This document shows, piece by piece, positions 1 to 64,000 of a stretch of 64,000 nucleotides of DNA. Origin of the DNA: a virus. The DNA lies in IMG/VR virus record IMGVR_UViG_3300005253_000098, positions 1-64,000 of that record; one strand, 5' to 3'. Below the pieces are notes generated by a model that saw only the letters and a list, made by a program, of their open reading frames with translations, was not told where the DNA came from and did not search any database. Position 1 is the stretch's first letter; the number at the start of each line of letters is the position of its first letter. The position numbers and the translations under genes are program-made.

Positions 1-237
1 GTGGTAAAGAATGCTGTTTTATATTACAGGGATGGACAATATAGTGTCCCATGTATTTTATTGGACCATTCTGAGGCCGGTGCAAAAATTAGAATTGATA
101 ATCTTTCCGAATGCCCGCCAATGGATGATCTACATAGTTTACTTACCAGCGATACGTCACATCCATGTCGTTGTGTTTGGACCAATAGAAATGAACTAGG
201 AATCGAATACATCGAAGGAGATACGTCTCATGCTTAG
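1..237 (+). CDS. PilZ-like domain protein (possibly 5'-truncated)
   Basis: A 78-residue product read from a GTG at the window edge, so the true start may lie outside. The pattern is that of a compact PilZ domain as found in alphaproteobacteria: a strand with VPCILLDHSEAGAKIRI (like the D-x-S-x-x-G-A motif), then CRCVWTNRNELGIEY near residues 56-70 (like the C-terminal VxWxxxxxLGVxF strand). PilZ domains usually bind cyclic di-GMP, but the N-terminal RxxxR ligand motif is not visible, so nucleotide binding is doubtful. It overlaps the next gene by 8 nt. A bacterial signalling domain is out of keeping with the archaeal-virus genes that follow. Confidence 0.55.
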   Translation: MVKNAVLYYRDGQYSVPCILLDHSEAGAKIRIDNLSECPPMDDLHSLLTSDTSHPCRCVWTNRNELGIEYIEGDTSHA

Positions 238-748
238 AGCAGTTGATTATGTTATGCGTGGTATGACTAAGAAGAATGCATTATTAAAGGCTGGTTATTC
301 TGATAGTGTTGCATCTACGGATGCAGTGAGTGTATTCGGGCGTGATGATGTTAAGGCAGAGATTGAAAGGCGCAGGAAGCGGATAGCTATGAAGGCTAAC
401 GTTGATGCAGCTTGGATTGTTAAGCGGCTTATGGATATTGCTAATGCTGATATTGCCGACTTGTTAATTGTCGATGATATTGGCAATACGCGTTTGGATA
501 TGGCGCTTATGACCCCTCAATTAAGGCGTGCATTAGAGGGTGAGTTTAGTCTTAGTGAGGAAGGCACTAGTAGTGTTCGTATGCGAGTTAAGACAACGGA
601 TAAGCTGCGTGCGTTAGAAATGTTAGGTAAGTATTTGGATATGTTTACGGATACGGTTAAAGTTGAAGGTGAGATTAGCCTGATTGAGCGCCTTCACGCG
701 GGCCGCTCTCGTGTGTCTGACGGGATCATCTCTGAAGACTTGGACTAA
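230..748 (+). CDS. terminase small subunit (Terminase_2-like)
   Basis: 172 residues beginning with the DNA-binding helix-turn-helix pattern of phage small terminases: KNALLKAGYSDSVASTDAVS at residues 16-35, followed by a charged helix and the AAWIVKRLMDIA segment typical of the family. These proteins recognise viral DNA and regulate the large terminase during packaging. A strong ribosome binding site (AAGGAG) precedes the ATG. Arginine is mostly CGT/CGC/CGG here, while genes after 1.3 kb prefer AGA. No large terminase follows; the window's TerL is 50 kb away on the other strand next to a different small-subunit candidate. The family call is fairly secure; its belonging to this genome is not. 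Confidence 0.7.
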   Translation: MLRAVDYVMRGMTKKNALLKAGYSDSVASTDAVSVFGRDDVKAEIERRRKRIAMKANVDAAWIVKRLMDIANADIADLLIVDDIGNTRLDMALMTPQLRRALEGEFSLSEEGTSSVRMRVKTTDKLRALEMLGKYLDMFTDTVKVEGEISLIERLHAGRSRVSDGIISEDLD

Positions 749-807
749 TCGGGGAATAGGTGGGCAATAACAGCGAGCTATTTTAGCTCTAGCTATAGGA
801 AAAAATT

Positions 808-1197
808 ATGGCTAAGAAGGTTACAACGAGTATTACAGCACAGAATACATTCACAGACAGTCTATTTCTTTTACCAAATGTAAGGGTTAGTGTTAGTATT
901 TCTGGAACATTCAACGCCACTGTAACAATACAGCGGCGCTTAGATGGAACTAATTGGCGTGATGTAGAGAGTTGGACTGGAGAAATTGAAACAGATTATA
1001 TTTCTGGGTATCAGCAAGATGTGCGCATTGGCGTGAAAACTGGAGACTTTACGAGCGGTACAGCAGTATTATATATTGGTGTGTTCCTTTTTCGATTATT
1101 TGTCGAATTGGAGGAACCATTCCAAACGGAAGTCAATGCGTTCATCGCCTTGGTTGTGATTCTTTACACTATTACTGTTCCACAGATAGTGAGATAA
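808..1197 (+). CDS. virion-type beta-sandwich protein, C-terminus probably scrambled
   Basis: 129 residues. Residues 1-91 are a beta-rich domain of the kind found in small phage structural proteins: GTFNATVTIQRRLDGTNWRD, then VRIGVKTGDFTSGTAVLYIG. Proteins of this type normally end at about this point. The last roughly 38 residues are hydrophobic with no domain logic (VFLFRLFVELEEPF onward), which suggests that the reading frame has run through a junction near 1,080. An AGGAAAAAATT leader precedes the ATG. With the two genes upstream it forms a bacterial-phage-like trio. Function beyond a probable virion component is unknown. Confidence 0.45.
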   Translation: MAKKVTTSITAQNTFTDSLFLLPNVRVSVSISGTFNATVTIQRRLDGTNWRDVESWTGEIETDYISGYQQDVRIGVKTGDFTSGTAVLYIGVFLFRLFVELEEPFQTEVNAFIALVVILYTITVPQIVR

Positions 1198-1214
1198 ACC
1201 TCGACTGGTGCATA

Positions 1215-1239
1215 AGCCTTTGTTTTGTCTAACAAAGCT
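1215..1239 (+). terminator. stem-loop after the first gene trio
   Basis: AGC-(C)-TTTGTT pairs with AACAAA-GCT across a TTGTCT loop, giving a 9-bp stem with one bulged C, 18 nt after the stop at 1,197. No clear T-run follows, so termination is only a suggestion; it could also mark a junction. Confidence 0.25.
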
Positions 1240-1307
1240 GGTCTCCCCGGGTCAGTTTCTTTTTTCTTGGTTACCACCTTGCATAAACAGTTAGAGGTTA
1301 ATTCTAC

Positions 1308-1479
1308 CATGGTCGAACTTGATTTAGATGAAGAAGAATTTGAAGATCAACCCTATGAGTGTAATCTCTGTAGAGATCTATTAATAATAGGTTTCAATGA
1401 GGCACTTGCTCATAAATTACTTCATCTTCATCGCAAAGAGCAATCTTCAGTAAAAAGGCTGGGTGTCTCAAATGGTTGA
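1308..1479 (+). CDS. mini C2H2-like zinc-finger protein
   Basis: 56 residues from the ATG at 1,308, preceded by AGAGGTTAA as ribosome binding site; this start is preferred to a TTG at 1,225 whose extra residues look like translated non-coding DNA. The acidic N-terminus (MVELDLDEEEFEDQ) leads into YECNLCRDLL and AHKLLHLHRK, a Cys-x2-Cys plus His cluster compatible with one zinc site. It overlaps the polymerase gene by 8 nt, so the two are probably translationally coupled. Function unknown. Confidence 0.6.
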
Positions 1480-4306
1480 GATCTACACTCTTATGGGTCA
1501 AGCCTACAAGCTGCAATACGGAGAACCATGGGTCTATTTTTTCTCACGAGATCAACAAGGTAAGGCTGTTAAACATGTCTTAAAGAATCATCGACCACAC
1601 TATAGTATATCCCTTGGGTCAACATCACAGGGGTATCCAGAAGATCACGACAACCTATCTTTATATGTTGACCAGTCTACTGGTGAGAAAGAATACTTCT
1701 TAAAATTTGATCACAATATTGATCCTGATTATGTGAACCCAATGAGAACCAAAGAGTTCAGGACAAACCATGAGTCCATGGGTTACACTCATTATGAGGC
1801 TAACATAACCTTCCCTGAGAGAACCATGATTGATCTGGGTCTCTTCGATAAGTATTACCTTGACTCTCATGATAATAATAAGATTGTTCCTATTAGACCA
1901 TGGTTATTCCCTGGAGAGGAACCAGAAAATAAAGAATTATTTGATAGAGCTCAGAAGTTAGTGATAAGACCACGTTGCTGTATTTTTGACATAGAAGTTG
2001 ACAATAAAGACGGCGGTGATTTCCCATCATGGAAACACCCTGTTTTTCCAGTGCAATCAATTCAGTTCATAGACTCTTACGAAGAAGGCATCTTACGTGT
2101 GTATTGGGTTCGATCAAAAGGAGATATCCCAAACATAACACAGATTGAACGTGAAGGACAGAAGTTCGAGGTAGTAACTACCATCTTTCCGACCGACAAG
2201 CAATTATTAGAAGCCTTCGTGGCATACGCTACACTGGTCAGGTTTGACCATTATTACGCACATTTCGGTAACGAATTTGATCTACCTTATTTATATGCAC
2301 GCATGGATCACGTCGGAGTCGATATCACGGGGCTGTCGCCCCTACGCAGAGTATATATGAGAAAGGAATTGTTGAGCGATGGATTTAGAGCAGGTGATAA
2401 AGGAAAAGCTGGTCAAACGAGTTCTGCTCAGCCAGTCGTTATATCGGGATGTTCCTGTATGGACACAATCCCGGTTATCAAAAAATACACTTATCAAAAA
2501 AAGGAGCCAGGTTATAGTCTTAAGATTCTCATCGAAAAGAATTTTGGCGAAGATTTTTATGAGGGTCACCCAGACTACGGTCGGAAATTCGGGTGGGCAT
2601 TACAAAACGATCCTGTTGGTGCATGGAAATACTCGGCACTGGATACTATTGGTCTCTATATCTTAATTACTAAAGTTTATCCGATCATAATTCAATACGA
2701 TAATTACAGGCGAATTGCAGGTGTAGCTGCACATGATAGTCTCGCCAATAACAAATTCATCAAGTTTCTAAAAATCAGAATGCGAAAGATGTTAGGACGT
2801 CCACCCATGCGGACCAATACCACATGGAAGACAGGAGATCCTACCGTTCCAGGAGCATTCGTGTTTCCGCCTGTCCCAGGTATTACCGACTGGGTAGTAG
2901 CCATAGATTTTTCTGGAATGTATACGACCATCATTGAGTCAGACAACATGGGATCTGATACACTTATCCCAGAACGATTCGCAAAAGACATGGGTATCCC
3001 CTACATCAAGTCTCATGATGGGATCTGTTTCAGGACAGATGTTGTCTCCATCAATAGTCTTATCGTTCAGGTTGTTAAGAAATATCGGAAGGAAGCCAAA
3101 GACTTAAAAAAGTATTATACCAAGTTAGGTAAAGAGGACTTAGCTAAAACGTATGACGACATACAATTAGCCTTTAAACTCTTAGGAGTAAGTATATATG
3201 GAGACGCAGTCTACCGTCATAGTTCTGACTATTCTTATGATGTCGGCAGGGCTATTACGGGTCGTGGACGTGAATACCTCACCGCTCTCAAGTCTTTTTA
3301 TGGTGCTAAGCATTCTCTCACTACCATTGCTGGGGATACCGATTCTACCTTTATTAAGTTACGGCAGTCAAGCTTTATCGTGGAAAACAACATTGATATT
3401 AGAAAACTCTACGACTACTGCCTCGATCTGGAACGATCCGCCAACGAATGGTTCTTAGACTACGCTCGTAAGAATCAGCATCGTATCCCTATGAGTGTAG
3501 AAGCAGAAAAGATTATCAAACGTATTGTATTCAAGGAACGATCTCTTACCATCAAGAAAGAAAAAGAGTTGATGTGGCTCCACCAGTCCCTCAAGGATGC
3601 CGACGCATTCGGTTGGGATGAGGATATCCCTCACATACAGGAGAAAATCAGGGAGTTAGAAGAAGAGAAGACTGTCAAGAAACAATACATTTATCACAGC
3701 ATAGCGGTAAAAGATGAGACCGGCAACTTCGTTGAGGTCGATAAGATAGTCGAGATGGGCTCAGCTGGTAAGAGAACCGATACCGCAGCTATCATCAGAC
3801 AGGTAATCAAGGAAGCTGGTGAAAAGCTTATGCGTGACACTATCTCCAACACCATGAAGTATATTCGATCTGAGTTCAAGAAAGCAGAAAGTTACGATCT
3901 CGATCAAGTCGCACTCACCAAGGGCTTCAACAAACACCCCAAATTCTACAAGACCCACAACGTCTACACTAACGGTGCTCGATACGCTGAGAGACACTTC
4001 ACTCAACAGGTCGACACATCCATCAAGCCCAAACTATTATATATTAAACCCATCGAAGGGAAATCCTCGGAGAGGTTTCCCAAACAATTAATCTGTTACG
4101 ATGGCATCCTCCGTTCCATAAAAGCAGTCGTTAGTTTGACCGAGTCCTTCAACGATATTCCTCAAGACTTCTGGAATCACTGGCAGATCGATTGGAAAAC
4201 TCAGCGTCAGAAGATCTTCTCTCCTCTTGAGTTATTGATCAAAGGCATAGGTGAGAACTGGGACATGCTTATCTCCGGTCAGAAAAGTTTAACGAGCTGG
4301 TTATAA
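1472..4306 (+). CDS. polB: family B DNA polymerase with proofreading exonuclease
   Basis: 944 residues. It is expected to replicate the viral DNA. The 3'-5' exonuclease motifs are intact: Exo I FDIEVD (D173, E175), Exo II HFGNEFDLPYLYAR, Exo III YSALD (D391). The polymerase motifs are intact: motif A AIDFSGMYTTII (D479), motif B KLLGVSIYGD near residues 569-578, motif C GDTDST (D622, D624). The motif A residue usually Leu/Tyr-Tyr-Pro is replaced by GMYTTI, a divergent version. A lysine/tyrosine thumb-region motif (KKQYIY) is seen near residue 735. The ATG at 1,472 is preferred to the GTG at 1,463 because it overlaps the upstream gene and follows GGCTGGGTG. No intein or protein-priming TPR insertions were noticed. 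It heads the early block. Confidence 0.95.
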   Translation: MVEIYTLMGQAYKLQYGEPWVYFFSRDQQGKAVKHVLKNHRPHYSISLGSTSQGYPEDHDNLSLYVDQSTGEKEYFLKFDHNIDPDYVNPMRTKEFRTNHESMGYTHYEANITFPERTMIDLGLFDKYYLDSHDNNKIVPIRPWLFPGEEPENKELFDRAQKLVIRPRCCIFDIEVDNKDGGDFPSWKHPVFPVQSIQFIDSYEEGILRVYWVRSKGDIPNITQIEREGQKFEVVTTIFPTDKQLLEAFVAYATLVRFDHYYAHFGNEFDLPYLYARMDHVGVDITGLSPLRRVYMRKELLSDGFRAGDKGKAGQTSSAQPVVISGCSCMDTIPVIKKYTYQKKEPGYSLKILIEKNFGEDFYEGHPDYGRKFGWALQNDPVGAWKYSALDTIGLYILITKVYPIIIQYDNYRRIAGVAAHDSLANNKFIKFLKIRMRKMLGRPPMRTNTTWKTGDPTVPGAFVFPPVPGITDWVVAIDFSGMYTTIIESDNMGSDTLIPERFAKDMGIPYIKSHDGICFRTDVVSINSLIVQVVKKYRKEAKDLKKYYTKLGKEDLAKTYDDIQLAFKLLGVSIYGDAVYRHSSDYSYDVGRAITGRGREYLTALKSFYGAKHSLTTIAGDTDSTFIKLRQSSFIVENNIDIRKLYDYCLDLERSANEWFLDYARKNQHRIPMSVEAEKIIKRIVFKERSLTIKKEKELMWLHQSLKDADAFGWDEDIPHIQEKIRELEEEKTVKKQYIYHSIAVKDETGNFVEVDKIVEMGSAGKRTDTAAIIRQVIKEAGEKLMRDTISNTMKYIRSEFKKAESYDLDQVALTKGFNKHPKFYKTHNVYTNGARYAERHFTQQVDTSIKPKLLYIKPIEGKSSERFPKQLICYDGILRSIKAVVSLTESFNDIPQDFWNHWQIDWKTQRQKIFSPLELLIKGIGENWDMLISGQKSLTSWL

Positions 4307-4491
4307 TGAATGTAGATATTATTAAAATTGAATATATGATGAACATGATCAAAAATAAGAACGTAGGACACTATGATCTTGATCTTATAATGTTTATTCT
4401 CTATAAAAATATTATAGATGAACTATTTGAACATGATGGTCCCTACAGTGTGGAACATCCGTGGCAACCTCCATATCAGCAGGTAGATTAA
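4306..4491 (+). CDS. small protein of unknown function
   Basis: 61 residues. The ATG overlaps the polymerase stop as TAATG, which argues for coupled translation. Mostly helical in appearance with a Met/Ile-rich first half and an acidic middle (DELFEHDG). No recognisable motif. Its place directly after polB suggests an accessory role in replication, but that is only context. Confidence 0.5.
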   Translation: MNVDIIKIEYMMNMIKNKNVGHYDLDLIMFILYKNIIDELFEHDGPYSVEHPWQPPYQQVD

Positions 4492-4492
4492 A

Positions 4493-4672
4493 ATGTGTAT
4501 GTGTCCTCCCTGTGAAAGTTGTTTAAAAGATATAGATGCCTGCTACGGTGCGTGTCCCTATTGTGGTCACCCCACCGGTCGAACGAGTATGATGGGTAAT
4601 ATTGATTATATAATCAAGCTTGTTATGTGTAATATATGTAATGTGTATCATCCGACAAGATATTATAGGTGA
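4493..4672 (+). CDS. mini zinc-ribbon protein with three Cys clusters
   Basis: 59 residues starting 2 nt after the preceding stop. The sequence shows MCMCPPCESC at the N-terminus, CYGACPYCGH near residue 28 and MCNICNVYH near residue 47, enough ligands for two zinc sites. Ends in TGA, and the downstream reading frame can start at an overlapping GTG. Small zinc-ribbon proteins of this kind are common in archaeal viruses as DNA- or protein-binding adaptors; the exact role is unknown. Confidence 0.65.
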   Translation: MCMCPPCESCLKDIDACYGACPYCGHPTGRTSMMGNIDYIIKLVMCNICNVYHPTRYYR

Positions 4673-4677
4673 ATAAA

Positions 4678-4926
4678 ATGGTAGAATTAGAAGCAAAAGA
4701 TGTAAAGAGAGGCGTAGAGTTGTATTTACACTACTACGGTCTAAGCACCCTGAACGAGATTGCTGATAATCTCGATATCTCAGGGTTAGTTGTTATGCTT
4801 TCTATTCATGATCTGGTAACAGATAAGAAAGTAGTAAAACAAATTATAAGACCTGATGAAGGACGTAGAGATATTAATATTCCAGGTCACTATTATCAAT
4901 ATGTTGCTAACATCGATGAGATGTAA
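4678..4926 (+). CDS. winged-helix DNA-binding protein
   Basis: 82 residues from the ATG at 4,678, chosen because AGGTGA lies 5 nt upstream (a GTG at 4,669 is also possible). LSTLNEIADNLDISGLVVML resembles the helix-turn-helix of small winged-helix regulators, followed by a basic segment (KKVVKQIIRPDEGRRD) that could form the wing. Probably a transcription factor of the early block. It is followed by a promoter-like element at 4,930. Confidence 0.5.
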   Translation: MVELEAKDVKRGVELYLHYYGLSTLNEIADNLDISGLVVMLSIHDLVTDKKVVKQIIRPDEGRRDINIPGHYYQYVANIDEM

Positions 4927-4929
4927 GAC

Positions 4930-4955
4930 TTTATAAACCATAGTGGTTTCTATGG
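4930..4955 (+). promoter_or_regulatory. TATA box followed by inverted repeat
   Basis: TTTATAAA at 4,930-4,937 is an archaeal TATA box placed about 33 nt before the ATG at 4,970. Directly after it, CCATAG (4,938-4,943) and CTATGG (4,950-4,955) form a perfect 6-bp inverted repeat around TGGTTT, at the place expected between TATA box and start site. It may be a repressor operator or a leader hairpin. Confidence 0.55.
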
Positions 4956-4969
4956 AGTTGTGAAAAACT

Positions 4970-5284
4970 ATGCCAAGAGGAGAAAAAGATAAGCTTACTG
5001 ATGCTCAGAAGGATCGTATCATGATCCTTAAGGGAGTAATGTCTGCATATCTGGTAGCTGAGGAATTCGGAGTCACTCATACCACCATTTATAATGTATG
5101 GAAATCAAAAAGAAACCAAAAGAAACCATTGTATGTTCCTACTTTTACTGATATTATTAATGAAATTCGAGAGGAGGGTATAAAGGGATTCAACCTCTCA
5201 CCCGAGAAACTCAATGATAAACCTTATAGAATGATCTTTGATATGACTATCGAACACATTAGGCGATTAAATGAAACTAATTGA
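4970..5284 (+). CDS. helix-turn-helix protein
   Basis: 104 residues. Residues 10-45 (LTDAQKDRIMILKG, then AYLVAEEFGVTHTTIYNVWK) are a clear helix-turn-helix of the resolvase/Sigma70-region-4-like type: an aliphatic first helix, the turn at EEFGVT and a recognition helix HTTIYNVWKSKR. The remaining residues carry a short helical domain ending in IRRLNETN. It is the first gene behind a TATA box and inverted repeat and may regulate its own operon. It overlaps the next gene by 14 nt. Confidence 0.65.
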   Translation: MPRGEKDKLTDAQKDRIMILKGVMSAYLVAEEFGVTHTTIYNVWKSKRNQKKPLYVPTFTDIINEIREEGIKGFNLSPEKLNDKPYRMIFDMTIEHIRRLNETN

Positions 5285-5465
5285 GCAAATTGATCCAAAG
5301 AATTTTAATATTAGGATGCGGATAGATACCACTTACTGGGATATGATCAGAGAGATGTCTAAAAAGATGGCTGTTGGAGAACGCCTCGAAATTACTCCAA
5401 CAACAGTCAGACACTGGATGACTTTCAAGGATAAGGAAGTTTTAATTACCGAGGAGAAATTATAA
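5271..5465 (+). CDS. small protein of unknown function
   Basis: 64 residues overlapping the preceding gene by 14 nt and the next gene by 1 nt (TAATG), so it is embedded in a translationally coupled run. Basic and helical (YWDMIREMSKKMAVGERLEI), with a short C-terminal strand. No family recognised. A nucleic-acid-associated role is plausible from charge and context only. Confidence 0.45.
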   Translation: MKLIEQIDPKNFNIRMRIDTTYWDMIREMSKKMAVGERLEITPTTVRHWMTFKDKEVLITEEKL

Positions 5466-5857
5466 TGGTATTAAATGAAGTATATTGTATGGAATGTGAA
5501 AAGTATTTCCGCTTCCAGATATCGGAAGAAGAGTCAGGGGACTTAGATATTCCCTGTAAAGAGTGCGGACACATGCACTTCCGAGTAGTCGAGAAAGGTC
5601 GTATCACCGAAGATCGCTGGGCTTTTGATCTTGGCGATGGCAAGCCAGTAACTCGGGAAGAATATATTCGTCGGATGGCTGACGCCCCAACAACTGTGAG
5701 TTTTGTTTACACAACAGGAACGTATACTGTCAGTATGTATGCCAGTTCTACTTCCAGTAGCACCTATTTAACTGATTCATGGGCATATATAACGGGCACA
5801 GGTGATTCTGCTAATGATGCTACCGATGCTGGCTACTATCATCCCGGAGCTCCGTAA
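5465..5857 (+). CDS. zinc-ribbon protein with Ser/Thr/Tyr-rich tail
   Basis: 130 residues in two unlike parts. Residues 1-45 are a zinc ribbon: YCMECEKYF, then IPCKECGHMHF (two Cys-x2-Cys knuckles). After a charged linker, residues 80-130 are low-complexity and rich in Ser, Thr, Tyr and Ala (SASSTSSSTYLTDSWAY-like) ending in GYYHPGAP. The tail resembles a surface or virion segment more than a regulator. Operon position is within the early block. A fused or bifunctional role is possible; function unknown. Confidence 0.5.
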   Translation: MVLNEVYCMECEKYFRFQISEEESGDLDIPCKECGHMHFRVVEKGRITEDRWAFDLGDGKPVTREEYIRRMADAPTTVSFVYTTGTYTVSMYASSTSSSTYLTDSWAYITGTGDSANDATDAGYYHPGAP

Positions 5858-6297
5858 TGTCAGGTAACATCTACAACCAGTATAATACATTGAGGAGACA
5901 GCGTCGACTCAACCTTCAAAATGCTGTCCTCAAGTGGATTCCTCGTTATCCTAATGTTATCGTCCGCTCATGGCTCATTAACAAATGGGAATACGAAGGA
6001 GGAAATATGAAGCTTCTACGTTCCACCTTAGCTGATCTCCGAGTTCATGGAATGGTCAGTAGAGTTAACTATCGCTGGGTGTTCGATCCTAATGATGAGT
6101 ATCTAATTAAGAATCCTGATTATCCCAGTAAAGCACACAAGACATTCTATGTTGAGGATATGTGTCCTCGTTATAAGAGACGTGTGAAGAGTGGTCACAA
6201 TCGTATTCCTGATAATTATAAGAAACCTCCACCCGGTAGATCAGCTCTGAGAGCTGAGCGAGAGTGGTTCAAGCATGGTAAACCTGTGAGAAGATGA
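5857..6297 (+). CDS. basic winged-helix-like protein
   Basis: 146 residues, strongly basic. Residues 15-75 (RRLNLQNAVLKWIPRY through STLADLRVHGMVSRVNYRWVF) look like a winged helix with a final beta hairpin. The C-terminal third is rich in Arg, Lys, Pro and Gly (KKPPPGRSALRAEREWFKHG) and is probably a flexible DNA-binding tail. It is coupled to both neighbours by 1-4 nt overlaps. DNA binding is inferred from charge and fold-like pattern. Confidence 0.45.
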   Translation: MSGNIYNQYNTLRRQRRLNLQNAVLKWIPRYPNVIVRSWLINKWEYEGGNMKLLRSTLADLRVHGMVSRVNYRWVFDPNDEYLIKNPDYPSKAHKTFYVEDMCPRYKRRVKSGHNRIPDNYKKPPPGRSALRAEREWFKHGKPVRR

Positions 6298-6686
6298 CAA
6301 CCATAGTCCATGTAGACAAGAGTAATTCTTTTCTGTGTATCAAATCCTTCCACGATAAGTTCTTGGAGGGACACATCTATTCAAGGGATCAGATTATGAG
6401 ATCACTTTTGAATATGTGTAAACGTAGTAATTGGATTGTATCTGAGGAAGAATACAAGAGCTTCTATCATATTTTCAAGATTACCAATAATAACATGACA
6501 CTACTGTTTATACCTATCGTTTGTAGTAAATGTTTTCCTAAATATGATGATGATATTCCAATCCAAAAATCCTGGGATGATCCCGATAAGTGGCTGATGT
6601 GCCGTAGATGTGAGCACTCATGGTATGAGGAGTCTTATGAATATATTGTGGGCACTATACCCCATAGGAAGTTGAATACTTTTTGA
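6294..6686 (+). CDS. zinc-ribbon protein of unknown function
   Basis: 130 residues. The C-terminal half carries two knuckles, IVCSKCFPKY and LMCRRCEHSW, which make one zinc ribbon; the N-terminal 75 residues are a mixed alpha/beta domain (DQIMRSLLNMCKRSNWIVSE). It overlaps its neighbours by 4 and 4 nt. Probably a protein or nucleic-acid adaptor in the early operon. Confidence 0.45.
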   Translation: MTTIVHVDKSNSFLCIKSFHDKFLEGHIYSRDQIMRSLLNMCKRSNWIVSEEEYKSFYHIFKITNNNMTLLFIPIVCSKCFPKYDDDIPIQKSWDDPDKWLMCRRCEHSWYEESYEYIVGTIPHRKLNTF

Positions 6687-6934
6687 TCTGTCAGGACTGT
6701 TTCAAAGAAACTAATCGTAATCGGAGAGTATGCACTACTTGTTTGGACCAGCGTATTTTTGATGTTATAACTGATTACCAGCCCTGTAGTCGAGACGAGA
6801 TGGTCAGGGTTACCACCATGGCACGCTCAAGTGTATTCGATGCCCTGGTAAGATTAGAGGAGCAAGGGCTGGTCAAGAAACAATCACGACCTATGAAGAG
6901 GGGCAGACCAATGATTGAATGGGTGATAGCATGA
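6683..6934 (+). CDS. zinc-knuckle plus winged-helix regulator
   Basis: 83 residues initiated at a TTG that overlaps the preceding stop (TTGA). Residues 2-20 hold CQDCFKE and CTTCLDQ, a single zinc site. Residues 25-80 are a MarR/TrmB-like winged helix: CSRDEMVRVTTMARSSVFDA, LVRLEEQGLVKKQSRPMKRG, ending with a wing strand. Such archaeal proteins are DNA-binding transcription regulators. It ends with ATGA, coupling it to the nuclease gene. Confidence 0.65.
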   Translation: MICQDCFKETNRNRRVCTTCLDQRIFDVITDYQPCSRDEMVRVTTMARSSVFDALVRLEEQGLVKKQSRPMKRGRPMIEWVIA

Positions 6935-7950
6935 GTCAAGATCCAATAGCAATACAACACGCCGAGAACTTAAAACGTGGTCTCTATCATAAGACTATGT
7001 TCATGGCGTGGAGGAAATGTAAATACTTCGGAGTAGTTAATGCCACCGAGATGTTAGCGGGGATAGAGGAGTATGAAAAGCTTCCTCGTATGTGGCTCAA
7101 GATCGGTAAAGATATTCACGCCTTAGTGGATACCCTACACCAAAAAGCCGCTCCTAAGATTATGTCGAGCTTCTTCCACATTGAAGCTGTTAAGAAATAT
7201 TTGTGGGAACTATTACTGGAGGAAGATCCTCCTGAGATGTATAAAGACTATCTGAAAAAAGTAGTCAGTATTGAATCTCAAAGATGGATGGTATGTATGC
7301 GTAGATCCAAGTCCAGGATGAGAATGCGAGATTGGAAAGTCGCTCTACGAGAGACTTATATCGAACAGCCGCAACTTAACATAGCTATGAATGTGGACCG
7401 ACTGGAGCGAGTGCCCGGGACGATCAATCAGTATGCCTTGATCGAGTGGAAATCCAAGGTCGATATCAATAGCATCCGACAGGAACTTGCGTTCTATTAC
7501 ACTGGACTCGAGCCATGGGTTGCTCAACACAACAGGATAGCTCGACAAAAGTTCGGCTTCATGGCACCCGAGAAACTGGAACCATATCTAATGTATATCA
7601 CTCACTGGGGAGCCTTCGGTTACAATCCAGAATCTGACGACCTATATGAACGGGTCAAGAAGATCTCCCTCACCTATTTCAAGAAAGCTTTTGCAGAGTT
7701 CCTCAAGGACATGGAGTTCGCCAAGAATTACAAAGGCACAATCGAGAATATACAGACCATCTACGAGCCTATCATGGGTAAACCCCTTAAGCGGATCATG
7801 GTTGATATCATGTGCAACTGGTGTGAGCTCAGTGGATTATGCTACAGCAAGAAGAACTTATTACCAATATTATTTAGACAGCAAGAGATAGATGACAACT
7901 TATTAACCGCTTCTGATCTCATGCTCTACGAGGAATTAAAGAATGGCTAA
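6931..7950 (+). CDS. Cas4/RecB-like PD-(D/E)xK nuclease with Fe-S cluster
   Basis: 339 residues from the ATG at 6,931, preferred over 6,919 because it overlaps the previous stop as ATGA. The nuclease core is visible as MNVDRLE near residues 153-159 (metal-binding Asp) and YALIEWKSK near residues 167-175 (E-x-K). Four cysteines match the [4Fe-4S] staple of Cas4/AddB proteins: C30 (WRKCKYFG) and C295, C298, C304 (MCNWCELSGLC). Enzymes of this family are 5'-3' exonucleases that trim DNA ends. With no cas genes nearby it is more likely a viral replication or recombination exonuclease than a CRISPR adaptation protein. The N-terminal half is longer than in stand-alone Cas4. Confidence 0.8.
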   Translation: MSQDPIAIQHAENLKRGLYHKTMFMAWRKCKYFGVVNATEMLAGIEEYEKLPRMWLKIGKDIHALVDTLHQKAAPKIMSSFFHIEAVKKYLWELLLEEDPPEMYKDYLKKVVSIESQRWMVCMRRSKSRMRMRDWKVALRETYIEQPQLNIAMNVDRLERVPGTINQYALIEWKSKVDINSIRQELAFYYTGLEPWVAQHNRIARQKFGFMAPEKLEPYLMYITHWGAFGYNPESDDLYERVKKISLTYFKKAFAEFLKDMEFAKNYKGTIENIQTIYEPIMGKPLKRIMVDIMCNWCELSGLCYSKKNLLPILFRQQEIDDNLLTASDLMLYEELKNG

Positions 7951-8254
7951 TCATAAAATCGTAGTAAAGGATATCTTAAATCGTATCTTTAAGTGCACGA
8001 GATGCGGAGAAGAATTAAATGATATGGAGACTTTCAAATTGATGGAGTGCAAACCGTTTCCTATCCAGCGATGCTATGATAAAGATGAGTTCAGGGAAAT
8101 CGATTGGGAGATAGCAGAGATAGCCTATAAGGAATATAAGGCACAATATGGGAACTCTCAAAGTTTAGAACGCTTAGCTGAGAGAGGCGGCTTCGGTGCT
8201 CAAGAATTAGTTAATCTATTATATGGATATATAACAAGGATGTCTAAGAAATGA
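7943..8254 (+). CDS. small zinc-binding protein
   Basis: 103 residues overlapping the nuclease gene by 8 nt. FKCTRCGEEL near residue 17 and MECKPFPIQRCYD near residue 34 give four Cys ligands for one zinc ion. The C-terminal part (SQSLERLAERGGFGAQELVN) is helical and may be a degenerate helix-turn-helix. Function unknown; probably an adaptor to the nuclease or a regulator. Confidence 0.5.
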   Translation: MANHKIVVKDILNRIFKCTRCGEELNDMETFKLMECKPFPIQRCYDKDEFREIDWEIAEIAYKEYKAQYGNSQSLERLAERGGFGAQELVNLLYGYITRMSKK

Positions 8255-8610
8255 CTGAAGAAGATGTTAAACTCCAGTGCTCACGTTGTCTCAAGGAATT
8301 GGTTGACGACGAGGCATGGAGCTTCCTGAACCAAACAGGGATGGGAGAGTATGATATTCTCCTGATAAAGCTACGTGGTGTGATCATGCAGCTTGGTGCC
8401 CTCGAACCTAAGCTCACTGATCTGATGAACGAGGCTGATAAGTTCAAACGATTAGATATAATAATGTTTCATTTTATGAGTATTAATGATTATCGTAAGC
8501 TGTCTAAGCAGATAAAGATCTTCGGACCTGTGGTTAAAACAGCCCTCGAATTACTCGAGAGATTTAAAGAACAGCACGCAATGGCGTTGAAAGATAAAGA
8601 TGGAAGTTAA
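8251..8610 (+). CDS. small helical protein with CxxC
   Basis: 119 residues beginning in an ATGA overlap with the previous gene. A single Cys-x2-Cys (LQCSRCLKEL) at the N-terminus is similar to the FKCTRCGEEL of the upstream protein, hinting at relatedness of the first 15 residues. The rest is amphipathic helix (LGALEPKLTDLMNEADKFKR, ALELLERFKEQHAMAL). Could form a zinc site by dimerising. Function unknown. Confidence 0.45.
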   Translation: MTEEDVKLQCSRCLKELVDDEAWSFLNQTGMGEYDILLIKLRGVIMQLGALEPKLTDLMNEADKFKRLDIIMFHFMSINDYRKLSKQIKIFGPVVKTALELLERFKEQHAMALKDKDGS

Positions 8611-8803
8611 AATAGATACAAAAAAGTTCTACGAAATCTTAAAGATGACGCTGAACACAACAACTATAAGTAATGATGCTGAAGACAAAAAGGATTTAGC
8701 TGGTCTTATCATGAGGCTCATGGACAATTTATCTGAGCCTAAATTCTTCGACCAAGTTGATTGGATCGAACGAATCGGAGTTCCCAAGGATGACTGGGAA
8801 TGA
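8600..8803 (+). CDS. small acidic protein of unknown function
   Basis: 67 residues, 11-nt overlap with the previous gene and a 4-nt overlap with the next. Helical and acidic (KKDLAGLIMRLMDNLSEPKF). No motif. Kept as a gene because of tight operon coupling. Confidence 0.45.
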   Translation: MEVKIDTKKFYEILKMTLNTTTISNDAEDKKDLAGLIMRLMDNLSEPKFFDQVDWIERIGVPKDDWE

Positions 8804-9072
8804 CTGATCTAAAGCCCCTTGATCTTGGTATCAAATGGTATGACTGGATTCTTTCGTCTATCATATTTGTATTGATAGTTCTTTTTGTAAGTATTATATT
8901 AGATCGGCTTTTTTCACGACAGCCTACATTTGATCATTTTAGGGATGTCCTACTTTTTACATTGGTCTTCAGGGTATTCTATCAGAGACAGAAAGAATAC
9001 GAGGCTTACGAAAAGACTGCTGGTGTCTTAACAAAGGTTATGAATCTCCTATCCAAGAGATTTGGAAAATAA
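8800..9072 (+). CDS. small membrane protein
   Basis: 90 residues, start overlaps the preceding stop (ATGA). One strong membrane segment at about residues 16-36 (WILSSIIFVLIVLFVSIIL) and a second weaker one near residues 50-60 (DVLLFTLVFRVF), followed by a charged helix. Probably inserted in the host membrane. It is the only clear membrane protein of the early block, and its role (for example membrane anchoring of replication or host take-over) is unknown. Confidence 0.6.
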   Translation: MTDLKPLDLGIKWYDWILSSIIFVLIVLFVSIILDRLFSRQPTFDHFRDVLLFTLVFRVFYQRQKEYEAYEKTAGVLTKVMNLLSKRFGK

Positions 9073-9077
9073 TAACA

Positions 9078-9105
9078 TTTATATTTTCAACTCTTACATG
9101 GTTGA
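9078..9105 (+). promoter_or_regulatory. TATA-like element with short inverted repeat
   Basis: TTTATATTTT at 9,078-9,087 lies about 25 nt before the ATG at 9,108. TCAAC (9,087-9,091) and GTTGA (9,101-9,105) form a 5-bp inverted repeat between it and the start, the same arrangement as at 4,930. Confidence 0.4.
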
Positions 9106-9107
9106 TT

Positions 9108-9515
9108 ATGTCCTTTTCTCTTCGTGAACCAACCGAGACCAAGAAGAAGTTCTTGCTTTGTCAATACCCAAAACCAGTAGTCTACGATAAGAATCTTGTT
9201 ATATTAAACCCTGATGGATCGACTCAAAAAGGTAGCTATAAGTATACCGGTCATAAAGACGACGTCATTAGGAATAGCTGTCCATTGGATAAGAATAAAC
9301 AGGGTGTTCTTGTGACAGACTGTAATGAGTGCTGGTTCAATAAATTAGGGCTGGGTTATGATGGCAAGGTGCATTTCATCTGCAGTGCTCAACCGATCTT
9401 AGCTCCAGGGATAGATCAACATCCTGATAATTTGGATGAGCTGATCGATGGCTTTACGTGGCATCGAGAATTGTCCGATGACGACAAGATGCAGGATCAA
9501 ACGAAAAAGTTTTAA
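9108..9515 (+). CDS. Cys-containing protein of unknown function
   Basis: 135 residues from the ATG at 9,108 (a TTG at 9,102 is in frame but the ATG fits the TATA spacing). Five cysteines occur as FLLCQYP, NSCPLDKN, DCNECWF and FICSAQP, conserved-looking spacing for a zinc or Fe-S site. The family is not recognised. It is the first gene after a promoter-like element. Confidence 0.5.
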   Translation: MSFSLREPTETKKKFLLCQYPKPVVYDKNLVILNPDGSTQKGSYKYTGHKDDVIRNSCPLDKNKQGVLVTDCNECWFNKLGLGYDGKVHFICSAQPILAPGIDQHPDNLDELIDGFTWHRELSDDDKMQDQTKKF

Positions 9516-9550
9516 GCTCTCCTGTTCCAGATATCACTTATGAGTGATAT
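9509..9550 (+). promoter_or_regulatory. perfect hairpin with start codon in its loop
   Basis: ATATCACT (9,531-9,538) and AGTGATAT (9,543-9,550) are perfect 8-bp arms around TATG, and this loop contains the ATG (9,540-9,542) of the next gene. An outer CCAG/CTGG pair (9,527 and 9,557) adds partial symmetry. A TTTTAA at 9,510-9,515 could be a weak TATA box 27 nt before the ATG. It could be an operator or an RNA switch that hides or shows the start codon. Confidence 0.6.
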
Positions 9551-9755
9551 TGATGTCTGGGAACCATATGAAGCCTCCGACGTCGACCTCATCCGTGAGG
9601 CTCTGATGCTCCGTGGAGGTGTATCTCTGCCCGAGATAATCAAGCTAACTAATGTTAATAAAGTTACAATCGAGGAAGTTCTCGCTGGCTTTATGGATAT
9701 GAAATTTATTTACTATAACAAGAATACGGAACTATATCGGTGGAATGGTGGATGA
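9540..9755 (+). CDS. small winged-helix regulator
   Basis: 71 residues. VDLIREALMLRGGVSLPEII and TNVNKVTIEEVLAGFMDMKF make a helix-turn-helix, followed by a wing strand (IYYNKNTELYRWNGG). Its start codon lies in the loop of a perfect inverted repeat, so it may repress its own synthesis. It ends in ATGA with the next gene. Confidence 0.55.
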   Translation: MSDIDVWEPYEASDVDLIREALMLRGGVSLPEIIKLTNVNKVTIEEVLAGFMDMKFIYYNKNTELYRWNGG

Positions 9756-10291
9756 CACAACGCACACTGTCGGACAGTATACAAGACGAACAATCTTACT
9801 GTGGACTGTGCAGAAAACCTACTGATGATTTCTATGAGAAGAAACTTGCTGGAAAGGATGCTTGTTTGAACTGTGCTATTCTTATTACTGATTATGGAGT
9901 TGAAACAGAACACTCCATGTATACAGACTCTTACCTGAATCAGCTTGAGTCCACATCAGCCACATTGTATGCTTCTGAGTTCAAATACGCTATGCGAGAA
10001 CATTATTTTTTCACGGATCAGACTGAAAATATCGACCCTGAATTGTTCGAGGTGCTCTATCATTTCGCCAAGAAAGGTATCGAGGTCAAATTCAAGTCCT
10101 TTATAGCGTTAGCTAAGTTTATATCTAAGCATGCTACTGATAAATTCTCTGGTCAGAGAGCTAAGATGGTAAGCAGTATTCTTGTTCGTGGATTAGAACA
10201 GAATCTTACTCGTAAGCAACGTTATGTTATCCAGAGGACTATATCTATCGTCAAGAAATTTGGTGATTATCCAACCAGTGATTTCATATGA
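9752..10291 (+). CDS. zinc-knuckle protein of unknown function
   Basis: 179 residues from the ATG at 9,752 (ATGA overlap), preferred to the in-frame ATG at 9,740. N-terminal SYCGLCRKP and DACLNCAILI form a treble-clef-like zinc site. The remainder is helical with a basic stretch (ENLTRKQRYVIQRTISIVKK-like) near the C-terminus. DNA or RNA binding is possible. Confidence 0.45.
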   Translation: MTQRTLSDSIQDEQSYCGLCRKPTDDFYEKKLAGKDACLNCAILITDYGVETEHSMYTDSYLNQLESTSATLYASEFKYAMREHYFFTDQTENIDPELFEVLYHFAKKGIEVKFKSFIALAKFISKHATDKFSGQRAKMVSSILVRGLEQNLTRKQRYVIQRTISIVKKFGDYPTSDFI

Positions 10292-10869
10292 AACCCTTTT
10301 TCATGCCGTTCGGTCTTGCTGCTGGTAAGATCGTTCTAATGGTCCCAGAATACGATAAAACTAAGTATCCTCTGGGAATGAGGAGCTATCCGGTTTATCA
10401 TCCGGAGCATATTTTCCTTACGTATACAAGACACGAGTATCCAGTAGCTAATAATCCAATTCATCATATTGCATTCTTCGAGCTTGAGGTAGAACAACCT
10501 GATGATTTCTATCGTAAATATCCTAAACGTAAGGAGCTGTTCAGGATCCTACATCCAAGAGTAGCACCAGATCTTGAAGATATAGAGTTATTTACTGGAG
10601 AATTTCGAGATCGTAATGAGATCTACTATGTGCCATTAAATAAAGAGTTGTTTGAGGATCATGACTGGCAAGAGTGGTTAATTGAACTGACTAACTGGGC
10701 TAATATCGTCCAGAAGAGTGTTGTAGTGCACGCTACAGAGGATATTCCTATGCTATCAGATTTCAAATTCCTTTATCATATACCAAATGTATTCATTTAT
10801 CAGTCACACACCGACTGGGGCATATTGCCGGGCATTATAAGCTCAGGTGAGAAGTTTGAAGGACTTTGA
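10288..10869 (+). CDS. protein of unknown function
   Basis: 193 residues coupled by a 4-nt overlap to the gene before and by 23 nt to the ERCC4 nuclease after. Mixed alpha/beta with notable segments IHHIAFFELEVEQPDDFY and a C-terminal PNVFIYQSHTDWGILPG. No catalytic motif recognised. Tight coupling to the nuclease suggests a joint function, which is inference only. Confidence 0.45.
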   Translation: MKPFFMPFGLAAGKIVLMVPEYDKTKYPLGMRSYPVYHPEHIFLTYTRHEYPVANNPIHHIAFFELEVEQPDDFYRKYPKRKELFRILHPRVAPDLEDIELFTGEFRDRNEIYYVPLNKELFEDHDWQEWLIELTNWANIVQKSVVVHATEDIPMLSDFKFLYHIPNVFIYQSHTDWGILPGIISSGEKFEGL

Positions 10870-11602
10870 TAAATGGGTATTCGGTGCTCGTGAACTCATT
10901 GTAACAGGTGATACGAGAGAACCAAAGGATGTTCGTGGTGGGGAATTAATAGCAGCAGCCAGACAGGTCGGCATTCCTTATAGGGTTCAACCTCTACCGT
11001 GGGGAGACTTCCAGATCTATGATACTCTATGGGAACGCAAAACCATCGGTGATCTGTATGAGAAATGGAATAAGAACGAAATGCCATATCAGTTAAATGG
11101 TATGGTGGAGTTTTGTGTCGAGCACAACCTCGTGCCTGCTTTGTTTGTCCACGGTAATATCGAAAAATATATCGATATGCGCAAAGAGGTCACTCGAAAT
11201 TATTTGGAACGCTCAGATATACTGAATATAATCTCTGAAATAAAGCTACGTTATCCTCTAATCTCTATTCTCGCCTTCTTCGGAACCGACAATCATCCAG
11301 ATATCACTCCAAAAAACACGTTACTTTATGCACTGGAATCTATAATGTTTATGGCTCAAGAAAGTGAGAAACTTAGTCGTCAGATCAAATACGAAACACC
11401 AGCACGATATAATAAACTTAAAGATCCCAACTTACTATTCCTTGCTCGAGGTCTAAAGATCCCCATAGACGTTGCAGAACGTTTAATCGTTACATTTGGG
11501 AACATTAAGAAGATCCTTCAAGCAACAGACAACCAGCTCATTGCTATTCAAGGGGTTCATTTAAAAACCCTTGCTAAAATTAACAAGTTACGAGGTTCGT
11601 AG
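10847..11602 (+). CDS. ERCC4/XPF-type structure-specific nuclease
   Basis: 251 residues, GTG start. The ERCC4 nuclease signature is complete: TGDTRE (D22, E25), WGDFQI (D54) and WERKTIGD (E63, R64, K65, D69). The C-terminal 60 residues hold tandem helix-hairpin-helix motifs (IPIDVAERLIVTFGNIKKIL, ATDNQLIAIQGVHLKTLAKI). There is no helicase domain, as in the short archaeal XPF/Mus81-like proteins, which cut branched DNA such as flaps and stalled forks. In a virus it may resolve replication or recombination intermediates before packaging. Confidence 0.88.
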   Translation: MRSLKDFDKWVFGARELIVTGDTREPKDVRGGELIAAARQVGIPYRVQPLPWGDFQIYDTLWERKTIGDLYEKWNKNEMPYQLNGMVEFCVEHNLVPALFVHGNIEKYIDMRKEVTRNYLERSDILNIISEIKLRYPLISILAFFGTDNHPDITPKNTLLYALESIMFMAQESEKLSRQIKYETPARYNKLKDPNLLFLARGLKIPIDVAERLIVTFGNIKKILQATDNQLIAIQGVHLKTLAKINKLRGS

Positions 11603-11605
11603 ACT

Positions 11606-11974
11606 ATGCCAGGTGAAGAATCAAAATTAAATCCAGAAAATCCAGTGGATGCCCAACCGGGGATATCCCCAGGTGATCCGTTACAAAAAGTGGTAATAGA
11701 TCCCGCCAGTAATGTTGCCCCGTTTATGAGATTCATGAATGAAATGAAAGACAAATATAATACTCTTGAGAATGATTACAAGTGGCTCAAGGGAATGTAT
11801 GAGTTATTGAAGTCACGAATAGATGCTTACGATAAATTCTTTGGAGGAGAACCACCTCCTGTCCCCGCAATTGCGACTCCGCCTGTAATTATTCCTACAG
11901 ACGAGACTCCTACTCATATAAAACGAGGAGTGCATGGCACAGAGCGTAATGCGGGTGGAAAAACAAGTGGTTGA
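11606..11974 (+). CDS. Pro-rich, coiled-coil small protein
   Basis: 122 residues. A disordered Pro/Asp-rich N-terminus (residues 1-38) leads to a coiled-coil-like segment (FMNEMKDKYNTLENDYKWLK and on to residue 78), then a Pro-rich tail (EPPPVPAIATPPVIIPTDE). The end overlaps the ATPase gene by 41 nt in another frame. Possibly a loader or accessory factor for the ATPase. Confidence 0.45.
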   Translation: MPGEESKLNPENPVDAQPGISPGDPLQKVVIDPASNVAPFMRFMNEMKDKYNTLENDYKWLKGMYELLKSRIDAYDKFFGGEPPPVPAIATPPVIIPTDETPTHIKRGVHGTERNAGGKTSG

Positions 11975-13256
11975 AGTCGTCGATAACATTACGGCTCTAA
12001 TCGAGGAGGAACTGATCTACAGAAAAATCCTTGAAGTAAAGGAGATGGGTAGATTATTCATAGCTTCTACTGGAGCTCACATGTTTAATATCGAGAATAA
12101 GATGCGTATGCATAAACAGGGCATGATGCTCAACCCCGATACCCCTCGGATTCCACTCCATTATCGACAGAAATACCGAGATGTTATTGTTCGTCAGAAT
12201 AATCGTTGGCTTAGACCAATTGCTGAGGCTAATGCTAATGCCAAGGATACACGTATCCATATTATAACTGTTGCACCGGTAGGAACCGGCAAGACCTTGT
12301 ATATGGAACAATTTCTTTTTATTGAGAACGCACTCCTGAGAGGGACATTAATTCAACCCGTTTTTAGAGGCTCCATGACCGAACCTGGTTGGATCGGAAC
12401 TATGACTCTTGATCGTAATCAGACTCACATAGAGCATGGTGAAGCCTACATGAATGCCATGTCTATTATTGGAGTGGACGAGTTCCATGCCATTATTGAG
12501 CGAATGGGAGCATCCCATTCTAATACACTCGAGGATCAACTATTGATGTCCCTCGACCATGGACACGTATCCAAATCACTTGCAGCGGGAACCCTCGAAT
12601 ATACTACTTATGCTACTCTTCACGGAGGCATCCAGCCGACGAGAATATCTATGTCGTCTGGTATGGCACGCAGAATATGTTTCATCAATTTTATTCCTAC
12701 CAAGACTGACTACGATAACTTGAGGCAAGCTTGGTTTCAATCATGGGGAGCACATGCCCACTACAATCGTTTACAAACTATTCGTGCGAGTGTTAATGCG
12801 AAGATTCAAACACTAAAACTTGTTGAGCGTATTGATCTCGGTATGGATGAGCTCAAAGACTTTGTTATGAATATGGGTGTGCCTCACTTCGAGATAGAAT
12901 TACTTTTTCGTATTGCTCTTGGCTGGACTGTTATGACCACCGATATCTCTGATGGTATCGACATCAAACTCACTGATGACATCAAGAACATTATGTTGAA
13001 ACAAATTAAGTGGAGGGATGAAGTCAAGTTCGGTTCCGAGTTAGCTCTGATCCAACAACTTCTCAAGGAAAATAATGGTAAGATGCGTAAGCAAGATATC
13101 GTCAAGCATTTTGTTAAGATGCAAAACATACCACCAACAGAAATCAAAAACAATATTAAAGAGCTGGTTCGTTTAGGCATGGTCAGAGACAACGCATTCA
13201 ATGTTAGTGTCCGTGAGGATAACGAAACCGATGGAGCAGATGAAATAAATGAGTGA
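11934..13256 (+). CDS. MCM-like AAA+ ATPase (putative replicative helicase)
   Basis: 440 residues with a GAGGAG ribosome binding site 3 nt before the ATG. Walker A APVGTGKT at residues 114-121 and Walker B SIIGVDEF at 177-184. The segment LDHGHVSKSLAAGTLEYTTYATL after Walker B mirrors the MCM/helix-2-insert clade, where a VS-x-x-(K)AG strand pair precedes the sensor 1 strand; MARRICFINFIPT would then be the arginine-finger region. A C-terminal winged helix (KMRKQDIVKHFVKM) matches MCM architecture. No N-terminal OB/zinc domain is seen, so it is a reduced or divergent form. With polB adjacent it is the best candidate replicative helicase; a regulator-type ATPase is the alternative. Confidence 0.65.
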   Translation: MAQSVMRVEKQVVEVVDNITALIEEELIYRKILEVKEMGRLFIASTGAHMFNIENKMRMHKQGMMLNPDTPRIPLHYRQKYRDVIVRQNNRWLRPIAEANANAKDTRIHIITVAPVGTGKTLYMEQFLFIENALLRGTLIQPVFRGSMTEPGWIGTMTLDRNQTHIEHGEAYMNAMSIIGVDEFHAIIERMGASHSNTLEDQLLMSLDHGHVSKSLAAGTLEYTTYATLHGGIQPTRISMSSGMARRICFINFIPTKTDYDNLRQAWFQSWGAHAHYNRLQTIRASVNAKIQTLKLVERIDLGMDELKDFVMNMGVPHFEIELLFRIALGWTVMTTDISDGIDIKLTDDIKNIMLKQIKWRDEVKFGSELALIQQLLKENNGKMRKQDIVKHFVKMQNIPPTEIKNNIKELVRLGMVRDNAFNVSVREDNETDGADEINE

Positions 13257-13410
13257 ATTGAAATTAAATAAAACACTAATAGATCTTGATATGGGTGTAA
13301 TCCCTGAGTTTAAACTTGATTGTATCTACCATGATAAGGTAATACTTGATGCTTGTGACTTGTTCGGTTCAGCCAACTGCAAAGACTGTTCCAACTACAT
13401 AAAGAAATGA
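13249..13410 (+). CDS. mini Cys-rich protein
   Basis: 53 residues, start overlapping the ATPase stop by 8 nt. Four cysteines (KLDCIYHD, LDACDLFG, NCKDCSNYIKK) can bind one zinc ion. Function unknown; one of the many tiny zinc proteins of this genome. Confidence 0.55.
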   Translation: MSELKLNKTLIDLDMGVIPEFKLDCIYHDKVILDACDLFGSANCKDCSNYIKK

Positions 13411-13416
13411 TTCACC

Positions 13417-14316
13417 ATGCCACTCTACTGTCATGACTGCAACGTCTCGATCAATATCGAACAGGCTACCTTAGATCTATTCTATGAGCATGTCCACCAT
13501 GTGACCGAGGTCTATAGATCTTCTGATAAACCGACCTTTGATCCGCCTAACAGGGTTATAGCCTGTTATAATATTTATGATTGTTTAACTTCACTGAAGA
13601 TATCATTATCATCGATTGCTCCGTATGTAGATGCAGTAATCTTTGTGTATGGACCATACAAATTGGTGTTTGATCCTACTGGTATCATGACCGAGGAAGA
13701 AGCCGATGAAGAGGAACGTAGTCATCTGGATCTGGCATTAGAATTTTTCGATAAAAGTGAGATCATGTGGATTTCCAGGTATGTCTGGGAGAACGAAATA
13801 GAGAAGCGGACTATGTATTTAAAGGCACCGGGGTTAAAAGAGGGAGACTACCTGTTTATTATTGATGACGATGAGTTATTCTTATCAGTTTCTCCCGCTA
13901 CACTCCGAGCAACCTTGTCCTTTGCCAACAGGAAAACCATAGCTATCGGCAGGCGAAGATCAAACAAAAAGAGTATCGGGCTTGATATTGAGAACCCTAC
14001 ACGTTTTAGTGTTCCCCTATATCATAGAGGATTCAGACGTCCTACTGATGCTATTGCTATGATGCGTATCTTTAGATGGTCACCTAACTACAAGTATTCA
14101 ATCAATCATTCTACTATAATTGATGTTACTAAGAGGGATGAAAAGAAGCTCGCTGCTGTCGTTGTGCCAGAGGTTATGCTTTGGAACATCTCTCTTATTC
14201 ACGTTGAAGATCTGAAAGATCCTGAACGTCTGCGGAGAAAGAGAGAGTATTATTTAATGAGAAATGAATTTCAATTAGAAGGAAAGCGTGAACCTCATCA
14301 GAACCCAGAAACTTAA
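13417..14316 (+). CDS. GT-A-fold glycosyltransferase with N-terminal Cys knuckle
   Basis: 299 residues. After a short YCHDC knuckle and linker, residues 45-155 follow a family-2-like glycosyltransferase: RVIACYNIYDCLTSLKISLS, AVIFVYGPYK and the metal/nucleotide-sugar site FIIDDDELF (D150-D152). WENEIEKRTMYL is shared with the gene at 14,657, so the two are paralogues. It would transfer a sugar to an unknown acceptor, possibly virion protein, host surface or modified DNA bases. It lies 6 nt after the preceding gene and overlaps the next by 29 nt. Confidence 0.7.
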   Translation: MPLYCHDCNVSINIEQATLDLFYEHVHHVTEVYRSSDKPTFDPPNRVIACYNIYDCLTSLKISLSSIAPYVDAVIFVYGPYKLVFDPTGIMTEEEADEEERSHLDLALEFFDKSEIMWISRYVWENEIEKRTMYLKAPGLKEGDYLFIIDDDELFLSVSPATLRATLSFANRKTIAIGRRRSNKKSIGLDIENPTRFSVPLYHRGFRRPTDAIAMMRIFRWSPNYKYSINHSTIIDVTKRDEKKLAAVVVPEVMLWNISLIHVEDLKDPERLRRKREYYLMRNEFQLEGKREPHQNPET

Positions 14317-14497
14317 ACAGGAATCGTATCGTATTCCGGAGTATATTATTACTTACATGGACAATTTAATCCATCTTGGAATCTATCCCACCAAATCGGA
14401 TATTGTCAGGCATGCCCTGATTCATTTTCTTGATACAGATCATAAGATGTTACCAACAATTGAGAAGGACGAGGAACAAACAAATGGTTCACAATAG
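14288..14497 (+). CDS. ribbon-helix-helix regulator
   Basis: 69 residues, GTG start. ESYRIPEYIITYMDNLIHLG then YPTKSDIVRHALIHFLDTD is a typical ribbon-helix-helix (CopG/NikR-like): a short strand, then two helices. Proteins of this fold bind DNA as dimers through the strand and often repress their own promoter. It overlaps both neighbours and sits between two glycosyltransferase genes. Confidence 0.7.
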   Translation: MNLIRTQKLKQESYRIPEYIITYMDNLIHLGIYPTKSDIVRHALIHFLDTDHKMLPTIEKDEEQTNGSQ

Positions 14498-14657
14498 AGT
14501 ATTTACCTGTAGAAATATAGAGTGCCCAGTAGTCAGCCTGACTGCTGTGGTCAAGGAGAAAGTTGAGAACGTGGAATATAAGTGCCCACATTGCATTATG
14601 ACACTCGAGGAGTTCGCCCAAGTCACCGCTTCCTATAAATTGAGGGTGCCTAAATAA
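14484..14657 (+). CDS. mini zinc-ribbon protein
   Basis: 57 residues from the ATG at 14,484, 8 nt after a GACGAGGAAC ribosome binding site; a longer TTG-initiated frame is less likely. FTCRNIECPVV and YKCPHCIMTL supply four Cys ligands for one zinc ribbon. It touches the next start as TAATG. Function unknown. Confidence 0.6.
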   Translation: MVHNRVFTCRNIECPVVSLTAVVKEKVENVEYKCPHCIMTLEEFAQVTASYKLRVPK

Positions 14658-15388
14658 TGGAATCATATATCGTAGCCTGTATGAATGTCTGGGATGATGA
14701 TTTTAACCTCAAATTAGCTATCAGCTCTATCATGGATCAGGTCGATGAGTTCATCTTCCTGCTTGGTCCATATAAGTATTATCCCCTGTTCAAGGATCAG
14801 AACATCTATGATATTAATCAGGAGACCCGAGAAATGATCTATAAACTGATGGGGAAGAAACGGTTCGTTATTGATAATAATATGAGTCAACCCTGGGAGA
14901 GAGAAATCGACAAACGATCCCGATACTTTGAATTGTTATCCGATTGGACACACCCAGCAGGTTTAGCATTGTGGGCATTTGTAATTGATTCAGATGAACT
15001 CTATACTGGGAACAACAATAATTTACGCACCTTATTCAAACAAGACCCCAAAGATTACAGCTTTATTGGAGTGCCGATCTTTGCCAAAGACCAAGTTCAT
15101 CCGGCAGATCTACGAACTCCTATTCGTTTATTCCGTATCCCTGAAGATGACGTCCTTAGATATGATGGCACCCACTATGAGGTCTATGATAAGAATGGAC
15201 TCTGCCGTTCAGAGGTTGTATTCTGGGATATTAAGATCTACCATTTGGTAGGTAACAGGCGTCAAGATCGTATGTATCAACAAGAATACTACTACAGTCA
15301 AGTTGTAAAGAATAAACTCGAAAAGAATGCCCTATTTCACCATTTGATCCGAGTCAATCCTGAAGAATTAGAAAAACGGTTGAAGTAA
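14657..15388 (+). CDS. GT-A-fold glycosyltransferase, paralogue of the gene at 13,417
   Basis: 243 residues. YIVACMNVWDDDFNLKLAIS and FIFLLGPYKYY match the N-terminal part of the 13,417 product, as do WEREIDKRSRYFEL and the DxD-type site FVIDSDELY (D111, D113). It lacks the N-terminal knuckle. Two diverged copies side by side suggest sequential sugar additions to one glycan. The acceptor is unknown. Confidence 0.68.
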   Translation: MESYIVACMNVWDDDFNLKLAISSIMDQVDEFIFLLGPYKYYPLFKDQNIYDINQETREMIYKLMGKKRFVIDNNMSQPWEREIDKRSRYFELLSDWTHPAGLALWAFVIDSDELYTGNNNNLRTLFKQDPKDYSFIGVPIFAKDQVHPADLRTPIRLFRIPEDDVLRYDGTHYEVYDKNGLCRSEVVFWDIKIYHLVGNRRQDRMYQQEYYYSQVVKNKLEKNALFHHLIRVNPEELEKRLK

Positions 15389-15389
15389 A

Positions 15390-15521
15390 TTGTATTACGA
15401 ATTGAGAATAGAGCCCAAACAAGATATGAATTGGGAAAAGATCCAGGCAATTATCAAGGAAGCCTTCGAGAAACACGGTGGACTCTCTATTGAAGGAGTA
15501 GAGTTCCTAAATAAGGACTGA
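15390..15521 (+). CDS. possible mini protein before dUTPase
   Basis: 43 residues from a TTG right after the preceding stop: MYYELRIEPKQDMNWEKIQA, then helical (IIKEAFEKHGGLSIEGVEFL). It fills the 138-nt gap before dUTPase and has coding-like composition, but the start is weak and no homologue is recognised. Confidence 0.4.
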   Translation: MYYELRIEPKQDMNWEKIQAIIKEAFEKHGGLSIEGVEFLNKD

Positions 15522-15526
15522 TAAAC

Positions 15527-16033
15527 ATGGTTAAATTGAAGTATTATTCTGCTCTTGAGTATAAATTGAAGCCCGAAAAACCACATTCAGCTAATGTAGA
15601 TATCCAGTGCGGAGAGGACTTTGTTCTCGAGCAGGGTATCGTGCTGAAGGTTAGAACAGGTCTCTGGATAGACGTGCCTCCGGGTTATGTTTTCGAGATC
15701 TACCCGAGAAGCGGGCTCTCTGCCAAATATGGTATGATATTGGTGAACAGTCCGGGTCAGATTGATCCGGGCTACCGAGACGAGATTAGATTAATACTGA
15801 GCTCTGTGTCTCGTATGACAGTGCTAACTCCCAAACGCTTCAAGGCTGGGGAACGTATCTGTCAAGGTCGCTTAGTTCAGACTCAAAAAGATGTCTATCT
15901 GGATACTAAAAAATTTCCAGTAACATCATATCAAGATTCTGCAGTTTGGGAACCTGTCCTAAGCTTAGAAGACCTGTATAAGGATTCCTTAACCCCTGAC
16001 CGCAAGGGCGGTCTTGGATCAAGTGGAACATAA
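15527..16033 (+). CDS. dut: dUTPase (dUTP diphosphatase)
   Basis: 168 residues. It hydrolyses dUTP to dUMP, keeping uracil out of viral DNA. All five trimeric dUTPase motifs are present in order: ANVDI (22-26), PRSGLSAKYG (60-69), NSPGQIDPGYRDEI (74-87), AGERICQ (107-113) and RKGGLGSSGT (159-168). In motif 5 the usual Phe stacking on uracil is Leu. An insertion of about 20 residues lies between motifs 4 and 5. The stop overlaps the next start (TAATG). A homologous dCTP deaminase is less likely because the motif 3 Tyr and the motif 5 tail are of dUTPase type. Confidence 0.9.
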   Translation: MVKLKYYSALEYKLKPEKPHSANVDIQCGEDFVLEQGIVLKVRTGLWIDVPPGYVFEIYPRSGLSAKYGMILVNSPGQIDPGYRDEIRLILSSVSRMTVLTPKRFKAGERICQGRLVQTQKDVYLDTKKFPVTSYQDSAVWEPVLSLEDLYKDSLTPDRKGGLGSSGT

Positions 16034-17211
16034 TGACAAGACCCGATCCATTTAAACGAATTACCTCGATAGATGATGCTATTGAGGTTGACAATCAGTT
16101 GCAGTATCAAATGGTGCCTTCTGATCATGTCACTGTTGACACTATACGTAATGTCGATAGCAAAGCAGCACTGGAAGAATTTGATTACCCTACTCCATTA
16201 ACTTACGAGGGTAAGACATTCTATCTGGATGAAAAACAAGTAAGAGACATCTATAGATATAAGAACGTATTACAGTTACAGTATCTGGAGACTGAGCTCG
16301 ACCGCGTTGATGTTATCAACGTGTTCTCTGGTAGATATGCCCCTATTAAACTCGAGACTATCAAGAATAAGATCTACGAGATTATGGGTGAGCCGGAGCA
16401 AATTACATTTGGGAGAAAGGATTTCTCTCTCATGCAGTTTCCTCAGTTAGAATCAGCCTCATTTGAGGGTGTGCGTGAACAGGATAATACTGAGAAAGTA
16501 GACATGTATCCTACGATCATGTTTTCGTATAACAGTGGACGTCGTTCATTTATCTTCGGATATACAGTTAGTATTATCCATTGTATGAACGCACTACACT
16601 TATTGGTATCAGCCTCAGCCAAGTATAACCTGCTGAACACCAAAGTAGTGCATACTACTGATCAGGTAGCTGATCTTGATGTCTCTGTGATTGTCGAGAA
16701 CTGGAAAAACAATGCTGAGAAATACCAGGAAGCTATGCTTGAGGCTATGAGAAAGCGGTTGACTGTAGTCAATGAAATAATGCTCTATGTAGCATGTGCT
16801 CAATCAGTCGATATGTTATTTGAGTTGTTAACCAGACCTCAGATCGCTAATCCAGCATCATTTTGGGATGCAGTGATGAATGTCACTCGACTGAACTCCA
16901 ACTTCCATAACAATAGGAGCACTGATAGAGAGTTCCGACCCAAGCAATTGCAGGATGCAGCTATGAAAGCTGGAACATATATCATGGATGATAAAGAGTA
17001 TTCTATCCGTGATTATATTCGAGGCATCGATAACATCGAGGCTTTGAGAGAACAGATAACCGAGCGACCTAATCTGATCAAGGTTAATCTGGACATGTTC
17101 TATAAATTAGTAGGACTTCAGATCACTGAAGGTTGTCCAGAACACATTGAAGGAGAAGATATACAGGTATTACCTCAAATGGAAATTGCAGAAGCTGAAG
17201 AAGAAGAGTGA
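16033..17211 (+). CDS. DUF932-like early protein
   Basis: 392 residues. Some features resemble the phage/plasmid DUF932 group: a NVFSGRYAPIKLETIKNKIY segment near residue 95, then SGRRSFIFGYTVSIIHCMNA and LLNTKVVHTTDQ, matching the family's order of an invariant glycine strand, a Cys-Asn segment and a His-Thr. The second half is helical with an acidic tail. DUF932 proteins have been linked to DNA metabolism or anti-defence without a firm mechanism. It is coupled to dUTPase and to the RHH gene by 1-4 nt overlaps. The assignment is tentative. Confidence 0.45.
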   Translation: MTRPDPFKRITSIDDAIEVDNQLQYQMVPSDHVTVDTIRNVDSKAALEEFDYPTPLTYEGKTFYLDEKQVRDIYRYKNVLQLQYLETELDRVDVINVFSGRYAPIKLETIKNKIYEIMGEPEQITFGRKDFSLMQFPQLESASFEGVREQDNTEKVDMYPTIMFSYNSGRRSFIFGYTVSIIHCMNALHLLVSASAKYNLLNTKVVHTTDQVADLDVSVIVENWKNNAEKYQEAMLEAMRKRLTVVNEIMLYVACAQSVDMLFELLTRPQIANPASFWDAVMNVTRLNSNFHNNRSTDREFRPKQLQDAAMKAGTYIMDDKEYSIRDYIRGIDNIEALREQITERPNLIKVNLDMFYKLVGLQITEGCPEHIEGEDIQVLPQMEIAEAEEEE

Positions 17212-17699
17212 TTGATATCCGTAGTTATCCCCGTAATCGTGCGCCCCCTACGCCCAGGAAATTGGCTCCCAAACGAAGAGATGCTGTTGTATCTGTGGGT
17301 ATGAAGACCCAGCTATGGTTAGAGGAGATAGCATCCCATTATATCAATCATCTTCACTTTACGTATTCTGAGTTCATGCGTGCATCCATCAGGTCATTCC
17401 TGATCTTTGGGAATGTAGAGCTACTACCGCCCCTGGTTCACAAGGTTATAAATATGCCTGTGACTCACCGTGCTGATCCATTGTCTTTTAAGATCTCCCA
17501 GTCTATGGACACTGAATTATATCAGATAGAGCAGAAATTGAATAAGCGGATCATCGGGATAATTCTTACTCGTTCTATTGTAATTAGAGCCATGGTCTTA
17601 TGGTATGATGAGCAGATGAAAGATTATGCTCCTCCACTTAATTTTATAGGAAAAAGATCAGTATTACTCGGTGGACGTCCTCCGAATCTTAATCTCTAA
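17208..17699 (+). CDS. tandem ribbon-helix-helix DNA-binding protein
   Basis: 163 residues, GTG start. Two ribbon-helix-helix units in one chain: AVVSVGMKTQLWLEEIASHY with FTYSEFMRASIRSFLIFG, and LSFKISQSMDTELYQIEQKL with IILTRSIVIRAMVLWYDE. A Pro/Arg-rich arm precedes them. A covalent RHH pair would act as a pseudo-dimer. As the last gene of the early block, facing the late genes, it is a candidate early/late switch. Its stop lies in a CTAAC-CTAT-GTTAG palindrome that also contains the stop of the convergent gene. Confidence 0.6.
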   Translation: MIDIRSYPRNRAPPTPRKLAPKRRDAVVSVGMKTQLWLEEIASHYINHLHFTYSEFMRASIRSFLIFGNVELLPPLVHKVINMPVTHRADPLSFKISQSMDTELYQIEQKLNKRIIGIILTRSIVIRAMVLWYDEQMKDYAPPLNFIGKRSVLLGGRPPNLNL

Positions 17700-17977
17700 C
17701 CTATGTTAGCAACCTTGTCCTTGTTCTGTAGAGACTTCATAACACCAATCAATTTTTTGTGGAGTAGTGCTTTATTCTCCCTGCTCAGCGGTGGTTGCAC
17801 AATATATTTACTCATCTCGGCTGGGATATAATCTGAGTCCCAGAAGTTAAAGTATCCTGTTTTTAATTCCTTGCTGTATTGCACTTCAAACACAGAAAAA
17901 GGAATCACACTGAAGATCGCGTCGCGAATCTTCTCAAAATCTGCATAATCTAATTCGGGTATTCTACACATTCTCAT
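17696..17977 (-). CDS. last gene of the tail block, unknown
   Basis: 93 residues, convergent with the early block and overlapping its last gene by 4 nt. Alpha/beta with FSVIPFSVFEVQYSKELKTG and a basic C-terminal helix. It follows the large tail protein gene by 1 nt, so it could be a tail-fibre accessory or chaperone; that is context only. Confidence 0.45.
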   Translation of the reverse strand: MRMCRIPELDYADFEKIRDAIFSVIPFSVFEVQYSKELKTGYFNFWDSDYIPAEMSKYIVQPPLSRENKALLHKKLIGVMKSLQNKDKVANIG

Positions 17978-17978
17978 T

Positions 17979-20900
17979 TTAGTCTACATCCTTTATTACT
18001 TGTCTACTTATTTTGGTTTCACTCATAAACTGATGGATAATATCCATTGGATAATTATGACCATTGCTTATCGGAATAATCCACATACCGTCTGTGAACA
18101 CAAATCCGCTCCCATTCATGCGAACTTCGACTTGTATATCAGTCAAGAATTCATTGTCAACAGTGAACACAGCGAATATTTGATTATTCCAATCGTCCGT
18201 ATTAACACTGTTAGTAACCTGGTCTGTTAATGTTTTTGATCCAGAACTAACATCGATATCAAGAGTCTGACTGACACCATTTCTCCTGGCTCCAACAATT
18301 ACTGCATAGCTCCCAGCTTCCAAATAGATATTGCTCCACCGAACATATTGATTATTTACACTAAAATATATGGTAGATGGGTTCTGTTCACCCAGATACG
18401 TAGATAAGGAACCACCGTTATTAGCTGACATATCACCAATTGGATAGAATATCTGGTGGAAATAAGGTATCGGTATCAGTCCTGTCTCCATTTGACCATC
18501 ATCAAAATCTCCCCGTTCTACCCAGAACAAATGGTTGTCTGTGAAGTAGTTTTTAGTTCCACCCTCGGTGCTAAAGTCTGCAGTCCCATCCACACCCGGT
18601 GTCATGTAGTTATAGACTGATACCCAGATCACATTGCTGGATGCCGAGTAGGTTATCGCATGGATGATTTCCACATGGTTCAAGGTAGCAGCAATCGGAT
18701 AATCAGATCCTAAGACATCTCTGCGTGAGTCCACGTATCTGATAGCATTATCATCATTTCTGGTTCCAAAAACATTTACTTTAAGCCTAACATTCCCGAA
18801 CTCAGTTCCAATAGGATTATAGGTCGCCATTGGAAACAGATTATCGTCTCGCATGATATGAAAGTATCTGAGATCATTCGCTGGTAATTTCTGGCTTCCA
18901 TATCTTTTATAGTTTTTGAGAACTATTCCACCAATATCTCCACGGAACTTCATCTCATAACTTGTCTGGTATGCTCCTTCTTTTATTCGTGCTCTGACGA
19001 AGTCTGGTCTGATCTCCTCGAGTTCTATTTTGTTGAAATGAGGAGCAGTAAGTGTTGTCTCACTGTAATGCTTGATTATGGCTCCAGCGCTTGGTCCCAT
19101 TTGCTTATCCACAAAGAACCCAAGCTCCTCATCCTTCAACCAGTAATCATGGATAATAATATTTCCAATTGCTCCATTATGGAATTCGCTCGCTACATAT
19201 CTACCAATACGCATATAACGAAGGTTTCGGATAGTAGTCTGGGCAGTCCCAGTCTTTGTTACAGTATGTTCTGTTCCATTAATTACTATTTTTCCAGTAT
19301 CATTTGGTATGTCACACCTGAATGAGATAGTATATAAAGTGTTAACAGCCAATGGAGTATCAGTAGTAATCATATAACGAGATACTCCTCCTGTTCCGAC
19401 TAATGCAAATTCTATATCTCCATCGCTGTAGATCCTACAATAGACAGTTGTTTCATATGAGGTATTGAATAATTCAAATGGTAACATATGGGAGGCTGGT
19501 AATGTAAAGATATATACGGAGAATTGCAAACTAAATACAGTGGGAAACTCGATATCTCCAGTATGATTAAATTCGACACCGCCTCGACTTTTCCACGCCC
19601 ACATGAAATCTCCTGTTATACCTGGAAATTTAAATCCAGGGTTCGTTACTACTTCTGCTCCTTCTACCACTCTACTTCCATGGCTATCTAACTGGATAGA
19701 TCTTCCATTATCGGAATGTTGGCTGAACCAGTAGATCGGTGCTCTCCACCTATCGGTTGGTCTCTTGACCCATCGCTTATCGATATATCTAAACTCACTC
19801 TTTAGATAAACCTCACCAGTCTTATACTGATCCTTAATTACTACCCCATCCTCATCTGGGGTAATAACCTTATCCCAGACCATGAATTCGTCCATATAAC
19901 CATCATATGTTGAGATCACATTTGCACCATTGCCACCAAGATACATATTAAAATTACTGGTAAATGTAGGAGTTGGTGTCGTAAAAGGAGACCCAGTTTG
20001 TAATACCCCATCCAAATATATATTCAGAGATCCATCATCCCACGATATAAGCACTCGATGAATTGTATTAATAACAATAGGAACAGCTCCTACAATCGTA
20101 CCATTAATGTTCACATCAAAGGTATTATTATCCTGTATGAAAATAGCGACTGCTTCTCCTGCTCCATTATTTATAATAAATAACAAATATGATGTTGCAG
20201 CAGCAGGAGTATTAATATACATAAAGGTTAGACTAATAGACCAGGTAGTTCCAATAGGAGTTTCCAATCCATCGATCCAACCCATAGACCAACCAATGAC
20301 AGCTGATTTCCGATATGCCCACTCATTAAACCGACCATGTGAATTCATCAAAAACAGATTATTAACATTCTGCAGGAGATGTAATCCATTCTCACTTTTA
20401 TCAGTCATTCGAGTATTACCGTTGTCCCAGTCATTGTGATCAAAGGTGATCCAGCATACAGGAGTATCATTCGAGACAGGCATTGTTTCTCCCCTGTTCC
20501 TGAGTCCTGTCTCTGCATAAGATATCTTCCCATTGAGAGGATTGGTTGCCCATGGTCGCTCTCGCTCTGTTGATCCAATACGAGGAGTCCTTCCAGATTG
20601 TATGAAAACCGTTTTACTTCTATCACGCACAGCAACTAATATTCCATTCTTGTAAAGCATTTCCCTGTTTTGAGAGAGAATATGCATTATTCGTGTTACT
20701 GTATTAGGATCTATACTTACCCCTGTATTCCAGACCGTATCACCTGATGCATCATTTCCAAAGTTTGCATATATGGTCTGGGTTGTTCCACTCGTAACAT
20801 AGATGTAGAATCCATCGTTCTGGAAGTCATCAGTATTCGAGAATATTCCCTGGAATTCTGTAGAGCTCCTCCACTTACTGAATTGTTCAACTGTGAATTC

Positions 20901-22517
20901 TACCTCTGTGTAAATATTCCAGCCCTCGAAACTATATTTTCCAACATAAAAGCTATGACCATAGGTCAGGTCAGTTTCTCTTGACTCGAACAATGGTGCG
21001 TGGTGAAAATCCTGTGATCCGTCATCACGGTCAATCCATTGCTCGTGTTGATCTCGTAAGTCCAGGTGATCATCTTTATTGTAACTTCTCCCTGCTTGTT
21101 CTGGTATGACGTCCAGTCTACGCATCCGTGGATTGGGCAGACTTGTATCTGTTCCTCCAGCTGTTAGGCTTTGTTTCCACATCGTCCTGAATCGGAATAC
21201 GTCTGGATACAGGTAGATCATACTGGTCTGTGAGGTCTGCACGTAAGCCATGATCCCGTTCTCGATCACACAATCTCCCTTGAATGTATGATTAGGGTCA
21301 TAGACTCGACTCCAATAGAGAGGCTTTAAGAAAAATCCTTTGTCTTCTGTCCATTTGTTCTCGTTGGTGTCCCATACCTTAACGTCCTCATCCCCGACCC
21401 TGCCCAACCAGGGCACGTAATCCACCGGCTCTCGTGCATAAACTATCTTATTGATTAATCCCCGGCTGGTATCCAACCAGCCCCGTGAACTCGAGTGTCT
21501 CCTGCTTATTGCTTGCCAGTTCGGAATTCTGACAATCGGATTGTCCCGTAGTATTTCACAATGAAAGCTCTGGAATTGAGTTGAACTGCTTCCAGTCCTT
21601 ACTCCTACTCCTCCTGTTACCCAGGTTGGATCTATGATCTTAACGTAGAATTTTCCGTTGTAATATAAGTAGAATGTATCACCGGATGCTATTACTGTTA
21701 ATGTATGTTGATCGGTGGTGCTAACATTTACTCCCAGGTTATGATCCCATATAGTTACGTCTGAAGCTCCATGCAGGTTCCGATTTATTTTTATGTTATC
21801 AACGGTTGATCCATTGAGATGATAATAATAGCCAGCATCATCAGAGTCTGCATGTTCTGCGTAGGAACTCTGTATTCGGAAATATATACCTGCGTGTGTT
21901 TCTGCTCCTCCGAAATTAAATGATATACTACAAATAAAGTCTGCTGTGTGATAGGGTGTTGCTCGTATTGAATTGTAGGTTGTAGAGCTTGTAGTAAACA
22001 AGAAACCGCTACCTACACTCCATATGCCAACTAAAGTTTCCCAGTGCGAAGGGACGCTGGAAAAGGTTTCGTAATGATCATAGATCCCATGTTGTCTTCG
22101 TTTGTTAGTATCTACATCCTCTTCAGCTACGAAGTTTGGTATAGGTAGTCTGGTGCTCCTGGCATTTAATCTAAGTTTGTTATATGATCCTTTTAAGTGA
22201 GCAGTAATAGTTTTAGTAACATATTCTATTTCTTTAAATTCTGCACCAGTAATAATTACTACACCATCGTAGCTGGTCGTCCATTGCAATCCCTGCACGG
22301 CGAAGTTATCATTTTCCATTAATTCTTTTAGTGCCTGGAATAATTCTGGTTCATAGATAGTAGTTATGGTTAGATCAAAAGAATGCTGATGTTGTTTTTG
22401 TTCCAATAAGCCAGTGGTATATTGTGAGACCATAATATTAGTAGCAAAGCTTACAGTTTCCTGTTCATATATCCAGTGATCACCGAATTTGATACCAAGT
22501 CTTGGTTCATCAATCAT
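17979..22517 (-). CDS. giant tail receptor-binding protein with LamG-type domains
   Basis: 1,512 residues from the ATG at 22,517 (ATGA overlap with the upstream gene), preferred to the in-frame ATG 14 codons earlier. The N-terminal 120 residues look like a tail-attachment domain. Then come at least three concanavalin/LamG-like jelly rolls, recognisable by repeated patterns of the type DGSLNIYLDGVLQTGSPF, KIVINGTEHTV and LYKNGILVAVRD, each ending with a GYMDEFMVWDKVIT-like strand. A beta-rich tip follows. LamG domains bind glycans, so the protein probably contacts the host cell surface. It is a paralogue in design of the next gene. Confidence 0.75.
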   Translation of the reverse strand: MIDEPRLGIKFGDHWIYEQETVSFATNIMVSQYTTGLLEQKQHQHSFDLTITTIYEPELFQALKELMENDNFAVQGLQWTTSYDGVVIITGAEFKEIEYVTKTITAHLKGSYNKLRLNARSTRLPIPNFVAEEDVDTNKRRQHGIYDHYETFSSVPSHWETLVGIWSVGSGFLFTTSSTTYNSIRATPYHTADFICSISFNFGGAETHAGIYFRIQSSYAEHADSDDAGYYYHLNGSTVDNIKINRNLHGASDVTIWDHNLGVNVSTTDQHTLTVIASGDTFYLYYNGKFYVKIIDPTWVTGGVGVRTGSSSTQFQSFHCEILRDNPIVRIPNWQAISRRHSSSRGWLDTSRGLINKIVYAREPVDYVPWLGRVGDEDVKVWDTNENKWTEDKGFFLKPLYWSRVYDPNHTFKGDCVIENGIMAYVQTSQTSMIYLYPDVFRFRTMWKQSLTAGGTDTSLPNPRMRRLDVIPEQAGRSYNKDDHLDLRDQHEQWIDRDDGSQDFHHAPLFESRETDLTYGHSFYVGKYSFEGWNIYTEVEFTVEQFSKWRSSTEFQGIFSNTDDFQNDGFYIYVTSGTTQTIYANFGNDASGDTVWNTGVSIDPNTVTRIMHILSQNREMLYKNGILVAVRDRSKTVFIQSGRTPRIGSTERERPWATNPLNGKISYAETGLRNRGETMPVSNDTPVCWITFDHNDWDNGNTRMTDKSENGLHLLQNVNNLFLMNSHGRFNEWAYRKSAVIGWSMGWIDGLETPIGTTWSISLTFMYINTPAAATSYLLFIINNGAGEAVAIFIQDNNTFDVNINGTIVGAVPIVINTIHRVLISWDDGSLNIYLDGVLQTGSPFTTPTPTFTSNFNMYLGGNGANVISTYDGYMDEFMVWDKVITPDEDGVVIKDQYKTGEVYLKSEFRYIDKRWVKRPTDRWRAPIYWFSQHSDNGRSIQLDSHGSRVVEGAEVVTNPGFKFPGITGDFMWAWKSRGGVEFNHTGDIEFPTVFSLQFSVYIFTLPASHMLPFELFNTSYETTVYCRIYSDGDIEFALVGTGGVSRYMITTDTPLAVNTLYTISFRCDIPNDTGKIVINGTEHTVTKTGTAQTTIRNLRYMRIGRYVASEFHNGAIGNIIIHDYWLKDEELGFFVDKQMGPSAGAIIKHYSETTLTAPHFNKIELEEIRPDFVRARIKEGAYQTSYEMKFRGDIGGIVLKNYKRYGSQKLPANDLRYFHIMRDDNLFPMATYNPIGTEFGNVRLKVNVFGTRNDDNAIRYVDSRRDVLGSDYPIAATLNHVEIIHAITYSASSNVIWVSVYNYMTPGVDGTADFSTEGGTKNYFTDNHLFWVERGDFDDGQMETGLIPIPYFHQIFYPIGDMSANNGGSLSTYLGEQNPSTIYFSVNNQYVRWSNIYLEAGSYAVIVGARRNGVSQTLDIDVSSGSKTLTDQVTNSVNTDDWNNQIFAVFTVDNEFLTDIQVEVRMNGSGFVFTDGMWIIPISNGHNYPMDIIHQFMSETKISRQVIKDVD

Positions 22518-25500
22518 GTTATTTTTGCACCTATTTTTCCACCAACAGTGTTCTTGCATTTAATCATTGCTAAGTATATGGTATCCATGATTCCCTGATA
22601 GTCCTTCTGCCCACTCATCGGTATACAGATAGCGTAGTCTATTTCTACGTTTGTTGCACTGGCAGTAAAATGAGTATTCAGATTGCTGGTCTGATCATAG
22701 TATTGATCAATCATAACTACAACTTCTCCAGTAGAAGAATTAACATAGATATCTGAAGTGCCATCTCTTAGTCTTAAAGAACCAGTAGCACCTCCTCCAT
22801 GGAATCTACCTCCCATCCAGTAATGTCCAGCATCTACTGTTCCCCAATCAACATTTACTGTATCAGTGCCAGAATTTAGTTCTGTGATATAACCATCAGG
22901 GGTGGTAGTAGCTGTAATAGAGTTAGCGATTTCTGCAGCAGCACCTCCTACATAGGTAACACCAGGTTCACTATTGTCTCGTGGGTAGACCAAGGGATAG
23001 AAGGGTGTAGGGACTGCTCCGACGATAAATCTTTCATCTACATCAAGTGAACGCATACTCATCTGTCTGGCTACGCCACTAACAGTAGCGAAATACCATC
23101 TGTCTGTTGCAGAAGAATATTTATTTCCTGCAGCAAAGCCAACCCATTTCCTACCATGCCTAACAAAGGCAGAAGCTGGCATCCATGCATGATCAGGTTC
23201 ATCTCGACTGGTTGAGGCTGTTCTACCAAATACGTCGGTTGAGGCACTGATTCCCCCGAGCACAGTGAAGTGATAGTATGCCCCTTCCATGAAGTGTATG
23301 AGCCACTGGAAACTTGTAGTAGAGAATGTTTCTTCATTCATAGGAGTGGAGACAATACTGAAGACCACAGTCTGTTGTCCACCAAACAATTCTACCCTGA
23401 TAATAATATCATTCTCCTTCCATGATCGGACATCTGTGGTCTGGATGATAGGATCGAGTTCCCAGTTATTCATCATCTGGCAATCGATAATAACAGAGTT
23501 GCCGGTAATTTCTACGATATCGAAACTCCTTACGTATTGATCATTATCACCAGTAGATTCAACAGTTTCTGCATATACCCCAATGTTACCTATGTAATCC
23601 CAATTGTCCACTGATGGATCCCACACAAACTGAGAGATGTGTCCAGCATCAAACTTACTCTGCTTACTTATTCGTAAGCCTATTAGTCCATTTTCTATCC
23701 ATAGAGTATCATTAGGAGAGCCAAGCACATTAACATTTTTCTTCTGGTGCCATCTCCAATCACGGGCACGATACAGTCGCTGAACGGTTCTTTCTAATTG
23801 AATGGTTGGACCAAACCAATTCTTATATGTTTCCCTTACATCAGACGCACTCCAGGCATAACTGTAAATTGAAAAGTGAACCATTTTCATTGCTATCCAG
23901 TTGGTTGAATTCCTCCAGTTACCAATAGCGATTTCTGCTGATGTTGAAGGAAACCCAGCTATCGTGGTGCTTGAATCAAATTTTCCATCTACGTAGATGA
24001 CCATGGTATTTGTAGATCGATTTACTGTAATAGTTAGCAGATGCCATACATCATCAAAGATATTGAACTTCTTACCGGTATATATATTAGGGACTCCACC
24101 GTCTCTCAACTCTATTTCTAAGCCTGTATCTGTATCACTACCATAATTGATTTGTATGAATTCCGTGGTTGAACCACTGTTGAAAATAGTCGCTTCGTCA
24201 GTAGTATCGCCTGTCTTAAGAATGAAGTTATAAGTTCGTTGATCTGATCCACCAGGAAAACCATACTCTACCCCAGACAATCCTGTCCTATATAATTGTT
24301 GATTTGTCCCATTGAATGAGAGAGAGTAGTCCCAATGTTTAGAGGGAGTATCTGGGTTCCACTGTGGACCATTAGCATCAGGAACATTATTAGTTAATGG
24401 TGTTACGCTATTATATCTCTGTAAATATACAACATTAGCACTTGTATCATGGATATAGGTCAATTGATGGTCTGGTGTTCCGTCATGAAAAGTCCACATG
24501 CCCAAGACATTAGTTTCTTTAGCAAAGTCTTCATTGTTCTCCTTTAATAAATATTGATGTCCTTGCCAGGTTTGGCGTGATTCGGGGATATACCATGCTT
24601 TTCTTGGATATGTCTGGTAAAGTAATTTGGCTTCAGCAGGGGTAATAGCTTTGTTTATCCAGAACCAGCCATGAATATTTCCTTCTAAAATATGAGTAGC
24701 GATTCCAGCCCAGGGTGCTTCAAAAGGATATACTGATCCAACCGAATGATAGGAAATATTATGGGCATTAACTATATCCCAATCTGACCATGTAAGGAAC
24801 TGATCTCGGATTAATCTACCATCTCGATAGAGTTGACAGTAATTGGCACTTACCACTACAATATACTGGTGCCAGGTGTCATCGTTCGAGTTGATATAAA
24901 TCAGCATATCTTCGGTTTCTGAGCTTGAGATAGTCTGGAGAATCCTAACATTTAACGCATTAATTGAATCATCCCATAAGAAAAAAATTCCGTATTCTGT
25001 ATTACTATTATATGGAATAGACCAGAGATATCCATCTGTAATTTCAGCGGAATCGTGCTTGAACCAGATAACAAAAGTGGTTGGTGCTCCGTGCCATGTT
25101 TCCTTATAAAACTGACGATCTGCTATACGAATACGTGAGTCCAATCCATTAAGAATAAATGAGTTATAGAATGCGAGATCGGGCATATCTGTCTGACTCC
25201 AGATACCTCCACCGTGTAGTGTGCCAGTTGAGAGAGCTGCTACTTCTGGAAAATCATTGAAGGCTGCAAACTCATATTGAGAGGTCTTTCCTGTCCAACG
25301 CTGTGTCCAACCCACTTCCAGTTGATCGATGACATTAGCTGAGTCTCTCCACCAGTCAAGTATAGAACTGTTGGGAATACGGTAGGCTCGCACATTCTCA
25401 GCTGATATCAAACCTTGTCCCTTAATAGGATGGATAACTGTTCTATAGATAGCTATTAGATCGACAGTCGCATTTATCCTGTAGTTGCCAGTAGGATAAA

Positions 25501-27772
25501 TTGATGTGTCGGTAGAAGTGTTACCTCCAATAATACTGTATAATGTAATAGCAGCTGGAGCATCAGTTATATCATAATCTTTACTGATTGGTTGACCGTC
25601 CAGGTATGTCATCTTATAATTATTGTCGTAATCCCAGATAAAAACAAAATCATAGTATTTCTCCAATTCGAGATCCATGTAGTGGGCAGTTCCTGTTGAG
25701 CCCTCGCTCCACTGGATAATCTTTACCCGATAAATCTTGCTTGTCCCAGCAAATTCCTGAACAGATGTTCTTTCATATATCATCTGAAGTTCTATGGCTT
25801 CTTTATGGCTTGAAGTCCGATGGGCATAGATGACCATAGGTTCTTCTCCAGTAGAGAACTCGTGGAACTTCATTCTAATACGAACGGTCGCCTTACCATT
25901 AGTATTAAATCCGAACTGATAAGGAAAGATTATAAACTTAGTTTTCTCAGGGGATGCTGTCGCTGGAACACTAAGGTTACTGTCTAATCGCAAAGCATTA
26001 CCACTTATCCCCCCGTTTTCGATGATTGATCCATTGGAGATCAGATCGAATCCATCATTAGTAACTGAACTGTCCAGGTTAAAGGCGTAGTTTTTTGGAT
26101 GGGAAGCATTCTTGTCTCTGAAGTCCGTATAGAGGATACAGTCTGGTCCAGTCTCTTCCCATCTCCCGATAAGCTGTTTCTCTCTTCCTATGCTTCTATA
26201 TATTTTTCCGTATGGAGTCTCGAGTGTGTGTATATTAGAGTAAGATCCTATCGGTTCTGATCCAGGTGGTAATGATATAACACTTCTTTTAGGTGTAGAT
26301 ACCTGGATTGTGTCCCACCACATTGTTTTAGTAGCAGCGCCGTTTGATTCAAATGAAATACCTCCAGTAGTATTGATACCAGCAGCTACTGCCTTCTCGA
26401 GCTGAACTGAAAATATATGTGTTCCATTTATCCAGACATTGACATTATGACCAATGTTTATGATTTTAAAACTATACCATGTATCGATATCCATTGGTAT
26501 TGGTTTTTGAGGGGTGATAATTTTCTGTGTTGTTCCTTCTCGATAAGCCAAGTAAATGATATTAGAGATTCGATCCATATATAATTCTATACTATCGCTA
26601 TATCCATCTCCATCGATCGGAGTATGCCACCGTATAATTGCATAGTCCGCAGGATCGAGAGGTCCGAGATCAATTTCCTCATTTTCACTGATGCCACTTG
26701 TAGTCATACTGAGACTGTCAATTGCTGAGTCTGAACCTCTATTTGGTGAATGTGTCCAGCGTATGGTCTTAATAATCTTACCAGCAGCCAATGTGCTCAG
26801 GTAGTTGTCTAATACCCATGTTCCAGAAGATGATGTGCGAGTATATTGATCTGTCGTGTCATCGGTATATGTGACCTTCATTGTAACTGTTCGAGTCGAG
26901 AAAAGCTTGGAATATCCAGTAAAGGCTGTAATATTATCAACAGGGATCATGACATTTTGTTCAATATAGCCCTCGTAATAAGTTGGAGATTGGTAAGGAG
27001 TTATTTTACATCCCCATGCCCCTGCTTGACGAAAAAAGGCACCTGTAGTTGCAGCTGGAGGAAGACTTGGATGAAGAGAATCGTAATCATCCCAATCAGT
27101 TGCTAAATTACCATTATCAAAATTTCCATCCTTTAAGAGATCAATGGTTATAATATTGGGTTCAAGATGCCAGTTAAACATTCCTTCGATCTGGACATCT
27201 CTTGCGTATGCATTAATAGTAACTCGTCCTCCATCTGTCTTGAGGACATCTCCCCCTTCATATGCTTCTGCATCGGCTACCGATTTAACAGTGCCAGTTT
27301 CTTTTTCCCAAGTGATAGAAGATTGTTGTTTTCCACCTGTCCTCCCTATGCCATCTACAGTTGTTATATCTGAACCTGTCCATTCCGCATTCTCGAATGA
27401 TTCATCAATGATGTATTCCCAGTCGTTCTCAATATAAATAGCTTTTGAGGTTACGATAATGCCCTCGACCTTCTGGAAAGTTATGTCAATATTATATCGA
27501 TTCTTTGATGTCTCTGAGTAGCTTAAACGATTGGCAATAACCATATAATTGACGTCATCTGGTCCTTTGATCTTCTTGGCTCCACTAATAGCTTTGGTAG
27601 TCAAAGCAATATATTCCTTGTATGTTATACCATTAAACATTAGTGTAAATACTGGAATAGTTGAAGAGGTTGGGAAAGAGGATATATATCCTTCTAAAAG
27701 AGAGATGTTAACATTAGAGTTTAGTTCACGAATAGCATGAAAGGGTGTTCCATCAATCTCGAATCGTTGCAT
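22514..27772 (-). CDS. giant tail receptor-binding protein with multiple LamG-type domains
   Basis: 1,752 residues, the largest product. Residues 1-125 form a distal-tail-like attachment domain (YKEYIALTTKAISGAKKIKG). Several LamG/concanavalin sandwiches follow: around residues 390-490 (NVWINGTHIFSVQLEKAV), 600-760 (KMTYLDGQPISKDYD), 900-1,050 (YCQLYRDGRLIRDQFLTW, then HGWFWINKAITPAEAKLLYQ) and 1,150-1,280 (TMVIYVDGKFDSSTTI). The C-terminal part is another sandwich plus a small tip domain. It probably forms tail fibres or a baseplate skirt that binds host glycans. Its start overlaps the radical SAM gene by 20 nt. Confidence 0.75.
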   Translation of the reverse strand: MQRFEIDGTPFHAIRELNSNVNISLLEGYISSFPTSSTIPVFTLMFNGITYKEYIALTTKAISGAKKIKGPDDVNYMVIANRLSYSETSKNRYNIDITFQKVEGIIVTSKAIYIENDWEYIIDESFENAEWTGSDITTVDGIGRTGGKQQSSITWEKETGTVKSVADAEAYEGGDVLKTDGGRVTINAYARDVQIEGMFNWHLEPNIITIDLLKDGNFDNGNLATDWDDYDSLHPSLPPAATTGAFFRQAGAWGCKITPYQSPTYYEGYIEQNVMIPVDNITAFTGYSKLFSTRTVTMKVTYTDDTTDQYTRTSSSGTWVLDNYLSTLAAGKIIKTIRWTHSPNRGSDSAIDSLSMTTSGISENEEIDLGPLDPADYAIIRWHTPIDGDGYSDSIELYMDRISNIIYLAYREGTTQKIITPQKPIPMDIDTWYSFKIINIGHNVNVWINGTHIFSVQLEKAVAAGINTTGGISFESNGAATKTMWWDTIQVSTPKRSVISLPPGSEPIGSYSNIHTLETPYGKIYRSIGREKQLIGRWEETGPDCILYTDFRDKNASHPKNYAFNLDSSVTNDGFDLISNGSIIENGGISGNALRLDSNLSVPATASPEKTKFIIFPYQFGFNTNGKATVRIRMKFHEFSTGEEPMVIYAHRTSSHKEAIELQMIYERTSVQEFAGTSKIYRVKIIQWSEGSTGTAHYMDLELEKYYDFVFIWDYDNNYKMTYLDGQPISKDYDITDAPAAITLYSIIGGNTSTDTSIYPTGNYRINATVDLIAIYRTVIHPIKGQGLISAENVRAYRIPNSSILDWWRDSANVIDQLEVGWTQRWTGKTSQYEFAAFNDFPEVAALSTGTLHGGGIWSQTDMPDLAFYNSFILNGLDSRIRIADRQFYKETWHGAPTTFVIWFKHDSAEITDGYLWSIPYNSNTEYGIFFLWDDSINALNVRILQTISSSETEDMLIYINSNDDTWHQYIVVVSANYCQLYRDGRLIRDQFLTWSDWDIVNAHNISYHSVGSVYPFEAPWAGIATHILEGNIHGWFWINKAITPAEAKLLYQTYPRKAWYIPESRQTWQGHQYLLKENNEDFAKETNVLGMWTFHDGTPDHQLTYIHDTSANVVYLQRYNSVTPLTNNVPDANGPQWNPDTPSKHWDYSLSFNGTNQQLYRTGLSGVEYGFPGGSDQRTYNFILKTGDTTDEATIFNSGSTTEFIQINYGSDTDTGLEIELRDGGVPNIYTGKKFNIFDDVWHLLTITVNRSTNTMVIYVDGKFDSSTTIAGFPSTSAEIAIGNWRNSTNWIAMKMVHFSIYSYAWSASDVRETYKNWFGPTIQLERTVQRLYRARDWRWHQKKNVNVLGSPNDTLWIENGLIGLRISKQSKFDAGHISQFVWDPSVDNWDYIGNIGVYAETVESTGDNDQYVRSFDIVEITGNSVIIDCQMMNNWELDPIIQTTDVRSWKENDIIIRVELFGGQQTVVFSIVSTPMNEETFSTTSFQWLIHFMEGAYYHFTVLGGISASTDVFGRTASTSRDEPDHAWMPASAFVRHGRKWVGFAAGNKYSSATDRWYFATVSGVARQMSMRSLDVDERFIVGAVPTPFYPLVYPRDNSEPGVTYVGGAAAEIANSITATTTPDGYITELNSGTDTVNVDWGTVDAGHYWMGGRFHGGGATGSLRLRDGTSDIYVNSSTGEVVVMIDQYYDQTSNLNTHFTASATNVEIDYAICIPMSGQKDYQGIMDTIYLAMIKCKNTVGGKIGAKIT

Positions 27773-28838
27773 AGGGAACTACATCTTTAAAGATTATTTC
27801 GTTTACCTGCCACTTTACAAGCTGTGTCTTACACCATTCTTGATTTAGAGCATACATACTTCCGGTTGCATCTTGGAAGTTTGAATAGCAGGTGCTACAC
27901 GGATAAGCAGGGCAGGAATGACACTGATTAAAGTCGTAGTTTTGGATCTTCAAAAACTTATCGTTAAAGAAAGTGGCTCCGTTTTCATTTATCTGTCCAA
28001 CTGGTTCTAAGTTAGAACGGTGGCAGGGCTTAATAGAGCTGTCAGTATCGATACCGATAGACTTCTGACAGGCTCCACAGGTAACACGATTCTGAGGTTT
28101 TGCTCCACCAGTTCTTTTATAAGCTCGTTTTACATTCTGAAAGTTTCTTATTGTTCCTAATTTAAATCCTTCCTTAACATACCATGTAGCAAGGTTGAGC
28201 CAATGTTTATGGAGTTCCCAGGTTGACCACTTGCCGGAATGTGTAGTGTCTAAGTTGAAATGCACGAATTGTTGCGAGCGTCCAAGAAGGAAAGCCGCCG
28301 AGTCTTTCACCATCTTAACCGTGTCAGGGGTTACGGTTGCAGCAATGGCTGGCACTATGCCCGAATCCAAGAGGTTATCCCAACCACGCACAACCCTACT
28401 ATGAGTAACATCACCAGTATTAGACACTCTGTGCAAATCGTGAGCCTCAGCTATACCATCGCAACTAAGCAATACACCAAACTTATTTTCTTTTAACCAT
28501 TTTGCTTTAGTTTTATCTATTAAAGAACCGTTGCTTGTCATCCCAAGAGTAAAGCTTTTGTTCATATTCTCTTGGAACCAGCTCACCATACCTGTCATTA
28601 AAGGGTAGGATAACATAGGCTCTGTGCCAAAAAAGTGTATCTTTCCTCCATCTTCTAATAAATCTCTAATGACCTCACAGACATGAAGAGATTCCTGCAC
28701 GGTCATAAACTTTGGTTGCTTGGGGATAAAACAGTAAGTGCAACGAAAATTGCACTCTTCATTTAAGTTGACAGTAATCTCACTATACTGGTTATTCTGC
28801 TGTGGAGGGGTAGAGGGCTTGAATTTTTGCTGACTCAT
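27753..28838 (-). CDS. radical SAM/SPASM enzyme
   Basis: 361 residues. The radical SAM cluster motif is CNFRCTYC (C29, C33, C36), followed by FFGTEPML (the GGE-like SAM-binding strand, near residue 73) and a TIM-barrel pattern. The C-terminal SPASM region has eight further cysteines (about C253, C256, C271, C306, C309, C314, C317, C336), enough for two auxiliary [4Fe-4S] clusters. Enzymes of this type modify peptides or proteins: sactipeptide and other RiPP maturases, or anSME acting on sulfatases. It lies between two tail genes and overlaps the 155-aa gene upstream (47 nt) and the fibre gene downstream (20 nt). Substrate unknown; a virion or fibre protein is the natural guess. Confidence 0.88.
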   Translation of the reverse strand: MSQQKFKPSTPPQQNNQYSEITVNLNEECNFRCTYCFIPKQPKFMTVQESLHVCEVIRDLLEDGGKIHFFGTEPMLSYPLMTGMVSWFQENMNKSFTLGMTSNGSLIDKTKAKWLKENKFGVLLSCDGIAEAHDLHRVSNTGDVTHSRVVRGWDNLLDSGIVPAIAATVTPDTVKMVKDSAAFLLGRSQQFVHFNLDTTHSGKWSTWELHKHWLNLATWYVKEGFKLGTIRNFQNVKRAYKRTGGAKPQNRVTCGACQKSIGIDTDSSIKPCHRSNLEPVGQINENGATFFNDKFLKIQNYDFNQCHSCPAYPCSTCYSNFQDATGSMYALNQEWCKTQLVKWQVNEIIFKDVVPYATIRD

Positions 28839-29259
28839 ACGTGTGTCTACCAGCTCTTGAGTTATGGATATTAAAGTGTTTAGCTAATAGTTTCTTAATA
28901 CTTTCGTGCTTAATTTCTACACCTGCTTCCTTTACGAAATCTAATTCTTTCAGGACGGTATGAATCATTCCAGTATTGATCTGCTTCCTATTAGAGGACA
29001 GATCCAAAACAATTTCCTGTATGTTTTCAATAAGTTTGACTTGAAAATCAAACATTTCCTGTATTTGTTTCCCGGGTTGCCAAATAAAAATATCGGACTT
29101 AACAGGAACTCGTGCCTGTTCTTTGCCTTCTTTACTGACTTCTACCGGGGCTTTAGCGACTGCTTTTTTCTTAGCAGTGGATTTCTTTTTTGATTTAACC
29201 GGAGCTACAACGGGTGCAACTTCTGGTTGTGGTTTAACTTTTTCTGGAGGGGCTGCCAT
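28792..29259 (-). CDS. Lys/Ala-rich partner of the radical SAM enzyme
   Basis: 155 residues. Residues 1-60 are a disordered Lys/Ala/Pro/Val-rich arm (PVKSKKKSTAKKKAVAKAPV). Residues 60-155 are helical (EMFDFQVKLIENIQEIVLDL, IKKLLAKHFNIHNSRAGRHT). It has its own promoter-like leader and overlaps the radical SAM gene by 47 nt, so they are surely co-expressed. It could be the substrate carrier, a recognition partner or a DNA-binding protein. There are no cysteines, so thioether formation on this protein is excluded. Confidence 0.55.
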   Translation of the reverse strand: MAAPPEKVKPQPEVAPVVAPVKSKKKSTAKKKAVAKAPVEVSKEGKEQARVPVKSDIFIWQPGKQIQEMFDFQVKLIENIQEIVLDLSSNRKQINTGMIHTVLKELDFVKEAGVEIKHESIKKLLAKHFNIHNSRAGRHTYESAKIQALYPSTAE

Positions 29260-29289
29260 TATTTCACCATAAATTTAGGGATATTGAGT

Positions 29290-29333
29290 AGAACCGTTGA
29301 TTGGTTCTTAGCTTGACGATTGCATATTTTATA
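29290..29333 (-). promoter_or_regulatory. promoter with TATA box and inverted repeat for the radical SAM cassette
   Basis: Read on the minus strand, TATAAAATA (29,333-29,325) is a good archaeal TATA box. About 17 nt downstream AGAACC and GGTTCT (29,308-29,303 and 29,295-29,290) form a perfect 6-bp inverted repeat around 7 nt, at or just after the expected transcription start. The start codon at 29,259 has GGTGA 5 nt upstream. Confidence 0.55.
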
Positions 29334-29352
29334 CAGCCTATTTAAGCTTTAT

Positions 29353-29874
29353 CTATGATCTTATATTCCAGAAACATAGTGAGCCATTAGCAAGTATCCA
29401 AGTTCGTTGATGTAATTGGATCGTAATGGACGAATCATTGGTAGTCACATTATACAGGAGATCAAGGTCATAATTATACAATGAAAATTTAGCTTCACAC
29501 TTTGATGTAATAGTTATACTGGTGCTATTGACTCCATACGGTCCATCGAAGATAGCATCACCAAATAATAGGTTTGTAGGTGCTTCTGTTCTGGTGTATG
29601 TGAAAAATCTCCATCGCGTGTCCGGGTGACTATTATATATTATCTCGTAATCTTGTGATGGTAGTGAGATCCATGTATATTCAACATTCCAGGTAAGTGT
29701 AAGTTTATTATTAATACTGATATTGATATCTCGTTTCTCTTCTGATATGCTCTGAATTTCTATGACTGTCCACTCATCAGATATATCATCTGGTGGTGTA
29801 TATAGAATCATCCCTATAAATAATGTTAGAGTCCATACTGATAGTAAAAATATTGCAGTTCCTCTTTTGGACAT
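29353..29874 (-). CDS. membrane-anchored or secreted beta-rich protein
   Basis: 173 residues. An N-terminal signal/anchor (SKRGTAIFLLSVWTLTLFIG at residues 2-21) is followed by an all-beta exterior domain rich in Ser, Thr and Asn with two cysteines. It starts at the stop of the hub gene (1-nt overlap). Within a tail operon this may be an envelope-facing protein involved in entry, superinfection exclusion or exit; which one cannot be told. Confidence 0.5.
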   Translation of the reverse strand: MSKRGTAIFLLSVWTLTLFIGMILYTPPDDISDEWTVIEIQSISEEKRDINISINNKLTLTWNVEYTWISLPSQDYEIIYNSHPDTRWRFFTYTRTEAPTNLLFGDAIFDGPYGVNSTSITITSKCEAKFSLYNYDLDLLYNVTTNDSSITIQLHQRTWILANGSLCFWNIRS

Positions 29875-31829
29875 TATCTGGTCTCAACTTCCAAGTAGGT
29901 CTCACAATTTTCTAAACAGGGATTCTTAACAACTATACCTTCCGTAGTAAGTATCCCGGTTACCGTTTGATTTTTATCATTCTGGCAGACCTCTTCACAT
30001 TGTGCTTGACAAAATTCAAAGCATGTATCTTGATCGAAGGTCGCATTGAGCTTGTATCCTTGACCCGCTGTTTGTGTGTTGACGTTCATTACTCTAAACG
30101 CAGATAATATTGCTAACATATCAGGGTTCTCTGATCCGAGGATCATTACCATTTTCTCTTTTGACGTGACCGTAATAGCTCTGACCAGTAGCTTAAAACG
30201 CTTTCCTTTCCAAATAATATTGATCATATCATTAAGTCGAATGTTAGGGTTGAACGGCACTTCTACATCTCCAGTAATAACTTCTTTTTCTAACCTGGCA
30301 AGTATCCCCCTGCTTGTCTGATGAGCAGTCTGCCAATCCTTAAGATCTGGATTACTGAATGACTTAGTTCTGATCCCTATCTTATTAATAGAATCAGTAT
30401 TTCTTTTGACAATATTAATCTGATGAAATTGAAAGCTTAAATTATCGATCCATAAATGACAGTTCGCTGCTTTCATACTATAAGTGATACCTGACATTCT
30501 GAAAATAATACCCTCGATATCATTAGCCTTTAGGGATACTGAACCGCTTGAGACCGGGTAAAGAACTAATCTTTTCCAGCCTTTATTGGGATAAATCTGA
30601 AAAGTGTCACCTGTCCTAATCTCTTTTGTAGCAATATGGTTAGCTGTTGGTGAGTTCCCATTGGTAAGATATTCCTGTCCATCATTTGTATTGATATAAA
30701 CCTGAAAAAGTGGGAATGCACAATCTACTACCGGATTCCTGGTTAGTCCAACCTCTCCGTGTTGATCTTGACTCCACCTAAATGATACTGTTATAGTATC
30801 AAGGATTAAATTACCCAGATCAACATCTTCATATTGTTTGGCTCTTTTGACTGCTGAATTACAAACATCTCCTTCGCCATCACTCCAATCGGCTGAGGTT
30901 CCTTCAAACCCGAATGAACCGGTCTGATTGGAGAAGTTACAGTAAGCGTTTATAGATGGAGTATCATTAATAATATTAATTCTGATCGCATAATTTCCCT
31001 CTCGCACCCCACCAGTATTGACAACTGGAGCATCTTGTTCTGGATCATATAATTGTATTCCAGCATCTGAGCTGGGGTTATAGGTTAATGACCAACCTGT
31101 AGGTGTTCCACCTGGGGTTCCGTCTTCAGTAAAGAAGTCTTTGTCACCTGGGACTATTGGTGGGACTCCACCAATGAATTTAACATCATTAACGACCTGT
31201 GTATTGTCAAAGCTCAGGGACTGAACCTTATAGGTAATATTATCGTGATAGGTTCCCGAACCAAGTGGGTTGAACCTGACTCGTTTTCTTCCATCTATCC
31301 AGATAGAGAATCCTATATCAACTACACTAACACTTGAACTATTAGCCAGTTCAATCAGAGCATCAGCAAGCGTTCGATTATTAAACTTCCATTTTTTGGA
31401 GGTGTTGGTAGCATCAACATAAGTAATATAATTGTAATCCGTATCTGTGCTTGTCTTACCAGTGTAAGTATTGAACAATTGTCTTAATGCAAGAGTTGCA
31501 TTGACGGCTTCTAATAAGAAGGGTGTGGTGGTGTTAGCTGCTGCCCAATCTATTAATCGATCACCAAGTTTACCCATTTCGTCCTTCCCATTAAACGTAA
31601 CAGTAGTTTCAGTATCATCTATTAATGTTCCGAATCTCCCAGAGAACATTGGTTCACCTCTCCATTCAATTCGCATATCCATCCCTGGGATCATAAACTT
31701 AAGCATGTCTGCTTCCATGATTACACTAAAGATCCCAACCTGATTTATGGCTTGAGTATAAGTAAAACTGACAAAATTAATTTCTATTTCTTCCATCTGT
31801 TGGAACTGAGCGAATACTTTAAACGTCAT
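29874..31829 (-). CDS. baseplate hub / tail-associated protein
   Basis: 651 residues. The N-terminal 220 residues match the gp27/gpD-like hub design by pattern: SFTYTQAINQVGIFSVIMEA, RIEWRGEPMFSGRFGTL, a middle helical segment and the joining phrase VVNDVKFIGG. A beta-sandwich insertion (residues 230-480) resembles a carbohydrate-binding module. The C-terminus carries Cys-rich FEFCQAQCEEVCQNDKNQ and CLENCETY. Position after the tape measure gene agrees with a tail-tip hub. Confidence 0.65.
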   Translation of the reverse strand: MTFKVFAQFQQMEEIEINFVSFTYTQAINQVGIFSVIMEADMLKFMIPGMDMRIEWRGEPMFSGRFGTLIDDTETTVTFNGKDEMGKLGDRLIDWAAANTTTPFLLEAVNATLALRQLFNTYTGKTSTDTDYNYITYVDATNTSKKWKFNNRTLADALIELANSSSVSVVDIGFSIWIDGRKRVRFNPLGSGTYHDNITYKVQSLSFDNTQVVNDVKFIGGVPPIVPGDKDFFTEDGTPGGTPTGWSLTYNPSSDAGIQLYDPEQDAPVVNTGGVREGNYAIRINIINDTPSINAYCNFSNQTGSFGFEGTSADWSDGEGDVCNSAVKRAKQYEDVDLGNLILDTITVSFRWSQDQHGEVGLTRNPVVDCAFPLFQVYINTNDGQEYLTNGNSPTANHIATKEIRTGDTFQIYPNKGWKRLVLYPVSSGSVSLKANDIEGIIFRMSGITYSMKAANCHLWIDNLSFQFHQINIVKRNTDSINKIGIRTKSFSNPDLKDWQTAHQTSRGILARLEKEVITGDVEVPFNPNIRLNDMINIIWKGKRFKLLVRAITVTSKEKMVMILGSENPDMLAILSAFRVMNVNTQTAGQGYKLNATFDQDTCFEFCQAQCEEVCQNDKNQTVTGILTTEGIVVKNPCLENCETYLEVETR

Positions 31830-31975
31830 TTATTGTATACTTCCCACCAATCCAGATGTGGATAATATTTCTGCATCAACCTTACTTGCCATGGTTCTAA
31901 TGTTTTCACGTGCTTAAGTCCAGCTTTGATGCATTTCCATGTTTGTTTTACATTAAACTTATATTTGGTAGTCAT
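31826..31975 (-). CDS. mini protein between tape measure and hub
   Basis: 49 residues (MTTKYKFNVKQTWKCIKAGL, then KTLEPWQVRLMQKYYPHLDW). It begins in an ATGA overlap with the tape measure stop and ends in an ATGA overlap with the hub start, so both borders are coupled and it is almost surely translated. Basic and Trp/Tyr-rich. Probably a small tail-tip component or assembly factor. Confidence 0.65.
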   Translation of the reverse strand: MTTKYKFNVKQTWKCIKAGLKHVKTLEPWQVRLMQKYYPHLDWWEVYNK

Positions 31976-34900
31976 GCCATTACCTGTTTTAATTTTTCAG
32001 ATATTTGCTTAATTGTTCTGTCTGCTTCCATGGGATCATCTGCTTTGATAATAAAAGTAATGTTCTGAGTAACGTTATTATTATTGTTTGTGGTGCTTCT
32101 ACCATCGGCTATACGTATAGCAGTATTTAGAGTATCTGCATCTCTTGAGGAGAAGACTGGTTCTCCTCCATGAGCAATAATTGGAACACTGCCTGCCCCT
32201 GGAACTGTTCCACCTGTTTGGAAACTACTAAACCACCTGGCAACGTCTCCGAGACTACTCCATGTTCTTTCCTCTATCGAGCCTTTTCCACTACGTTGCC
32301 ACCGATCCTGTTCAAAGTCTTCAATCAGACCCTTTGCACCAAAGGTAAGTGCATTAAATCCATCCACAATAACCTTGACGATAGCATCTCCTATCATAAC
32401 GATAACATTAGAAATGCCTTCTACCAGGATCTCCGGCGAATTTATTAGTATATCTGTTGCTTTAGCTACTCCATCGACCATTTCAGTGAACCCATTAGCT
32501 AAGTTATCCAATCCATCCAGTAACCATTGAGTTAATCTACCGAGATCGTCCCAGAGATCCTGTAGGTTAAGTAATACAGTTATTGCTCCAAATAGACCAC
32601 CTACTAACCTGGCGAATCCATCAATGATTCCTAATAAACCCTGTATCAAGACTACTCCTGCAAATCTTCCGAGTTCGTAGAATAGACGTAATATATCTCC
32701 AAGTATCTGCATAAGTGGATTAATGACACCCATAATTGCACCGAAGATTGCTCCTAAACCATCACTAATTCCAGTCAGACCTTCCATGCTGGTGCCAAGA
32801 TTATCAAAAATCTTGATCGTTGCTTGAATTGCTCCTACGAGTCCTCCTATAACAAATGCTACTACTGATATAACAATAGATGCTTTAGCAAGGAGTTTTA
32901 CAAATCCCATGAGTCCTCCACCGGCATCAAATAGAGCCTTGTGAAATACAAGTTGTGCTCCTCTTCCAACGATAGCAGCAGCCTCGGGTCCGCCTCCAGC
33001 TCCTGCAATGATCGGTCCGATGGTAGCACCAATGATTCCACCTATTATACCAGCCATAATCTTACTGAATCCGCTTGCTCCAGTTGCTGCGGCTCCTGCT
33101 CCCTGGAATCCTAATGCCATGGTTGTCTTGAGTGTATTAAGTGCAAATATGAATCCACCAAGAACTGGTGTCAAAAGCGAAATGCTTGCTCCTACAACTT
33201 CGATGGCTACTCCTAATCCAGCCAATATTGGCACAGCTGCAACAGCAAACAATGCTATCTGTGTTAATCCGGATGCTATAGCTTCTACAGATGATCCACC
33301 TGTATCACCGAAGATTTTATCTATTATCTTACCTATTCCATCAAATATAAATTTTATAAATCCAAATCTTATTCCTATCCTGTCCAGTAGATCCATCATC
33401 ATCTTAGCAAAGCGTTGACCGTGTGTAGTAGTTGCCTCTAATCCATTTGTGACGGCATCGGTCCCCTTGGTAATCCATCGGAATAAGTTGACTACATCTT
33501 CCAGAAATCTGGTTACTCCTTTTCCTATTCCCGCCCCAATCTCTTCAAAGAATGGTGCCGCATCTTTTAGAACATCTACTAATCTCTCTAAGACACCTGT
33601 TTGCATTAATTGTTTTCCTATGGCTTCTCCTGTGGCTATTTTCATCTCATCAATAGTATTGATCACTGCTTTTAATGCCAGATCTAACCGTGGTGTAGTG
33701 TCATTAGCAAATTCTTCTGTTATACCATTTACGTTTCTATTAGATTCTGCCAGTTCATCGAGAGCATCTCTATTAGCTAATATCTTCTTAACTAATTCTG
33801 CCTGTCTGGCTCCGAACAATTCTGATAAGAACCCAGCTCTGTCAAGGTCTGTTCCAAAACTATCATATTGGACTTGTAGTAAATCGAACTGTTCTCCCAT
33901 CGATCTAAGCTCTCCGGTTGCTGGATCGAGGAAGTCTCTAATATAGAGCTTACCCTTGGTAGCTAATGAATCCAGGACACTACCGAACCTTCTTGCTCCA
34001 ACTGAAGGTGGAATACCAGCCTGTTGCAAAACTCCGAGTGCTGCTGCTACATCTGCTAAACTGAATGAATAAGCTTCTGCAATACCTGAGACGAACTGCA
34101 TTGATGTTCGTAATTCGCTCAATGTAATGTTAGTTTGGTTAGCTGTATTAGTCAAAATATCTGAGGCTTTAGCTGCTGATAAGAATGTATCCTGTGGTAA
34201 TGATTCCCTGAATGATACCATGACATCTGTTAAGGTATCGACTGCTGTTTGTGTATCAGAAAATGTGGCTTTACCAAGTAGCACAGCCTGGTTGAATACG
34301 ATCATAGATTCTGCTCCCCTGAATCCTGCCTGTTGAACCTCGATAAGCATTTCTGCAGTCTCTTGTAACGATACTCCGAAGCTCCTGGCTATGTCGAAGC
34401 CGTCTTTGATCTGAGCCATTCCTACATCGAAAGCATCTCCGGTCTCACCCATAGCTATTCCTAACTGGATAGCTGATTTTTCAAGCTCGGCGAACGATTT
34501 GACTCCAAATATTGCAAATGAACCCAATGCTCCTACAGTAAATAGTATGTCTCGGGCTGTGAACTGTAGATTACGACCGAAGTTCCTGGCTTGTCTGCCT
34601 GCTCGACTGAGAGATCTTCCCAGGCTGTTAGTTTTTCTCCTGACTTTCTCCTGTTCTTTCCTGAACTTTACGAGATCCCTTCGAGTATCCTCTAAGATTT
34701 TCTTGTAGGTTGTCTTTCTCTGGGTGATCTTCTTTGTTTCCTTGGCAACTAAGGCTTCTTCTCTCGCCAAGGACTTCATCTGGATAGCAAATGATTTAGC
34801 AGCGGTTTTTGCGACAGCCATGGCTGTAGCCATTTGATCTCGTTTATTTCCGAGTTCCTCCTCTACTGAAAGTATTTTCTCCTGACTTGCTCCTACTGCT

Positions 34901-35715
34901 GCCATAATCTCAGTTTGATCTTTCCCAGCTTTATCTAAGGCTTTCATGGATTCTTCTACCCGTTTTCTAAACTGTAAGGCTGTTTTTGCCAATTTCTCGA
35001 ATCCAGCGGCGGTCTCTGTTTGCCCGGGGATTACAGTTCCCATTAAAATATTCTGCAATTGTTCCCTTGCTCCTGAAATACGAGCCTGACCTGCTCTATT
35101 CTCAAATGATGAAATCAGCATGCCTCCTTCTGCTTCTCCGGTTACTCCACCTTTCCCGGTTCTTGCTGGCATCCGTTGCGAGTCAAGCATACCCCTGGCT
35201 CTTCTTATTAGTTCCAATTGGAACTGAAGAGAGTGTTCTCTCTCCTTTTCATCTTTTATCAGCTTCTTAAGGACAATTTCTTCTGCCTGTAACTGTATGG
35301 TTATATCTTTACTGAATCTTAGACTCGCCTTCCGTGTTTCGAGATTGTGTTCAAGCACCCTTCTACCTGTTTCACTGTCTCTTCTCTCTGTTTGTATGAG
35401 CTGGTTTCGTTTCTTTTCGGCTTCTAATAGACGACGGACGCCAACTAATTCTCTCTGTTTCATTAGAACGATAAGATTGGATTTTCTTAACTGTATGTCC
35501 ATGTTACGAGTTTGTGATTCCGTCAGTATTTTGATAGAGGGTTTACCTAATTCCTCTTTAGCAAATTTATTATAAGACTTGCTCATTCGATTGATGGCTT
35601 TATTTACTGCATCGAATTGACCACTGATTCCCTTCAATCGGCTACGTATAATATTAGAAGCCTGATCTTCTCCAATAACTAAATCAATGGGGATTTCTAT
35701 TGATGGTGCACTCAT
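31972..35715 (-). CDS. tail tape measure protein
   Basis: 1,247 residues. Residues 1-380 are coiled coil (for example EEELGNKRDQMATAMAVAKT). Residues 390-620 match the TP901-type tape measure core: FTVGALGSFAIFGVKSFAEL, the ETAEMLIEVQQAGFRGAES segment and LSELRTSMQFVSGIAEAYSF. Several hydrophobic segments follow (IALFAVAAVPILAGLGVAIE, IMAGIIGGIIGATIGPIIAG). The protein sets tail length; at about 1.5 angstrom per residue a tail near 190 nm is expected. Its length and flanking chaperone-like genes indicate a siphovirus. Confidence 0.9.
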   Translation of the reverse strand: MSAPSIEIPIDLVIGEDQASNIIRSRLKGISGQFDAVNKAINRMSKSYNKFAKEELGKPSIKILTESQTRNMDIQLRKSNLIVLMKQRELVGVRRLLEAEKKRNQLIQTERRDSETGRRVLEHNLETRKASLRFSKDITIQLQAEEIVLKKLIKDEKEREHSLQFQLELIRRARGMLDSQRMPARTGKGGVTGEAEGGMLISSFENRAGQARISGAREQLQNILMGTVIPGQTETAAGFEKLAKTALQFRKRVEESMKALDKAGKDQTEIMAAVGASQEKILSVEEELGNKRDQMATAMAVAKTAAKSFAIQMKSLAREEALVAKETKKITQRKTTYKKILEDTRRDLVKFRKEQEKVRRKTNSLGRSLSRAGRQARNFGRNLQFTARDILFTVGALGSFAIFGVKSFAELEKSAIQLGIAMGETGDAFDVGMAQIKDGFDIARSFGVSLQETAEMLIEVQQAGFRGAESMIVFNQAVLLGKATFSDTQTAVDTLTDVMVSFRESLPQDTFLSAAKASDILTNTANQTNITLSELRTSMQFVSGIAEAYSFSLADVAAALGVLQQAGIPPSVGARRFGSVLDSLATKGKLYIRDFLDPATGELRSMGEQFDLLQVQYDSFGTDLDRAGFLSELFGARQAELVKKILANRDALDELAESNRNVNGITEEFANDTTPRLDLALKAVINTIDEMKIATGEAIGKQLMQTGVLERLVDVLKDAAPFFEEIGAGIGKGVTRFLEDVVNLFRWITKGTDAVTNGLEATTTHGQRFAKMMMDLLDRIGIRFGFIKFIFDGIGKIIDKIFGDTGGSSVEAIASGLTQIALFAVAAVPILAGLGVAIEVVGASISLLTPVLGGFIFALNTLKTTMALGFQGAGAAATGASGFSKIMAGIIGGIIGATIGPIIAGAGGGPEAAAIVGRGAQLVFHKALFDAGGGLMGFVKLLAKASIVISVVAFVIGGLVGAIQATIKIFDNLGTSMEGLTGISDGLGAIFGAIMGVINPLMQILGDILRLFYELGRFAGVVLIQGLLGIIDGFARLVGGLFGAITVLLNLQDLWDDLGRLTQWLLDGLDNLANGFTEMVDGVAKATDILINSPEILVEGISNVIVMIGDAIVKVIVDGFNALTFGAKGLIEDFEQDRWQRSGKGSIEERTWSSLGDVARWFSSFQTGGTVPGAGSVPIIAHGGEPVFSSRDADTLNTAIRIADGRSTTNNNNNVTQNITFIIKADDPMEADRTIKQISEKLKQVMA

Positions 35716-36062
35716 CTTTTTCTTCTTTGATCCATTTTCTCAAATTGCCCTTTTTTTACAGGCATAACTTTCTTGGTTGACATTTTGGGTATTGGTCTAT
35801 CGGCGAATATATCTAACTGCCTTTGGATTTCTGGTCTATCTCTTCTTGTATCACCTAACAGGTGTTTGTCCCTGGCTTTGGATTGACCTGTTTTACTTCT
35901 TGCTTCATCTGATGCTTCAGTCTCTAACCGAATCATTTCTCCGGCGAGAGTCATATCGAAAAATAGATTATCTGGATAACGTTTGATCATTATAAGGACG
36001 GATGGACGCACCTGCCAATATTTAGCAGTTGCACCCAGTGACCGACCAAATTCACTCGTCAC
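35712..36062 (-). CDS. tail assembly chaperone-position protein
   Basis: 116 residues, overlapping the tape measure start by 4 nt. Helical N-terminus (GATAKYWQVRPSVLIMIKRY) and a basic C-terminus (KKVMPVKKGQFEKMDQRRKR). Genes at this spot in siphoviruses encode the gpT-like tail chaperone extension. No slippery sequence was recognised at the 11-nt overlap with the gene upstream, so it appears separately initiated. Confidence 0.55.
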   Translation of the reverse strand: MTSEFGRSLGATAKYWQVRPSVLIMIKRYPDNLFFDMTLAGEMIRLETEASDEARSKTGQSKARDKHLLGDTRRDRPEIQRQLDIFADRPIPKMSTKKVMPVKKGQFEKMDQRRKR

Positions 36063-36525
36063 GAAAGGAATCTATTTCTGCTTGTGTTAGTTCTGGTAAT
36101 TCTCCTGTGGATGCCCATGTTAATATGGCTATTTGATCGTTTGCTGTAAGTATCCTGGTTGATAGCACTCCATCGAGAAGTTCTTCATCCTCTGCTGGTG
36201 GTTTACTAACTGATGGTTTGGTTATAATACGTGGTATATATTCGTCAGCCAGCTTTTCTAAATCGTTGTAAGCTTCTTTCTTAAAGTTACCATTCTTCAA
36301 CCGTGGAAGGTTAGAGAAACGATACGTTAGCATATTAGCTGACTTTGGACTTAATATTTTTGCTCTAAAGACAAGCCTTGATTGGGGTAACTTTATGGCA
36401 TAGTCTTTTTCAATTCTCTCCTCATAAGCCTCGGCGGAGCTAATAGGAGTATCATCTGCGACTATAGTAGCTTGGAATGGTCTCAAATCCAAGTCTTCGT
36501 CGTTTTCATCAAATTTTGTGGACAT
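36052..36525 (-). CDS. tail assembly chaperone (gpG-like by position)
   Basis: 157 residues, acidic at both ends. KLPQSRLVFRAKILSPKSAN and the helical C-terminal half fit the small tail chaperones found between the tube and tape measure genes. These coat the tape measure protein during tail assembly and are absent from the virion. Assignment is by position and size. Confidence 0.55.
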   Translation of the reverse strand: MSTKFDENDEDLDLRPFQATIVADDTPISSAEAYEERIEKDYAIKLPQSRLVFRAKILSPKSANMLTYRFSNLPRLKNGNFKKEAYNDLEKLADEYIPRIITKPSVSKPPAEDEELLDGVLSTRILTANDQIAILTWASTGELPELTQAEIDSFRDE

Positions 36526-36571
36526 AGTATATCACAACTGCCACTCCACGAAGGGAATTTAAAAGCGTTCC

Positions 36572-37663
36572 CTAATACGTATCGTAAAGTGTTGCGATAT
36601 CGTTCACCATTACAGCCAGCATTTCGTATTGATCGGGTATACCCGAGTAAGCGAGTCCATCATATAGATTGGTAACTGTTGGAGAGACCAAAGACTCATA
36701 CGCACGGAACACCATCGATTGAACCAACGCTCCACGACCATCGAGGTTCGGAGGACCGCTTTCATAGACCGTTCTGGGTAGATAGAACTTGGCTTCGTGT
36801 GCCTGAGCAACCGTGAATGCCTCGGCACTGGTCAACACAAAGGAGATCGAATTCTCGGCAAGGAAGGTCTGTGGTCCGGTTGCACCTGCTGCACCGAGGA
36901 ATTTCTCATATTCGTCCTCTGCACCATAGGCTGCACCTACATCGTCCTCAAACAGAAAGTCCATATTACCACCAACATCACGTCCACCCTCTCTGACCTT
37001 ATAGACTGTTCTTTGTCCAAGAACGTAATCTGGAGTAAGGTTATTTCCTATTTCGAGAGTGAACCTTGTTGCGTGTCTAACTGCGTGTGATCCAATATCT
37101 TCTCCTTCAGTTCCGAAAGCTAAAGCAGCTTCATGGAATCCGTAGAGAATACCGTGATGGAATGTCCCATCGAATCCATAATAAGTAGAAGTAATCGCAG
37201 TATCATTAAACTCGTCCAGATGGTAAGGCGTATCATAATCAGCAGTGGTAATTCCACCTGCCTCACAAGTCAAGCTTAACCTGTCTACACCAGCCCCAGA
37301 AATTCGTCTGACACCGAGGTCATCGAGTCCTAAGTCCAGTGAATAACTGGGGAGATTAAGCTCTGGGTAAAATACATGTTCTGTTGCTCCTGTAGTAGGA
37401 GTATCCGCTTCCAATTCAGTTGCACCCAATGCGGCGAATAGCATCTGCCCAAAGGTTCTTGCATCGATGGCTTCCGCAAATCCACCGGAATCCGTCACGA
37501 ATTTTCCGGGTGAGAATCGAGTCCTTGCTCGTGCAACTCCTGGTGGTTCCTGTAAATCGTTAGAAGCTTCAAATTTGGTCGAGTCTACGTCTTTAAAGAC
37601 CGTGTCAGGTGTTACGTAAACTCCAGCAGTCGTTTCTTTCTTTATTCCTATTATCCGAGACAT
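36572..37663 (-). CDS. major tail tube protein
   Basis: 363 residues. The N-terminus (SRIIGIKKETTAGVYVTPDT) is the typical opening of the phage tail tube family, and the TADTTTGATEHVFYPE-like and RHATRFTLEIGNNLTPDYVL segments fit the two-sheet tube fold. It polymerises in hexameric rings to form the tail. It lies directly before the chaperone and tape measure genes and has an AT-rich promoter-like leader of its own. Confidence 0.82.
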   Translation of the reverse strand: MSRIIGIKKETTAGVYVTPDTVFKDVDSTKFEASNDLQEPPGVARARTRFSPGKFVTDSGGFAEAIDARTFGQMLFAALGATELEADTPTTGATEHVFYPELNLPSYSLDLGLDDLGVRRISGAGVDRLSLTCEAGGITTADYDTPYHLDEFNDTAITSTYYGFDGTFHHGILYGFHEAALAFGTEGEDIGSHAVRHATRFTLEIGNNLTPDYVLGQRTVYKVREGGRDVGGNMDFLFEDDVGAAYGAEDEYEKFLGAAGATGPQTFLAENSISFVLTSAEAFTVAQAHEAKFYLPRTVYESGPPNLDGRGALVQSMVFRAYESLVSPTVTNLYDGLAYSGIPDQYEMLAVMVNDIATLYDTY

Positions 37664-37727
37664 TTATACCACTTACATATATTATTTACATACATTTTTT
37701 ATTTGTTTGGCTATCTTAGGATTTCAT
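37664..37727 (-). promoter_or_regulatory. AT-rich promoter region of the tail tube gene
   Basis: 64 nt, almost wholly A/T, with TATA-like strings on the minus strand (AAATAAAAAATG and TAAATAATATATG at 37,703-37,677) 15-40 nt before the ATG at 37,663. A strong promoter is expected for an abundant tail protein. Exact element not resolved. Confidence 0.35.
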
Positions 37728-39902
37728 TTAAGCAACCCTGTGTTTACGGACAGTTAAAGTTATCTTGAACGCACTGACTCCGGGTTTAGCCTCACTGATA
37801 AATATCATTTCTGGTGGGGTTGTTATTAAATCTATAGTTCCATTTAGCAATGTCCTTGGAACACTATTAATGAATATCTCATTAAAGTAAGAGAATATCC
37901 TTATCTTTTCTATAAACTCTGTATCTGGATTGAACTTCTCAAATATCATTATTTTGATCGGGATGTTGTGTCCTGGTGTTGTTCCAATCGTATAGTATTG
38001 AGCACCTACTGAATCAAAGTCTATTACACAGTATGGATGCACTGCTCCCAGTTTCTCGTTCCCAATGAACACATCCGTGAACTCAAACCTCTCCATTTCT
38101 ATCTTGGTCAACTCATCAGATAACTGGACTGTCTTTGGTTCTATTACAAAATCCAACATGAGTTTTCGTAGTTCAATCAATAAGTTTGTATAGTTCGTAA
38201 AGACCTTACCAATTCTGATATCCGGTCTAATGACAAACCTGGTCAGGGTTCTTGATTCCCTGGCAGAAATAGACCCGATATCGACCGACCTGGTCAAACT
38301 TCTACTTTCTTGAGCAAAGCTTTGAACTATTAATGCTATTGCCCTTGATTCCCTCGCTGTTTGCTGGACAGTTCTTGTTAATGTTCTTGATTCTTGAGCA
38401 GTAGCCTGAACAATACGTGTAAGAGTTCTTGATTCTTTTACGGGAGTTAATACACTTCTTGTAAGTGCCCTGGATTCTCTATTAAAAGCTTGCACAGTTA
38501 AAGCTAAGGTTCTACTCTCTCTGACAGTAATACGAACACTCCTGGTGAGTGTCCTACTCTCACGAGCAATGATTCTAACTACTCTCGTAAGTGCTCTTGG
38601 TTCCCTGGCGAATTGTTGGATTATCAGTGCCAAGGTTCTACTTTTTCTATCCGTCAGTATAGCTGATCTTGTAAGTGTTCTCGATATTCTATCTGTTATT
38701 TGTGCAGTCCTTACAAGTGTTCTACTCTCACGAGTTACCTGTTTGACTGTTCTTGTAAGAGTTCTGCTTTCCTTATCAGTCAATATGACTGACCTTGTTA
38801 GTGTTCTTGAAACGCGATCGGATATCTGTGCAGTCCTTGTTAGTGCTCGGCTCTCCCTATCAGTCTGCTGGACTGTCCTGGTCAGGGTTCTTGATTCTTT
38901 ACTTGGAGCTAATACGGTTCTGGCTAATGTTCTTGATTCTTTCGATGCTAAGATTACTGATCGTGTAAGAGTTCTGCTTACTTGATTCATTATCTGTGCA
39001 GTTCTTGTAAGTGTCCTTGACTCTCTTACAGTTATAACAACAGTTCTTGTTAATGTTCTACTCTCTTTATCAGTAAGGATAACATTTCTGGTTAGTGTCC
39101 TTGATTCCCTATCACTAATCTGTGCGGTTCTAACTAATGTTCTTGATTCCTGATCCCAAACTTGCACGGTTCTTGTAAGAGGTCTACTTTCCCTATCATA
39201 GACCTGGACTATTAGTGCTAAGGTTCTACTGACTTTATCTACGATGATTACTGATCTGCTAAGAGTTCTGCTTTCCTTATCAAACCATTGTGCTTCTCTG
39301 GTAAGGGTTCGTGATTCTCGATCCCAAACTTGAACCTCCCTTGTTAGTGTCCTGGATTCTCTGGCTGATAATACTCCAGCCTCAGTCGTGACCTGTGCAG
39401 CTAAGGTCGTTGATAAGGCTGATCCTTGTGTTTCATCATAGAGTCTAAATTCGTATTGTTTATTGTCTAAAGCATTAGACATATCAATAAGAAACTGGAA
39501 TTCTATACCATTGTTCTGGGTGCCCGTTACCGAAGCAGTAGTATAAGGAGATTCAGTATCTATTTCGTGAGATTCGGAATCCAGGGTTCCAGACTCACAT
39601 CCTGCTGAATCTCCAATAGGATCATTATTAACTAATAATCCAGCAGACACACCTGTTCTTAATTCTCCAGAACCACTGACTAAATTAGTAAAAGAACCAG
39701 CATCAGTAACATTTCTCCACTGAAGAGTGAACGATGCCGCAGTAGGAGTATGCTTTGTTGAAACTATCCCATACGATAAGATTAGTTTATTAGTCTTGAC
39801 CCAACCAGTGACATCTACTCCACAAGCTGCCTCCCAAGTCATAGTAGTTGCATGATCTTTAGCAATCCTACCACCTTCAGAGTCGTAGTCAGATGCAGTC
39901 AT
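37728..39902 (-). CDS. repeat protein with 27 tandem 14-residue units, fused to a tail-terminator-like domain
   Basis: 724 residues in three parts. Residues 1-180 are a beta sandwich found in surface and virion proteins (FTLQWRNVTDAGSFTNLVSG, QFLIDMSNALDNKQYEFRLY). Residues about 182-562 are 27 consecutive units of the form ESRTLTRTVQ-x-x-D-R, all 14 residues long except unit 26, which has 17. Residues 563-724 form a compact alpha/beta domain (HPYCVIDFDSVGAQYYTIGT, ending ITLTVRKHRVA) in the position of a tail terminator or completion protein just upstream of the tube gene. The repeat may be a fibrous spike or collar whisker. No Cys, and about one Arg in five, in the repeat. Confidence 0.7.
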   Translation of the reverse strand: MTASDYDSEGGRIAKDHATTMTWEAACGVDVTGWVKTNKLILSYGIVSTKHTPTAASFTLQWRNVTDAGSFTNLVSGSGELRTGVSAGLLVNNDPIGDSAGCESGTLDSESHEIDTESPYTTASVTGTQNNGIEFQFLIDMSNALDNKQYEFRLYDETQGSALSTTLAAQVTTEAGVLSARESRTLTREVQVWDRESRTLTREAQWFDKESRTLSRSVIIVDKVSRTLALIVQVYDRESRPLTRTVQVWDQESRTLVRTAQISDRESRTLTRNVILTDKESRTLTRTVVITVRESRTLTRTAQIMNQVSRTLTRSVILASKESRTLARTVLAPSKESRTLTRTVQQTDRESRALTRTAQISDRVSRTLTRSVILTDKESRTLTRTVKQVTRESRTLVRTAQITDRISRTLTRSAILTDRKSRTLALIIQQFAREPRALTRVVRIIARESRTLTRSVRITVRESRTLALTVQAFNRESRALTRSVLTPVKESRTLTRIVQATAQESRTLTRTVQQTARESRAIALIVQSFAQESRSLTRSVDIGSISARESRTLTRFVIRPDIRIGKVFTNYTNLLIELRKLMLDFVIEPKTVQLSDELTKIEMERFEFTDVFIGNEKLGAVHPYCVIDFDSVGAQYYTIGTTPGHNIPIKIMIFEKFNPDTEFIEKIRIFSYFNEIFINSVPRTLLNGTIDLITTPPEMIFISEAKPGVSAFKITLTVRKHRVA
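38217..39359 (-). repeat. 27 coding tandem repeats of 42 bp
   Basis: The core of the preceding gene. Unit consensus at protein level is E-S-R-T-L-T-R-T-V-Q-x-x-D-R; the first six positions are nearly invariant, positions 11-13 vary. At DNA level the units are well diverged by synonymous change, so this is an old array under protein-level selection, not a fresh expansion. One unit has a 3-residue insertion (GSI before SAR). Confidence 0.9.
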
Positions 39903-40348
39903 TAATAAGTCTCCTCTGACATTATTACTTGAATATCATCTATTGAAATAAGTTTTTCAGTGCAGTTCTCTGACCAACCCTCACAATTAGACGAAATACA
40001 AGAATAAGGAATAGAAGTCCCTAATGTGCAGCCCTCATCTCCCAATAAAGGGCAAGGATTCCCTGTTCCCTGCCACTCGTAATCTTTTAGTCTGGATTGG
40101 ATTTTCTCTAATAATCCCTTAGAGAATGGCGAGCCGCCAGTGGAACAGCAGTCCCCACAGCCATTGCATCTCCCATCTTCGGGCTTTACTGCCATAGGCA
40201 TATATTTCTTGATCCTGGTTATAGTGCCATCTGGGTTAGTAGTTTTAGTATAAATAAATTGCATCTGAGCTAAAAGCTCAACCCCAGCTAAAACAGTAAT
40301 ATGCCTACCAATAGCCCAATCTGGTATTTCAAGTTCTATCTTTACCAA
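39902..40348 (-). CDS. virion-associated protein with YkgJ-like Cys cluster
   Basis: 148 residues. The N-terminus (ELEIPDWAIGRHITVLAGVE) is alpha/beta. From residue 59 on there are eleven cysteines: CNGCGDCC, PCPLLGDEGCTLG, YSCISSNCEGWSENC. The order CxxCGxCC ... CPxL...GC matches the YkgJ/UPF0153 zinc- or Fe-S-binding family. Such proteins are rare in viral structural operons. It overlaps its neighbours by 1 and 20 nt. Redox or metal function is likely; substrate unknown. Confidence 0.6.
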   Translation of the reverse strand: MVKIELEIPDWAIGRHITVLAGVELLAQMQFIYTKTTNPDGTITRIKKYMPMAVKPEDGRCNGCGDCCSTGGSPFSKGLLEKIQSRLKDYEWQGTGNPCPLLGDEGCTLGTSIPYSCISSNCEGWSENCTEKLISIDDIQVIMSEETY

Positions 40349-41126
40349 TCACTGTCTCCTCGATATTAGTTGTAATACGAGGAGGTGTTCCCAACTCCGG
40401 TAAATCTTCTAATCGACCAAAACGGGCGATATTTACAGCAACGCTATTTCTCATAGATTTAGGGTCTTTAATAGTTGGCGTTCCATCAGCAAACTGATCC
40501 TGTGAGTTAATATTCTCAGTATCCTCTTGTATGTCAACACCATACTTAATGTTGGCATTTAAAATCCTGGTTATCTGAGGGAAGGCATCTAAGTTGATAT
40601 TCTCATTCTGGAGCTCTGGATGATTGTTCGGTAGACCAGCCAGTATTTCTCTGATCCTCTCAAACTTCATCCTTACTGGATGAGCATAAGCAATATGATC
40701 GAGCTTCACAAACTTGGCGTCGCCATTAGAGTTATAACAGAAACCGATGCGTTCCTCAAAATAACCGACATCTAATCCGATCTGTGAGCCCATAGCAATC
40801 TTGCGACCAGCCTTGATATGATAAAAGAAGCCCTCGATAATCTGATTATTAACTTTCCTGCTGATAGTAATGTTTCTATCACCTGAGATTAATCGTAGAG
40901 CTCTGATATTCAGACGTTTCTCCTCTGGTATGAGATGAAAGTTTTTGTATTGTTTTTTATTTCCAGACGTGCCATCTGCAAAGTTTACTGTCCAGTCAAG
41001 AGGTTTAAGAGCATCAAACTGTTGCATATATACCGGTGTCGGAAAATGAAAGTTCTTTATACCCACGGTGCTACCATCCGTAACAATATGAATTTTAGGT
41101 AAGCGTGCCGGTCTTATGACCCACAA
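40329..41126 (-). CDS. first gene of the tail block, unknown virion-type protein
   Basis: 265 residues from a TTG (no ATG is available near the N-terminus; a leaderless start is possible). Beta-rich first half (KIHIVTDGSTVGIKNFHFPT, KPLDWTVNFADGTSGNKKQY) and a polar second half with Asn/Asp-rich linkers. No family recognised. As the first gene after a divergent promoter it may be an abundant structural protein or a neck component. Confidence 0.45.
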   Translation of the reverse strand: MWVIRPARLPKIHIVTDGSTVGIKNFHFPTPVYMQQFDALKPLDWTVNFADGTSGNKKQYKNFHLIPEEKRLNIRALRLISGDRNITISRKVNNQIIEGFFYHIKAGRKIAMGSQIGLDVGYFEERIGFCYNSNGDAKFVKLDHIAYAHPVRMKFERIREILAGLPNNHPELQNENINLDAFPQITRILNANIKYGVDIQEDTENINSQDQFADGTPTIKDPKSMRNSVAVNIARFGRLEDLPELGTPPRITTNIEETVIGKDRT

Positions 41127-41159
41127 ACTTATAAGATGCTCTCATCTTATCCTATCTAC

Positions 41160-41167
41160 TTTAAAAG
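41160..41167 (+). promoter_or_regulatory. TATA box for the divergent glycosyltransferase
   Basis: TTTAAAAG at 41,160-41,167 lies 25-32 nt before the ATG at 41,192, the spacing expected for a leaderless archaeal transcript. TCGA-GTAA-TCGA follows between it and the ATG. The 65-nt gap must also hold the promoter of the leftward tail block. Confidence 0.45.
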
Positions 41168-41191
41168 ATTTCTATTTTCGAGTAATCGACA

Positions 41192-42313
41192 ATGACTAAA
41201 ATCGGACTCTCTATTATCGTAAGTGATAGACCGGAAGAATTAGAACGTTGCTTAGAGGCAGCACAGCACCTATATGACCACCTTTCAGTAACTATAGTTC
41301 ACGCACCTACATTAATAACACAACCCTGCTTAATAATAGCAGAAAAATACAAAGCTATTGTTTCTCATTATTATACTAATCCCCAGTGGAGACATCATTT
41401 TATTGATGATTTCTCAGCTGCTCGCAACATATCCTGGAAAGAGTTACCAGAAGACTGTGATTGGATATTCGTGCTCGATACTGATGATAGAATAGAGGAT
41501 TGTAAGTTAGCCCGAGAAATTGTCTTAGCACAGAAGTCTCCCGGTGTAGGCTTTGTGAAAATTATCAATAGTGAGGGTGATGGTCACTTTTTACAGCCGA
41601 GATTCTGGTCCCATGGAGATGCCCATTGGGAACACAGGATGCATGAGCAATTAGAGAAAGATATTGATGATTTACCACAAATCTTTGCTGATAAAATTGT
41701 CATTATCCACGACTACGAGAAAGTAGAAAAGAACAATCGAGAGGAACGCAATCATACCTTAGCCCAAGAAATTATGAAAGAAGGCAATGTTAGTCCACGG
41801 TTTAAGTTCTTCTTTGCTGAAAAGCAATATATTAAATACCTGAAACAGGGTATCAAAGAGGGAGAAGAATTAAAAGAAGCAGTCGAGATCTTCCATGAGA
41901 TTACTGGTAAAGATCTTGGTAAAAAAGATACTATTGCAGTATTCAAAGCTTTTTATTACTTAGCTGATTATTATTCGATCTCAAAAGAAAGAGATTACTT
42001 AAGAGCTATCCGCTATGGCTTAGAAGCCCTCAAACATAATATGGATGATGGTCGACCCTACTTCGTCATTGGTCGAGCACTATACTCTATGAATCACCAT
42101 GAGCAAGCTATAGTATGGCTTGAACATGCTATGAGTCTACCCGATTCTCTTGGACCATTCCCAATCTTTGCTGCGTTCAAAACATGGCTCCCAATCGAAC
42201 AGATAGCGTTCTGTTATCTAAAATTAGGAAAAAAAGAGAAAGCTCAAGGCTATCATTCCCGAGCCCGCTACATGAATAAGGAATACGAAAAACACGACAA
42301 GGACTTTGACTGA
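41192..42313 (+). CDS. family 2 glycosyltransferase with C-terminal TPR repeats
   Basis: 373 residues. Residues 3-175 are a GT-A domain: IGLSIIVSDRPEELERCLEA, ISWKELPEDCDWIFVLDTDD (D96 and D98 as DxD) and a His-rich acceptor loop (WSHGDAHWEHRMHEQL). Residues 215-365 carry TPR-like helical pairs (YFVIGRALYSMNHHEQAIVW, AFCYLKLGKKEKAQGYHSRA). This design occurs in enzymes that glycosylate peptides or surface glycans. It is the only rightward gene between the tail and head blocks and has its own TATA box, so it behaves as an independently controlled moron gene. Confidence 0.8.
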   Translation: MTKIGLSIIVSDRPEELERCLEAAQHLYDHLSVTIVHAPTLITQPCLIIAEKYKAIVSHYYTNPQWRHHFIDDFSAARNISWKELPEDCDWIFVLDTDDRIEDCKLAREIVLAQKSPGVGFVKIINSEGDGHFLQPRFWSHGDAHWEHRMHEQLEKDIDDLPQIFADKIVIIHDYEKVEKNNREERNHTLAQEIMKEGNVSPRFKFFFAEKQYIKYLKQGIKEGEELKEAVEIFHEITGKDLGKKDTIAVFKAFYYLADYYSISKERDYLRAIRYGLEALKHNMDDGRPYFVIGRALYSMNHHEQAIVWLEHAMSLPDSLGPFPIFAAFKTWLPIEQIAFCYLKLGKKEKAQGYHSRARYMNKEYEKHDKDFD

Positions 42314-42988
42314 TTACGTATAGTAATACTTATACGTTAACTCACAGCTTGATGCGCCCGCAGTAGAGTCATCTACCACGAACACATGCATAGCAATCCT
42401 ATTTCCAAAATCAACAGTTCCAATAGCCGCAGAAAAGGTCAAACTCCTGGTATCTCCCTGTAACTGATACGTAGTAGTAACAGCAGCCTGTGAAGAATAA
42501 CCAGCAGGTATGGCTCCAATACCAGTAGTAGAAATAACATTAACGGCAGTTTCAACAGCTCTAAGCTGTGAATGCACCCCCAGATTGGTTGTGCCTGCTA
42601 AAATCTCATTAATTGTTGAGTTAAACGAGGTATTGTCCCAAGCCTCTAATTCTCCTGCCTGTGATTCTATATCAACAGTGGCTCGTATTCCAAGCGTGTT
42701 GGTTGTAGTTGGATTGGAGGCAAACATATCAACTGTATAGGAGTCCGTTTCCTGTCCGGGTGCAGGGTCATCAGCATAAATAGTTATCTCGATATCTGTA
42801 GATGTATCGACCCAAAGCTCGTCAGCAATTCTTACCAAGTTAGCTCCAGTAGGAACTGGAATTGGTTTCAAGTCACCATCAGCAGAACCCGCACCAGTAA
42901 AGGTAATAGTGGTATTAGTATCAATATCCACCCAAACTGGTGTGGTTTCACTTGTAGTTCGCTCAAATACTATAGTTGGTTGTGCCAT
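42314..42988 (-). CDS. virion beta-sandwich protein, C-terminal LTYKYYY motif
   Basis: 224 residues, all-beta with Thr-rich strands (TTSETTPVWVDIDTNTTITF). Good candidate for a head or neck decoration protein. It ends HVFVVDDSTAGASSCELTYK-YYYT, and the same ending (FVIDD ... LTYKYYYK) is found in the small protein at 56,331. It has a TATA-like leader and AGAGGAAAAA ribosome binding site, suggesting high expression. It meets the glycosyltransferase gene tail to tail with no spacer. Confidence 0.5.
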   Translation of the reverse strand: MAQPTIVFERTTSETTPVWVDIDTNTTITFTGAGSADGDLKPIPVPTGANLVRIADELWVDTSTDIEITIYADDPAPGQETDSYTVDMFASNPTTTNTLGIRATVDIESQAGELEAWDNTSFNSTINEILAGTTNLGVHSQLRAVETAVNVISTTGIGAIPAGYSSQAAVTTTYQLQGDTRSLTFSAAIGTVDFGNRIAMHVFVVDDSTAGASSCELTYKYYYT

Positions 42989-42992
42989 TATA

Positions 42993-43024
42993 TTTTTCCT
43001 CTTATAAATATTATATATATATTA
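42993..43024 (-). promoter_or_regulatory. promoter and ribosome binding site of the 42,988 gene
   Basis: On the minus strand a run of alternating T/A (43,024-43,005) resembling a TATA box is followed by AGAGGAAAAA just before the ATG at 42,988. The 72-nt gap also holds an A/T-rich stretch after the stop of the upstream gene start region. Confidence 0.4.
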
Positions 43025-43060
43025 TTGAAAGTTTCATTTTTTAATGATTCCTATATCTTA

Positions 43061-44020
43061 TTATCGAGATTCTCCTTCTTTAATTAAATCCTTTGCCAGC
43101 TGTTCTACGATAGCTCGGGCGATATCTGCTCCATGATTAGCAATAACCTGTGATTGTAGAGTTTGCATATCTGCAAAGATATTACCTGTTGCTGAATCGT
43201 CATTAATACCATAATCTGCATCTGAAAACTGCTGGGTAAAGTCTTTGGACGGATAACCTGGATGGGTAGTATTAACATCGCCTATATCTTGAGGTGGACC
43301 AATTTGAATCAACTGTCGTATTTCCTTGATTGATCTACTTCTGGGTGGCTTTCTCCTGATCCTTTCAGTCTCTGCTCTACCTGATGTCAGGGCATCGATA
43401 AAAGTGGTCTTGAATGGATCCGACAAAACTTTTTGTCGTTGCTTGCGTATCTCCTCGATTGCCGCACTTGGAGTTATTCTTCTACGAGCAGGTCGATCTC
43501 CTCGTTTAGATCTGAACCCCTTAGGATCTCCTTTACTCCTATTGGGACTTTTAAGACCAGTCGGGACGTATCTACCTGTGGAGGCTTCTGTTCCCTTATC
43601 GTGCCAATGATAGACTTCACCCCAATAAGTCCTGCTGACCGTCATAACAATGTTTCCAACTCGATATGTGGCTTTTCTTTTTAAACTTCGTATGGTTGGT
43701 AAGTTTCCAGCCATCAGACCTCCCTCGAAGTTGATTCCCTCCATTACCATTGGCTCATAATCCAACCTATCTTTTCGGGTAGGTGCTTTGGTTCCTCGGA
43801 AGCTTTGTGCATTCTGCATAGATTCAGTGACTATATCGAGCAGATTCTTCCTGAGTTCTGGAATAATGACCCTATTAATCATAGTATCGTAAGAATCTTT
43901 TCGCCCTTGACGAACGGCAAGATGCATTCTTCTCGAGGGTCTAAAACCCCAGATTATCTTTATGAGTTGAGCATCAGCTGGAGGATTTAAACTGGGTAAT
44001 CCGGTTGTTTGGACAGGCAC
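43061..44020 (-). CDS. head-tail joining protein (HK97 gp10-like)
   Basis: 319 residues, very basic. The middle segment TYWGEVYHWHDKGTEASTGR-YVP fits the gp10-type joining fold, where a strand with a WEFGT-like motif precedes a proline loop. N-terminal helices (DTMINRVIIPELRKNLLDIV) agree. The protein is longer than usual because of an Arg-rich insertion at residues 170-235. It would sit at the neck between connector and tail. Confidence 0.55.
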   Translation of the reverse strand: MPVQTTGLPSLNPPADAQLIKIIWGFRPSRRMHLAVRQGRKDSYDTMINRVIIPELRKNLLDIVTESMQNAQSFRGTKAPTRKDRLDYEPMVMEGINFEGGLMAGNLPTIRSLKRKATYRVGNIVMTVSRTYWGEVYHWHDKGTEASTGRYVPTGLKSPNRSKGDPKGFRSKRGDRPARRRITPSAAIEEIRKQRQKVLSDPFKTTFIDALTSGRAETERIRRKPPRSRSIKEIRQLIQIGPPQDIGDVNTTHPGYPSKDFTQQFSDADYGINDDSATGNIFADMQTLQSQVIANHGADIARAIVEQLAKDLIKEGESR

Positions 44021-44023
44021 TAA

Positions 44024-44770
44024 TTAACCTCCGATATTTCCCCCACCGGGTAATCTTCGGGAAACCGACTTCCCATAGACTGCTGCGATCGTATCCATTG
44101 TGAAATCGATCCCAACTGTATCTCCAGTCTTAGCGAGAATCTCAAATTCAAAAGCCTTACTCTCAAAAGTCCTGACCAAGTTCTCATTATTAATATTGTC
44201 TTCCTCGGTCATAGTCCTCTCATGATTAGCTGTATAAATAGCGTATGCATGATGTGCTATCCTGAATATCTTAGCCCATATTATAACATCAGAATCTGCC
44301 AATGCACTCTTGATCTGATCGATATACAAACTCTGAGCAGTGATCTCCATTGATATCGTTGAATTAGGAAGTATGTTCTGTGAGATATTTATCAGATAAC
44401 CTCGCATCCAGCTAACAGTAATGATCGTAGGAGTCGTCGTATAATCAAAGGTTTGTATTTGATCGACCTCGAACTTCCTGCTGTTGATAGGAGAATCTGT
44501 TCCGAGTGTATAGGAAAATGATATCTTCCAGCCTCCAGTTGGACCAGCAGATGGTATCGTATAAGAATAATAATATAAACCAACTGCTGTTCGAGTAGCA
44601 GCATCCGAAGTTATCAGCTGATTATTAGCAGAATCGTAAACATCCACTGTTACTGACTGACCGGCAGGATCAGCTAATTTTGCCACTCCATCCCTGACCT
44701 GCATAGACCAAGTAAAAATTTCTCCATATAATAGAGCTCCGTGTGGTTCCTGAACCGTAAAATCAGTCAT
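44024..44770 (-). CDS. head-tail connector with N-terminal Ig-like domain
   Basis: 248 residues. Residues 1-100 are an Ig-like or Y-Y-rich beta domain (VTVDVYDSANNQLITSDAAT, GLYYYSYTIPSAGPTGGWKI). The C-terminal 110 residues are helical with the pattern of an adaptor (DSDVIIWAKIFRIAHHAYAI, AFEFEILAKTGDT) and end in a Gly-rich tail. Lies 3 nt upstream of the gp10-like gene. Connector role is by position. Confidence 0.45.
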   Translation of the reverse strand: MTDFTVQEPHGALLYGEIFTWSMQVRDGVAKLADPAGQSVTVDVYDSANNQLITSDAATRTAVGLYYYSYTIPSAGPTGGWKISFSYTLGTDSPINSRKFEVDQIQTFDYTTTPTIITVSWMRGYLINISQNILPNSTISMEITAQSLYIDQIKSALADSDVIIWAKIFRIAHHAYAIYTANHERTMTEEDNINNENLVRTFESKAFEFEILAKTGDTVGIDFTMDTIAAVYGKSVSRRLPGGGNIGG

Positions 44771-45162
44771 TATGTTGGACTCGTAGCTGATCTTACTCCG
44801 CCTGTTAAGTTTAGTCCATTAAATACCGATATAAAGCCGGCTTGGTTCCCAGCTAAATTAGCAGCCAATTCTAATCTGAATTCTCTGAATCTACTATCAA
44901 TAGTTACATTCACAGTCGTTACACCAGCTAACGTGGTCTCTGCTTGTATAAGAGCAGACATAGTCCTGGCACTATTATAGTAACCAGTTATGGTAAACTT
45001 TATCACATTAGCAGCATGTGTATTCCTGATAGAGATAACTGGCTTTCCTGCTACACTATAATCTAAGTGATTAATTGGAGAAACATATACAGTATTACCC
45101 GAATACACATCGGTTGTGGTTCCACTTATTAGTGGATCTAAATGCACAGATTTATTACTCAT
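44770..45162 (-). CDS. small beta-rich virion protein
   Basis: 130 residues with regular beta strands (KPVISIRNTHAANVIKFTIT, VTTVNVTIDSRFREFRLELA). No Cys, and a mostly neutral surface. Coupled by 1-nt and 4-nt overlaps to its neighbours. Likely a decoration or neck protein. Confidence 0.45.
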   Translation of the reverse strand: MSNKSVHLDPLISGTTTDVYSGNTVYVSPINHLDYSVAGKPVISIRNTHAANVIKFTITGYYNSARTMSALIQAETTLAGVTTVNVTIDSRFREFRLELAANLAGNQAGFISVFNGLNLTGGVRSATSPT

Positions 45163-45422
45163 TCTTCATCTTCCTCATCTATTGGATTACTCGAATCATA
45201 CCTGTCTGGGTAAGGATATCGTTCCTTAGGGGACATAGCTGCCCATTTCCGTAATTCTTCCTCAATTACGACATTCTGATCATATCGAGTCTTGATAATC
45301 GTAACTAACGCAGGGCTATACTGCTGATCATTTAGAGAACGCAAAAGTGTCATTTCCTGAAGCTGTCCGAGGATCTCTTCAAGTGTTTTGATATCCACTT
45401 CATTGTTACTATTCTTAATCAT
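45159..45422 (-). CDS. small acidic protein in the head block
   Basis: 87 residues: a helical first half (DIKTLEEILGQLQEMTLLRS) and an acidic tail (NPIDEEDEE). It overlaps both neighbours by 4 nt. May be a scaffold-like or assembly factor; no family recognised. Confidence 0.45.
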   Translation of the reverse strand: MIKNSNNEVDIKTLEEILGQLQEMTLLRSLNDQQYSPALVTIIKTRYDQNVVIEEELRKWAAMSPKERYPYPDRYDSSNPIDEEDEE

Positions 45423-46150
45423 ATTTCAAACTTTACCTTACTCTTCTTTTTTATAGGGGGTTCGAGTATGTTCTCAGTTTCGGTCAACAGCAATCCGAAG
45501 TCTCGCCTGTTAGGACAATCCTGACAAACTGCCTCAACTTTACCAGAGAACCGAGCTTTGATTCGACCGAGCTCGTCACCCTGACGTTTCATTTGTTGTC
45601 TGTATGTGAGAACCTCATCTTTAAACTCTTCCTCTATCATTTCTTTTCCAATATTAATACCCTGTTTGATTCCGTTGTCTCGTTCCTCTTTAATCAACAT
45701 GTTGTAATGATCGTGAACCTTTCCGTCCTCACTTCTATATTTCTGGTTCTGTTTGAGCACATTTCTCTTAGCTTCACGTTCCATCTCATTAAAAAATAAA
45801 CTAAATCTGTATGACCACCTGGTCTTATATTCAGTCCTCAGACGATCAATACCCCAGAAAAACATCAACAATGCTAATACAATCAATGCTACAAATACAT
45901 AGAACAGTCCTTCTTGACCTAATCTAAGGGATAGGAGCTGAGCTCCTACGGTGGACATGGCGCCAATAAAGAACCACTTGACCAACCATTCTGCAAGAAT
46001 AATAACCCTTATTTTTCGTATTCCTTTAGTGAACCCATCCATTCGTTTTCTTTCTCTCTTAAGAAGTTGAGTTGTTTCCCTTGCCTGTTCCGTATAACTT
46101 GGAGATCTTATTATCCCTTCAATAATACCAGAGTCATCATTTTGTGACAT
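45419..46150 (-). CDS. membrane protein with coiled-coil tail
   Basis: 243 residues from the ATG at 46,150; an in-frame start at 46,237 would overlap the previous gene by 101 nt and is less likely. Two membrane segments at about residues 48-100 (VIILAEWLVKWFFIGAMSTV and YVFVALIVLALLMFFWGI), then a long charged helix and a CQDCPNRRD knuckle. Unusual for a head operon; possibly a host membrane factor for assembly, or release. Confidence 0.5.
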   Translation of the reverse strand: MSQNDDSGIIEGIIRSPSYTEQARETTQLLKRERKRMDGFTKGIRKIRVIILAEWLVKWFFIGAMSTVGAQLLSLRLGQEGLFYVFVALIVLALLMFFWGIDRLRTEYKTRWSYRFSLFFNEMEREAKRNVLKQNQKYRSEDGKVHDHYNMLIKEERDNGIKQGINIGKEMIEEEFKDEVLTYRQQMKRQGDELGRIKARFSGKVEAVCQDCPNRRDFGLLLTETENILEPPIKKKSKVKFEI

Positions 46151-46472
46151 CCTTTCGTCCACCAGTTTTTTGCTTCTTTTCAAGTTCATATAATGTTTGA
46201 ATATGTGGTAAATTTTCAACCGAAACACCGAATACATTTGATATCGTGTAAAACAACTTATATAAAGTATCCGACAACATCAATAACTCCTCCGGTGTGG
46301 AACCATCTGCCATCTCTCTTACACTGGTGGCTAAATCAAAACCATTCTTCGTAAGGACAGGCATAAGATGTCTTCTCTTAGCTCCACGTAAATAGACAAG
46401 AATTAAGGCTAATATAGCAAGTATTGCTATGATCCATGGTAAATATGAGAGTGTGTCATCTACAGTAATCAC
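46137..46472 (-). CDS. single-pass membrane protein
   Basis: 111 residues. One membrane span at residues 11-29 (LPWIIAILAILALILVYLRG), then a soluble helical domain (GSTPEELLMLSDTLYKLFYT). First gene after the capsid gene and its terminator. Probably works with the next membrane protein, whose start it overlaps by 14 nt. Confidence 0.55.
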   Translation of the reverse strand: MITVDDTLSYLPWIIAILAILALILVYLRGAKRRHLMPVLTKNGFDLATSVREMADGSTPEELLMLSDTLYKLFYTISNVFGVSVENLPHIQTLYELEKKQKTGGRKDVTK

Positions 46473-46487
46473 TAATGGTCACCAAAT

Positions 46488-46519
46488 AATAGAAGAGAAA
46501 GGGAATATAAAAATATTCC
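46488..46519 (-). terminator. terminator after the major capsid gene
   Basis: On the minus strand GGAATAT-TTTT-ATATTCC is a perfect 7-bp stem (46,519-46,502), followed by the pyrimidine run CTTTCTCTTCT. It lies 27 nt after the capsid stop and would reduce read-through from the highly expressed capsid gene into the membrane genes. Confidence 0.6.
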
Positions 46520-46545
46520 GACTAATAACTTATAGAGAAAACGAC

Positions 46546-47790
46546 TTATTCTGAGAAGATATCGGTTATTAATCCTACGTTTCTTGAGGTAGTGTCACCT
46601 TCAAGAGCGGGCACGAATTGAGTATTGAAGAGTCTTTTCCAGGTCACAATTGTTCCTTGACCTCTCCAGCGTTCTTGCTCCATTAAGGGGATTTCTCCAC
46701 CACTGTATGTTCCATGGATACAAGTATCAGCTCCTTTATAAGTTACAAGAGCATCGTTGTCAAAGGTTGCGTTTCTGGTAAAGTATATTTCAAATCCTTC
46801 AGCAGATAAGGCTGCTCCGACTTTTCCTTCAGTGATAACGGCTGGGTGTCCAGCTGTTTGTCCACCTTGGGTGATACCAGGCTTTATAGCAAGATAAGGT
46901 TTAAGAACCAAGGGTGCAACTACATATTTCTTATCTCCAAGCTCGCCTACTGGTTTCCGAGTTTGATCCAATAGTGTTGAGTGAGCAGAGCCGAAGTCTT
47001 GAACGAAATCTGGTTCATTAGCTGCAGAGCCATCCCATTTGTCGGCAGATGCTACATCTGCGAGGACTCCGAAAGAAGATGAAAACAACTCCGCAAGGAT
47101 GTTATTATCAATTTCTAAAGCCACAGCCTCAGATTGTCTTTTCATGAAGTCTGATCTGAATTGTCCGATTTGATTGCTTGCCATTGAAGCATCGGTAATA
47201 TACATACTCATTGAACCGAGTTTGAGACCCATTCCGTATCCCCAGTAGGTCAGTGTTTGGATATTTCCAATTCCAGACTCTATAGGTAGTGGATACTCGA
47301 AAGTCAACTCGTTAGGACGAAGCCATCCCATCTCAAGCGTGCTTGAACTCTCAGTGTAGACTACATTTAATCCAACTGATATGTTCCTTGTAGCTTGATA
47401 CCAGAGCTTACGATAGATTTCTCGCACAATAGCCCCATCAATCGTAGTAGATCCAGCCGCCAGGTGAGATGCATACGGTTGTGGGAAATAGCAAGCATTT
47501 TCATCGGCTTTCACACCGACTAATGTGCCATTTTGGATTGCACTTTCAGGAATCCATTTTCCACCAAATCCAGGGATTTCTCCCGGTTTGATTAGAGCAT
47601 AAGACTTATTCTGATATTCAGATAAGATTTGTTCGGAAGTCTTAAATTGACTTAAATATTCTTTGATTGCGTGATCGCCACGAGCTGGATTAGGCTCTTG
47701 AAGCTGATGCTCTTTCTGTTGAGCAGCAAATTCAGCCTGTTGCTTCGCGGCAGCAGCCATTTCAGGGGTTACAGTTGCTTGTGCTGTCAT
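46546..47790 (-). CDS. major capsid protein (HK97-fold candidate)
   Basis: 414 residues. A charged helical N-terminal arm (AAAKQQAEFAAQQKEHQLQE, about 60 residues) precedes a body with IYRKLWYQATRNISVGLNVV, the long spine-like helix region MKRQSEAVALEIDNNILAEL and a P-domain-like stretch (DKKYVVAPLVLKPYLAIKPG). Size, order after protease and decoration genes, and the AAGGTGATT ribosome binding site fit the major capsid protein. The N-terminal arm may act as a delta domain, cut by the upstream protease. Confidence 0.75.
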   Translation of the reverse strand: MTAQATVTPEMAAAAKQQAEFAAQQKEHQLQEPNPARGDHAIKEYLSQFKTSEQILSEYQNKSYALIKPGEIPGFGGKWIPESAIQNGTLVGVKADENACYFPQPYASHLAAGSTTIDGAIVREIYRKLWYQATRNISVGLNVVYTESSSTLEMGWLRPNELTFEYPLPIESGIGNIQTLTYWGYGMGLKLGSMSMYITDASMASNQIGQFRSDFMKRQSEAVALEIDNNILAELFSSSFGVLADVASADKWDGSAANEPDFVQDFGSAHSTLLDQTRKPVGELGDKKYVVAPLVLKPYLAIKPGITQGGQTAGHPAVITEGKVGAALSAEGFEIYFTRNATFDNDALVTYKGADTCIHGTYSGGEIPLMEQERWRGQGTIVTWKRLFNTQFVPALEGDTTSRNVGLITDIFSE

Positions 47791-47799
47791 ATAATCACC

Positions 47800-48459
47800 T
47801 TAAGCTGAGGGCACCCAGAACACAGGAGATCCCAACATTAGAATTACGTCTATGTTTACGTCTCCAGGTGTTGCACCGACATCTTGGTCGGATTGTCCTA
47901 CATATTGACACCCTGCCTTTTGCATAATATCTCTAAGGTTCAAACCATCGACAGGCTCACCGTCAGTTATGACGGCAGCTACCCAGGTTGCTCCATAGGC
48001 AGATCCAGCCTCGTCTTCTTCATAGAAGGGAGTTAAGGAGGGCAGATTTCCTGCTGATGATTCCCATACATGGGAATCTACAACGAGACCTAATTGGTCA
48101 CCTTGAACGAACGCAGTTGAAAAATCACTATCGACCGGCATAGAGAAAATCCCTACGAGTGCGACAGCTACTTGGTTAAAAGCAGAAATATCTCCTCGTA
48201 TAATATGATCATAATCCGTGAATTTTTCACCATAATTACGATTGGGATCAGTCCCAGAAACTGCAGCACCCATAATTCTCTGTCTTAGATCATCATTCGT
48301 GTCCCATATCTTTGCTAATGATTGGTCGGTTCCGTCTCTTTGGATAGCGAGTCCACCGAACCATACTGGGGCAGCTGCTTCATATCTACGATGATCTGTC
48401 ACAACTCTGCTTAATCCACCGGTTTTTGTTGGAGGTTTGTAATGAATACTTGTTACCAT
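47800..48459 (-). CDS. capsid decoration or cement protein
   Basis: 219 residues, beta-rich and Cys-poor, with VAVALVGIFSMPVDSDFSTA and GATWVAAVITDGEPVDGLNL. A gene between the protease and the capsid gene in Caudoviricetes normally encodes a decoration (cement) protein that stabilises the shell. Assignment rests on position and composition. Confidence 0.55.
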   Translation of the reverse strand: MVTSIHYKPPTKTGGLSRVVTDHRRYEAAAPVWFGGLAIQRDGTDQSLAKIWDTNDDLRQRIMGAAVSGTDPNRNYGEKFTDYDHIIRGDISAFNQVAVALVGIFSMPVDSDFSTAFVQGDQLGLVVDSHVWESSAGNLPSLTPFYEEDEAGSAYGATWVAAVITDGEPVDGLNLRDIMQKAGCQYVGQSDQDVGATPGDVNIDVILMLGSPVFWVPSA

Positions 48460-48498
48460 AATTTACACCATATTAATTCTGTTTATTCTTTATTCTCC

Positions 48499-49836
48499 TT
48501 ATTCGTATCCAAATCTTTTTAGAGCTTCTTTCTCTAAATCTTCTATTTTTTCAGGTTTGTTTGGATCGCCAGCGGAAAGATTAACAGTAGAATCGGTTTG
48601 TCCAGGTGTCACTTGAGGGTTTGGTGGTGTCTGTTGTCCGTCAGGTGGCGGTGCCTGGGCTAATGCTGTAATCCTGCTATTGCGTCTTAGCATTCCTGAT
48701 AAAAATTCACGTTTAGAACAGAAGGTGTCTTTTCCAGCAAGCTCTATCTCAAAATTGAATTCTGGGTCATCTTTGAGAACTGCTGTTTTCAGAGCCTCTA
48801 ATTCTGAAGCATCTGCTTGAATCTTGCTTGCGAGCACCTGCTCTTTTATTGGTGTAAGTTCTGCCATGAATTTCTCCGTTTGTTTTTCCATAGCATCAGT
48901 CACCAATTTACCTACAATATTTCCGTAAGCATTGACTCCAGCATTAGCTGGATCTTGCCCACCAGCTGTGTAGGGGGACGGATTGGACAGTTGGACACTA
49001 TCAGCAGGAGCAGCTTGGGTTATTTCAAAACCTGCGTCCTTAAGCGATGCCAATAATTCCATCTGTGCTTTTTTCTTGTTTTCTTCTTCTGAACCAGTCA
49101 TAGATATCATACCATCTTTTATACTTTTCATGTTTAACGAGGTGTTTTTAATAATTTGTGTATCATGGGAAGAGGGTAGCGTGGTTATAGGCATAATGAC
49201 ATTATAGATACCTTCCTCTGTTTGAGACAAAGTCACAGTTTGACTGTGATAATTAACACAGCTCTTACAAGCAGGATTAGGCACGAGTGCAACCCTATTT
49301 GCTATAACTTGATCAACAGTAAGATTTCCTTCAGCGTCTTTTTGACCAAGTTTAACAGATGCTTCAATAGAATTCTGTAAATCACCGGTCTCTATTGCAT
49401 CAGCAATCCGTTTGTTAATTACCACATATGTAATATGCACTTCTTTGAAGTCTTTTGCATATCCAATATTTATAATTGTCCCCACATTTGGAGACCTGCC
49501 TCCTGGCACCATAGCTGGATGAAGCAATCCTATCGGTTTATACAATAATCCAGCAAAGAAATCTTGTAGATTAGTCGAAGTCCACTTAATCAGTTTACCA
49601 TCAATTCCCTTAAACACACCCTCAGCAAGTGCTACTCCCTTAACAACGTATAATTCGTCCTGTTGGAGCACCCAATTTACGCCCTGTTCCTGTCCGATTG
49701 TGATCTGTGGACTCACTCCATATTGTGCTATCACGTCAGATCCCGAATGCACGGAGCACGAACTTACGCTGGGTGTATTCCCTGCTGTGAGGGTGATATT
49801 TACGGCAGTTACGCCAGATGAATCGGTATCGTTCAT
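48499..49836 (-). CDS. capsid maturation protease fused to scaffold
   Basis: 445 residues. Residues 45-210 have the herpesvirus-type prohead protease pattern: VVKGVALAEGVFKGIDGKLI, then KPIGLLHPAM (His near 102) and NSIEASVKLG (Ser near 167), plus NRVALVPNPACKSCVNY. The rest is a helical, Gln/Glu-rich scaffold (VTDAMEKQTEKFMAELTPIK), ending in a Pro-rich linker and an acidic tail. Such fusions are common: the scaffold guides shell assembly and the protease then removes it. The start overlaps the small gene before it (ATGA). Confidence 0.7.
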   Translation of the reverse strand: MNDTDSSGVTAVNITLTAGNTPSVSSCSVHSGSDVIAQYGVSPQITIGQEQGVNWVLQQDELYVVKGVALAEGVFKGIDGKLIKWTSTNLQDFFAGLLYKPIGLLHPAMVPGGRSPNVGTIINIGYAKDFKEVHITYVVINKRIADAIETGDLQNSIEASVKLGQKDAEGNLTVDQVIANRVALVPNPACKSCVNYHSQTVTLSQTEEGIYNVIMPITTLPSSHDTQIIKNTSLNMKSIKDGMISMTGSEEENKKKAQMELLASLKDAGFEITQAAPADSVQLSNPSPYTAGGQDPANAGVNAYGNIVGKLVTDAMEKQTEKFMAELTPIKEQVLASKIQADASELEALKTAVLKDDPEFNFEIELAGKDTFCSKREFLSGMLRRNSRITALAQAPPPDGQQTPPNPQVTPGQTDSTVNLSAGDPNKPEKIEDLEKEALKRFGYE

Positions 49837-50021
49837 TCCTTTTTCCTCTTATGCTTAGTGTCATATTTAGCGTCGTTAGCAAATTCTTTCATTTTTTCTG
49901 TATTGGGCGCCTTTTTGTGTGGACGCTTGAGCAAACTTCGACTCCTTCCGTCAGTTCGCTGGGGCAATAAATCATCCTCTGAACCGCCCGGTCCAAGCAT
50001 CATTTTTCTTCTGGGACTCAT
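49833..50021 (-). CDS. small basic protein between portal and protease
   Basis: 62 residues, very basic and disordered (MSPRRKMMLGPGGSEDDLLP, RPHKKAPNTEKMKEFANDAK, ending KHKRKKE). Coupled by 4-nt overlaps on both sides, so it is surely translated. May bind DNA or scaffold in the procapsid. Confidence 0.6.
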   Translation of the reverse strand: MSPRRKMMLGPGGSEDDLLPQRTDGRSRSLLKRPHKKAPNTEKMKEFANDAKYDTKHKRKKE

Positions 50022-51697
50022 CTGGTTTTCTGCCTCTGTAATTTTGAATTATCTGTTGTGGGTCTATTTGCTTGAGGACCCTGTTTCTTAGCTGGTTCTC
50101 TACCAGCGGTCTGAGAACTTATCTTTTTAGTGCTGGCATTCGATCCAGTCTTTCCGCCTGGTTGAACACCCACTTCTTTTCCAAAACTGGTAATTTTCTC
50201 GTAGAACTTGTCTCGTTCTTTCTTCTCGTTGGGAGTTAAGCGTTTCTCCTCGCCAGCAATCAATCTTAATTCGTCCTCGGTGAAGATCATCAGCTCTTTA
50301 GCCACTGCAGCTCGTCTCATCATCATGTCCTTATCCTTGTCAAGTGATGTGCTACGAGAGATGCGTATACGTGAGATCTCCTTCTTAAACAGGGGATAGA
50401 TTCCCAATAATATCTCCTTGATATACCTTTCTAATGGTTTGAAGACTACATTAATCAGGTGCTCGGTCGTAACAGAGCTATGAGACATTCTATTAACGTC
50501 AGTCGCAAAACTCCCGCTGCCAGTGCTCGTTTCGGAGATCGGAAGACCGATGGCTCGTGTATGAGCTTCATCGATCTGCTTGAGTAAGTCATTTGATTGC
50601 AGGTAAGTGACCGCCTGTGGCTCAACAATCTGCACCTTGACATGCTCATCAGTAACAAGGGCTGAATCTGGTGCCCTCAACTCCTGCATCTGAATATAAG
50701 CATTCAAATAGTCTCTCCTCTGTTTAATTATGTGACTCATCCTCGAGTCAGTCGAACCTTTTGGTAAGTTTACAGTTTGTTCATTAATCCAGCTCAAGTC
50801 CACTTGATGCCACTGTATCGGCTGTGTTTGCTCCCTCGCTAACATATCCGCCCACATGATCTCCTGTTTCCACCACCAGGTAGTAACCAGTCTCTGCAGG
50901 GGTGCTCTGCTCCACACTCCATATGTCCACCTGTTCATAGAATCATCTACTTGATCATCCCCTTTATTAACCTGAATATGAATAATCTGATTCTCATCGA
51001 ACACGATTGGCAACGGATCGTCCTTGTGATGCAGTCTCATAATATTACTCATCACATTTGATAACCGTGAATCCATCACTTCATTTAGCACATAGTAATT
51101 GGGCTCCCATACCTGAAAATCCCTGCCCTGACCCATCCCATACAACTGCTTCATATTCTCTACTATAGTTAGATAATTAATAGGCAAGGATCTGAGCACC
51201 GGATAACCGTGTTTGACACTCTTCAAGTAAACAGCATTACCAAAAGTGATAGCATTAGCCGTAGCCTGATAAATCAAAGTCCTATAGTCAAGCAACTCCT
51301 CAGCTATCTTCTCCCCTGTCGTAAGCAAAAATAGTTCCTGATCATCCAGCTCACGCCCCGCATCCATGACCAATCCCTTATAGGCATTACTAACGAGCCC
51401 TGATTTTGTTCCAATACTGGCTCCAAGGTTAGCATCTGACCAATTCATATAACTGTAAAGTTCGTTCTGATTACTCCTATCTACGAAACTTCTCTCCACT
51501 GCATCAACCGCAAATTTCAATGGGTGATCAGTCTGTCGAGACATAGCTATCTTGAATGCACTCCTGTTATCAATTCCACCGACTGGAATATCGGACAGTA
51601 TTACATTCTTCCCATTATGATAGACTGGACGTTCGTTGATCCACTTCTTGACGTGACTATATGGACCGAAATTTGCATCCTGGAACTCTGTTGCCAT
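50018..51697 (-). CDS. portal protein
   Basis: 559 residues. Forms the dodecameric ring at one capsid vertex through which DNA enters and leaves. The body has the typical portal order: a helical clip/wing region (ELLDYRTLIYQATANAITFG, followed by NAVYLKSVKHGYPVLRSLPI), an IIHIQVNKGD strand, and the long C-terminal stem and crown helices (HLINVVFKPLERYIKEILLG). The last 80 residues are Lys/Gln-rich and disordered. It follows TerL by 41 nt. Confidence 0.8.
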   Translation of the reverse strand: MATEFQDANFGPYSHVKKWINERPVYHNGKNVILSDIPVGGIDNRSAFKIAMSRQTDHPLKFAVDAVERSFVDRSNQNELYSYMNWSDANLGASIGTKSGLVSNAYKGLVMDAGRELDDQELFLLTTGEKIAEELLDYRTLIYQATANAITFGNAVYLKSVKHGYPVLRSLPINYLTIVENMKQLYGMGQGRDFQVWEPNYYVLNEVMDSRLSNVMSNIMRLHHKDDPLPIVFDENQIIHIQVNKGDDQVDDSMNRWTYGVWSRAPLQRLVTTWWWKQEIMWADMLAREQTQPIQWHQVDLSWINEQTVNLPKGSTDSRMSHIIKQRRDYLNAYIQMQELRAPDSALVTDEHVKVQIVEPQAVTYLQSNDLLKQIDEAHTRAIGLPISETSTGSGSFATDVNRMSHSSVTTEHLINVVFKPLERYIKEILLGIYPLFKKEISRIRISRSTSLDKDKDMMMRRAAVAKELMIFTEDELRLIAGEEKRLTPNEKKERDKFYEKITSFGKEVGVQPGGKTGSNASTKKISSQTAGREPAKKQGPQANRPTTDNSKLQRQKTR

Positions 51698-51732
51698 GGT
51701 TGAATTACTGGATGTAATATCAACCTATAAAG
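51698..51732 (-). promoter_or_regulatory. TATA box plus 11-bp hairpin at the portal start
   Basis: Minus-strand TTTATAG at 51,732-51,726 is a TATA-like box about 30 nt before the portal ATG (51,697). Between them lies GGTTGA-ATTAC pairing with GTAAT-(A)-TCAACC around TGGAT, an 11-bp stem with one bulge, ending directly at the ATG. No ribosome binding site is present, so the transcript is probably leaderless. Confidence 0.6.
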
Positions 51733-51738
51733 ATTCCT

Positions 51739-53550
51739 CTATCTTCGCCTGCGTGACAAAGAAAGAGATCTCGATGCCATACTTCCCATTCTACGAGCAG
51801 AACTCATCATAGGCATACTTTTGGCTACTACGGCAGGGATAGCAGTTGGTGGACTGAACGTAGCACTAAGAGCTGGTCCAATTCCCACTTCTGGCATCTC
51901 CTGAATGAGATTCGCACCAGTTATGACCAGCACAGCTACATCCAGAATATCTTTCGAGCCCTTTGGTGGATGGTCGATACCCTTGGTGGTAGCCGTAACT
52001 TTCAATTGCATCTCTTTAACTTCCCTTGTGAAAACAGGATACTCCGGCATAGTGAACATCCTAAATTGAGCATAATTCTTAAACAGTTCCGCTTCGGGAA
52101 ATCGGATCTGCCGTTGAACTACGTCCAAACCCTCTCGATCGAGTGTTTGTTGAAGTATCGGATAGTTCAACGTATCAAACATCGCACGCCTCAAAGGAAA
52201 CAAATAATTACAAGAAAGGAAGAAATCCCTAACCTTAAAGGCATCAATATCAGACTCCTTCGGAACAAACCTGTAAAAACCATCAAACTGAATATGATAA
52301 AGCAATCGATCCTCAGCCTCAGAACCCATCAACTTACCAGCAGTATTATACTTATAGACCTTGTGCCACTCACCCTCACCAATAGTATGACCGACTGCGA
52401 TGCCGAACGCATCGAGTCGTGTTGCCGGATCACCAGCAATAATATAGTAAGCATTACTATCAATAGGCATACCAGACTCGTGTTTAAGAACGTCGAGACG
52501 TTCCGTCGCATAGCCATGCTCCTCCACGATCTCTCCAATGGGTTGTAAGAGATTGGGTAAGTTGGGTTGGATGTTTGGTCGGATGGTCTGGTCGTAATCT
52601 TTGATCCAAACATTAGAAGCAAAACTGGGATCGCAACCATAAAGTTGCCAGAACTCAGCAGGTTCGGTCGTTCGCTCGGTGTCAAAGTCCTCAAACTTGT
52701 AAAGCTTATTCCCGAAGGGATTAGTAACCTCATCATACCAGGTCACGACCTTCATCCAGATAGTTTCTCCACCACTGGCTTCAGCAGGCTGCTTTAACCT
52801 CCACATCTTAGAGCCTGCCAGTCCACTACTCGAAATCATAAACACCTTCCCAAAAAGACCTTTAGTAGCTTGGTAGAGTGTCTTAGTCGAGTTCTTCATA
52901 ATCTTATAAACATTATCGACTCCACTTGGTCCCTCTGTATCATCGAACTGATCTACTTCGTCCATACTAAAGAAAGCAGCAGTCTTACCAGCCGCACCGC
53001 CAGACTTGCTCGCAAGTGCAATAACATCAACATTCTCCCTCGGAAAATTGATCTCCTCACTCCTGATGTTCATCTCAGGAGCATATTCCCTAAAGTAGGG
53101 TGAACTATCAAACATAGCTTTGCTAATGGCGAACACCGAGTCCAGGGACTGTGGCTTATTGGTAGCAACATTAGTGATTTTAATGTGCTGATCCTTCATT
53201 TGACCGAATTCTTTTGCAGGAGTCCAGCCTGGCTTATCTGCAATCCTGTGCATCTTATACATAGCTACGAAAGCTTGAATACCAGCAGTAGTCGTTTTAC
53301 TTAGACGCATACCGCCCATTACGACCATTTCTCTGATATTCTGGTTGGGAATACCCCTTACGGTATTACACGGACTCCACAAGCGACGACTGACCTCCTT
53401 TTGCAGTGGTGTCGGCTCAACATATTGCCCTCCATGAAAATAAGGATCAGAAATAAGATAGACTGGATCGAGGAACCCCTTATACATTTTTGTTCTTCGT
53501 TGCAGATCAGTAAGTCTGCCCCAGCTCTTAACCATATCGTGTCGCCGCAA
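51739..53550 (-). CDS. terL: terminase large subunit
   Basis: 603 residues. Packaging motor with ATPase and nuclease. Walker A is the variant GGMRLSKTT (residues 79-87), Walker B FFSMDEVD (D197, E198), coupling motif SSSGLAG near 240. The RNase H-like nuclease shows AGDPA (D374), MFDTLNYP (D459) and KDILDVAV (D534 or D537). The C-terminal 40 residues are Ser/Arg-rich and basic. It overlaps the phosphatase-like gene by 23 nt; a start at the fifth downstream codon (ATG 53,535) would reduce this to 8 nt. Confidence 0.92.
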   Translation of the reverse strand: MRRHDMVKSWGRLTDLQRRTKMYKGFLDPVYLISDPYFHGGQYVEPTPLQKEVSRRLWSPCNTVRGIPNQNIREMVVMGGMRLSKTTTAGIQAFVAMYKMHRIADKPGWTPAKEFGQMKDQHIKITNVATNKPQSLDSVFAISKAMFDSSPYFREYAPEMNIRSEEINFPRENVDVIALASKSGGAAGKTAAFFSMDEVDQFDDTEGPSGVDNVYKIMKNSTKTLYQATKGLFGKVFMISSSGLAGSKMWRLKQPAEASGGETIWMKVVTWYDEVTNPFGNKLYKFEDFDTERTTEPAEFWQLYGCDPSFASNVWIKDYDQTIRPNIQPNLPNLLQPIGEIVEEHGYATERLDVLKHESGMPIDSNAYYIIAGDPATRLDAFGIAVGHTIGEGEWHKVYKYNTAGKLMGSEAEDRLLYHIQFDGFYRFVPKESDIDAFKVRDFFLSCNYLFPLRRAMFDTLNYPILQQTLDREGLDVVQRQIRFPEAELFKNYAQFRMFTMPEYPVFTREVKEMQLKVTATTKGIDHPPKGSKDILDVAVLVITGANLIQEMPEVGIGPALSATFSPPTAIPAVVAKSMPMMSSARRMGSMASRSLSLSRRRR

Positions 53551-53911
53551 AAATAGTATTCTTGACCTGATCTCCCTTCATATAAGTAATATCGAGAGAG
53601 TCAAGCATTTTTTGAGCATATTCGTAGAGAATTTCCGTCAATTGCAACTTGAAGGGATTACCCCAGCGATCAGTCCCAATATCACAAATAATAATCTTTT
53701 CCTTGCTGATGTGTTCCTGAACACGTTTGATATCATATCCCCTGTGAGCGAGAACTACGACTTTATCTGCCCAATGACCGAGTTCCTGGAGAGACACGTC
53801 ACCAGTAAAGTCAATACCGATAGCGATAGCCTCATGATCCATATACTTGAGCATACGAGCTAAAGCATAGCTCCTGCAGTTGCCCTGGTTGCAAATAGTG
53901 AGAAACCTCAT
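53528..53911 (-). CDS. low-molecular-weight tyrosine phosphatase-like protein
   Basis: 127 residues. The N-terminal strand and P-loop FLTICNQGNCRSYALARML contain the C-x5-R-S signature (C7, R13), as in low-molecular-weight tyrosine phosphatases and the related arsenate reductases. LGHWADKVVVLA matches the family's second core strand. A C-terminal Asp-Pro acid loop is not evident (CDIGTDRWGN is the nearest), so activity is open. It sits between the small-terminase-like gene and TerL with 4- and 23-nt overlaps. Confidence 0.6.
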   Translation of the reverse strand: MRFLTICNQGNCRSYALARMLKYMDHEAIAIGIDFTGDVSLQELGHWADKVVVLAHRGYDIKRVQEHISKEKIIICDIGTDRWGNPFKLQLTEILYEYAQKMLDSLDITYMKGDQVKNTIFAATRYG

Positions 53912-54597
53912 CTGTCTTGATTCCTGTTCCTGTTAGCTAAATGACTCAGGTGATCGTCCATGCGAGACCTGACCCGAACTTTCTTGACCTCATCGCGTTT
54001 AGTCACGACTTCGAGTTTTTCCTCAGCTTCCTTTTCTTCTTTAACATCAGCTTTCTCTTCCATCTTATCGAGAACCTTGATCTGACACTTTGGACACAAT
54101 TCCATGGTCACGAGATTGAAGAAATAATCGTATTCTTCTTGGACGTTGACTTCAGTCTCCTCATTAACTGGGAGCTCGCTCATAGCCTTGAAGGTATCTC
54201 TAATCTCTCTCGTGATCTTTGTGATGTCACGAGTATCCGAGAGTAGTCTGATTAGTTCACGAGTGAGGATCTTTTGCTGAATAATGTAGTATTTATGTGG
54301 TTTCTTTACCAGTTCCTCGAGATTTTCGGTCAGGTTCGTTCGATCAGCCGCTTGTTGAGTGTTGTTTTCCTCTCGGGTCTGATAATAACTGGAGTCCTGG
54401 TAGGATAAATGGTGTCCCTCGACAACATGCGTTCGGACAGCTTGAACAGAGATATGATAGAAGCGAGCAACTTCTTCTTCTGGAGCATCAGCGATCGATT
54501 GATTGATTTCTGACACTCTGGGGTGGAGACCGACCGGACAAGGCGTTGGGAGCACAGAGCACCAATCAATACGCCGGCGGTTAGCATCTGATGACAT
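53908..54597 (-). CDS. putative small terminase subunit (HTH protein)
   Basis: 229 residues from the ATG at 54,597 (an in-frame TTG at 54,618 is less likely). EINQSIADAPEEEVARFYHI-SVQAVRTH is a helix-turn-helix near residues 30-60. A central helical region (EELVKKPHKYYIIQQKILTR, LSDTRDITKITREIRDTF) could oligomerise, followed by a CPKCQ knuckle and an acidic/basic tail. Its location as first gene of the head block, two genes before TerL, makes it the native small-subunit candidate. Confidence 0.55.
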   Translation of the reverse strand: MSSDANRRRIDWCSVLPTPCPVGLHPRVSEINQSIADAPEEEVARFYHISVQAVRTHVVEGHHLSYQDSSYYQTREENNTQQAADRTNLTENLEELVKKPHKYYIIQQKILTRELIRLLSDTRDITKITREIRDTFKAMSELPVNEETEVNVQEEYDYFFNLVTMELCPKCQIKVLDKMEEKADVKEEKEAEEKLEVVTKRDEVKKVRVRSRMDDHLSHLANRNRNQDR

Positions 54598-54652
54598 TTG
54601 AATAGGAGATAAAAACAAGGTTATTTAATGTTTTTGGTATCAGTGATTTAAT
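54598..54652. promoter_or_regulatory. divergent promoter region
   Basis: 55 nt between the leftward head block and the rightward small-gene cassette. TTATTTAATG at 54,621-54,630 could serve as TATA box for the ATG at 54,653 (about 27 nt). Its complement CATTAAATAA could serve the leftward ATG at 54,597. Confidence 0.4.
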
Positions 54653-54853
54653 ATGAACAATTTGTCTAAAATAGTAATAAAATTGAAAACAAGAGAAGAT
54701 GGGCTTACCCCAGCTCACGATACACATGTCTTTATTGACGGTAAAGAGATACATGGTATTTTTAAGATAGAAGCAGAAATAGAAGCTGATACTATCCAGA
54801 TAATGAAATTAAGCTTCCATGCAGCCCTTATCAAGTTTGAATACGAAACATGA
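54653..54853 (+). CDS. small protein, first of the mini-gene cassette
   Basis: 66 residues. Beta-alpha pattern (KIVIKLKTREDGLTPAHDTH, then VFIDGKEIHGIFKIEAEIEA). Possible leaderless start from the divergent promoter. Function unknown. Confidence 0.5.
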   Translation: MNNLSKIVIKLKTREDGLTPAHDTHVFIDGKEIHGIFKIEAEIEADTIQIMKLSFHAALIKFEYET

Positions 54854-54899
54854 TAGGGAAAAGTTTATGAAATAGTGTTTTCAGGACTTGCCAGTGATC

Positions 54900-55316
54900 A
54901 TGATGGTCTGGATATTTAATTGGTTTACGAAGGCTGACGAACTCAAGTTATGTCAGGATGCACTCGATATTGCACAAGCAGAGAACAAGAAGTTCAGAAC
55001 GGAGTTTAAGCTTGACAAATTCGAGATTAAATACAACTACAAAGTTGATTTAAAAAGGAAAGTCATAAAATCATTTACCGCTGGTAAGTCTGCACAGCTT
55101 ATCTATGATGAGATAATAGACTTCTTCCCAAGTCTGGCTGAAGAAGGCGAATCATTAGAAGCTTGGCTACCGATAGACGCCGAGAAACAGGAAGATAGTT
55201 CCGTCCAATTCCGAGTCGCAAACGGCTGGGCTATCGTGCTTGTTAACGAAAAAGCAGTTCTCATTGACGGTTGTTCATTCCATAACTACGTCGCTGAGCT
55301 GTTTAAGATTGCCTGA
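54900..55316 (+). CDS. protein of unknown function with hydrophobic start
   Basis: 138 residues from an ATG at 54,900; an upstream TTG (54,888) and a second ATG (54,903) are alternatives. The first 12 residues are hydrophobic (MMVWIFNWF) and could be a short membrane anchor. A helix (DELKLCQDALDIAQAENKKF) and an alpha/beta domain follow (NGWAIVLVNEKAVLIDGCSF). No family recognised. Confidence 0.5.
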   Translation: MMVWIFNWFTKADELKLCQDALDIAQAENKKFRTEFKLDKFEIKYNYKVDLKRKVIKSFTAGKSAQLIYDEIIDFFPSLAEEGESLEAWLPIDAEKQEDSSVQFRVANGWAIVLVNEKAVLIDGCSFHNYVAELFKIA

Positions 55317-55373
55317 ATTGAAATTTGGACATTTCAATTTTCTTTCTATATATAATATAATGAGTTGAAAAAT

Positions 55374-55505
55374 ATGAACAAAAATATTATGTTTGTTCCG
55401 CCTTTTCACTCCAAAGAATGCGGTTGTTACTGGTATATAGGAAAAGAAATGGTTGTCTGTGATTATCATAAGAAAAATACTGTAATAATAAAAGATGTTA
55501 AATAA
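55374..55505 (+). CDS. mini Cys/His protein
   Basis: 43 residues: MNKNIMFVPPFHSKECGCYW, then MVVCDYHKKN. Two Cys clusters plus His could bind one zinc. Its stop overlaps the next ATG (TAATG). Function unknown. Confidence 0.5.
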   Translation: MNKNIMFVPPFHSKECGCYWYIGKEMVVCDYHKKNTVIIKDVK

Positions 55506-55645
55506 TGAACGATTTTGAATGCCCGAGCTGCCATAAAATCGGAGGAATTTACTTTATGAGCGGAGCTAATTGTGGATTATGTGGTTGGGATGACAAAAGA
55601 ATCGAGAGAGAGTTAGCCGAGACAGAAATGATGAATAATGGGTAA
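55505..55645 (+). CDS. mini zinc-ribbon protein
   Basis: 46 residues: FECPSCHKIGG and NCGLCGWDDKR form a classic small zinc ribbon, followed by an acidic helix. Coupled to both neighbours by 1- and 8-nt overlaps. Confidence 0.6.
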   Translation: MNDFECPSCHKIGGIYFMSGANCGLCGWDDKRIERELAETEMMNNG

Positions 55646-56033
55646 ATGGTCCAAACTATGGTTCGCGATGTGCTTCCCGCCAAGATTTTTCTATGCCTTC
55701 CTGACGCTCTTGTTCTGGTCGATACTCGTGGTTTTAGCTACTATATCTATGTTGACGGGTCTGGGAGAAGCAATTTTAGGACTACTTTTATTCCTCGGAT
55801 TGTTTGGTCAGACTATTATTACGTGGCTGTGGTTGCGGGCTAAGTGGCTCGGAAAGAAAGCCCAACATTATTTAGACACCATTGGAACCGGCGTAAGCAA
55901 TAAACTCGGTCAGATCGGTGGTTTTACTCTCGAGACCATGGGAAAGGGAAAAGTTGTTTTTCGCGATAAGACCGGCAATATCGTCGGAAAATCTATCGAA
56001 CAAGCCAGATCCGGCATCGATAGACTTAAATAA
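55638..56033 (+). CDS. two-span membrane protein
   Basis: 131 residues. Two adjacent membrane segments at residues 17-66 (FYAFLTLLFWSILVVLATIS and LGLLLFLGLFGQTIITWLWL), then a basic, glycine-containing soluble tail (KVVFRDKTGNIVGKSIEQAR). Could be a holin-like or host-membrane-remodelling protein, but no lysin gene is seen nearby. Confidence 0.6.
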   Translation: MGKWSKLWFAMCFPPRFFYAFLTLLFWSILVVLATISMLTGLGEAILGLLLFLGLFGQTIITWLWLRAKWLGKKAQHYLDTIGTGVSNKLGQIGGFTLETMGKGKVVFRDKTGNIVGKSIEQARSGIDRLK

Positions 56034-56121
56034 TGATTACTGCATTAGATAGACCAACCTGTAAGTAATATGAACCCACCTGGGCATGTGGCAAAACCGC
56101 CTATTTTTATTGTGATAGATT

Positions 56122-56334
56122 ATGACTTTCATTAACGGTATATGTTCTGCCTGTGGGCACGAATCTACTGAGCATCACGAGAGATTTGTTATGTGTGACT
56201 TTACTCGCTTCTGCAAGAAGTGCGGTGAACTTCACCCCGATCCTTATGTTAAGGCTGTGGCTTGTTTCTGGTATCCAGCCCATTTTCACCCGGATGTTGG
56301 CGGTCAGGTTCCTTGCGTTGAAGTGACCATATGA
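56122..56334 (+). CDS. mini zinc-binding protein
   Basis: 70 residues with ICSACGHEST, MCDFTRFCKKCGELH and further Cys/His residues: at least one zinc-ribbon site. Ends in an ATGA overlap with the next gene. Function unknown. Confidence 0.55.
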   Translation: MTFINGICSACGHESTEHHERFVMCDFTRFCKKCGELHPDPYVKAVACFWYPAHFHPDVGGQVPCVEVTI

Positions 56335-56555
56335 AGATTTTCGATCATCGAGAGAGATGTGCTGGCTGCAAAGGCTACATAGACCGAGGTGAACACGTCG
56401 ATTGTCTGGAGAGACTGCCTGATGGTTACTTTAGTCAAGAAGCTCGAGAGATCACCTTCCATGGTCCGTCGTTCAACCTGTTCGTCATTGATGATATGGA
56501 ACCAACTCTCGGTAGTGTGGAAGTCCAATTAACATATAAATATTATTACAAGTGA
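56331..56555 (+). CDS. zinc knuckle fused to LTYKYYY ending
   Basis: 74 residues. Residues 8-28 (ERCAGCKGYIDRGEHVDCLE) are a C-x2-C ... H-x2-C knuckle shared with the proteins at 57,378 and 57,796. The last 26 residues (LFVIDD ... LTYKYYYK) resemble the end of the virion protein at 42,314. It is a natural fusion of two modules used elsewhere in this genome, and may be brought to the virion or to the partner of the 42,314 protein. Confidence 0.6.
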   Translation: MKIFDHRERCAGCKGYIDRGEHVDCLERLPDGYFSQEAREITFHGPSFNLFVIDDMEPTLGSVEVQLTYKYYYK

Positions 56556-56560
56556 TTACT

Positions 56561-56719
56561 ATGACACACAAACAAGCTAAAAGTTTAGAAGAACTACCAC
56601 ATGTCTGCCCCGAGTGCAAAGCGGACCTCCTAAAGGTAGGATATTCCCAGACATTGAATATAAATCCTCCACACAAGCATTCCTGTGGTAATTGTGATGT
56701 ATTGTTGGGGTATTTTTAA
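56561..56719 (+). CDS. mini zinc-ribbon protein
   Basis: 52 residues: HVCPECKADL and SCGNCDVLLGYF provide two Cys-x2-Cys knuckles. ATG chosen at 56,561; a GTG at 56,552 is possible. Follows the preceding stop by 5 nt. Confidence 0.6.
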   Translation: MTHKQAKSLEELPHVCPECKADLLKVGYSQTLNINPPHKHSCGNCDVLLGYF

Positions 56720-56720
56720 C

Positions 56721-56942
56721 ATGGATAATCAAGAAGATAAAGACGCCATCAAGGCTGGAATGGCTGCCCTCGAGGTATTGAAGATGCAAATGAAGTTGTT
56801 TGATATTTTTGGCATAGATGATCCCGAGGTGACTGGTGATCATGAGCTAATGGAGTTCCGTGCTGATTGTCAGATCGTGGTTGAGGCTCTGGATCGAATT
56901 GTCAAGTTTGCCAAGAAACGCTGGGTGGATAAAGTTCAATGA
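56721..56942 (+). CDS. small helical protein
   Basis: 73 residues from the ATG 1 nt after the preceding stop. Helical and acidic (KAGMAALEVLKMQMKLFDIF, CQIVVEALDRIVKFAKKRW). The upstream in-frame start at 56,685 lies within the zinc-ribbon gene and is rejected. Function unknown. Confidence 0.5.
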   Translation: MDNQEDKDAIKAGMAALEVLKMQMKLFDIFGIDDPEVTGDHELMEFRADCQIVVEALDRIVKFAKKRWVDKVQ

Positions 56943-57214
56943 GTATGCATGATCCCTGTCAGAAGTGCACCCATCGACAGAGCTTCCATTATTATCATCT
57001 CGAGAGAGGCAGATCGAATGTTGATCATGAGCACTCTATTGTTCTGATGTGCACACAGTGTGATACTGAGAACACTCTTCTTACTGAGGAGGCTTATGTT
57101 ATCGAGTCGACTATTGGTTTCTGTGAAAGAGTTGTTCTTAAGTCTGGTGATACGTATGCTGTTGGTGTTCGTGATGGTTTATTGACTATCGGAGTGGAGT
57201 CCTGGTTCAGATGA
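56939..57214 (+). CDS. mini zinc-binding protein
   Basis: 91 residues starting in an ATGA overlap. DPCQKCTHRQSFHYYHLERG and LMCTQCDTEN hold four Cys; the C-terminal 40 residues are beta-rich (VVLKSGDTYAVGVRDGLLTI). Function unknown. Confidence 0.55.
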   Translation: MSMHDPCQKCTHRQSFHYYHLERGRSNVDHEHSIVLMCTQCDTENTLLTEEAYVIESTIGFCERVVLKSGDTYAVGVRDGLLTIGVESWFR

Positions 57215-57381
57215 GTGTTGTATCGTTTATCTATGCTATTTTGATTGTTTTCGTGTCCGCTGGTGTTGTTATAGTTATGTCTATGATTGACCTTACCGGG
57301 GAACCGACTATAGAACGCGTGACCTTCATTATTGCGGTCATTGCTTTAACGCATTCTCTTGATAAGAGGTCTGTGAAATGA
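57211..57381 (+). CDS. mini two-span membrane protein
   Basis: 56 residues. Two hydrophobic segments (VSFIYAILIVFVSAGVVIVM and VTFIIAVIALTHSL) separated by DLTGEPTIER. ATGA overlaps on both sides. Holin-like size, but no functional evidence. Confidence 0.55.
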   Translation: MSVVSFIYAILIVFVSAGVVIVMSMIDLTGEPTIERVTFIIAVIALTHSLDKRSVK

Positions 57382-57755
57382 GTGTTGTTGACGAAGGTGA
57401 GAGGCGTTGTCCTGGTTGCAGGCAAGAAGTGACCGTAGAGAACATTCTGGTTCATATGGATTGCCTTGAGAACCTGATGACGGCTTTCCGAGCTGCTCGG
57501 TTGGAGAGAGGGCATGCTACTTCTTTGGAGATTGAGATCGAGGTCAACGACGAGAGACTGCGGAATTCGCTCCTTAATTATCGGGCTGGTATGGAGTCTC
57601 TGATGGTGGCTTATGGTGAAGGTATTCGTCGCCATAATCGAGAGGCTATTCGTATGTATGCTCGTCACCGCGGATTGATTCATATTGTGAGTGTTGCTCT
57701 CGGTGCGTTTGTGGGCTCGTTCATCGGACTGGGTATTATCAACCTGCTTTTTTAG
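57378..57755 (+). CDS. zinc knuckle with C-terminal membrane anchor (paralogue A)
   Basis: 125 residues. Residues 9-30 (RRCPGCRQEVTVENILVHMD-C) form the C-x2-C ... H-x2-C knuckle. A charged helical middle follows, then a C-terminal anchor (LIHIVSVALGAFVGSFIGLG). Topology is probably tail-anchored with the knuckle in the cytoplasm. Same design as the next gene. Confidence 0.6.
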   Translation: MSVVDEGERRCPGCRQEVTVENILVHMDCLENLMTAFRAARLERGHATSLEIEIEVNDERLRNSLLNYRAGMESLMVAYGEGIRRHNREAIRMYARHRGLIHIVSVALGAFVGSFIGLGIINLLF

Positions 57756-57795
57756 GTTTGTGAAATATGAAATACTATAGAGGATAAAAGTTCAA

Positions 57796-58128
57796 ATGAG
57801 TATTGTTGGTGATGGTGAGATCCGCTGTGCCGGTTGTAAGCAGATTATTTCTATGGAGATAATTACTAATCACCAGGACTGTATGCAAAGAATTGATACA
57901 CATCGCAATCTGCTCCAGTTCGTGCTCGAGGTCAATCCAGAGGCTCTACAGGAACGCTTGAATCAGCATTATAACACTATGGAGGTATTTGACTCACATT
58001 TTTACGATACGGCTGCTAAGGCTCACGTTTTAGCCAAGAAACGTATTCGTCGGACTGCTATAGTTTGGACTGCTGGTTCTATTTTTGCTATTCTTCTCAC
58101 CCAGTTCCTCTCTTACCTGTTGTTTTAG
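57796..58128 (+). CDS. zinc knuckle with C-terminal membrane anchor (paralogue B)
   Basis: 110 residues. IRCAGCKQIISMEIITNHQD-C near residues 9-29 matches paralogue A and the 56,331 protein. A helical stalk and a C-terminal membrane segment (AIVWTAGSIFAILLTQFLSY) follow. A GAGGATAAAAG leader precedes the ATG. Last gene of the cassette. Confidence 0.6.
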   Translation: MSIVGDGEIRCAGCKQIISMEIITNHQDCMQRIDTHRNLLQFVLEVNPEALQERLNQHYNTMEVFDSHFYDTAAKAHVLAKKRIRRTAIVWTAGSIFAILLTQFLSYLLF

Positions 58129-58154
58129 GTTGATTTTCCCGCAGGAATTCAACC
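58128..58154 (+). terminator. stem-loop at the end of the mini-gene cassette
   Basis: GGTTGA (58,128-58,133) pairs with TCAACC (58,149-58,154), with inner TTCC/GGAA around CGCA. A pyrimidine-rich stretch (ACCTCCTCTTCT) follows. The outer arms are identical to those of the hairpin before the portal gene. Confidence 0.4.
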
Positions 58155-58562
58155 ACCTCCTCTTCTAATTGGATACCCCCCTCCGATCTTTGTTACTGTT
58201 TTAGGGTCGGATACTCTTGTGTGGGGTAAGAGCTTTTGCAGGTCAATCTCCCCAGCTGGGTGAGCGACTGTGCCCAGAAATCCTGCAGATCATCGAATTT
58301 CGTAGATTTGTTTGAACTGAGCTTATTTGCAGCTATAAACGTTGATTTATGCTCTATTTTTAATTTAATGTTATTAGATAAGAATACAGCTGCACAAGTA
58401 GATAGAATAGGGTTATAATATAGCTGCTAATAGCTGCTGCTTTGCGGAACTCGTTAGGAACCCTAATTTGCACTCCTTTAGGTAACTAAAAGGGAAAAAA
58501 CAAAGGATTTATAAAGAGAAGTATTATATATAATATAAGACAAAATAAAGGTAAAGTGATAG
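58155..58562. other. non-coding stretch at the island border
   Basis: About 400 nt without a convincing gene. A 60-codon frame at 58,236 has no ribosome binding site and no protein-like pattern. It contains the direct repeat TAGCTGCT (near 58,420 and 58,430) and AACTCGTTAGG (58,449), repeated as AACTTGTTAGG at 58,672. TTTATAAAG near 58,508 and a TATATA run near 58,525 look like promoter elements for rightward genes. Confidence 0.5.
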
Positions 58563-58670
58563 ATGAATAAAAAAATTAAACCAGTATTAGTTTTAAGCAG
58601 CGTAAAGTTAGCTAAAAAACCGCTGCCGTGTAATTCTCAGCTTTCACGTGTGTTAATTGCTGAACCGTAA
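58563..58670 (+). CDS. possible mini protein
   Basis: 35 residues, basic (MNKKIKPVLVLSSVKLAKKP, then a neutral tail). It follows TATA-like runs and AAAGGTAAAGTGATAG, a possible ribosome binding site resembling GGAGTGATAG before the gene at 60,031. Too short to be sure. Confidence 0.3.
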   Translation: MNKKIKPVLVLSSVKLAKKPLPCNSQLSRVLIAEP

Positions 58671-58789
58671 AAACTTGTTAGGTCTGCCTTGAATTTACTA
58701 CAACCTCTCTGATTCAATTACGTTCATAGTGTATAAGTCAACTACTTCTTCATTTCTTCACTCTCTAAGGTAAGATAGCACGAAAAGAC

Positions 58790-58802
58790 GGTATATATAT
58801 AA
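58790..58802 (+). promoter_or_regulatory. TATA box of the 361-aa gene
   Basis: GGTATATATATAA at 58,790-58,802 is repeated in similar form (CGGTATATAATTAA) at 60,001, 27 nt before the ATG at 60,031. AGGTGTG lies 7 nt before the preferred ATG at 58,836. Confidence 0.5.
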
Positions 58803-58835
58803 GTGAATATACTAATAGAAATAGGTGTGAACAAT

Positions 58836-59921
58836 ATGGATACAAATGACATAGAAAAACAAATCGAATTGTTACGTAGTAAGTCTAAGACTAACTACGA
58901 CTCTTACAATATATTTAGTGATATTGTAAGTCCTAAAAAGGAAAGAATGGATTCTAAGAGGTCAACAAAGCTAAGAATACAAAGCTTACCTGATATGGAG
59001 ACAATAGATGCAACTACTACTTTAAAGATAGTATTTAATCAACTCGTTGGGTCTGATAACGTCTTTACTTATCCTGCAGTCCTAAAGGGCAGCAAAAAGA
59101 AGCTTAATGATGCTATGGATATTTATCATCCTATAGTTTTTGGTTTTAATGTAGCTAAGAGCTTAATTCAAAACAAGACAAGACTACTTAAGTCTAATTG
59201 GTCTCATATATGGGAAATATTGGAGTTAGCTTTAGCAATAACACCAATAAGCCGTTCTTCTACAGCAGATTCTTTTGCGGGTAGTATGGATTATTTAGAC
59301 GATAAAGGTAACATACTTAACTATGGTAATGGAAATTTTAACTCCAAAGTTAGAGCTGCCTTTAATTATCTTATTGTTGATGATAAGATAAGCCCAAGTT
59401 ATGAGAAAAGATTCAATAAGCTCATAGACCAAGAGGTTTTAATTGAGAAGTCAAAAGAAACCTTTGGAGTTAATCCTAACTTAGAAGAATATACGATTGA
59501 TCTATTGACTGAAGAACAACAAACCTTTTACAAATGCTTCTTTGATTCTAAGAGCAATATCCATTTCTATCTAAGAGATAATCCTAAAAGGTCTCAATAC
59601 AAGCAAGGCAATACACATATAGAGGTCGTTAAGGGATATATGCACAGAGCTGGGATAAGCTATTATAATCCCGTCTTAGATGGAACAATAGCAGGGTTAC
59701 AAACCAATAACCCAAAGCTTTGTGTTCCTTACCAATTTAAGCAATTCCTTAACGTAATAAGCGATGATACCTTAAAGCTTAAACCTTTCTCAGAGAAGAA
59801 CTTAACGGTAAAACAATTACAGTCTAAGTTAGATGAGAAAACATCTAAAACCCTTAAGACAATCTCTGAGCGATCTCATAACTTCTATAAACTTCCTTTC
59901 CCTTATAGCGTAAAGGATTAA
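58836..59921 (+). CDS. protein of unknown function in CG-poor island
   Basis: 361 residues from the ATG at 58,836 with AGGTGTG 7 nt upstream; a GTG at 58,803 lies at the promoter and is rejected. Lys/Asn/Ser-rich and mainly helical. Segments KLRIQSLPDMETIDATTTLK, HIWEILELALAITPISRSST and YMHRAGISYYNPVLDGTIAG are notable but match no family I recognise. Codon usage is AT-rich with few CG dinucleotides, unlike both sides. It could be a plasmid-type replication or regulatory protein acquired by the virus. Confidence 0.55.
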   Translation: MDTNDIEKQIELLRSKSKTNYDSYNIFSDIVSPKKERMDSKRSTKLRIQSLPDMETIDATTTLKIVFNQLVGSDNVFTYPAVLKGSKKKLNDAMDIYHPIVFGFNVAKSLIQNKTRLLKSNWSHIWEILELALAITPISRSSTADSFAGSMDYLDDKGNILNYGNGNFNSKVRAAFNYLIVDDKISPSYEKRFNKLIDQEVLIEKSKETFGVNPNLEEYTIDLLTEEQQTFYKCFFDSKSNIHFYLRDNPKRSQYKQGNTHIEVVKGYMHRAGISYYNPVLDGTIAGLQTNNPKLCVPYQFKQFLNVISDDTLKLKPFSEKNLTVKQLQSKLDEKTSKTLKTISERSHNFYKLPFPYSVKD

Positions 59922-60030
59922 CCAATACGCTAATCTACTATAACCAATTTCTTCTTCCCTTTTTTAATACTCACGAATTTAAGTAGTAATAGATTTAACT
60001 CGGTATATAATTAAATGGAGTGATAGAATA

Positions 60031-60180
60031 ATGCACGATTTAGTAGAGATAAGCCCTAAAGACATAAACAAGTATGATAAAACAGAAGTAATTGAAACAG
60101 GAGTTTTAGAGTGGATTCCATTACTTAGACAATATGTTAAGGTTATTAGGTATTACGTTCACCAAACCTTAAGAGAATAA
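60031..60180 (+). CDS. mini protein in CG-poor island
   Basis: 49 residues (MHDLVEISPKDINKYDKTEV, then EWIPLLRQYVKVIRYYVHQT). A GGAGTGATAG leader and a TATA box 27 nt upstream support it. Helical, no family recognised. Confidence 0.5.
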   Translation: MHDLVEISPKDINKYDKTEVIETGVLEWIPLLRQYVKVIRYYVHQTLRE

Positions 60181-60195
60181 TAGGAGTAATCAATA

Positions 60196-60339
60196 ATGAG
60201 CAAAGGATATATATTTACTCCCAAAGAAATAGCAAGGTTTGAGTATACAAGAATAACAAGGAAAGATATTAATAATGAGGAATTAACGAAAGCTGAAATA
60301 GACTTCGTTATCTTCATAGAACAAGATTTTATAGAATAA
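60196..60339 (+). CDS. mini protein in CG-poor island
   Basis: 47 residues (MSKGYIFTPKEIARFEYTRI, then NNEELTKAEIDFVIFIEQDF) with TAGGAG 9 nt before the ATG. FTPKEIARFEYTR could be a recognition helix, so a small DNA-binding protein is possible. It is followed by a long T-tract. Confidence 0.5.
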   Translation: MSKGYIFTPKEIARFEYTRITRKDINNEELTKAEIDFVIFIEQDFIE

Positions 60340-60373
60340 ACTACTACATAAGAAACCAAATTCTTATTCTAAT

Positions 60374-60402
60374 ATTTTTTTTCTTTTTTTTATTTTTTTT
60401 TT
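60374..60402 (+). terminator. long T-tract terminator
   Basis: 29 nt with only one C and one A among T residues, 35 nt after the last stop of the island. Poly-T tracts are the main intrinsic termination signal in archaea. It marks the sharp border between the CG-poor island and the ACTCG-rich DNA. Confidence 0.65.
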
Positions 60403-60405
60403 GGC

Positions 60406-60722
60406 ACTCGGACTCGGACTCCTGGACCAGGGCAATCGTCCTGCCACGAACCCATGCATTTGCCTCATTTCCCTGAACTATTATTTTTTTAACTCGCACT
60501 CGGACTCGGTGGGATAACGCACCCATGCTCAAACTCGGCTTCTTTGGGCTGATCGTCCTGACTCGTGCTCGTTCTCATGCTCATGACTCGTGCTCGGTGG
60601 TATCGGACTTAAGCACTCGGTCACCCCCCTCCAAACTAAACTATTCTTATGATGTCGGACTCGTTCTCGGACTCGTGCTCGGACTGTTCCCAGATTCGAT
60701 CTTTTTGTCTTTTTGAGCACTC
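60406..60722. repeat. cluster of ACTCG/GCTCG hexamers (iteron-like)
   Basis: ACTCG occurs about 12 times here, partly in 6-bp phase (ACTCGTTCTCGGACTCGTGC at 60,659-60,680; ACTCGGACTCGG at 60,406). Short-period, imperfect CTCG hexamers such as these resemble origin iterons or a protein-binding array. No protein-like reading frame: the minus-strand frames give only low-complexity His/Glu/Arg strings. Confidence 0.6.
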
Positions 60723-60926
60723 GGTCGATCGACTTTCTGGTCTGAACACTAATGCAATCTCAACGCAGCGGTGTATCCAGCTCTCTAAGACCACCTTTCT
60801 GATGTCCCTCTTTTTTCATCGGGCATGAGGGGCTCTCCTGCAATAGGTATTTTAGCGATGCAGAGGTTAAACCACTCGTATAACTGACGATCTACCTATG
60901 CTATCCCGATTGCTTTTTGTCTTTTT
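60723..60926 (+). ncRNA. candidate short non-coding RNA
   Basis: The 190 nt between the two TTTTTGTCTTTTT strings have higher GC and pairing potential: CCCTC with GAGGG (60,806 and 60,827) and CTGCA with TGCAG (60,838 and 60,859). No open reading frame. No known RNA family is recognised; the call rests on the terminator-like end and local pairing only. Confidence 0.25.
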
Positions 60927-61419
60927 ATGGGTAGTAATGAACACTCACTCACCCACTTGGGTATGGGTAATTGTAATTTGAACATTACAATTAAATATTG
61001 CACATACACCCATCACACTCGATCACTATCGTTATTATAGCCCGTTCTGTAAAAGTTGTCTTACAAGCTTGTCGGACAAAGTGCTCGCTAACACTCGCAT
61101 TAGTCCGTATAGCCGCTAATTCGGATTTACTCCACACGCTTTTACTCAAATCCACCCTCGTCAAGCGTGATCGATCACTCGGACTACCTCTCGACGCCCT
61201 ACCCTGACCTCCGTTGGACGAACGGACAGCTAATTCACCGCCGAGTGCTGCACTACATTTGAACGCAGCGAAATCTGTTAAGGAAATCAAAAAGAGTGCC
61301 CAATCCACGCACTCAATCCCAAAGCTAAGCAGATTTCGTGCACAAAACAAAAAATGTCAAGACCTCACGACTCGTTAGCTCAGCTTACCATCCGTTGCGT
61401 AAGCCGAAGCACATTTACC

Positions 61420-61436
61420 CACTCGTTGAACGAGTG
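61420..61436. repeat. perfect 17-bp palindrome of the ACTCG motif
   Basis: CACTCGTT-G-AACGAGTG: two perfect 8-bp arms around one base, bringing the two orientations of the regional motif together. It lies about 170 bp before the point where motif orientation flips. Confidence 0.7.
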
Positions 61437-61555
61437 CTAATCAAATCCAAGCACATTTCAGCTTTTCGCCACTCGGACTCGATGCCTTGATTTACCGTCC
61501 GTTTGCCAATTGCTGCCCAAATATCCGCTTGTTTTGGCACTCGTCAACTACTCTC

Positions 61556-61565
61556 CTTTATAAAG
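61556..61565 (+). promoter_or_regulatory. TATA box of the last operon
   Basis: CTTTATAAAG, itself a 10-bp palindrome, lies about 45 nt before the ATG at 61,609 and resembles the TATA box at 4,930 (CTTTATAAACC). It is within the 75-bp interval in which the CGAGT/ACTCG orientation changes. Confidence 0.5.
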
Positions 61566-61608
61566 ACAATTTCCCTCTAAATAAATAAAACACTTTGAGA
61601 TATACTTT

Positions 61609-62547
61609 ATGCTACCGAGTGCTAACCCCTCTCTGAACGAGTCCTCTGAAGAGGTCGTGTGGATAGACGAGTCCCGACTACGTAGGTTTAACGAGTGGTA
61701 TTCCAAAACTATCGCTTGTGATCAACAGTTAGCCGAGCTCAATCTACGGATCGAGTTTGAGGAGAACGAGTTTGAGTTAGAATTACTGAAAAAAGATCGA
61801 ACTAAAATTAGAGCGAGGGTATTAACCAGAACCAAATACTTCTTTTCTATGTGGGGGCTTCTCTATAACTACCACAACAACCCCGAGTTATTTCTATCAC
61901 GTAAACGAGGGCGTAATCCCTCACAACGAGGCGTAACTCACGACGAGTCAGGTCTGACAATCGGTGTTCCTACCCGAGTAACTGGTATGGATATACGAAT
62001 ATACGAACTACACGAGATGATTAAAACTATCGAGTTACTCTCACTACTTATGCCCGAGCGTGAGCCACACGCCCTTATCTCCTTCTATGAATCAGTCCAA
62101 ATCTTCAGGATGTCCGAAGGAAAACGAAACCTGATCCTTGCCGAGTTAGAACAATATATTCTCCCACCTACATTTACCCGACGAGTTATAACCAAAAACA
62201 AAACCATTACCTACATTGTGGAGGTCGAGGTAGAAAGCAATCCCGATGCGAGTAGAACAGCGAGTCTACCGAGTGGTATAAGTAACAAATCTATTCGTCG
62301 ATGGTATCGCTTACGCCGAGACTCTGAGGGTCTCATTACTAAGAAGTGGTATGCTAAAGCTACAGATTTGAACCAACGCCAACGCACAGTTAAACTACAG
62401 TTCGACGAGCTCTCCAAAGACTATATCCCTCCAGAGAAACCCAAACCCACATTACCCCGACGAGTCCTCAAAGCCATGATGCAGCCGAGTAAATATGTCG
62501 ATCCCTTCTCTTTCCTACAAGAGCAACTAAGGATGGAACAAAAATGA
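61609..62547 (+). CDS. protein of unknown function in CGAGT-rich operon
   Basis: 312 residues, Glu/Arg/Leu-rich and mostly helical (ACDQQLAELNLRIEFEENEF, MIKTIELLSLLMPEREPHAL), with a beta segment near residue 200 (FTRRVITKNKTITYIVEVEV). The C-terminal region is basic and Pro-rich. No family recognised. The gene contains about 17 CGAGT in 940 nt, falling in all three codon phases. It overlaps the next gene by ATGA. Confidence 0.55.
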   Translation: MLPSANPSLNESSEEVVWIDESRLRRFNEWYSKTIACDQQLAELNLRIEFEENEFELELLKKDRTKIRARVLTRTKYFFSMWGLLYNYHNNPELFLSRKRGRNPSQRGVTHDESGLTIGVPTRVTGMDIRIYELHEMIKTIELLSLLMPEREPHALISFYESVQIFRMSEGKRNLILAELEQYILPPTFTRRVITKNKTITYIVEVEVESNPDASRTASLPSGISNKSIRRWYRLRRDSEGLITKKWYAKATDLNQRQRTVKLQFDELSKDYIPPEKPKPTLPRRVLKAMMQPSKYVDPFSFLQEQLRMEQK

Positions 62548-62723
62548 ACGAGAAACATAGCTGGTGGCTTTATTTCTTTTTTTCCACGAGTGAAGAAGAA
62601 ATGATCGAGGTAGATATGTTAGACTTCCTTGAGATAACTCCAGAACAAGCCCGAGTGATCCGAGAAAGACGTAAGAAGAATCGAAAAGCCATCCGAGAGA
62701 TTGAAAAGAAATTGAACGAGTGA
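62544..62723 (+). CDS. mini coiled-coil protein
   Basis: 59 residues (MNEKHSWWLYFFFSTSEEEM, then a basic helix ITPEQARVIRERRKKNRKAI). ATGA-coupled to the gene before. Function unknown. Confidence 0.5.
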   Translation: MNEKHSWWLYFFFSTSEEEMIEVDMLDFLEITPEQARVIRERRKKNRKAIREIEKKLNE

Positions 62724-62731
62724 TAAATAAA

Positions 62732-62848
62732 TTGAACGAGACACCCAAATTCAGCGAGTGGAAAACAACCATCGAGGTCTTACTCTGGTATTCCGAGTCC
62801 AAAGAAGATTTAGAGAGATTGTTGAAGCTCAGCGAGGAAAAGAAATAA
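62732..62848 (+). CDS. possible TTG-initiated mini protein
   Basis: 38 residues (MNETPKFSEWKTTIEVLLWY, then an acidic helix). Begins ATTGAACGAG 8 nt after the preceding stop; the next frame begins with the similar ATTGACCGAG, so the TTG starts may be real. Weak by size. Confidence 0.35.
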   Translation: MNETPKFSEWKTTIEVLLWYSESKEDLERLLKLSEEKK

Positions 62849-62849
62849 A

Positions 62850-63020
62850 TTGACCGAGCCGATTGTCATGCGAGTCCCATATACGCCCATGCTTACCAGT
62901 TATCCATATCTCCTTGATATAAAACTCATACCGAGTATTCAATATGAGTGTATCGAGTTATATACATACCCAGTCAAGCGATCTACCCTACCGCTTGAGG
63001 AGGTGAATTCCACATGGTAG
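62850..63020 (+). CDS. possible TTG-initiated small protein
   Basis: 56 residues (MTEPIVMRVPYTPMLTSYPY, then LLDIKLIPSIQYECIELYTY). Starts 1 nt after the previous stop and overlaps the next ATG by 7 nt, a spacing like other coupled genes here. Beta-rich, Tyr/Pro-rich; function unknown. Confidence 0.4.
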   Translation: MTEPIVMRVPYTPMLTSYPYLLDIKLIPSIQYECIELYTYPVKRSTLPLEEVNSTW

Positions 63021-63943
63021 ATGAACAAAAACCTAAAACTAAAGCCCAAATTAAAGCAGAAAAAGAAGCCGCTAAGAATAAGCCCGAGTCCCAACCAGAA
63101 ACACAAGCTGCAATTACTTCCACCGACGCTATGTCCTCACTTGACTTATCGAGTGAAGAACAAATCCAAAAACACATAGCTTCCCACGAGGAAATGGATG
63201 ACATGGTTACTTATCTAAGTAACACAGTTACCCAACGAGTCAATAGATCACGAAAACGAGCACAAGTCGGTTATTCAGTCCAACAAATCAACAAATCACG
63301 TATCCTTAAATTGGCAGTAATTGTGAACGAGATAAACGGATATTCCAATCCCTCTTTCCTCAAGAACAGTTACTTCGACTTCTTCACTCTTCCCTTAGCC
63401 AAACGAGAGGAGGTTGCAGCTATCCGAGCTATAACAACTCTTGCTGACCGAGCTGAAGCAGTCCTTGATTTCAAGAACCTGAGAACTATCTCAAGAACTA
63501 AACAGAAATTCGACAGAAACCTTGCCGAGATCAAGAAATACTACCGAGTTGCTGAAACTTGCCGAGCTCTATTCACTGGCTCTAACGCTTTGATTAAAAT
63601 TGCCTTCGAGGAAAAACTCTTATTACCCGACGAGTCAGCTCTTGGTAATCCTGACGGTTACTTTTTCAATCCCAACGTATCCGAGTTAATCGACTCTTGG
63701 AAAGGTCAAGCCGCAGGTCTAAGAGAGGAGGTTGGCGGTGAGCCTAACGAGGACGACATCAAACATACTATCAACGTATTTGCAGCTCTCTACGAGTTAC
63801 AACAGAAATACTTCGACAGTATTAGCGAGGTGTTTGGATTCCTTCAACGAGCTTCCCCAATCGTCAATAAATATATGCTGAGTTCCTACGAGCAGATCAA
63901 AACTGCAGCTTTAAAGGTTGGTCTCTTGAAAGCAACGAATTAG
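63014..63943 (+). CDS. helical protein of unknown function in CGAGT-rich operon
   Basis: 309 residues with a TTGAGGAGGTG ribosome binding site before the ATG. The Lys/Ala/Glu-rich first 60 residues are disordered or coiled coil. The rest is helical (ILKLAVIVNEINGYSNPSFL, REEVAAIRAITTLADRAEAV, HTINVFAALYELQQKYFDSI). A segment with conserved-looking GNPDGYFFNPNVSELIDSW lies near residue 217. No family recognised. CGAG is used whenever codons allow. Confidence 0.55.
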   Translation: MVDEQKPKTKAQIKAEKEAAKNKPESQPETQAAITSTDAMSSLDLSSEEQIQKHIASHEEMDDMVTYLSNTVTQRVNRSRKRAQVGYSVQQINKSRILKLAVIVNEINGYSNPSFLKNSYFDFFTLPLAKREEVAAIRAITTLADRAEAVLDFKNLRTISRTKQKFDRNLAEIKKYYRVAETCRALFTGSNALIKIAFEEKLLLPDESALGNPDGYFFNPNVSELIDSWKGQAAGLREEVGGEPNEDDIKHTINVFAALYELQQKYFDSISEVFGFLQRASPIVNKYMLSSYEQIKTAALKVGLLKATN

Positions 63944-63957
63944 GATCGTTTCCTATC

Positions 63958-63996
63958 GAGCCTCATGGCTCTAATTCTTCTCTTTTAAAATTTTTT
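63958..63996 (+). terminator. stem-loop terminator at the window end
   Basis: GAGCC (63,958-63,962) and GGCTC (63,967-63,971) form a 5-bp stem around TCAT, followed by pyrimidine-rich DNA and a T-tract (TTTTTTT near 63,990), 14 nt after the stop of the last gene. Confidence 0.55.
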
Positions 63997-64000
63997 TGCA

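Follow-up and report, generated by a model that had tools for sequence, protein, structure and literature searches.

Polar guide words have been described on bacterial chromosomes; they are long and sparse there, and their orientation is only partly biased. The iteron origins of plasmids contain direct repeats of about 18–22 bp that are bound by Rep monomers. In Phi29 the viral histone-like protein p6 binds as one dimer per 24 bp. Among the polar words, Architecture IMparting Sequences (AIMS), to which KOPS belong, are octamers found on the scale of the chromosome, with an orientation bias of at least 70% and a peak at the terminus (PMC5993296). Orientation is also biased in T7, where all 36 EcoP15I sites lie in one orientation and are not restricted (PMC3874151).

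We have studied the four-nucleotide word CGAG in a viral record of 90,526 bp, which lacks end repeats and is not closed. The window, i.e., the whole stretch of 64,000 nucleotides presented here, corresponds to positions 1–64,000 of this record. On its gene content the source is a tailed virus, with predicted tape measure (phrog_167), tail tube (Phage_tube_2), dUTPase and B-family polymerase (phrog_262) genes; a predicted AAA protein lies at 11,934. The host is probably archaeal. Haloarchaeal tailed viruses are present among the polymerase matches, and there is a weak match to an ERCC4 nuclease domain (below Pfam's cut-off). Two further hints were spotted by eye: TATA-like elements ahead of a start codon that is nearly leaderless and, at 67,663–67,804, a stretch resembling a tRNA that seems to be interrupted by introns. 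Open reading frames cover ~95% of the genome outside the non-coding 60.40–61.61 kb. Genes were called as the longest open reading frames, and the exact z-scores given below depend on these calls.

On the plus strand the left arm (60,400–61,545) contains 28 copies of CTCG and two of CGAG, whereas the right arm from 61,615 to 64,000 contains 63 copies of CGAG and none of CTCG. Dinucleotide shuffles (n = 500) give 6.9 ± 2.4 CTCG for the left arm (maximum 16) and 12.5 ± 3.1 CGAG for the right arm (maximum 21). The two arms are separated by a gap of 72 bp that is free of the word (0 CGAG and 0 CTCG in 61,546–61,614), bounded by the last CTCG at 61,540 and the first CGAG of the right-hand field at 61,616. 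The motif is thus strand-polar and inverts at one point, as an earlier sequence-only reading had proposed, and the hand counts given there for the five-letter form are reproduced exactly: 21 ACTCG and two CGAGT to the left of the flip, and 32 CGAGT and no ACTCG to the right. In the rest of the window these occur at 0.98 (CGAGT) and 0.68 (ACTCG) per kb. The core word is the 4-mer CGAG rather than the 5-mer CGAGT, with a preference for T after CGAG only near the flip (51% compared with 28% expected, z = 5.1). Extending the count along the record, the plus strand of 61,544–67,479 contains 138 CGAG and no CTCG, the next CTCG being located at 67,480. Both senses occur freely in 1–60,399, with 178 CTCG and 215 CGAG. 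There are no long tandem repeats in the field; only CGAG recurs. The positions of the features are collected in Table 1.

Table 1. Positions of predicted features in the window, with CGAG and CTCG counted on the plus strand
Feature	Position	Strand	Details
Small terminase subunit gene	230–748		match to Pfam Terminase_2, 6e-17
Terminase large subunit gene	51,739–53,550		weak match, phrog_9
AT-rich island	58,300–60,403		GC 23–38% in 200-bp steps; closes with poly-T run 60,374–60,403
Orphan ORF in AT-rich island, 372 aa	58,803–59,921	+	homologue search: none
Left arm	60,400–61,545	−	28 CTCG (= CGAG leftward), 2 opposite; convincing gene absent
Micro-arrays, word every 6 bp	ACTCGGACTCGGACTC at 60,406; CTCG at 60,660/66/72/78		left arm
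Perfect inverted repeat	60,968–60,993		TAATTGTAAT-N6-ATTACAATTA; left arm
Palindrome	61,056–61,079		TTGTCTTACAAGCTTGTCGGACAA; left arm
Flip zone	61,544–61,615		CGAG absent in both senses
Self-complementary TATA-like run	about 61,557–61,565		TTTATAAA; flip zone
Second TATA-like run	about 61,578–61,589		TAAATAAATAAA; ~25 bp ahead of ATG 61,609
First right-arm gene, orphan protein of 312 aa	61,609–62,547	+	26 CGAG, 0 CTCG
Right arm	61,616–64,000, continuing past the window	+	63 CGAG, 0 CTCG inside the window
ORF of 59 aa	62,544–62,723	+	within field; family search: none
Shine-Dalgarno-like run	just ahead of the 63,014 gene	+	GAGGAGGTG
Orphan protein of 309 aa	63,014–63,943	+	20 CGAG, 0 CTCG; no family above cut-off

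Could the excess of CGAG arise from the coding function of the DNA? The genes of 61.6–64 kb contain 50 CGAG and no CTCG, compared with 26.5 ± 3.3 CGAG and 4.4 CTCG on shuffling their own codons, and 10.0 ± 2.8 CGAG and 4.3 CTCG if codons are drawn at genome usage. The enrichment is ~2-fold over the codon shuffle and 5-fold over genome codon usage. The sequence-only reading had dismissed codon bias as the cause, naming codon-shuffled genes as the refuting test; the shuffled genes fall well short of the observed counts, and codon bias is ruled out. It had also placed the motif in all codon phases. Each phase does occur, although the shares are uneven (57/46/17).

CGAG ranks first among the 256 4-mers in all five successive gene groups between 60.5 and 79.6 kb, and its peak z of 8.9 exceeds that of the best 4-mer in all 412 control gene groups (maximum 8.0). 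The controls were other viral loci retrieved for other purposes, many of them via CTCG-rich patterns, so that the comparison is conservative, if anything. Raw polarity alone is insufficient, because other loci score comparably through codon bias or repeats, with raw 4-mer polarity scores of 7–10 occurring in control loci. In the right arm the density of CGAG is the same in coding (24.4 per kb) and non-coding (24.6 per kb) DNA, and that of the left arm is similar (28 copies in 1,146 bp). At 4-fold degenerate sites outside CGAG the composition is equal in 61.6–67 kb and 67–90 kb. There is therefore no broad mutational bias, and a broad AC/GT bias is ruled out as the cause. Arginine is raised to 9.2% in the proteins of 61.6–67 kb, compared with 5.1–6.2% elsewhere in the virus, indicating that CGAG reaches into protein sequence. 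Since the null models hold the proteins fixed, they understate the size of the effect.

The density of CGAG is highest at the flip, falling with distance rightward. The excess over own-codon shuffles is ~1.8–2-fold per bin from 61.6 to ~80 kb, so that the field spans ~20 kb, in genes and gaps alike. In 80–90 kb it is ~1.5-fold, and this weak tail could originate from codon usage, composition or chance. The left arm measures just 1.1 kb and ends abruptly at the edge of the AT-rich island, and to the left of the island no clear mirror field is seen in 54.7–58.2 kb; these points count against a protein that reads the DNA. The 90.5-kb record, which is open-ended, contains no second flip.

The spacing of the word in 61.6–67 kb was compared with simulations that leave every protein, the codon preferences of the genome and the CGAG count unchanged. 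Pairs of CGAG 18–25 bp apart are in excess (46 compared with 27.6 ± 3.8), while those less than 15 bp apart (14 compared with 32.4 ± 4.1) and 26–35 bp apart (21 compared with 31.4 ± 4.3) are depleted. The best period is 20.75 bp with z = 5.3, and the observed periodic score was matched in none of 1,500 simulations. Random placement of CGAG as the null gave the same outcome, and the protein-preserving null excludes heptad repeats in the proteins as the source of the order. Fitted by halves, the period is 20.25 in 61.6–64 kb and 24.0 in 64–67 kb, and the period can thus be given no more exactly than as about 21 bp. No order in the spacing of CGAG is seen beyond 67 kb, and the near-miss words CGAA, CGAC and NGAG do not fill the lattice. 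The disparity between the halves, the loss of order beyond 67 kb and the behavior of the near-miss words all count against a protein that reads the DNA.

The other orientation is avoided. Protein-preserving simulations without a penalty give 16.4 ± 3.4 CTCG where none is found, and the one-step neighbors of CTCG are raised (CTTG 26 compared with 13, CTCT 27 compared with 15). Thus CTCG looks to have been actively purged. All the right-arm genes run rightward, so that an effect of DNA strand cannot be told apart there from one of RNA sense, and this counts against a reader of DNA. We consider what would be expected of an element in RNA, i.e., accessible CGAG and avoidance of its pairing partners. 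Neither is found. The accessibility of CGAG in the predicted RNA is 0.105, compared with 0.118 ± 0.012 simulated, and so is not raised. The partners of CGAG in RNA other than CTCG are not depleted (UUCG 22 compared with 24, CUUG 26 compared with 13 and UUUG 19 compared with 19), and on this basis we reject avoidance of RNA self-pairing as the cause. The purging of CTCG with retention of the other partners favors double-stranded DNA read in one direction; an orientation-sensitive reader on such DNA would account for the purging, for which an RNA-binding protein offers no obvious reason. We infer that DNA is read rather than RNA.

Relatives of the virus and candidates for the reader were sought in several ways. 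IMG/VR protein scans with the products of the genes at 61,609 and 63,014, TerL, PolB, a PolB alignment and a radical SAM protein returned only PolB matches, with 21–29% identity. Among the matches listed for the IMG/VR DNA patterns CTCGNNCTCGNNCTCGNNCTCG and ACTCGNACTCGGACTCG there was no polar field, most of the polar ones inspected being low-complexity repeat-coding DNA. Genome scans with PolB and the tRNA-like 3′ end gave no relative, and phage records gave no DNA match and only distant matches to TerL and PolB. None of the searches brought up a close relative, which counts against a reader of DNA. The 312-aa protein has no match in Pfam, NCBIfam or phages and only chance-level matches in PHROGs and the PDB; its AlphaFold model, made without homologues, has a pLDDT of 39.8 and is unusable. 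Rfam and PADLOC defence-system searches returned nothing, and no methylase gene was recognised in the virus. Among the proteins scanned we recognised no translocase, ParB-like protein, primase or initiator, again counting against a reader of DNA, and no FtsK/HerA or recombinase family was above cut-off, although a host protein could serve. A literature search for 'CGAG motif' found no paper.

How might the polarity, flip, gradient, independence of coding, 21-bp order and avoidance of CTCG, all of them computed properties of this DNA, be explained? The field has the look of signposting for a protein that is sensitive to direction. By analogy, CGAG most likely works as a polar guide of the KOPS/AIMS type, centered at ~61.58 kb on an origin or control region. 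The word would be a short site recognised in one orientation on double-stranded DNA, and the virus would accumulate it at ~24 per kb on either side of 61.54–61.62 kb while avoiding the wrong orientation, with 5′-CGAG-3′ always directed away from the flip (and CTCG toward it). The flip and the adjoining non-coding kilobase would most likely serve as the origin of replication or as the main control region. A protein encoded by virus or host may bind in one orientation, needing successive sites about 21 bp, i.e., two helical turns, apart. It would load along the field, so gaining direction, in the manner of a translocase, a replication or segregation factor or a polar filament. Taken as a whole, with oriented site, origin or control point and directional candidate reader, this explanation is tentative, and we would place it a little short of an even chance. 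That the field is a polar nucleoprotein code lying atop the genes, with a CGAG for every one or two 21-bp units over ~20 kb from one point and a directional filament or tracking protein, is rather doubtful; we know of no virus-scale polar lattice of such a kind. The sequence-only reading had suggested a motif-reading protein together with an origin or a start of recombination or packaging. The order of about 21 bp and the avoidance of the wrong orientation agree with the first of these, and an origin or control region would fit the long non-coding stretch of 60.40–61.61 kb. A packaging start finds no support, as neither of the terminase genes is near the flip, and a pac site at this position is rejected.

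The main rival to a reader of DNA acts at the level of RNA, and had no place in the sequence-only reading. Here the flip would be a divergent promoter at 61.54–61.61 kb, and each of its two transcripts would carry CGAG as a sense-strand element. At intervals of about 21 nt this element would be bound by a protein that binds RNA, coats transcripts or acts in antitermination, and so marks or protects the early RNA of the virus. The flip zone plausibly coincides with such a promoter, given its TATA-like elements and an ATG that is nearly leaderless, and it is this coincidence that keeps RNA as the main rival. Moreover, CGAG is sense-oriented in each of the two outward transcripts, the field starts right at the expected transcription starts, and its density drops away from the promoter. 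An RNA element thus fits the flip, yet it is at variance with the retained pairing partners and the unraised accessibility described above. Other operons carry little enrichment of CGAG, and leftward transcription of the left arm is putative. We consider the explanation unlikely.

The remaining alternatives are all of low probability. Primases prefer 3-nt words on the template, and CGAG might provide start sites for such an enzyme; if replication starts at the flip, the lagging-strand templates of the two departing forks are the plus strand rightward and the minus strand leftward, and this is where CGAG sits. Quite apart from the failure to recognise a primase among the proteins scanned, neither the 21-bp order nor the total absence of CTCG is explained, and we find the proposal improbable. 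Still less probable is that the field serves to escape or to exploit a Type III-like restriction-modification system, in which sites all in one orientation stay uncut. The ratio of 138:0 repeats the pattern of T7, but escape accounts for the missing orientation and not for the several-fold enrichment of the other; moreover, both are free elsewhere in the genome, and methylase and defence-system genes were not recognised. An assembly chimera, with the field derived from another replicon joined at 60.4 kb, is of similarly low probability. While there is a sharp change in composition at the poly-T run of 60.37–60.40 kb, where the left arm ends abruptly, the field gives way by degrees to ordinary virus DNA over 67–80 kb, where codon composition outside CGAG is unchanged, and the polar field would stand even if the record were chimeric. 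Finally, coding strands are often polar in their 4-mers, as the raw scores of the control loci illustrate, and CGAG has unequal codon phases. An origin in codon usage, protein composition or compositional mutation bias, plus chance, is nevertheless highly improbable. The own-codon and protein-preserving controls are exceeded, and the non-coding left arm is dense in the opposite sense; for the dense part, 60.4–67 kb, the codon shuffles, equal non-coding density and unshifted 4-fold sites refute it.

In its direct sites about two helical turns apart beside a non-coding control region, the field resembles an iteron origin. However, iterons are few, near-identical repeats of 18–22 bp within one short non-coding tract. 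Such tandem repeats are not found here, where only 4 bp are fixed, in more than 130 copies that run through genes over at least 6 kb and invert in orientation. Phi29 p6 is alike in being a viral protein that spreads over DNA from a nucleation site, each unit spanning about two turns, but it reads bendability rather than an oriented 4-mer and is not polar. The T7 sites share an asymmetric word lying all on one strand, with the other orientation absent (138:0 in this virus). Their allowed orientation is reported without enrichment (PMC3874151), whereas here the favored orientation is enriched 2- to 5-fold and the spacing is non-random. Chi sites are also short polar words inside genes; they differ in having no single-point inversion with a gradient, no 21-bp spacing and no purging of the wrong orientation, and this virus is without a known recombinase-nuclease.

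The closest likeness is to KOPS and other AIMS, which are short polar words inside genes with one orientation favored and a single point of inversion. CTCG points to 61.58 kb from both sides and is denser toward it (the left side being only 1.1 kb); on the right side the density rises to the one inversion point, and the strand bias is far above the codon and composition controls. Neither FtsK nor a dif-like site, as in KOPS systems, was recognised here. The same data may be viewed in two ways: read as CGAG, the word leads outward from a non-coding control region that contains inverted repeats, which would be the geometry of an origin, while read as CTCG it has the geometry of KOPS. AIMS peak at the terminus, so if the flip is an origin the gradient is the reverse of theirs, and this counts against the analogy. 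A perfectly polar four-letter word with a spacing rule, and selection that shifts protein sequence, would make an unusually clean system for finding the reader, and the spacing rule opens a direct biochemical test of binding. It would also demonstrate that directional instructions can be densely overlaid on the genes of a viral genome. Compared with the octamers of AIMS, the word in this 90-kb virus is a 4-mer that is 100% biased over 6 kb and ordered in its spacing at 21 bp.

Away from the field of strand-polar CGAG around the flip (61.54-61.62 kb), on the plus strand of window 6,919-13,256, CGAG again ranks first among the 4-mers, with z = 3.1-3.9 relative to shuffling of synonymous codons within each gene, and CTCG is without excess. 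If the map is circular, this signal is perhaps a faint extension of the field.

The left arm, where CTCG is the plus-strand word, stops exactly at the poly-T run that closes an AT-rich island. The island contains a 372-aa orphan ORF, and is possibly an insertion or a join.

Features of the window and of the same record beyond it (L002)
Feature	Position	Strand	Remarks
Small terminase gene	230-748	+	
ERCC4-type nuclease domain	10,847-11,602	+	weak
Radical SAM protein	27,753-28,838	-	within tail/structural gene cluster
724-aa protein, structural module	37,728-39,902	-	many 'ESRTLTR'-type repeats, each ~14 residues
Large terminase gene	51,739-53,550	-	
AT-rich island	58,300-60,403		GC 23-38%
tRNA-like stretch	record 67,663-67,804 (L002:3663-3804)		142 nt

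The tRNA-like stretch has a 7 bp acceptor (GAGAAGG/CCTTCTC) and the T arm CGAGGTTCAAATCCTCG; its length suggests introns. It was detected by neither ARAGORN nor Rfam, and a search of the GTDB genomes found no identical copy of its 22-nt 3′ end.

The terminase genes are widely separated in the window, on opposite strands. The nuclease domain is in keeping with an archaeal virus.

A different viral contig, IMGVR_UViG_3300036985_008838 (L063), is AT-rich and carries degenerate, non-identical (GACCNC)n-like arrays terminated by conserved ATTCATTAGCTTTTAAAATNATCATNAATCA blocks; within 4 kb, the raw polarity of GACC is 116:2.
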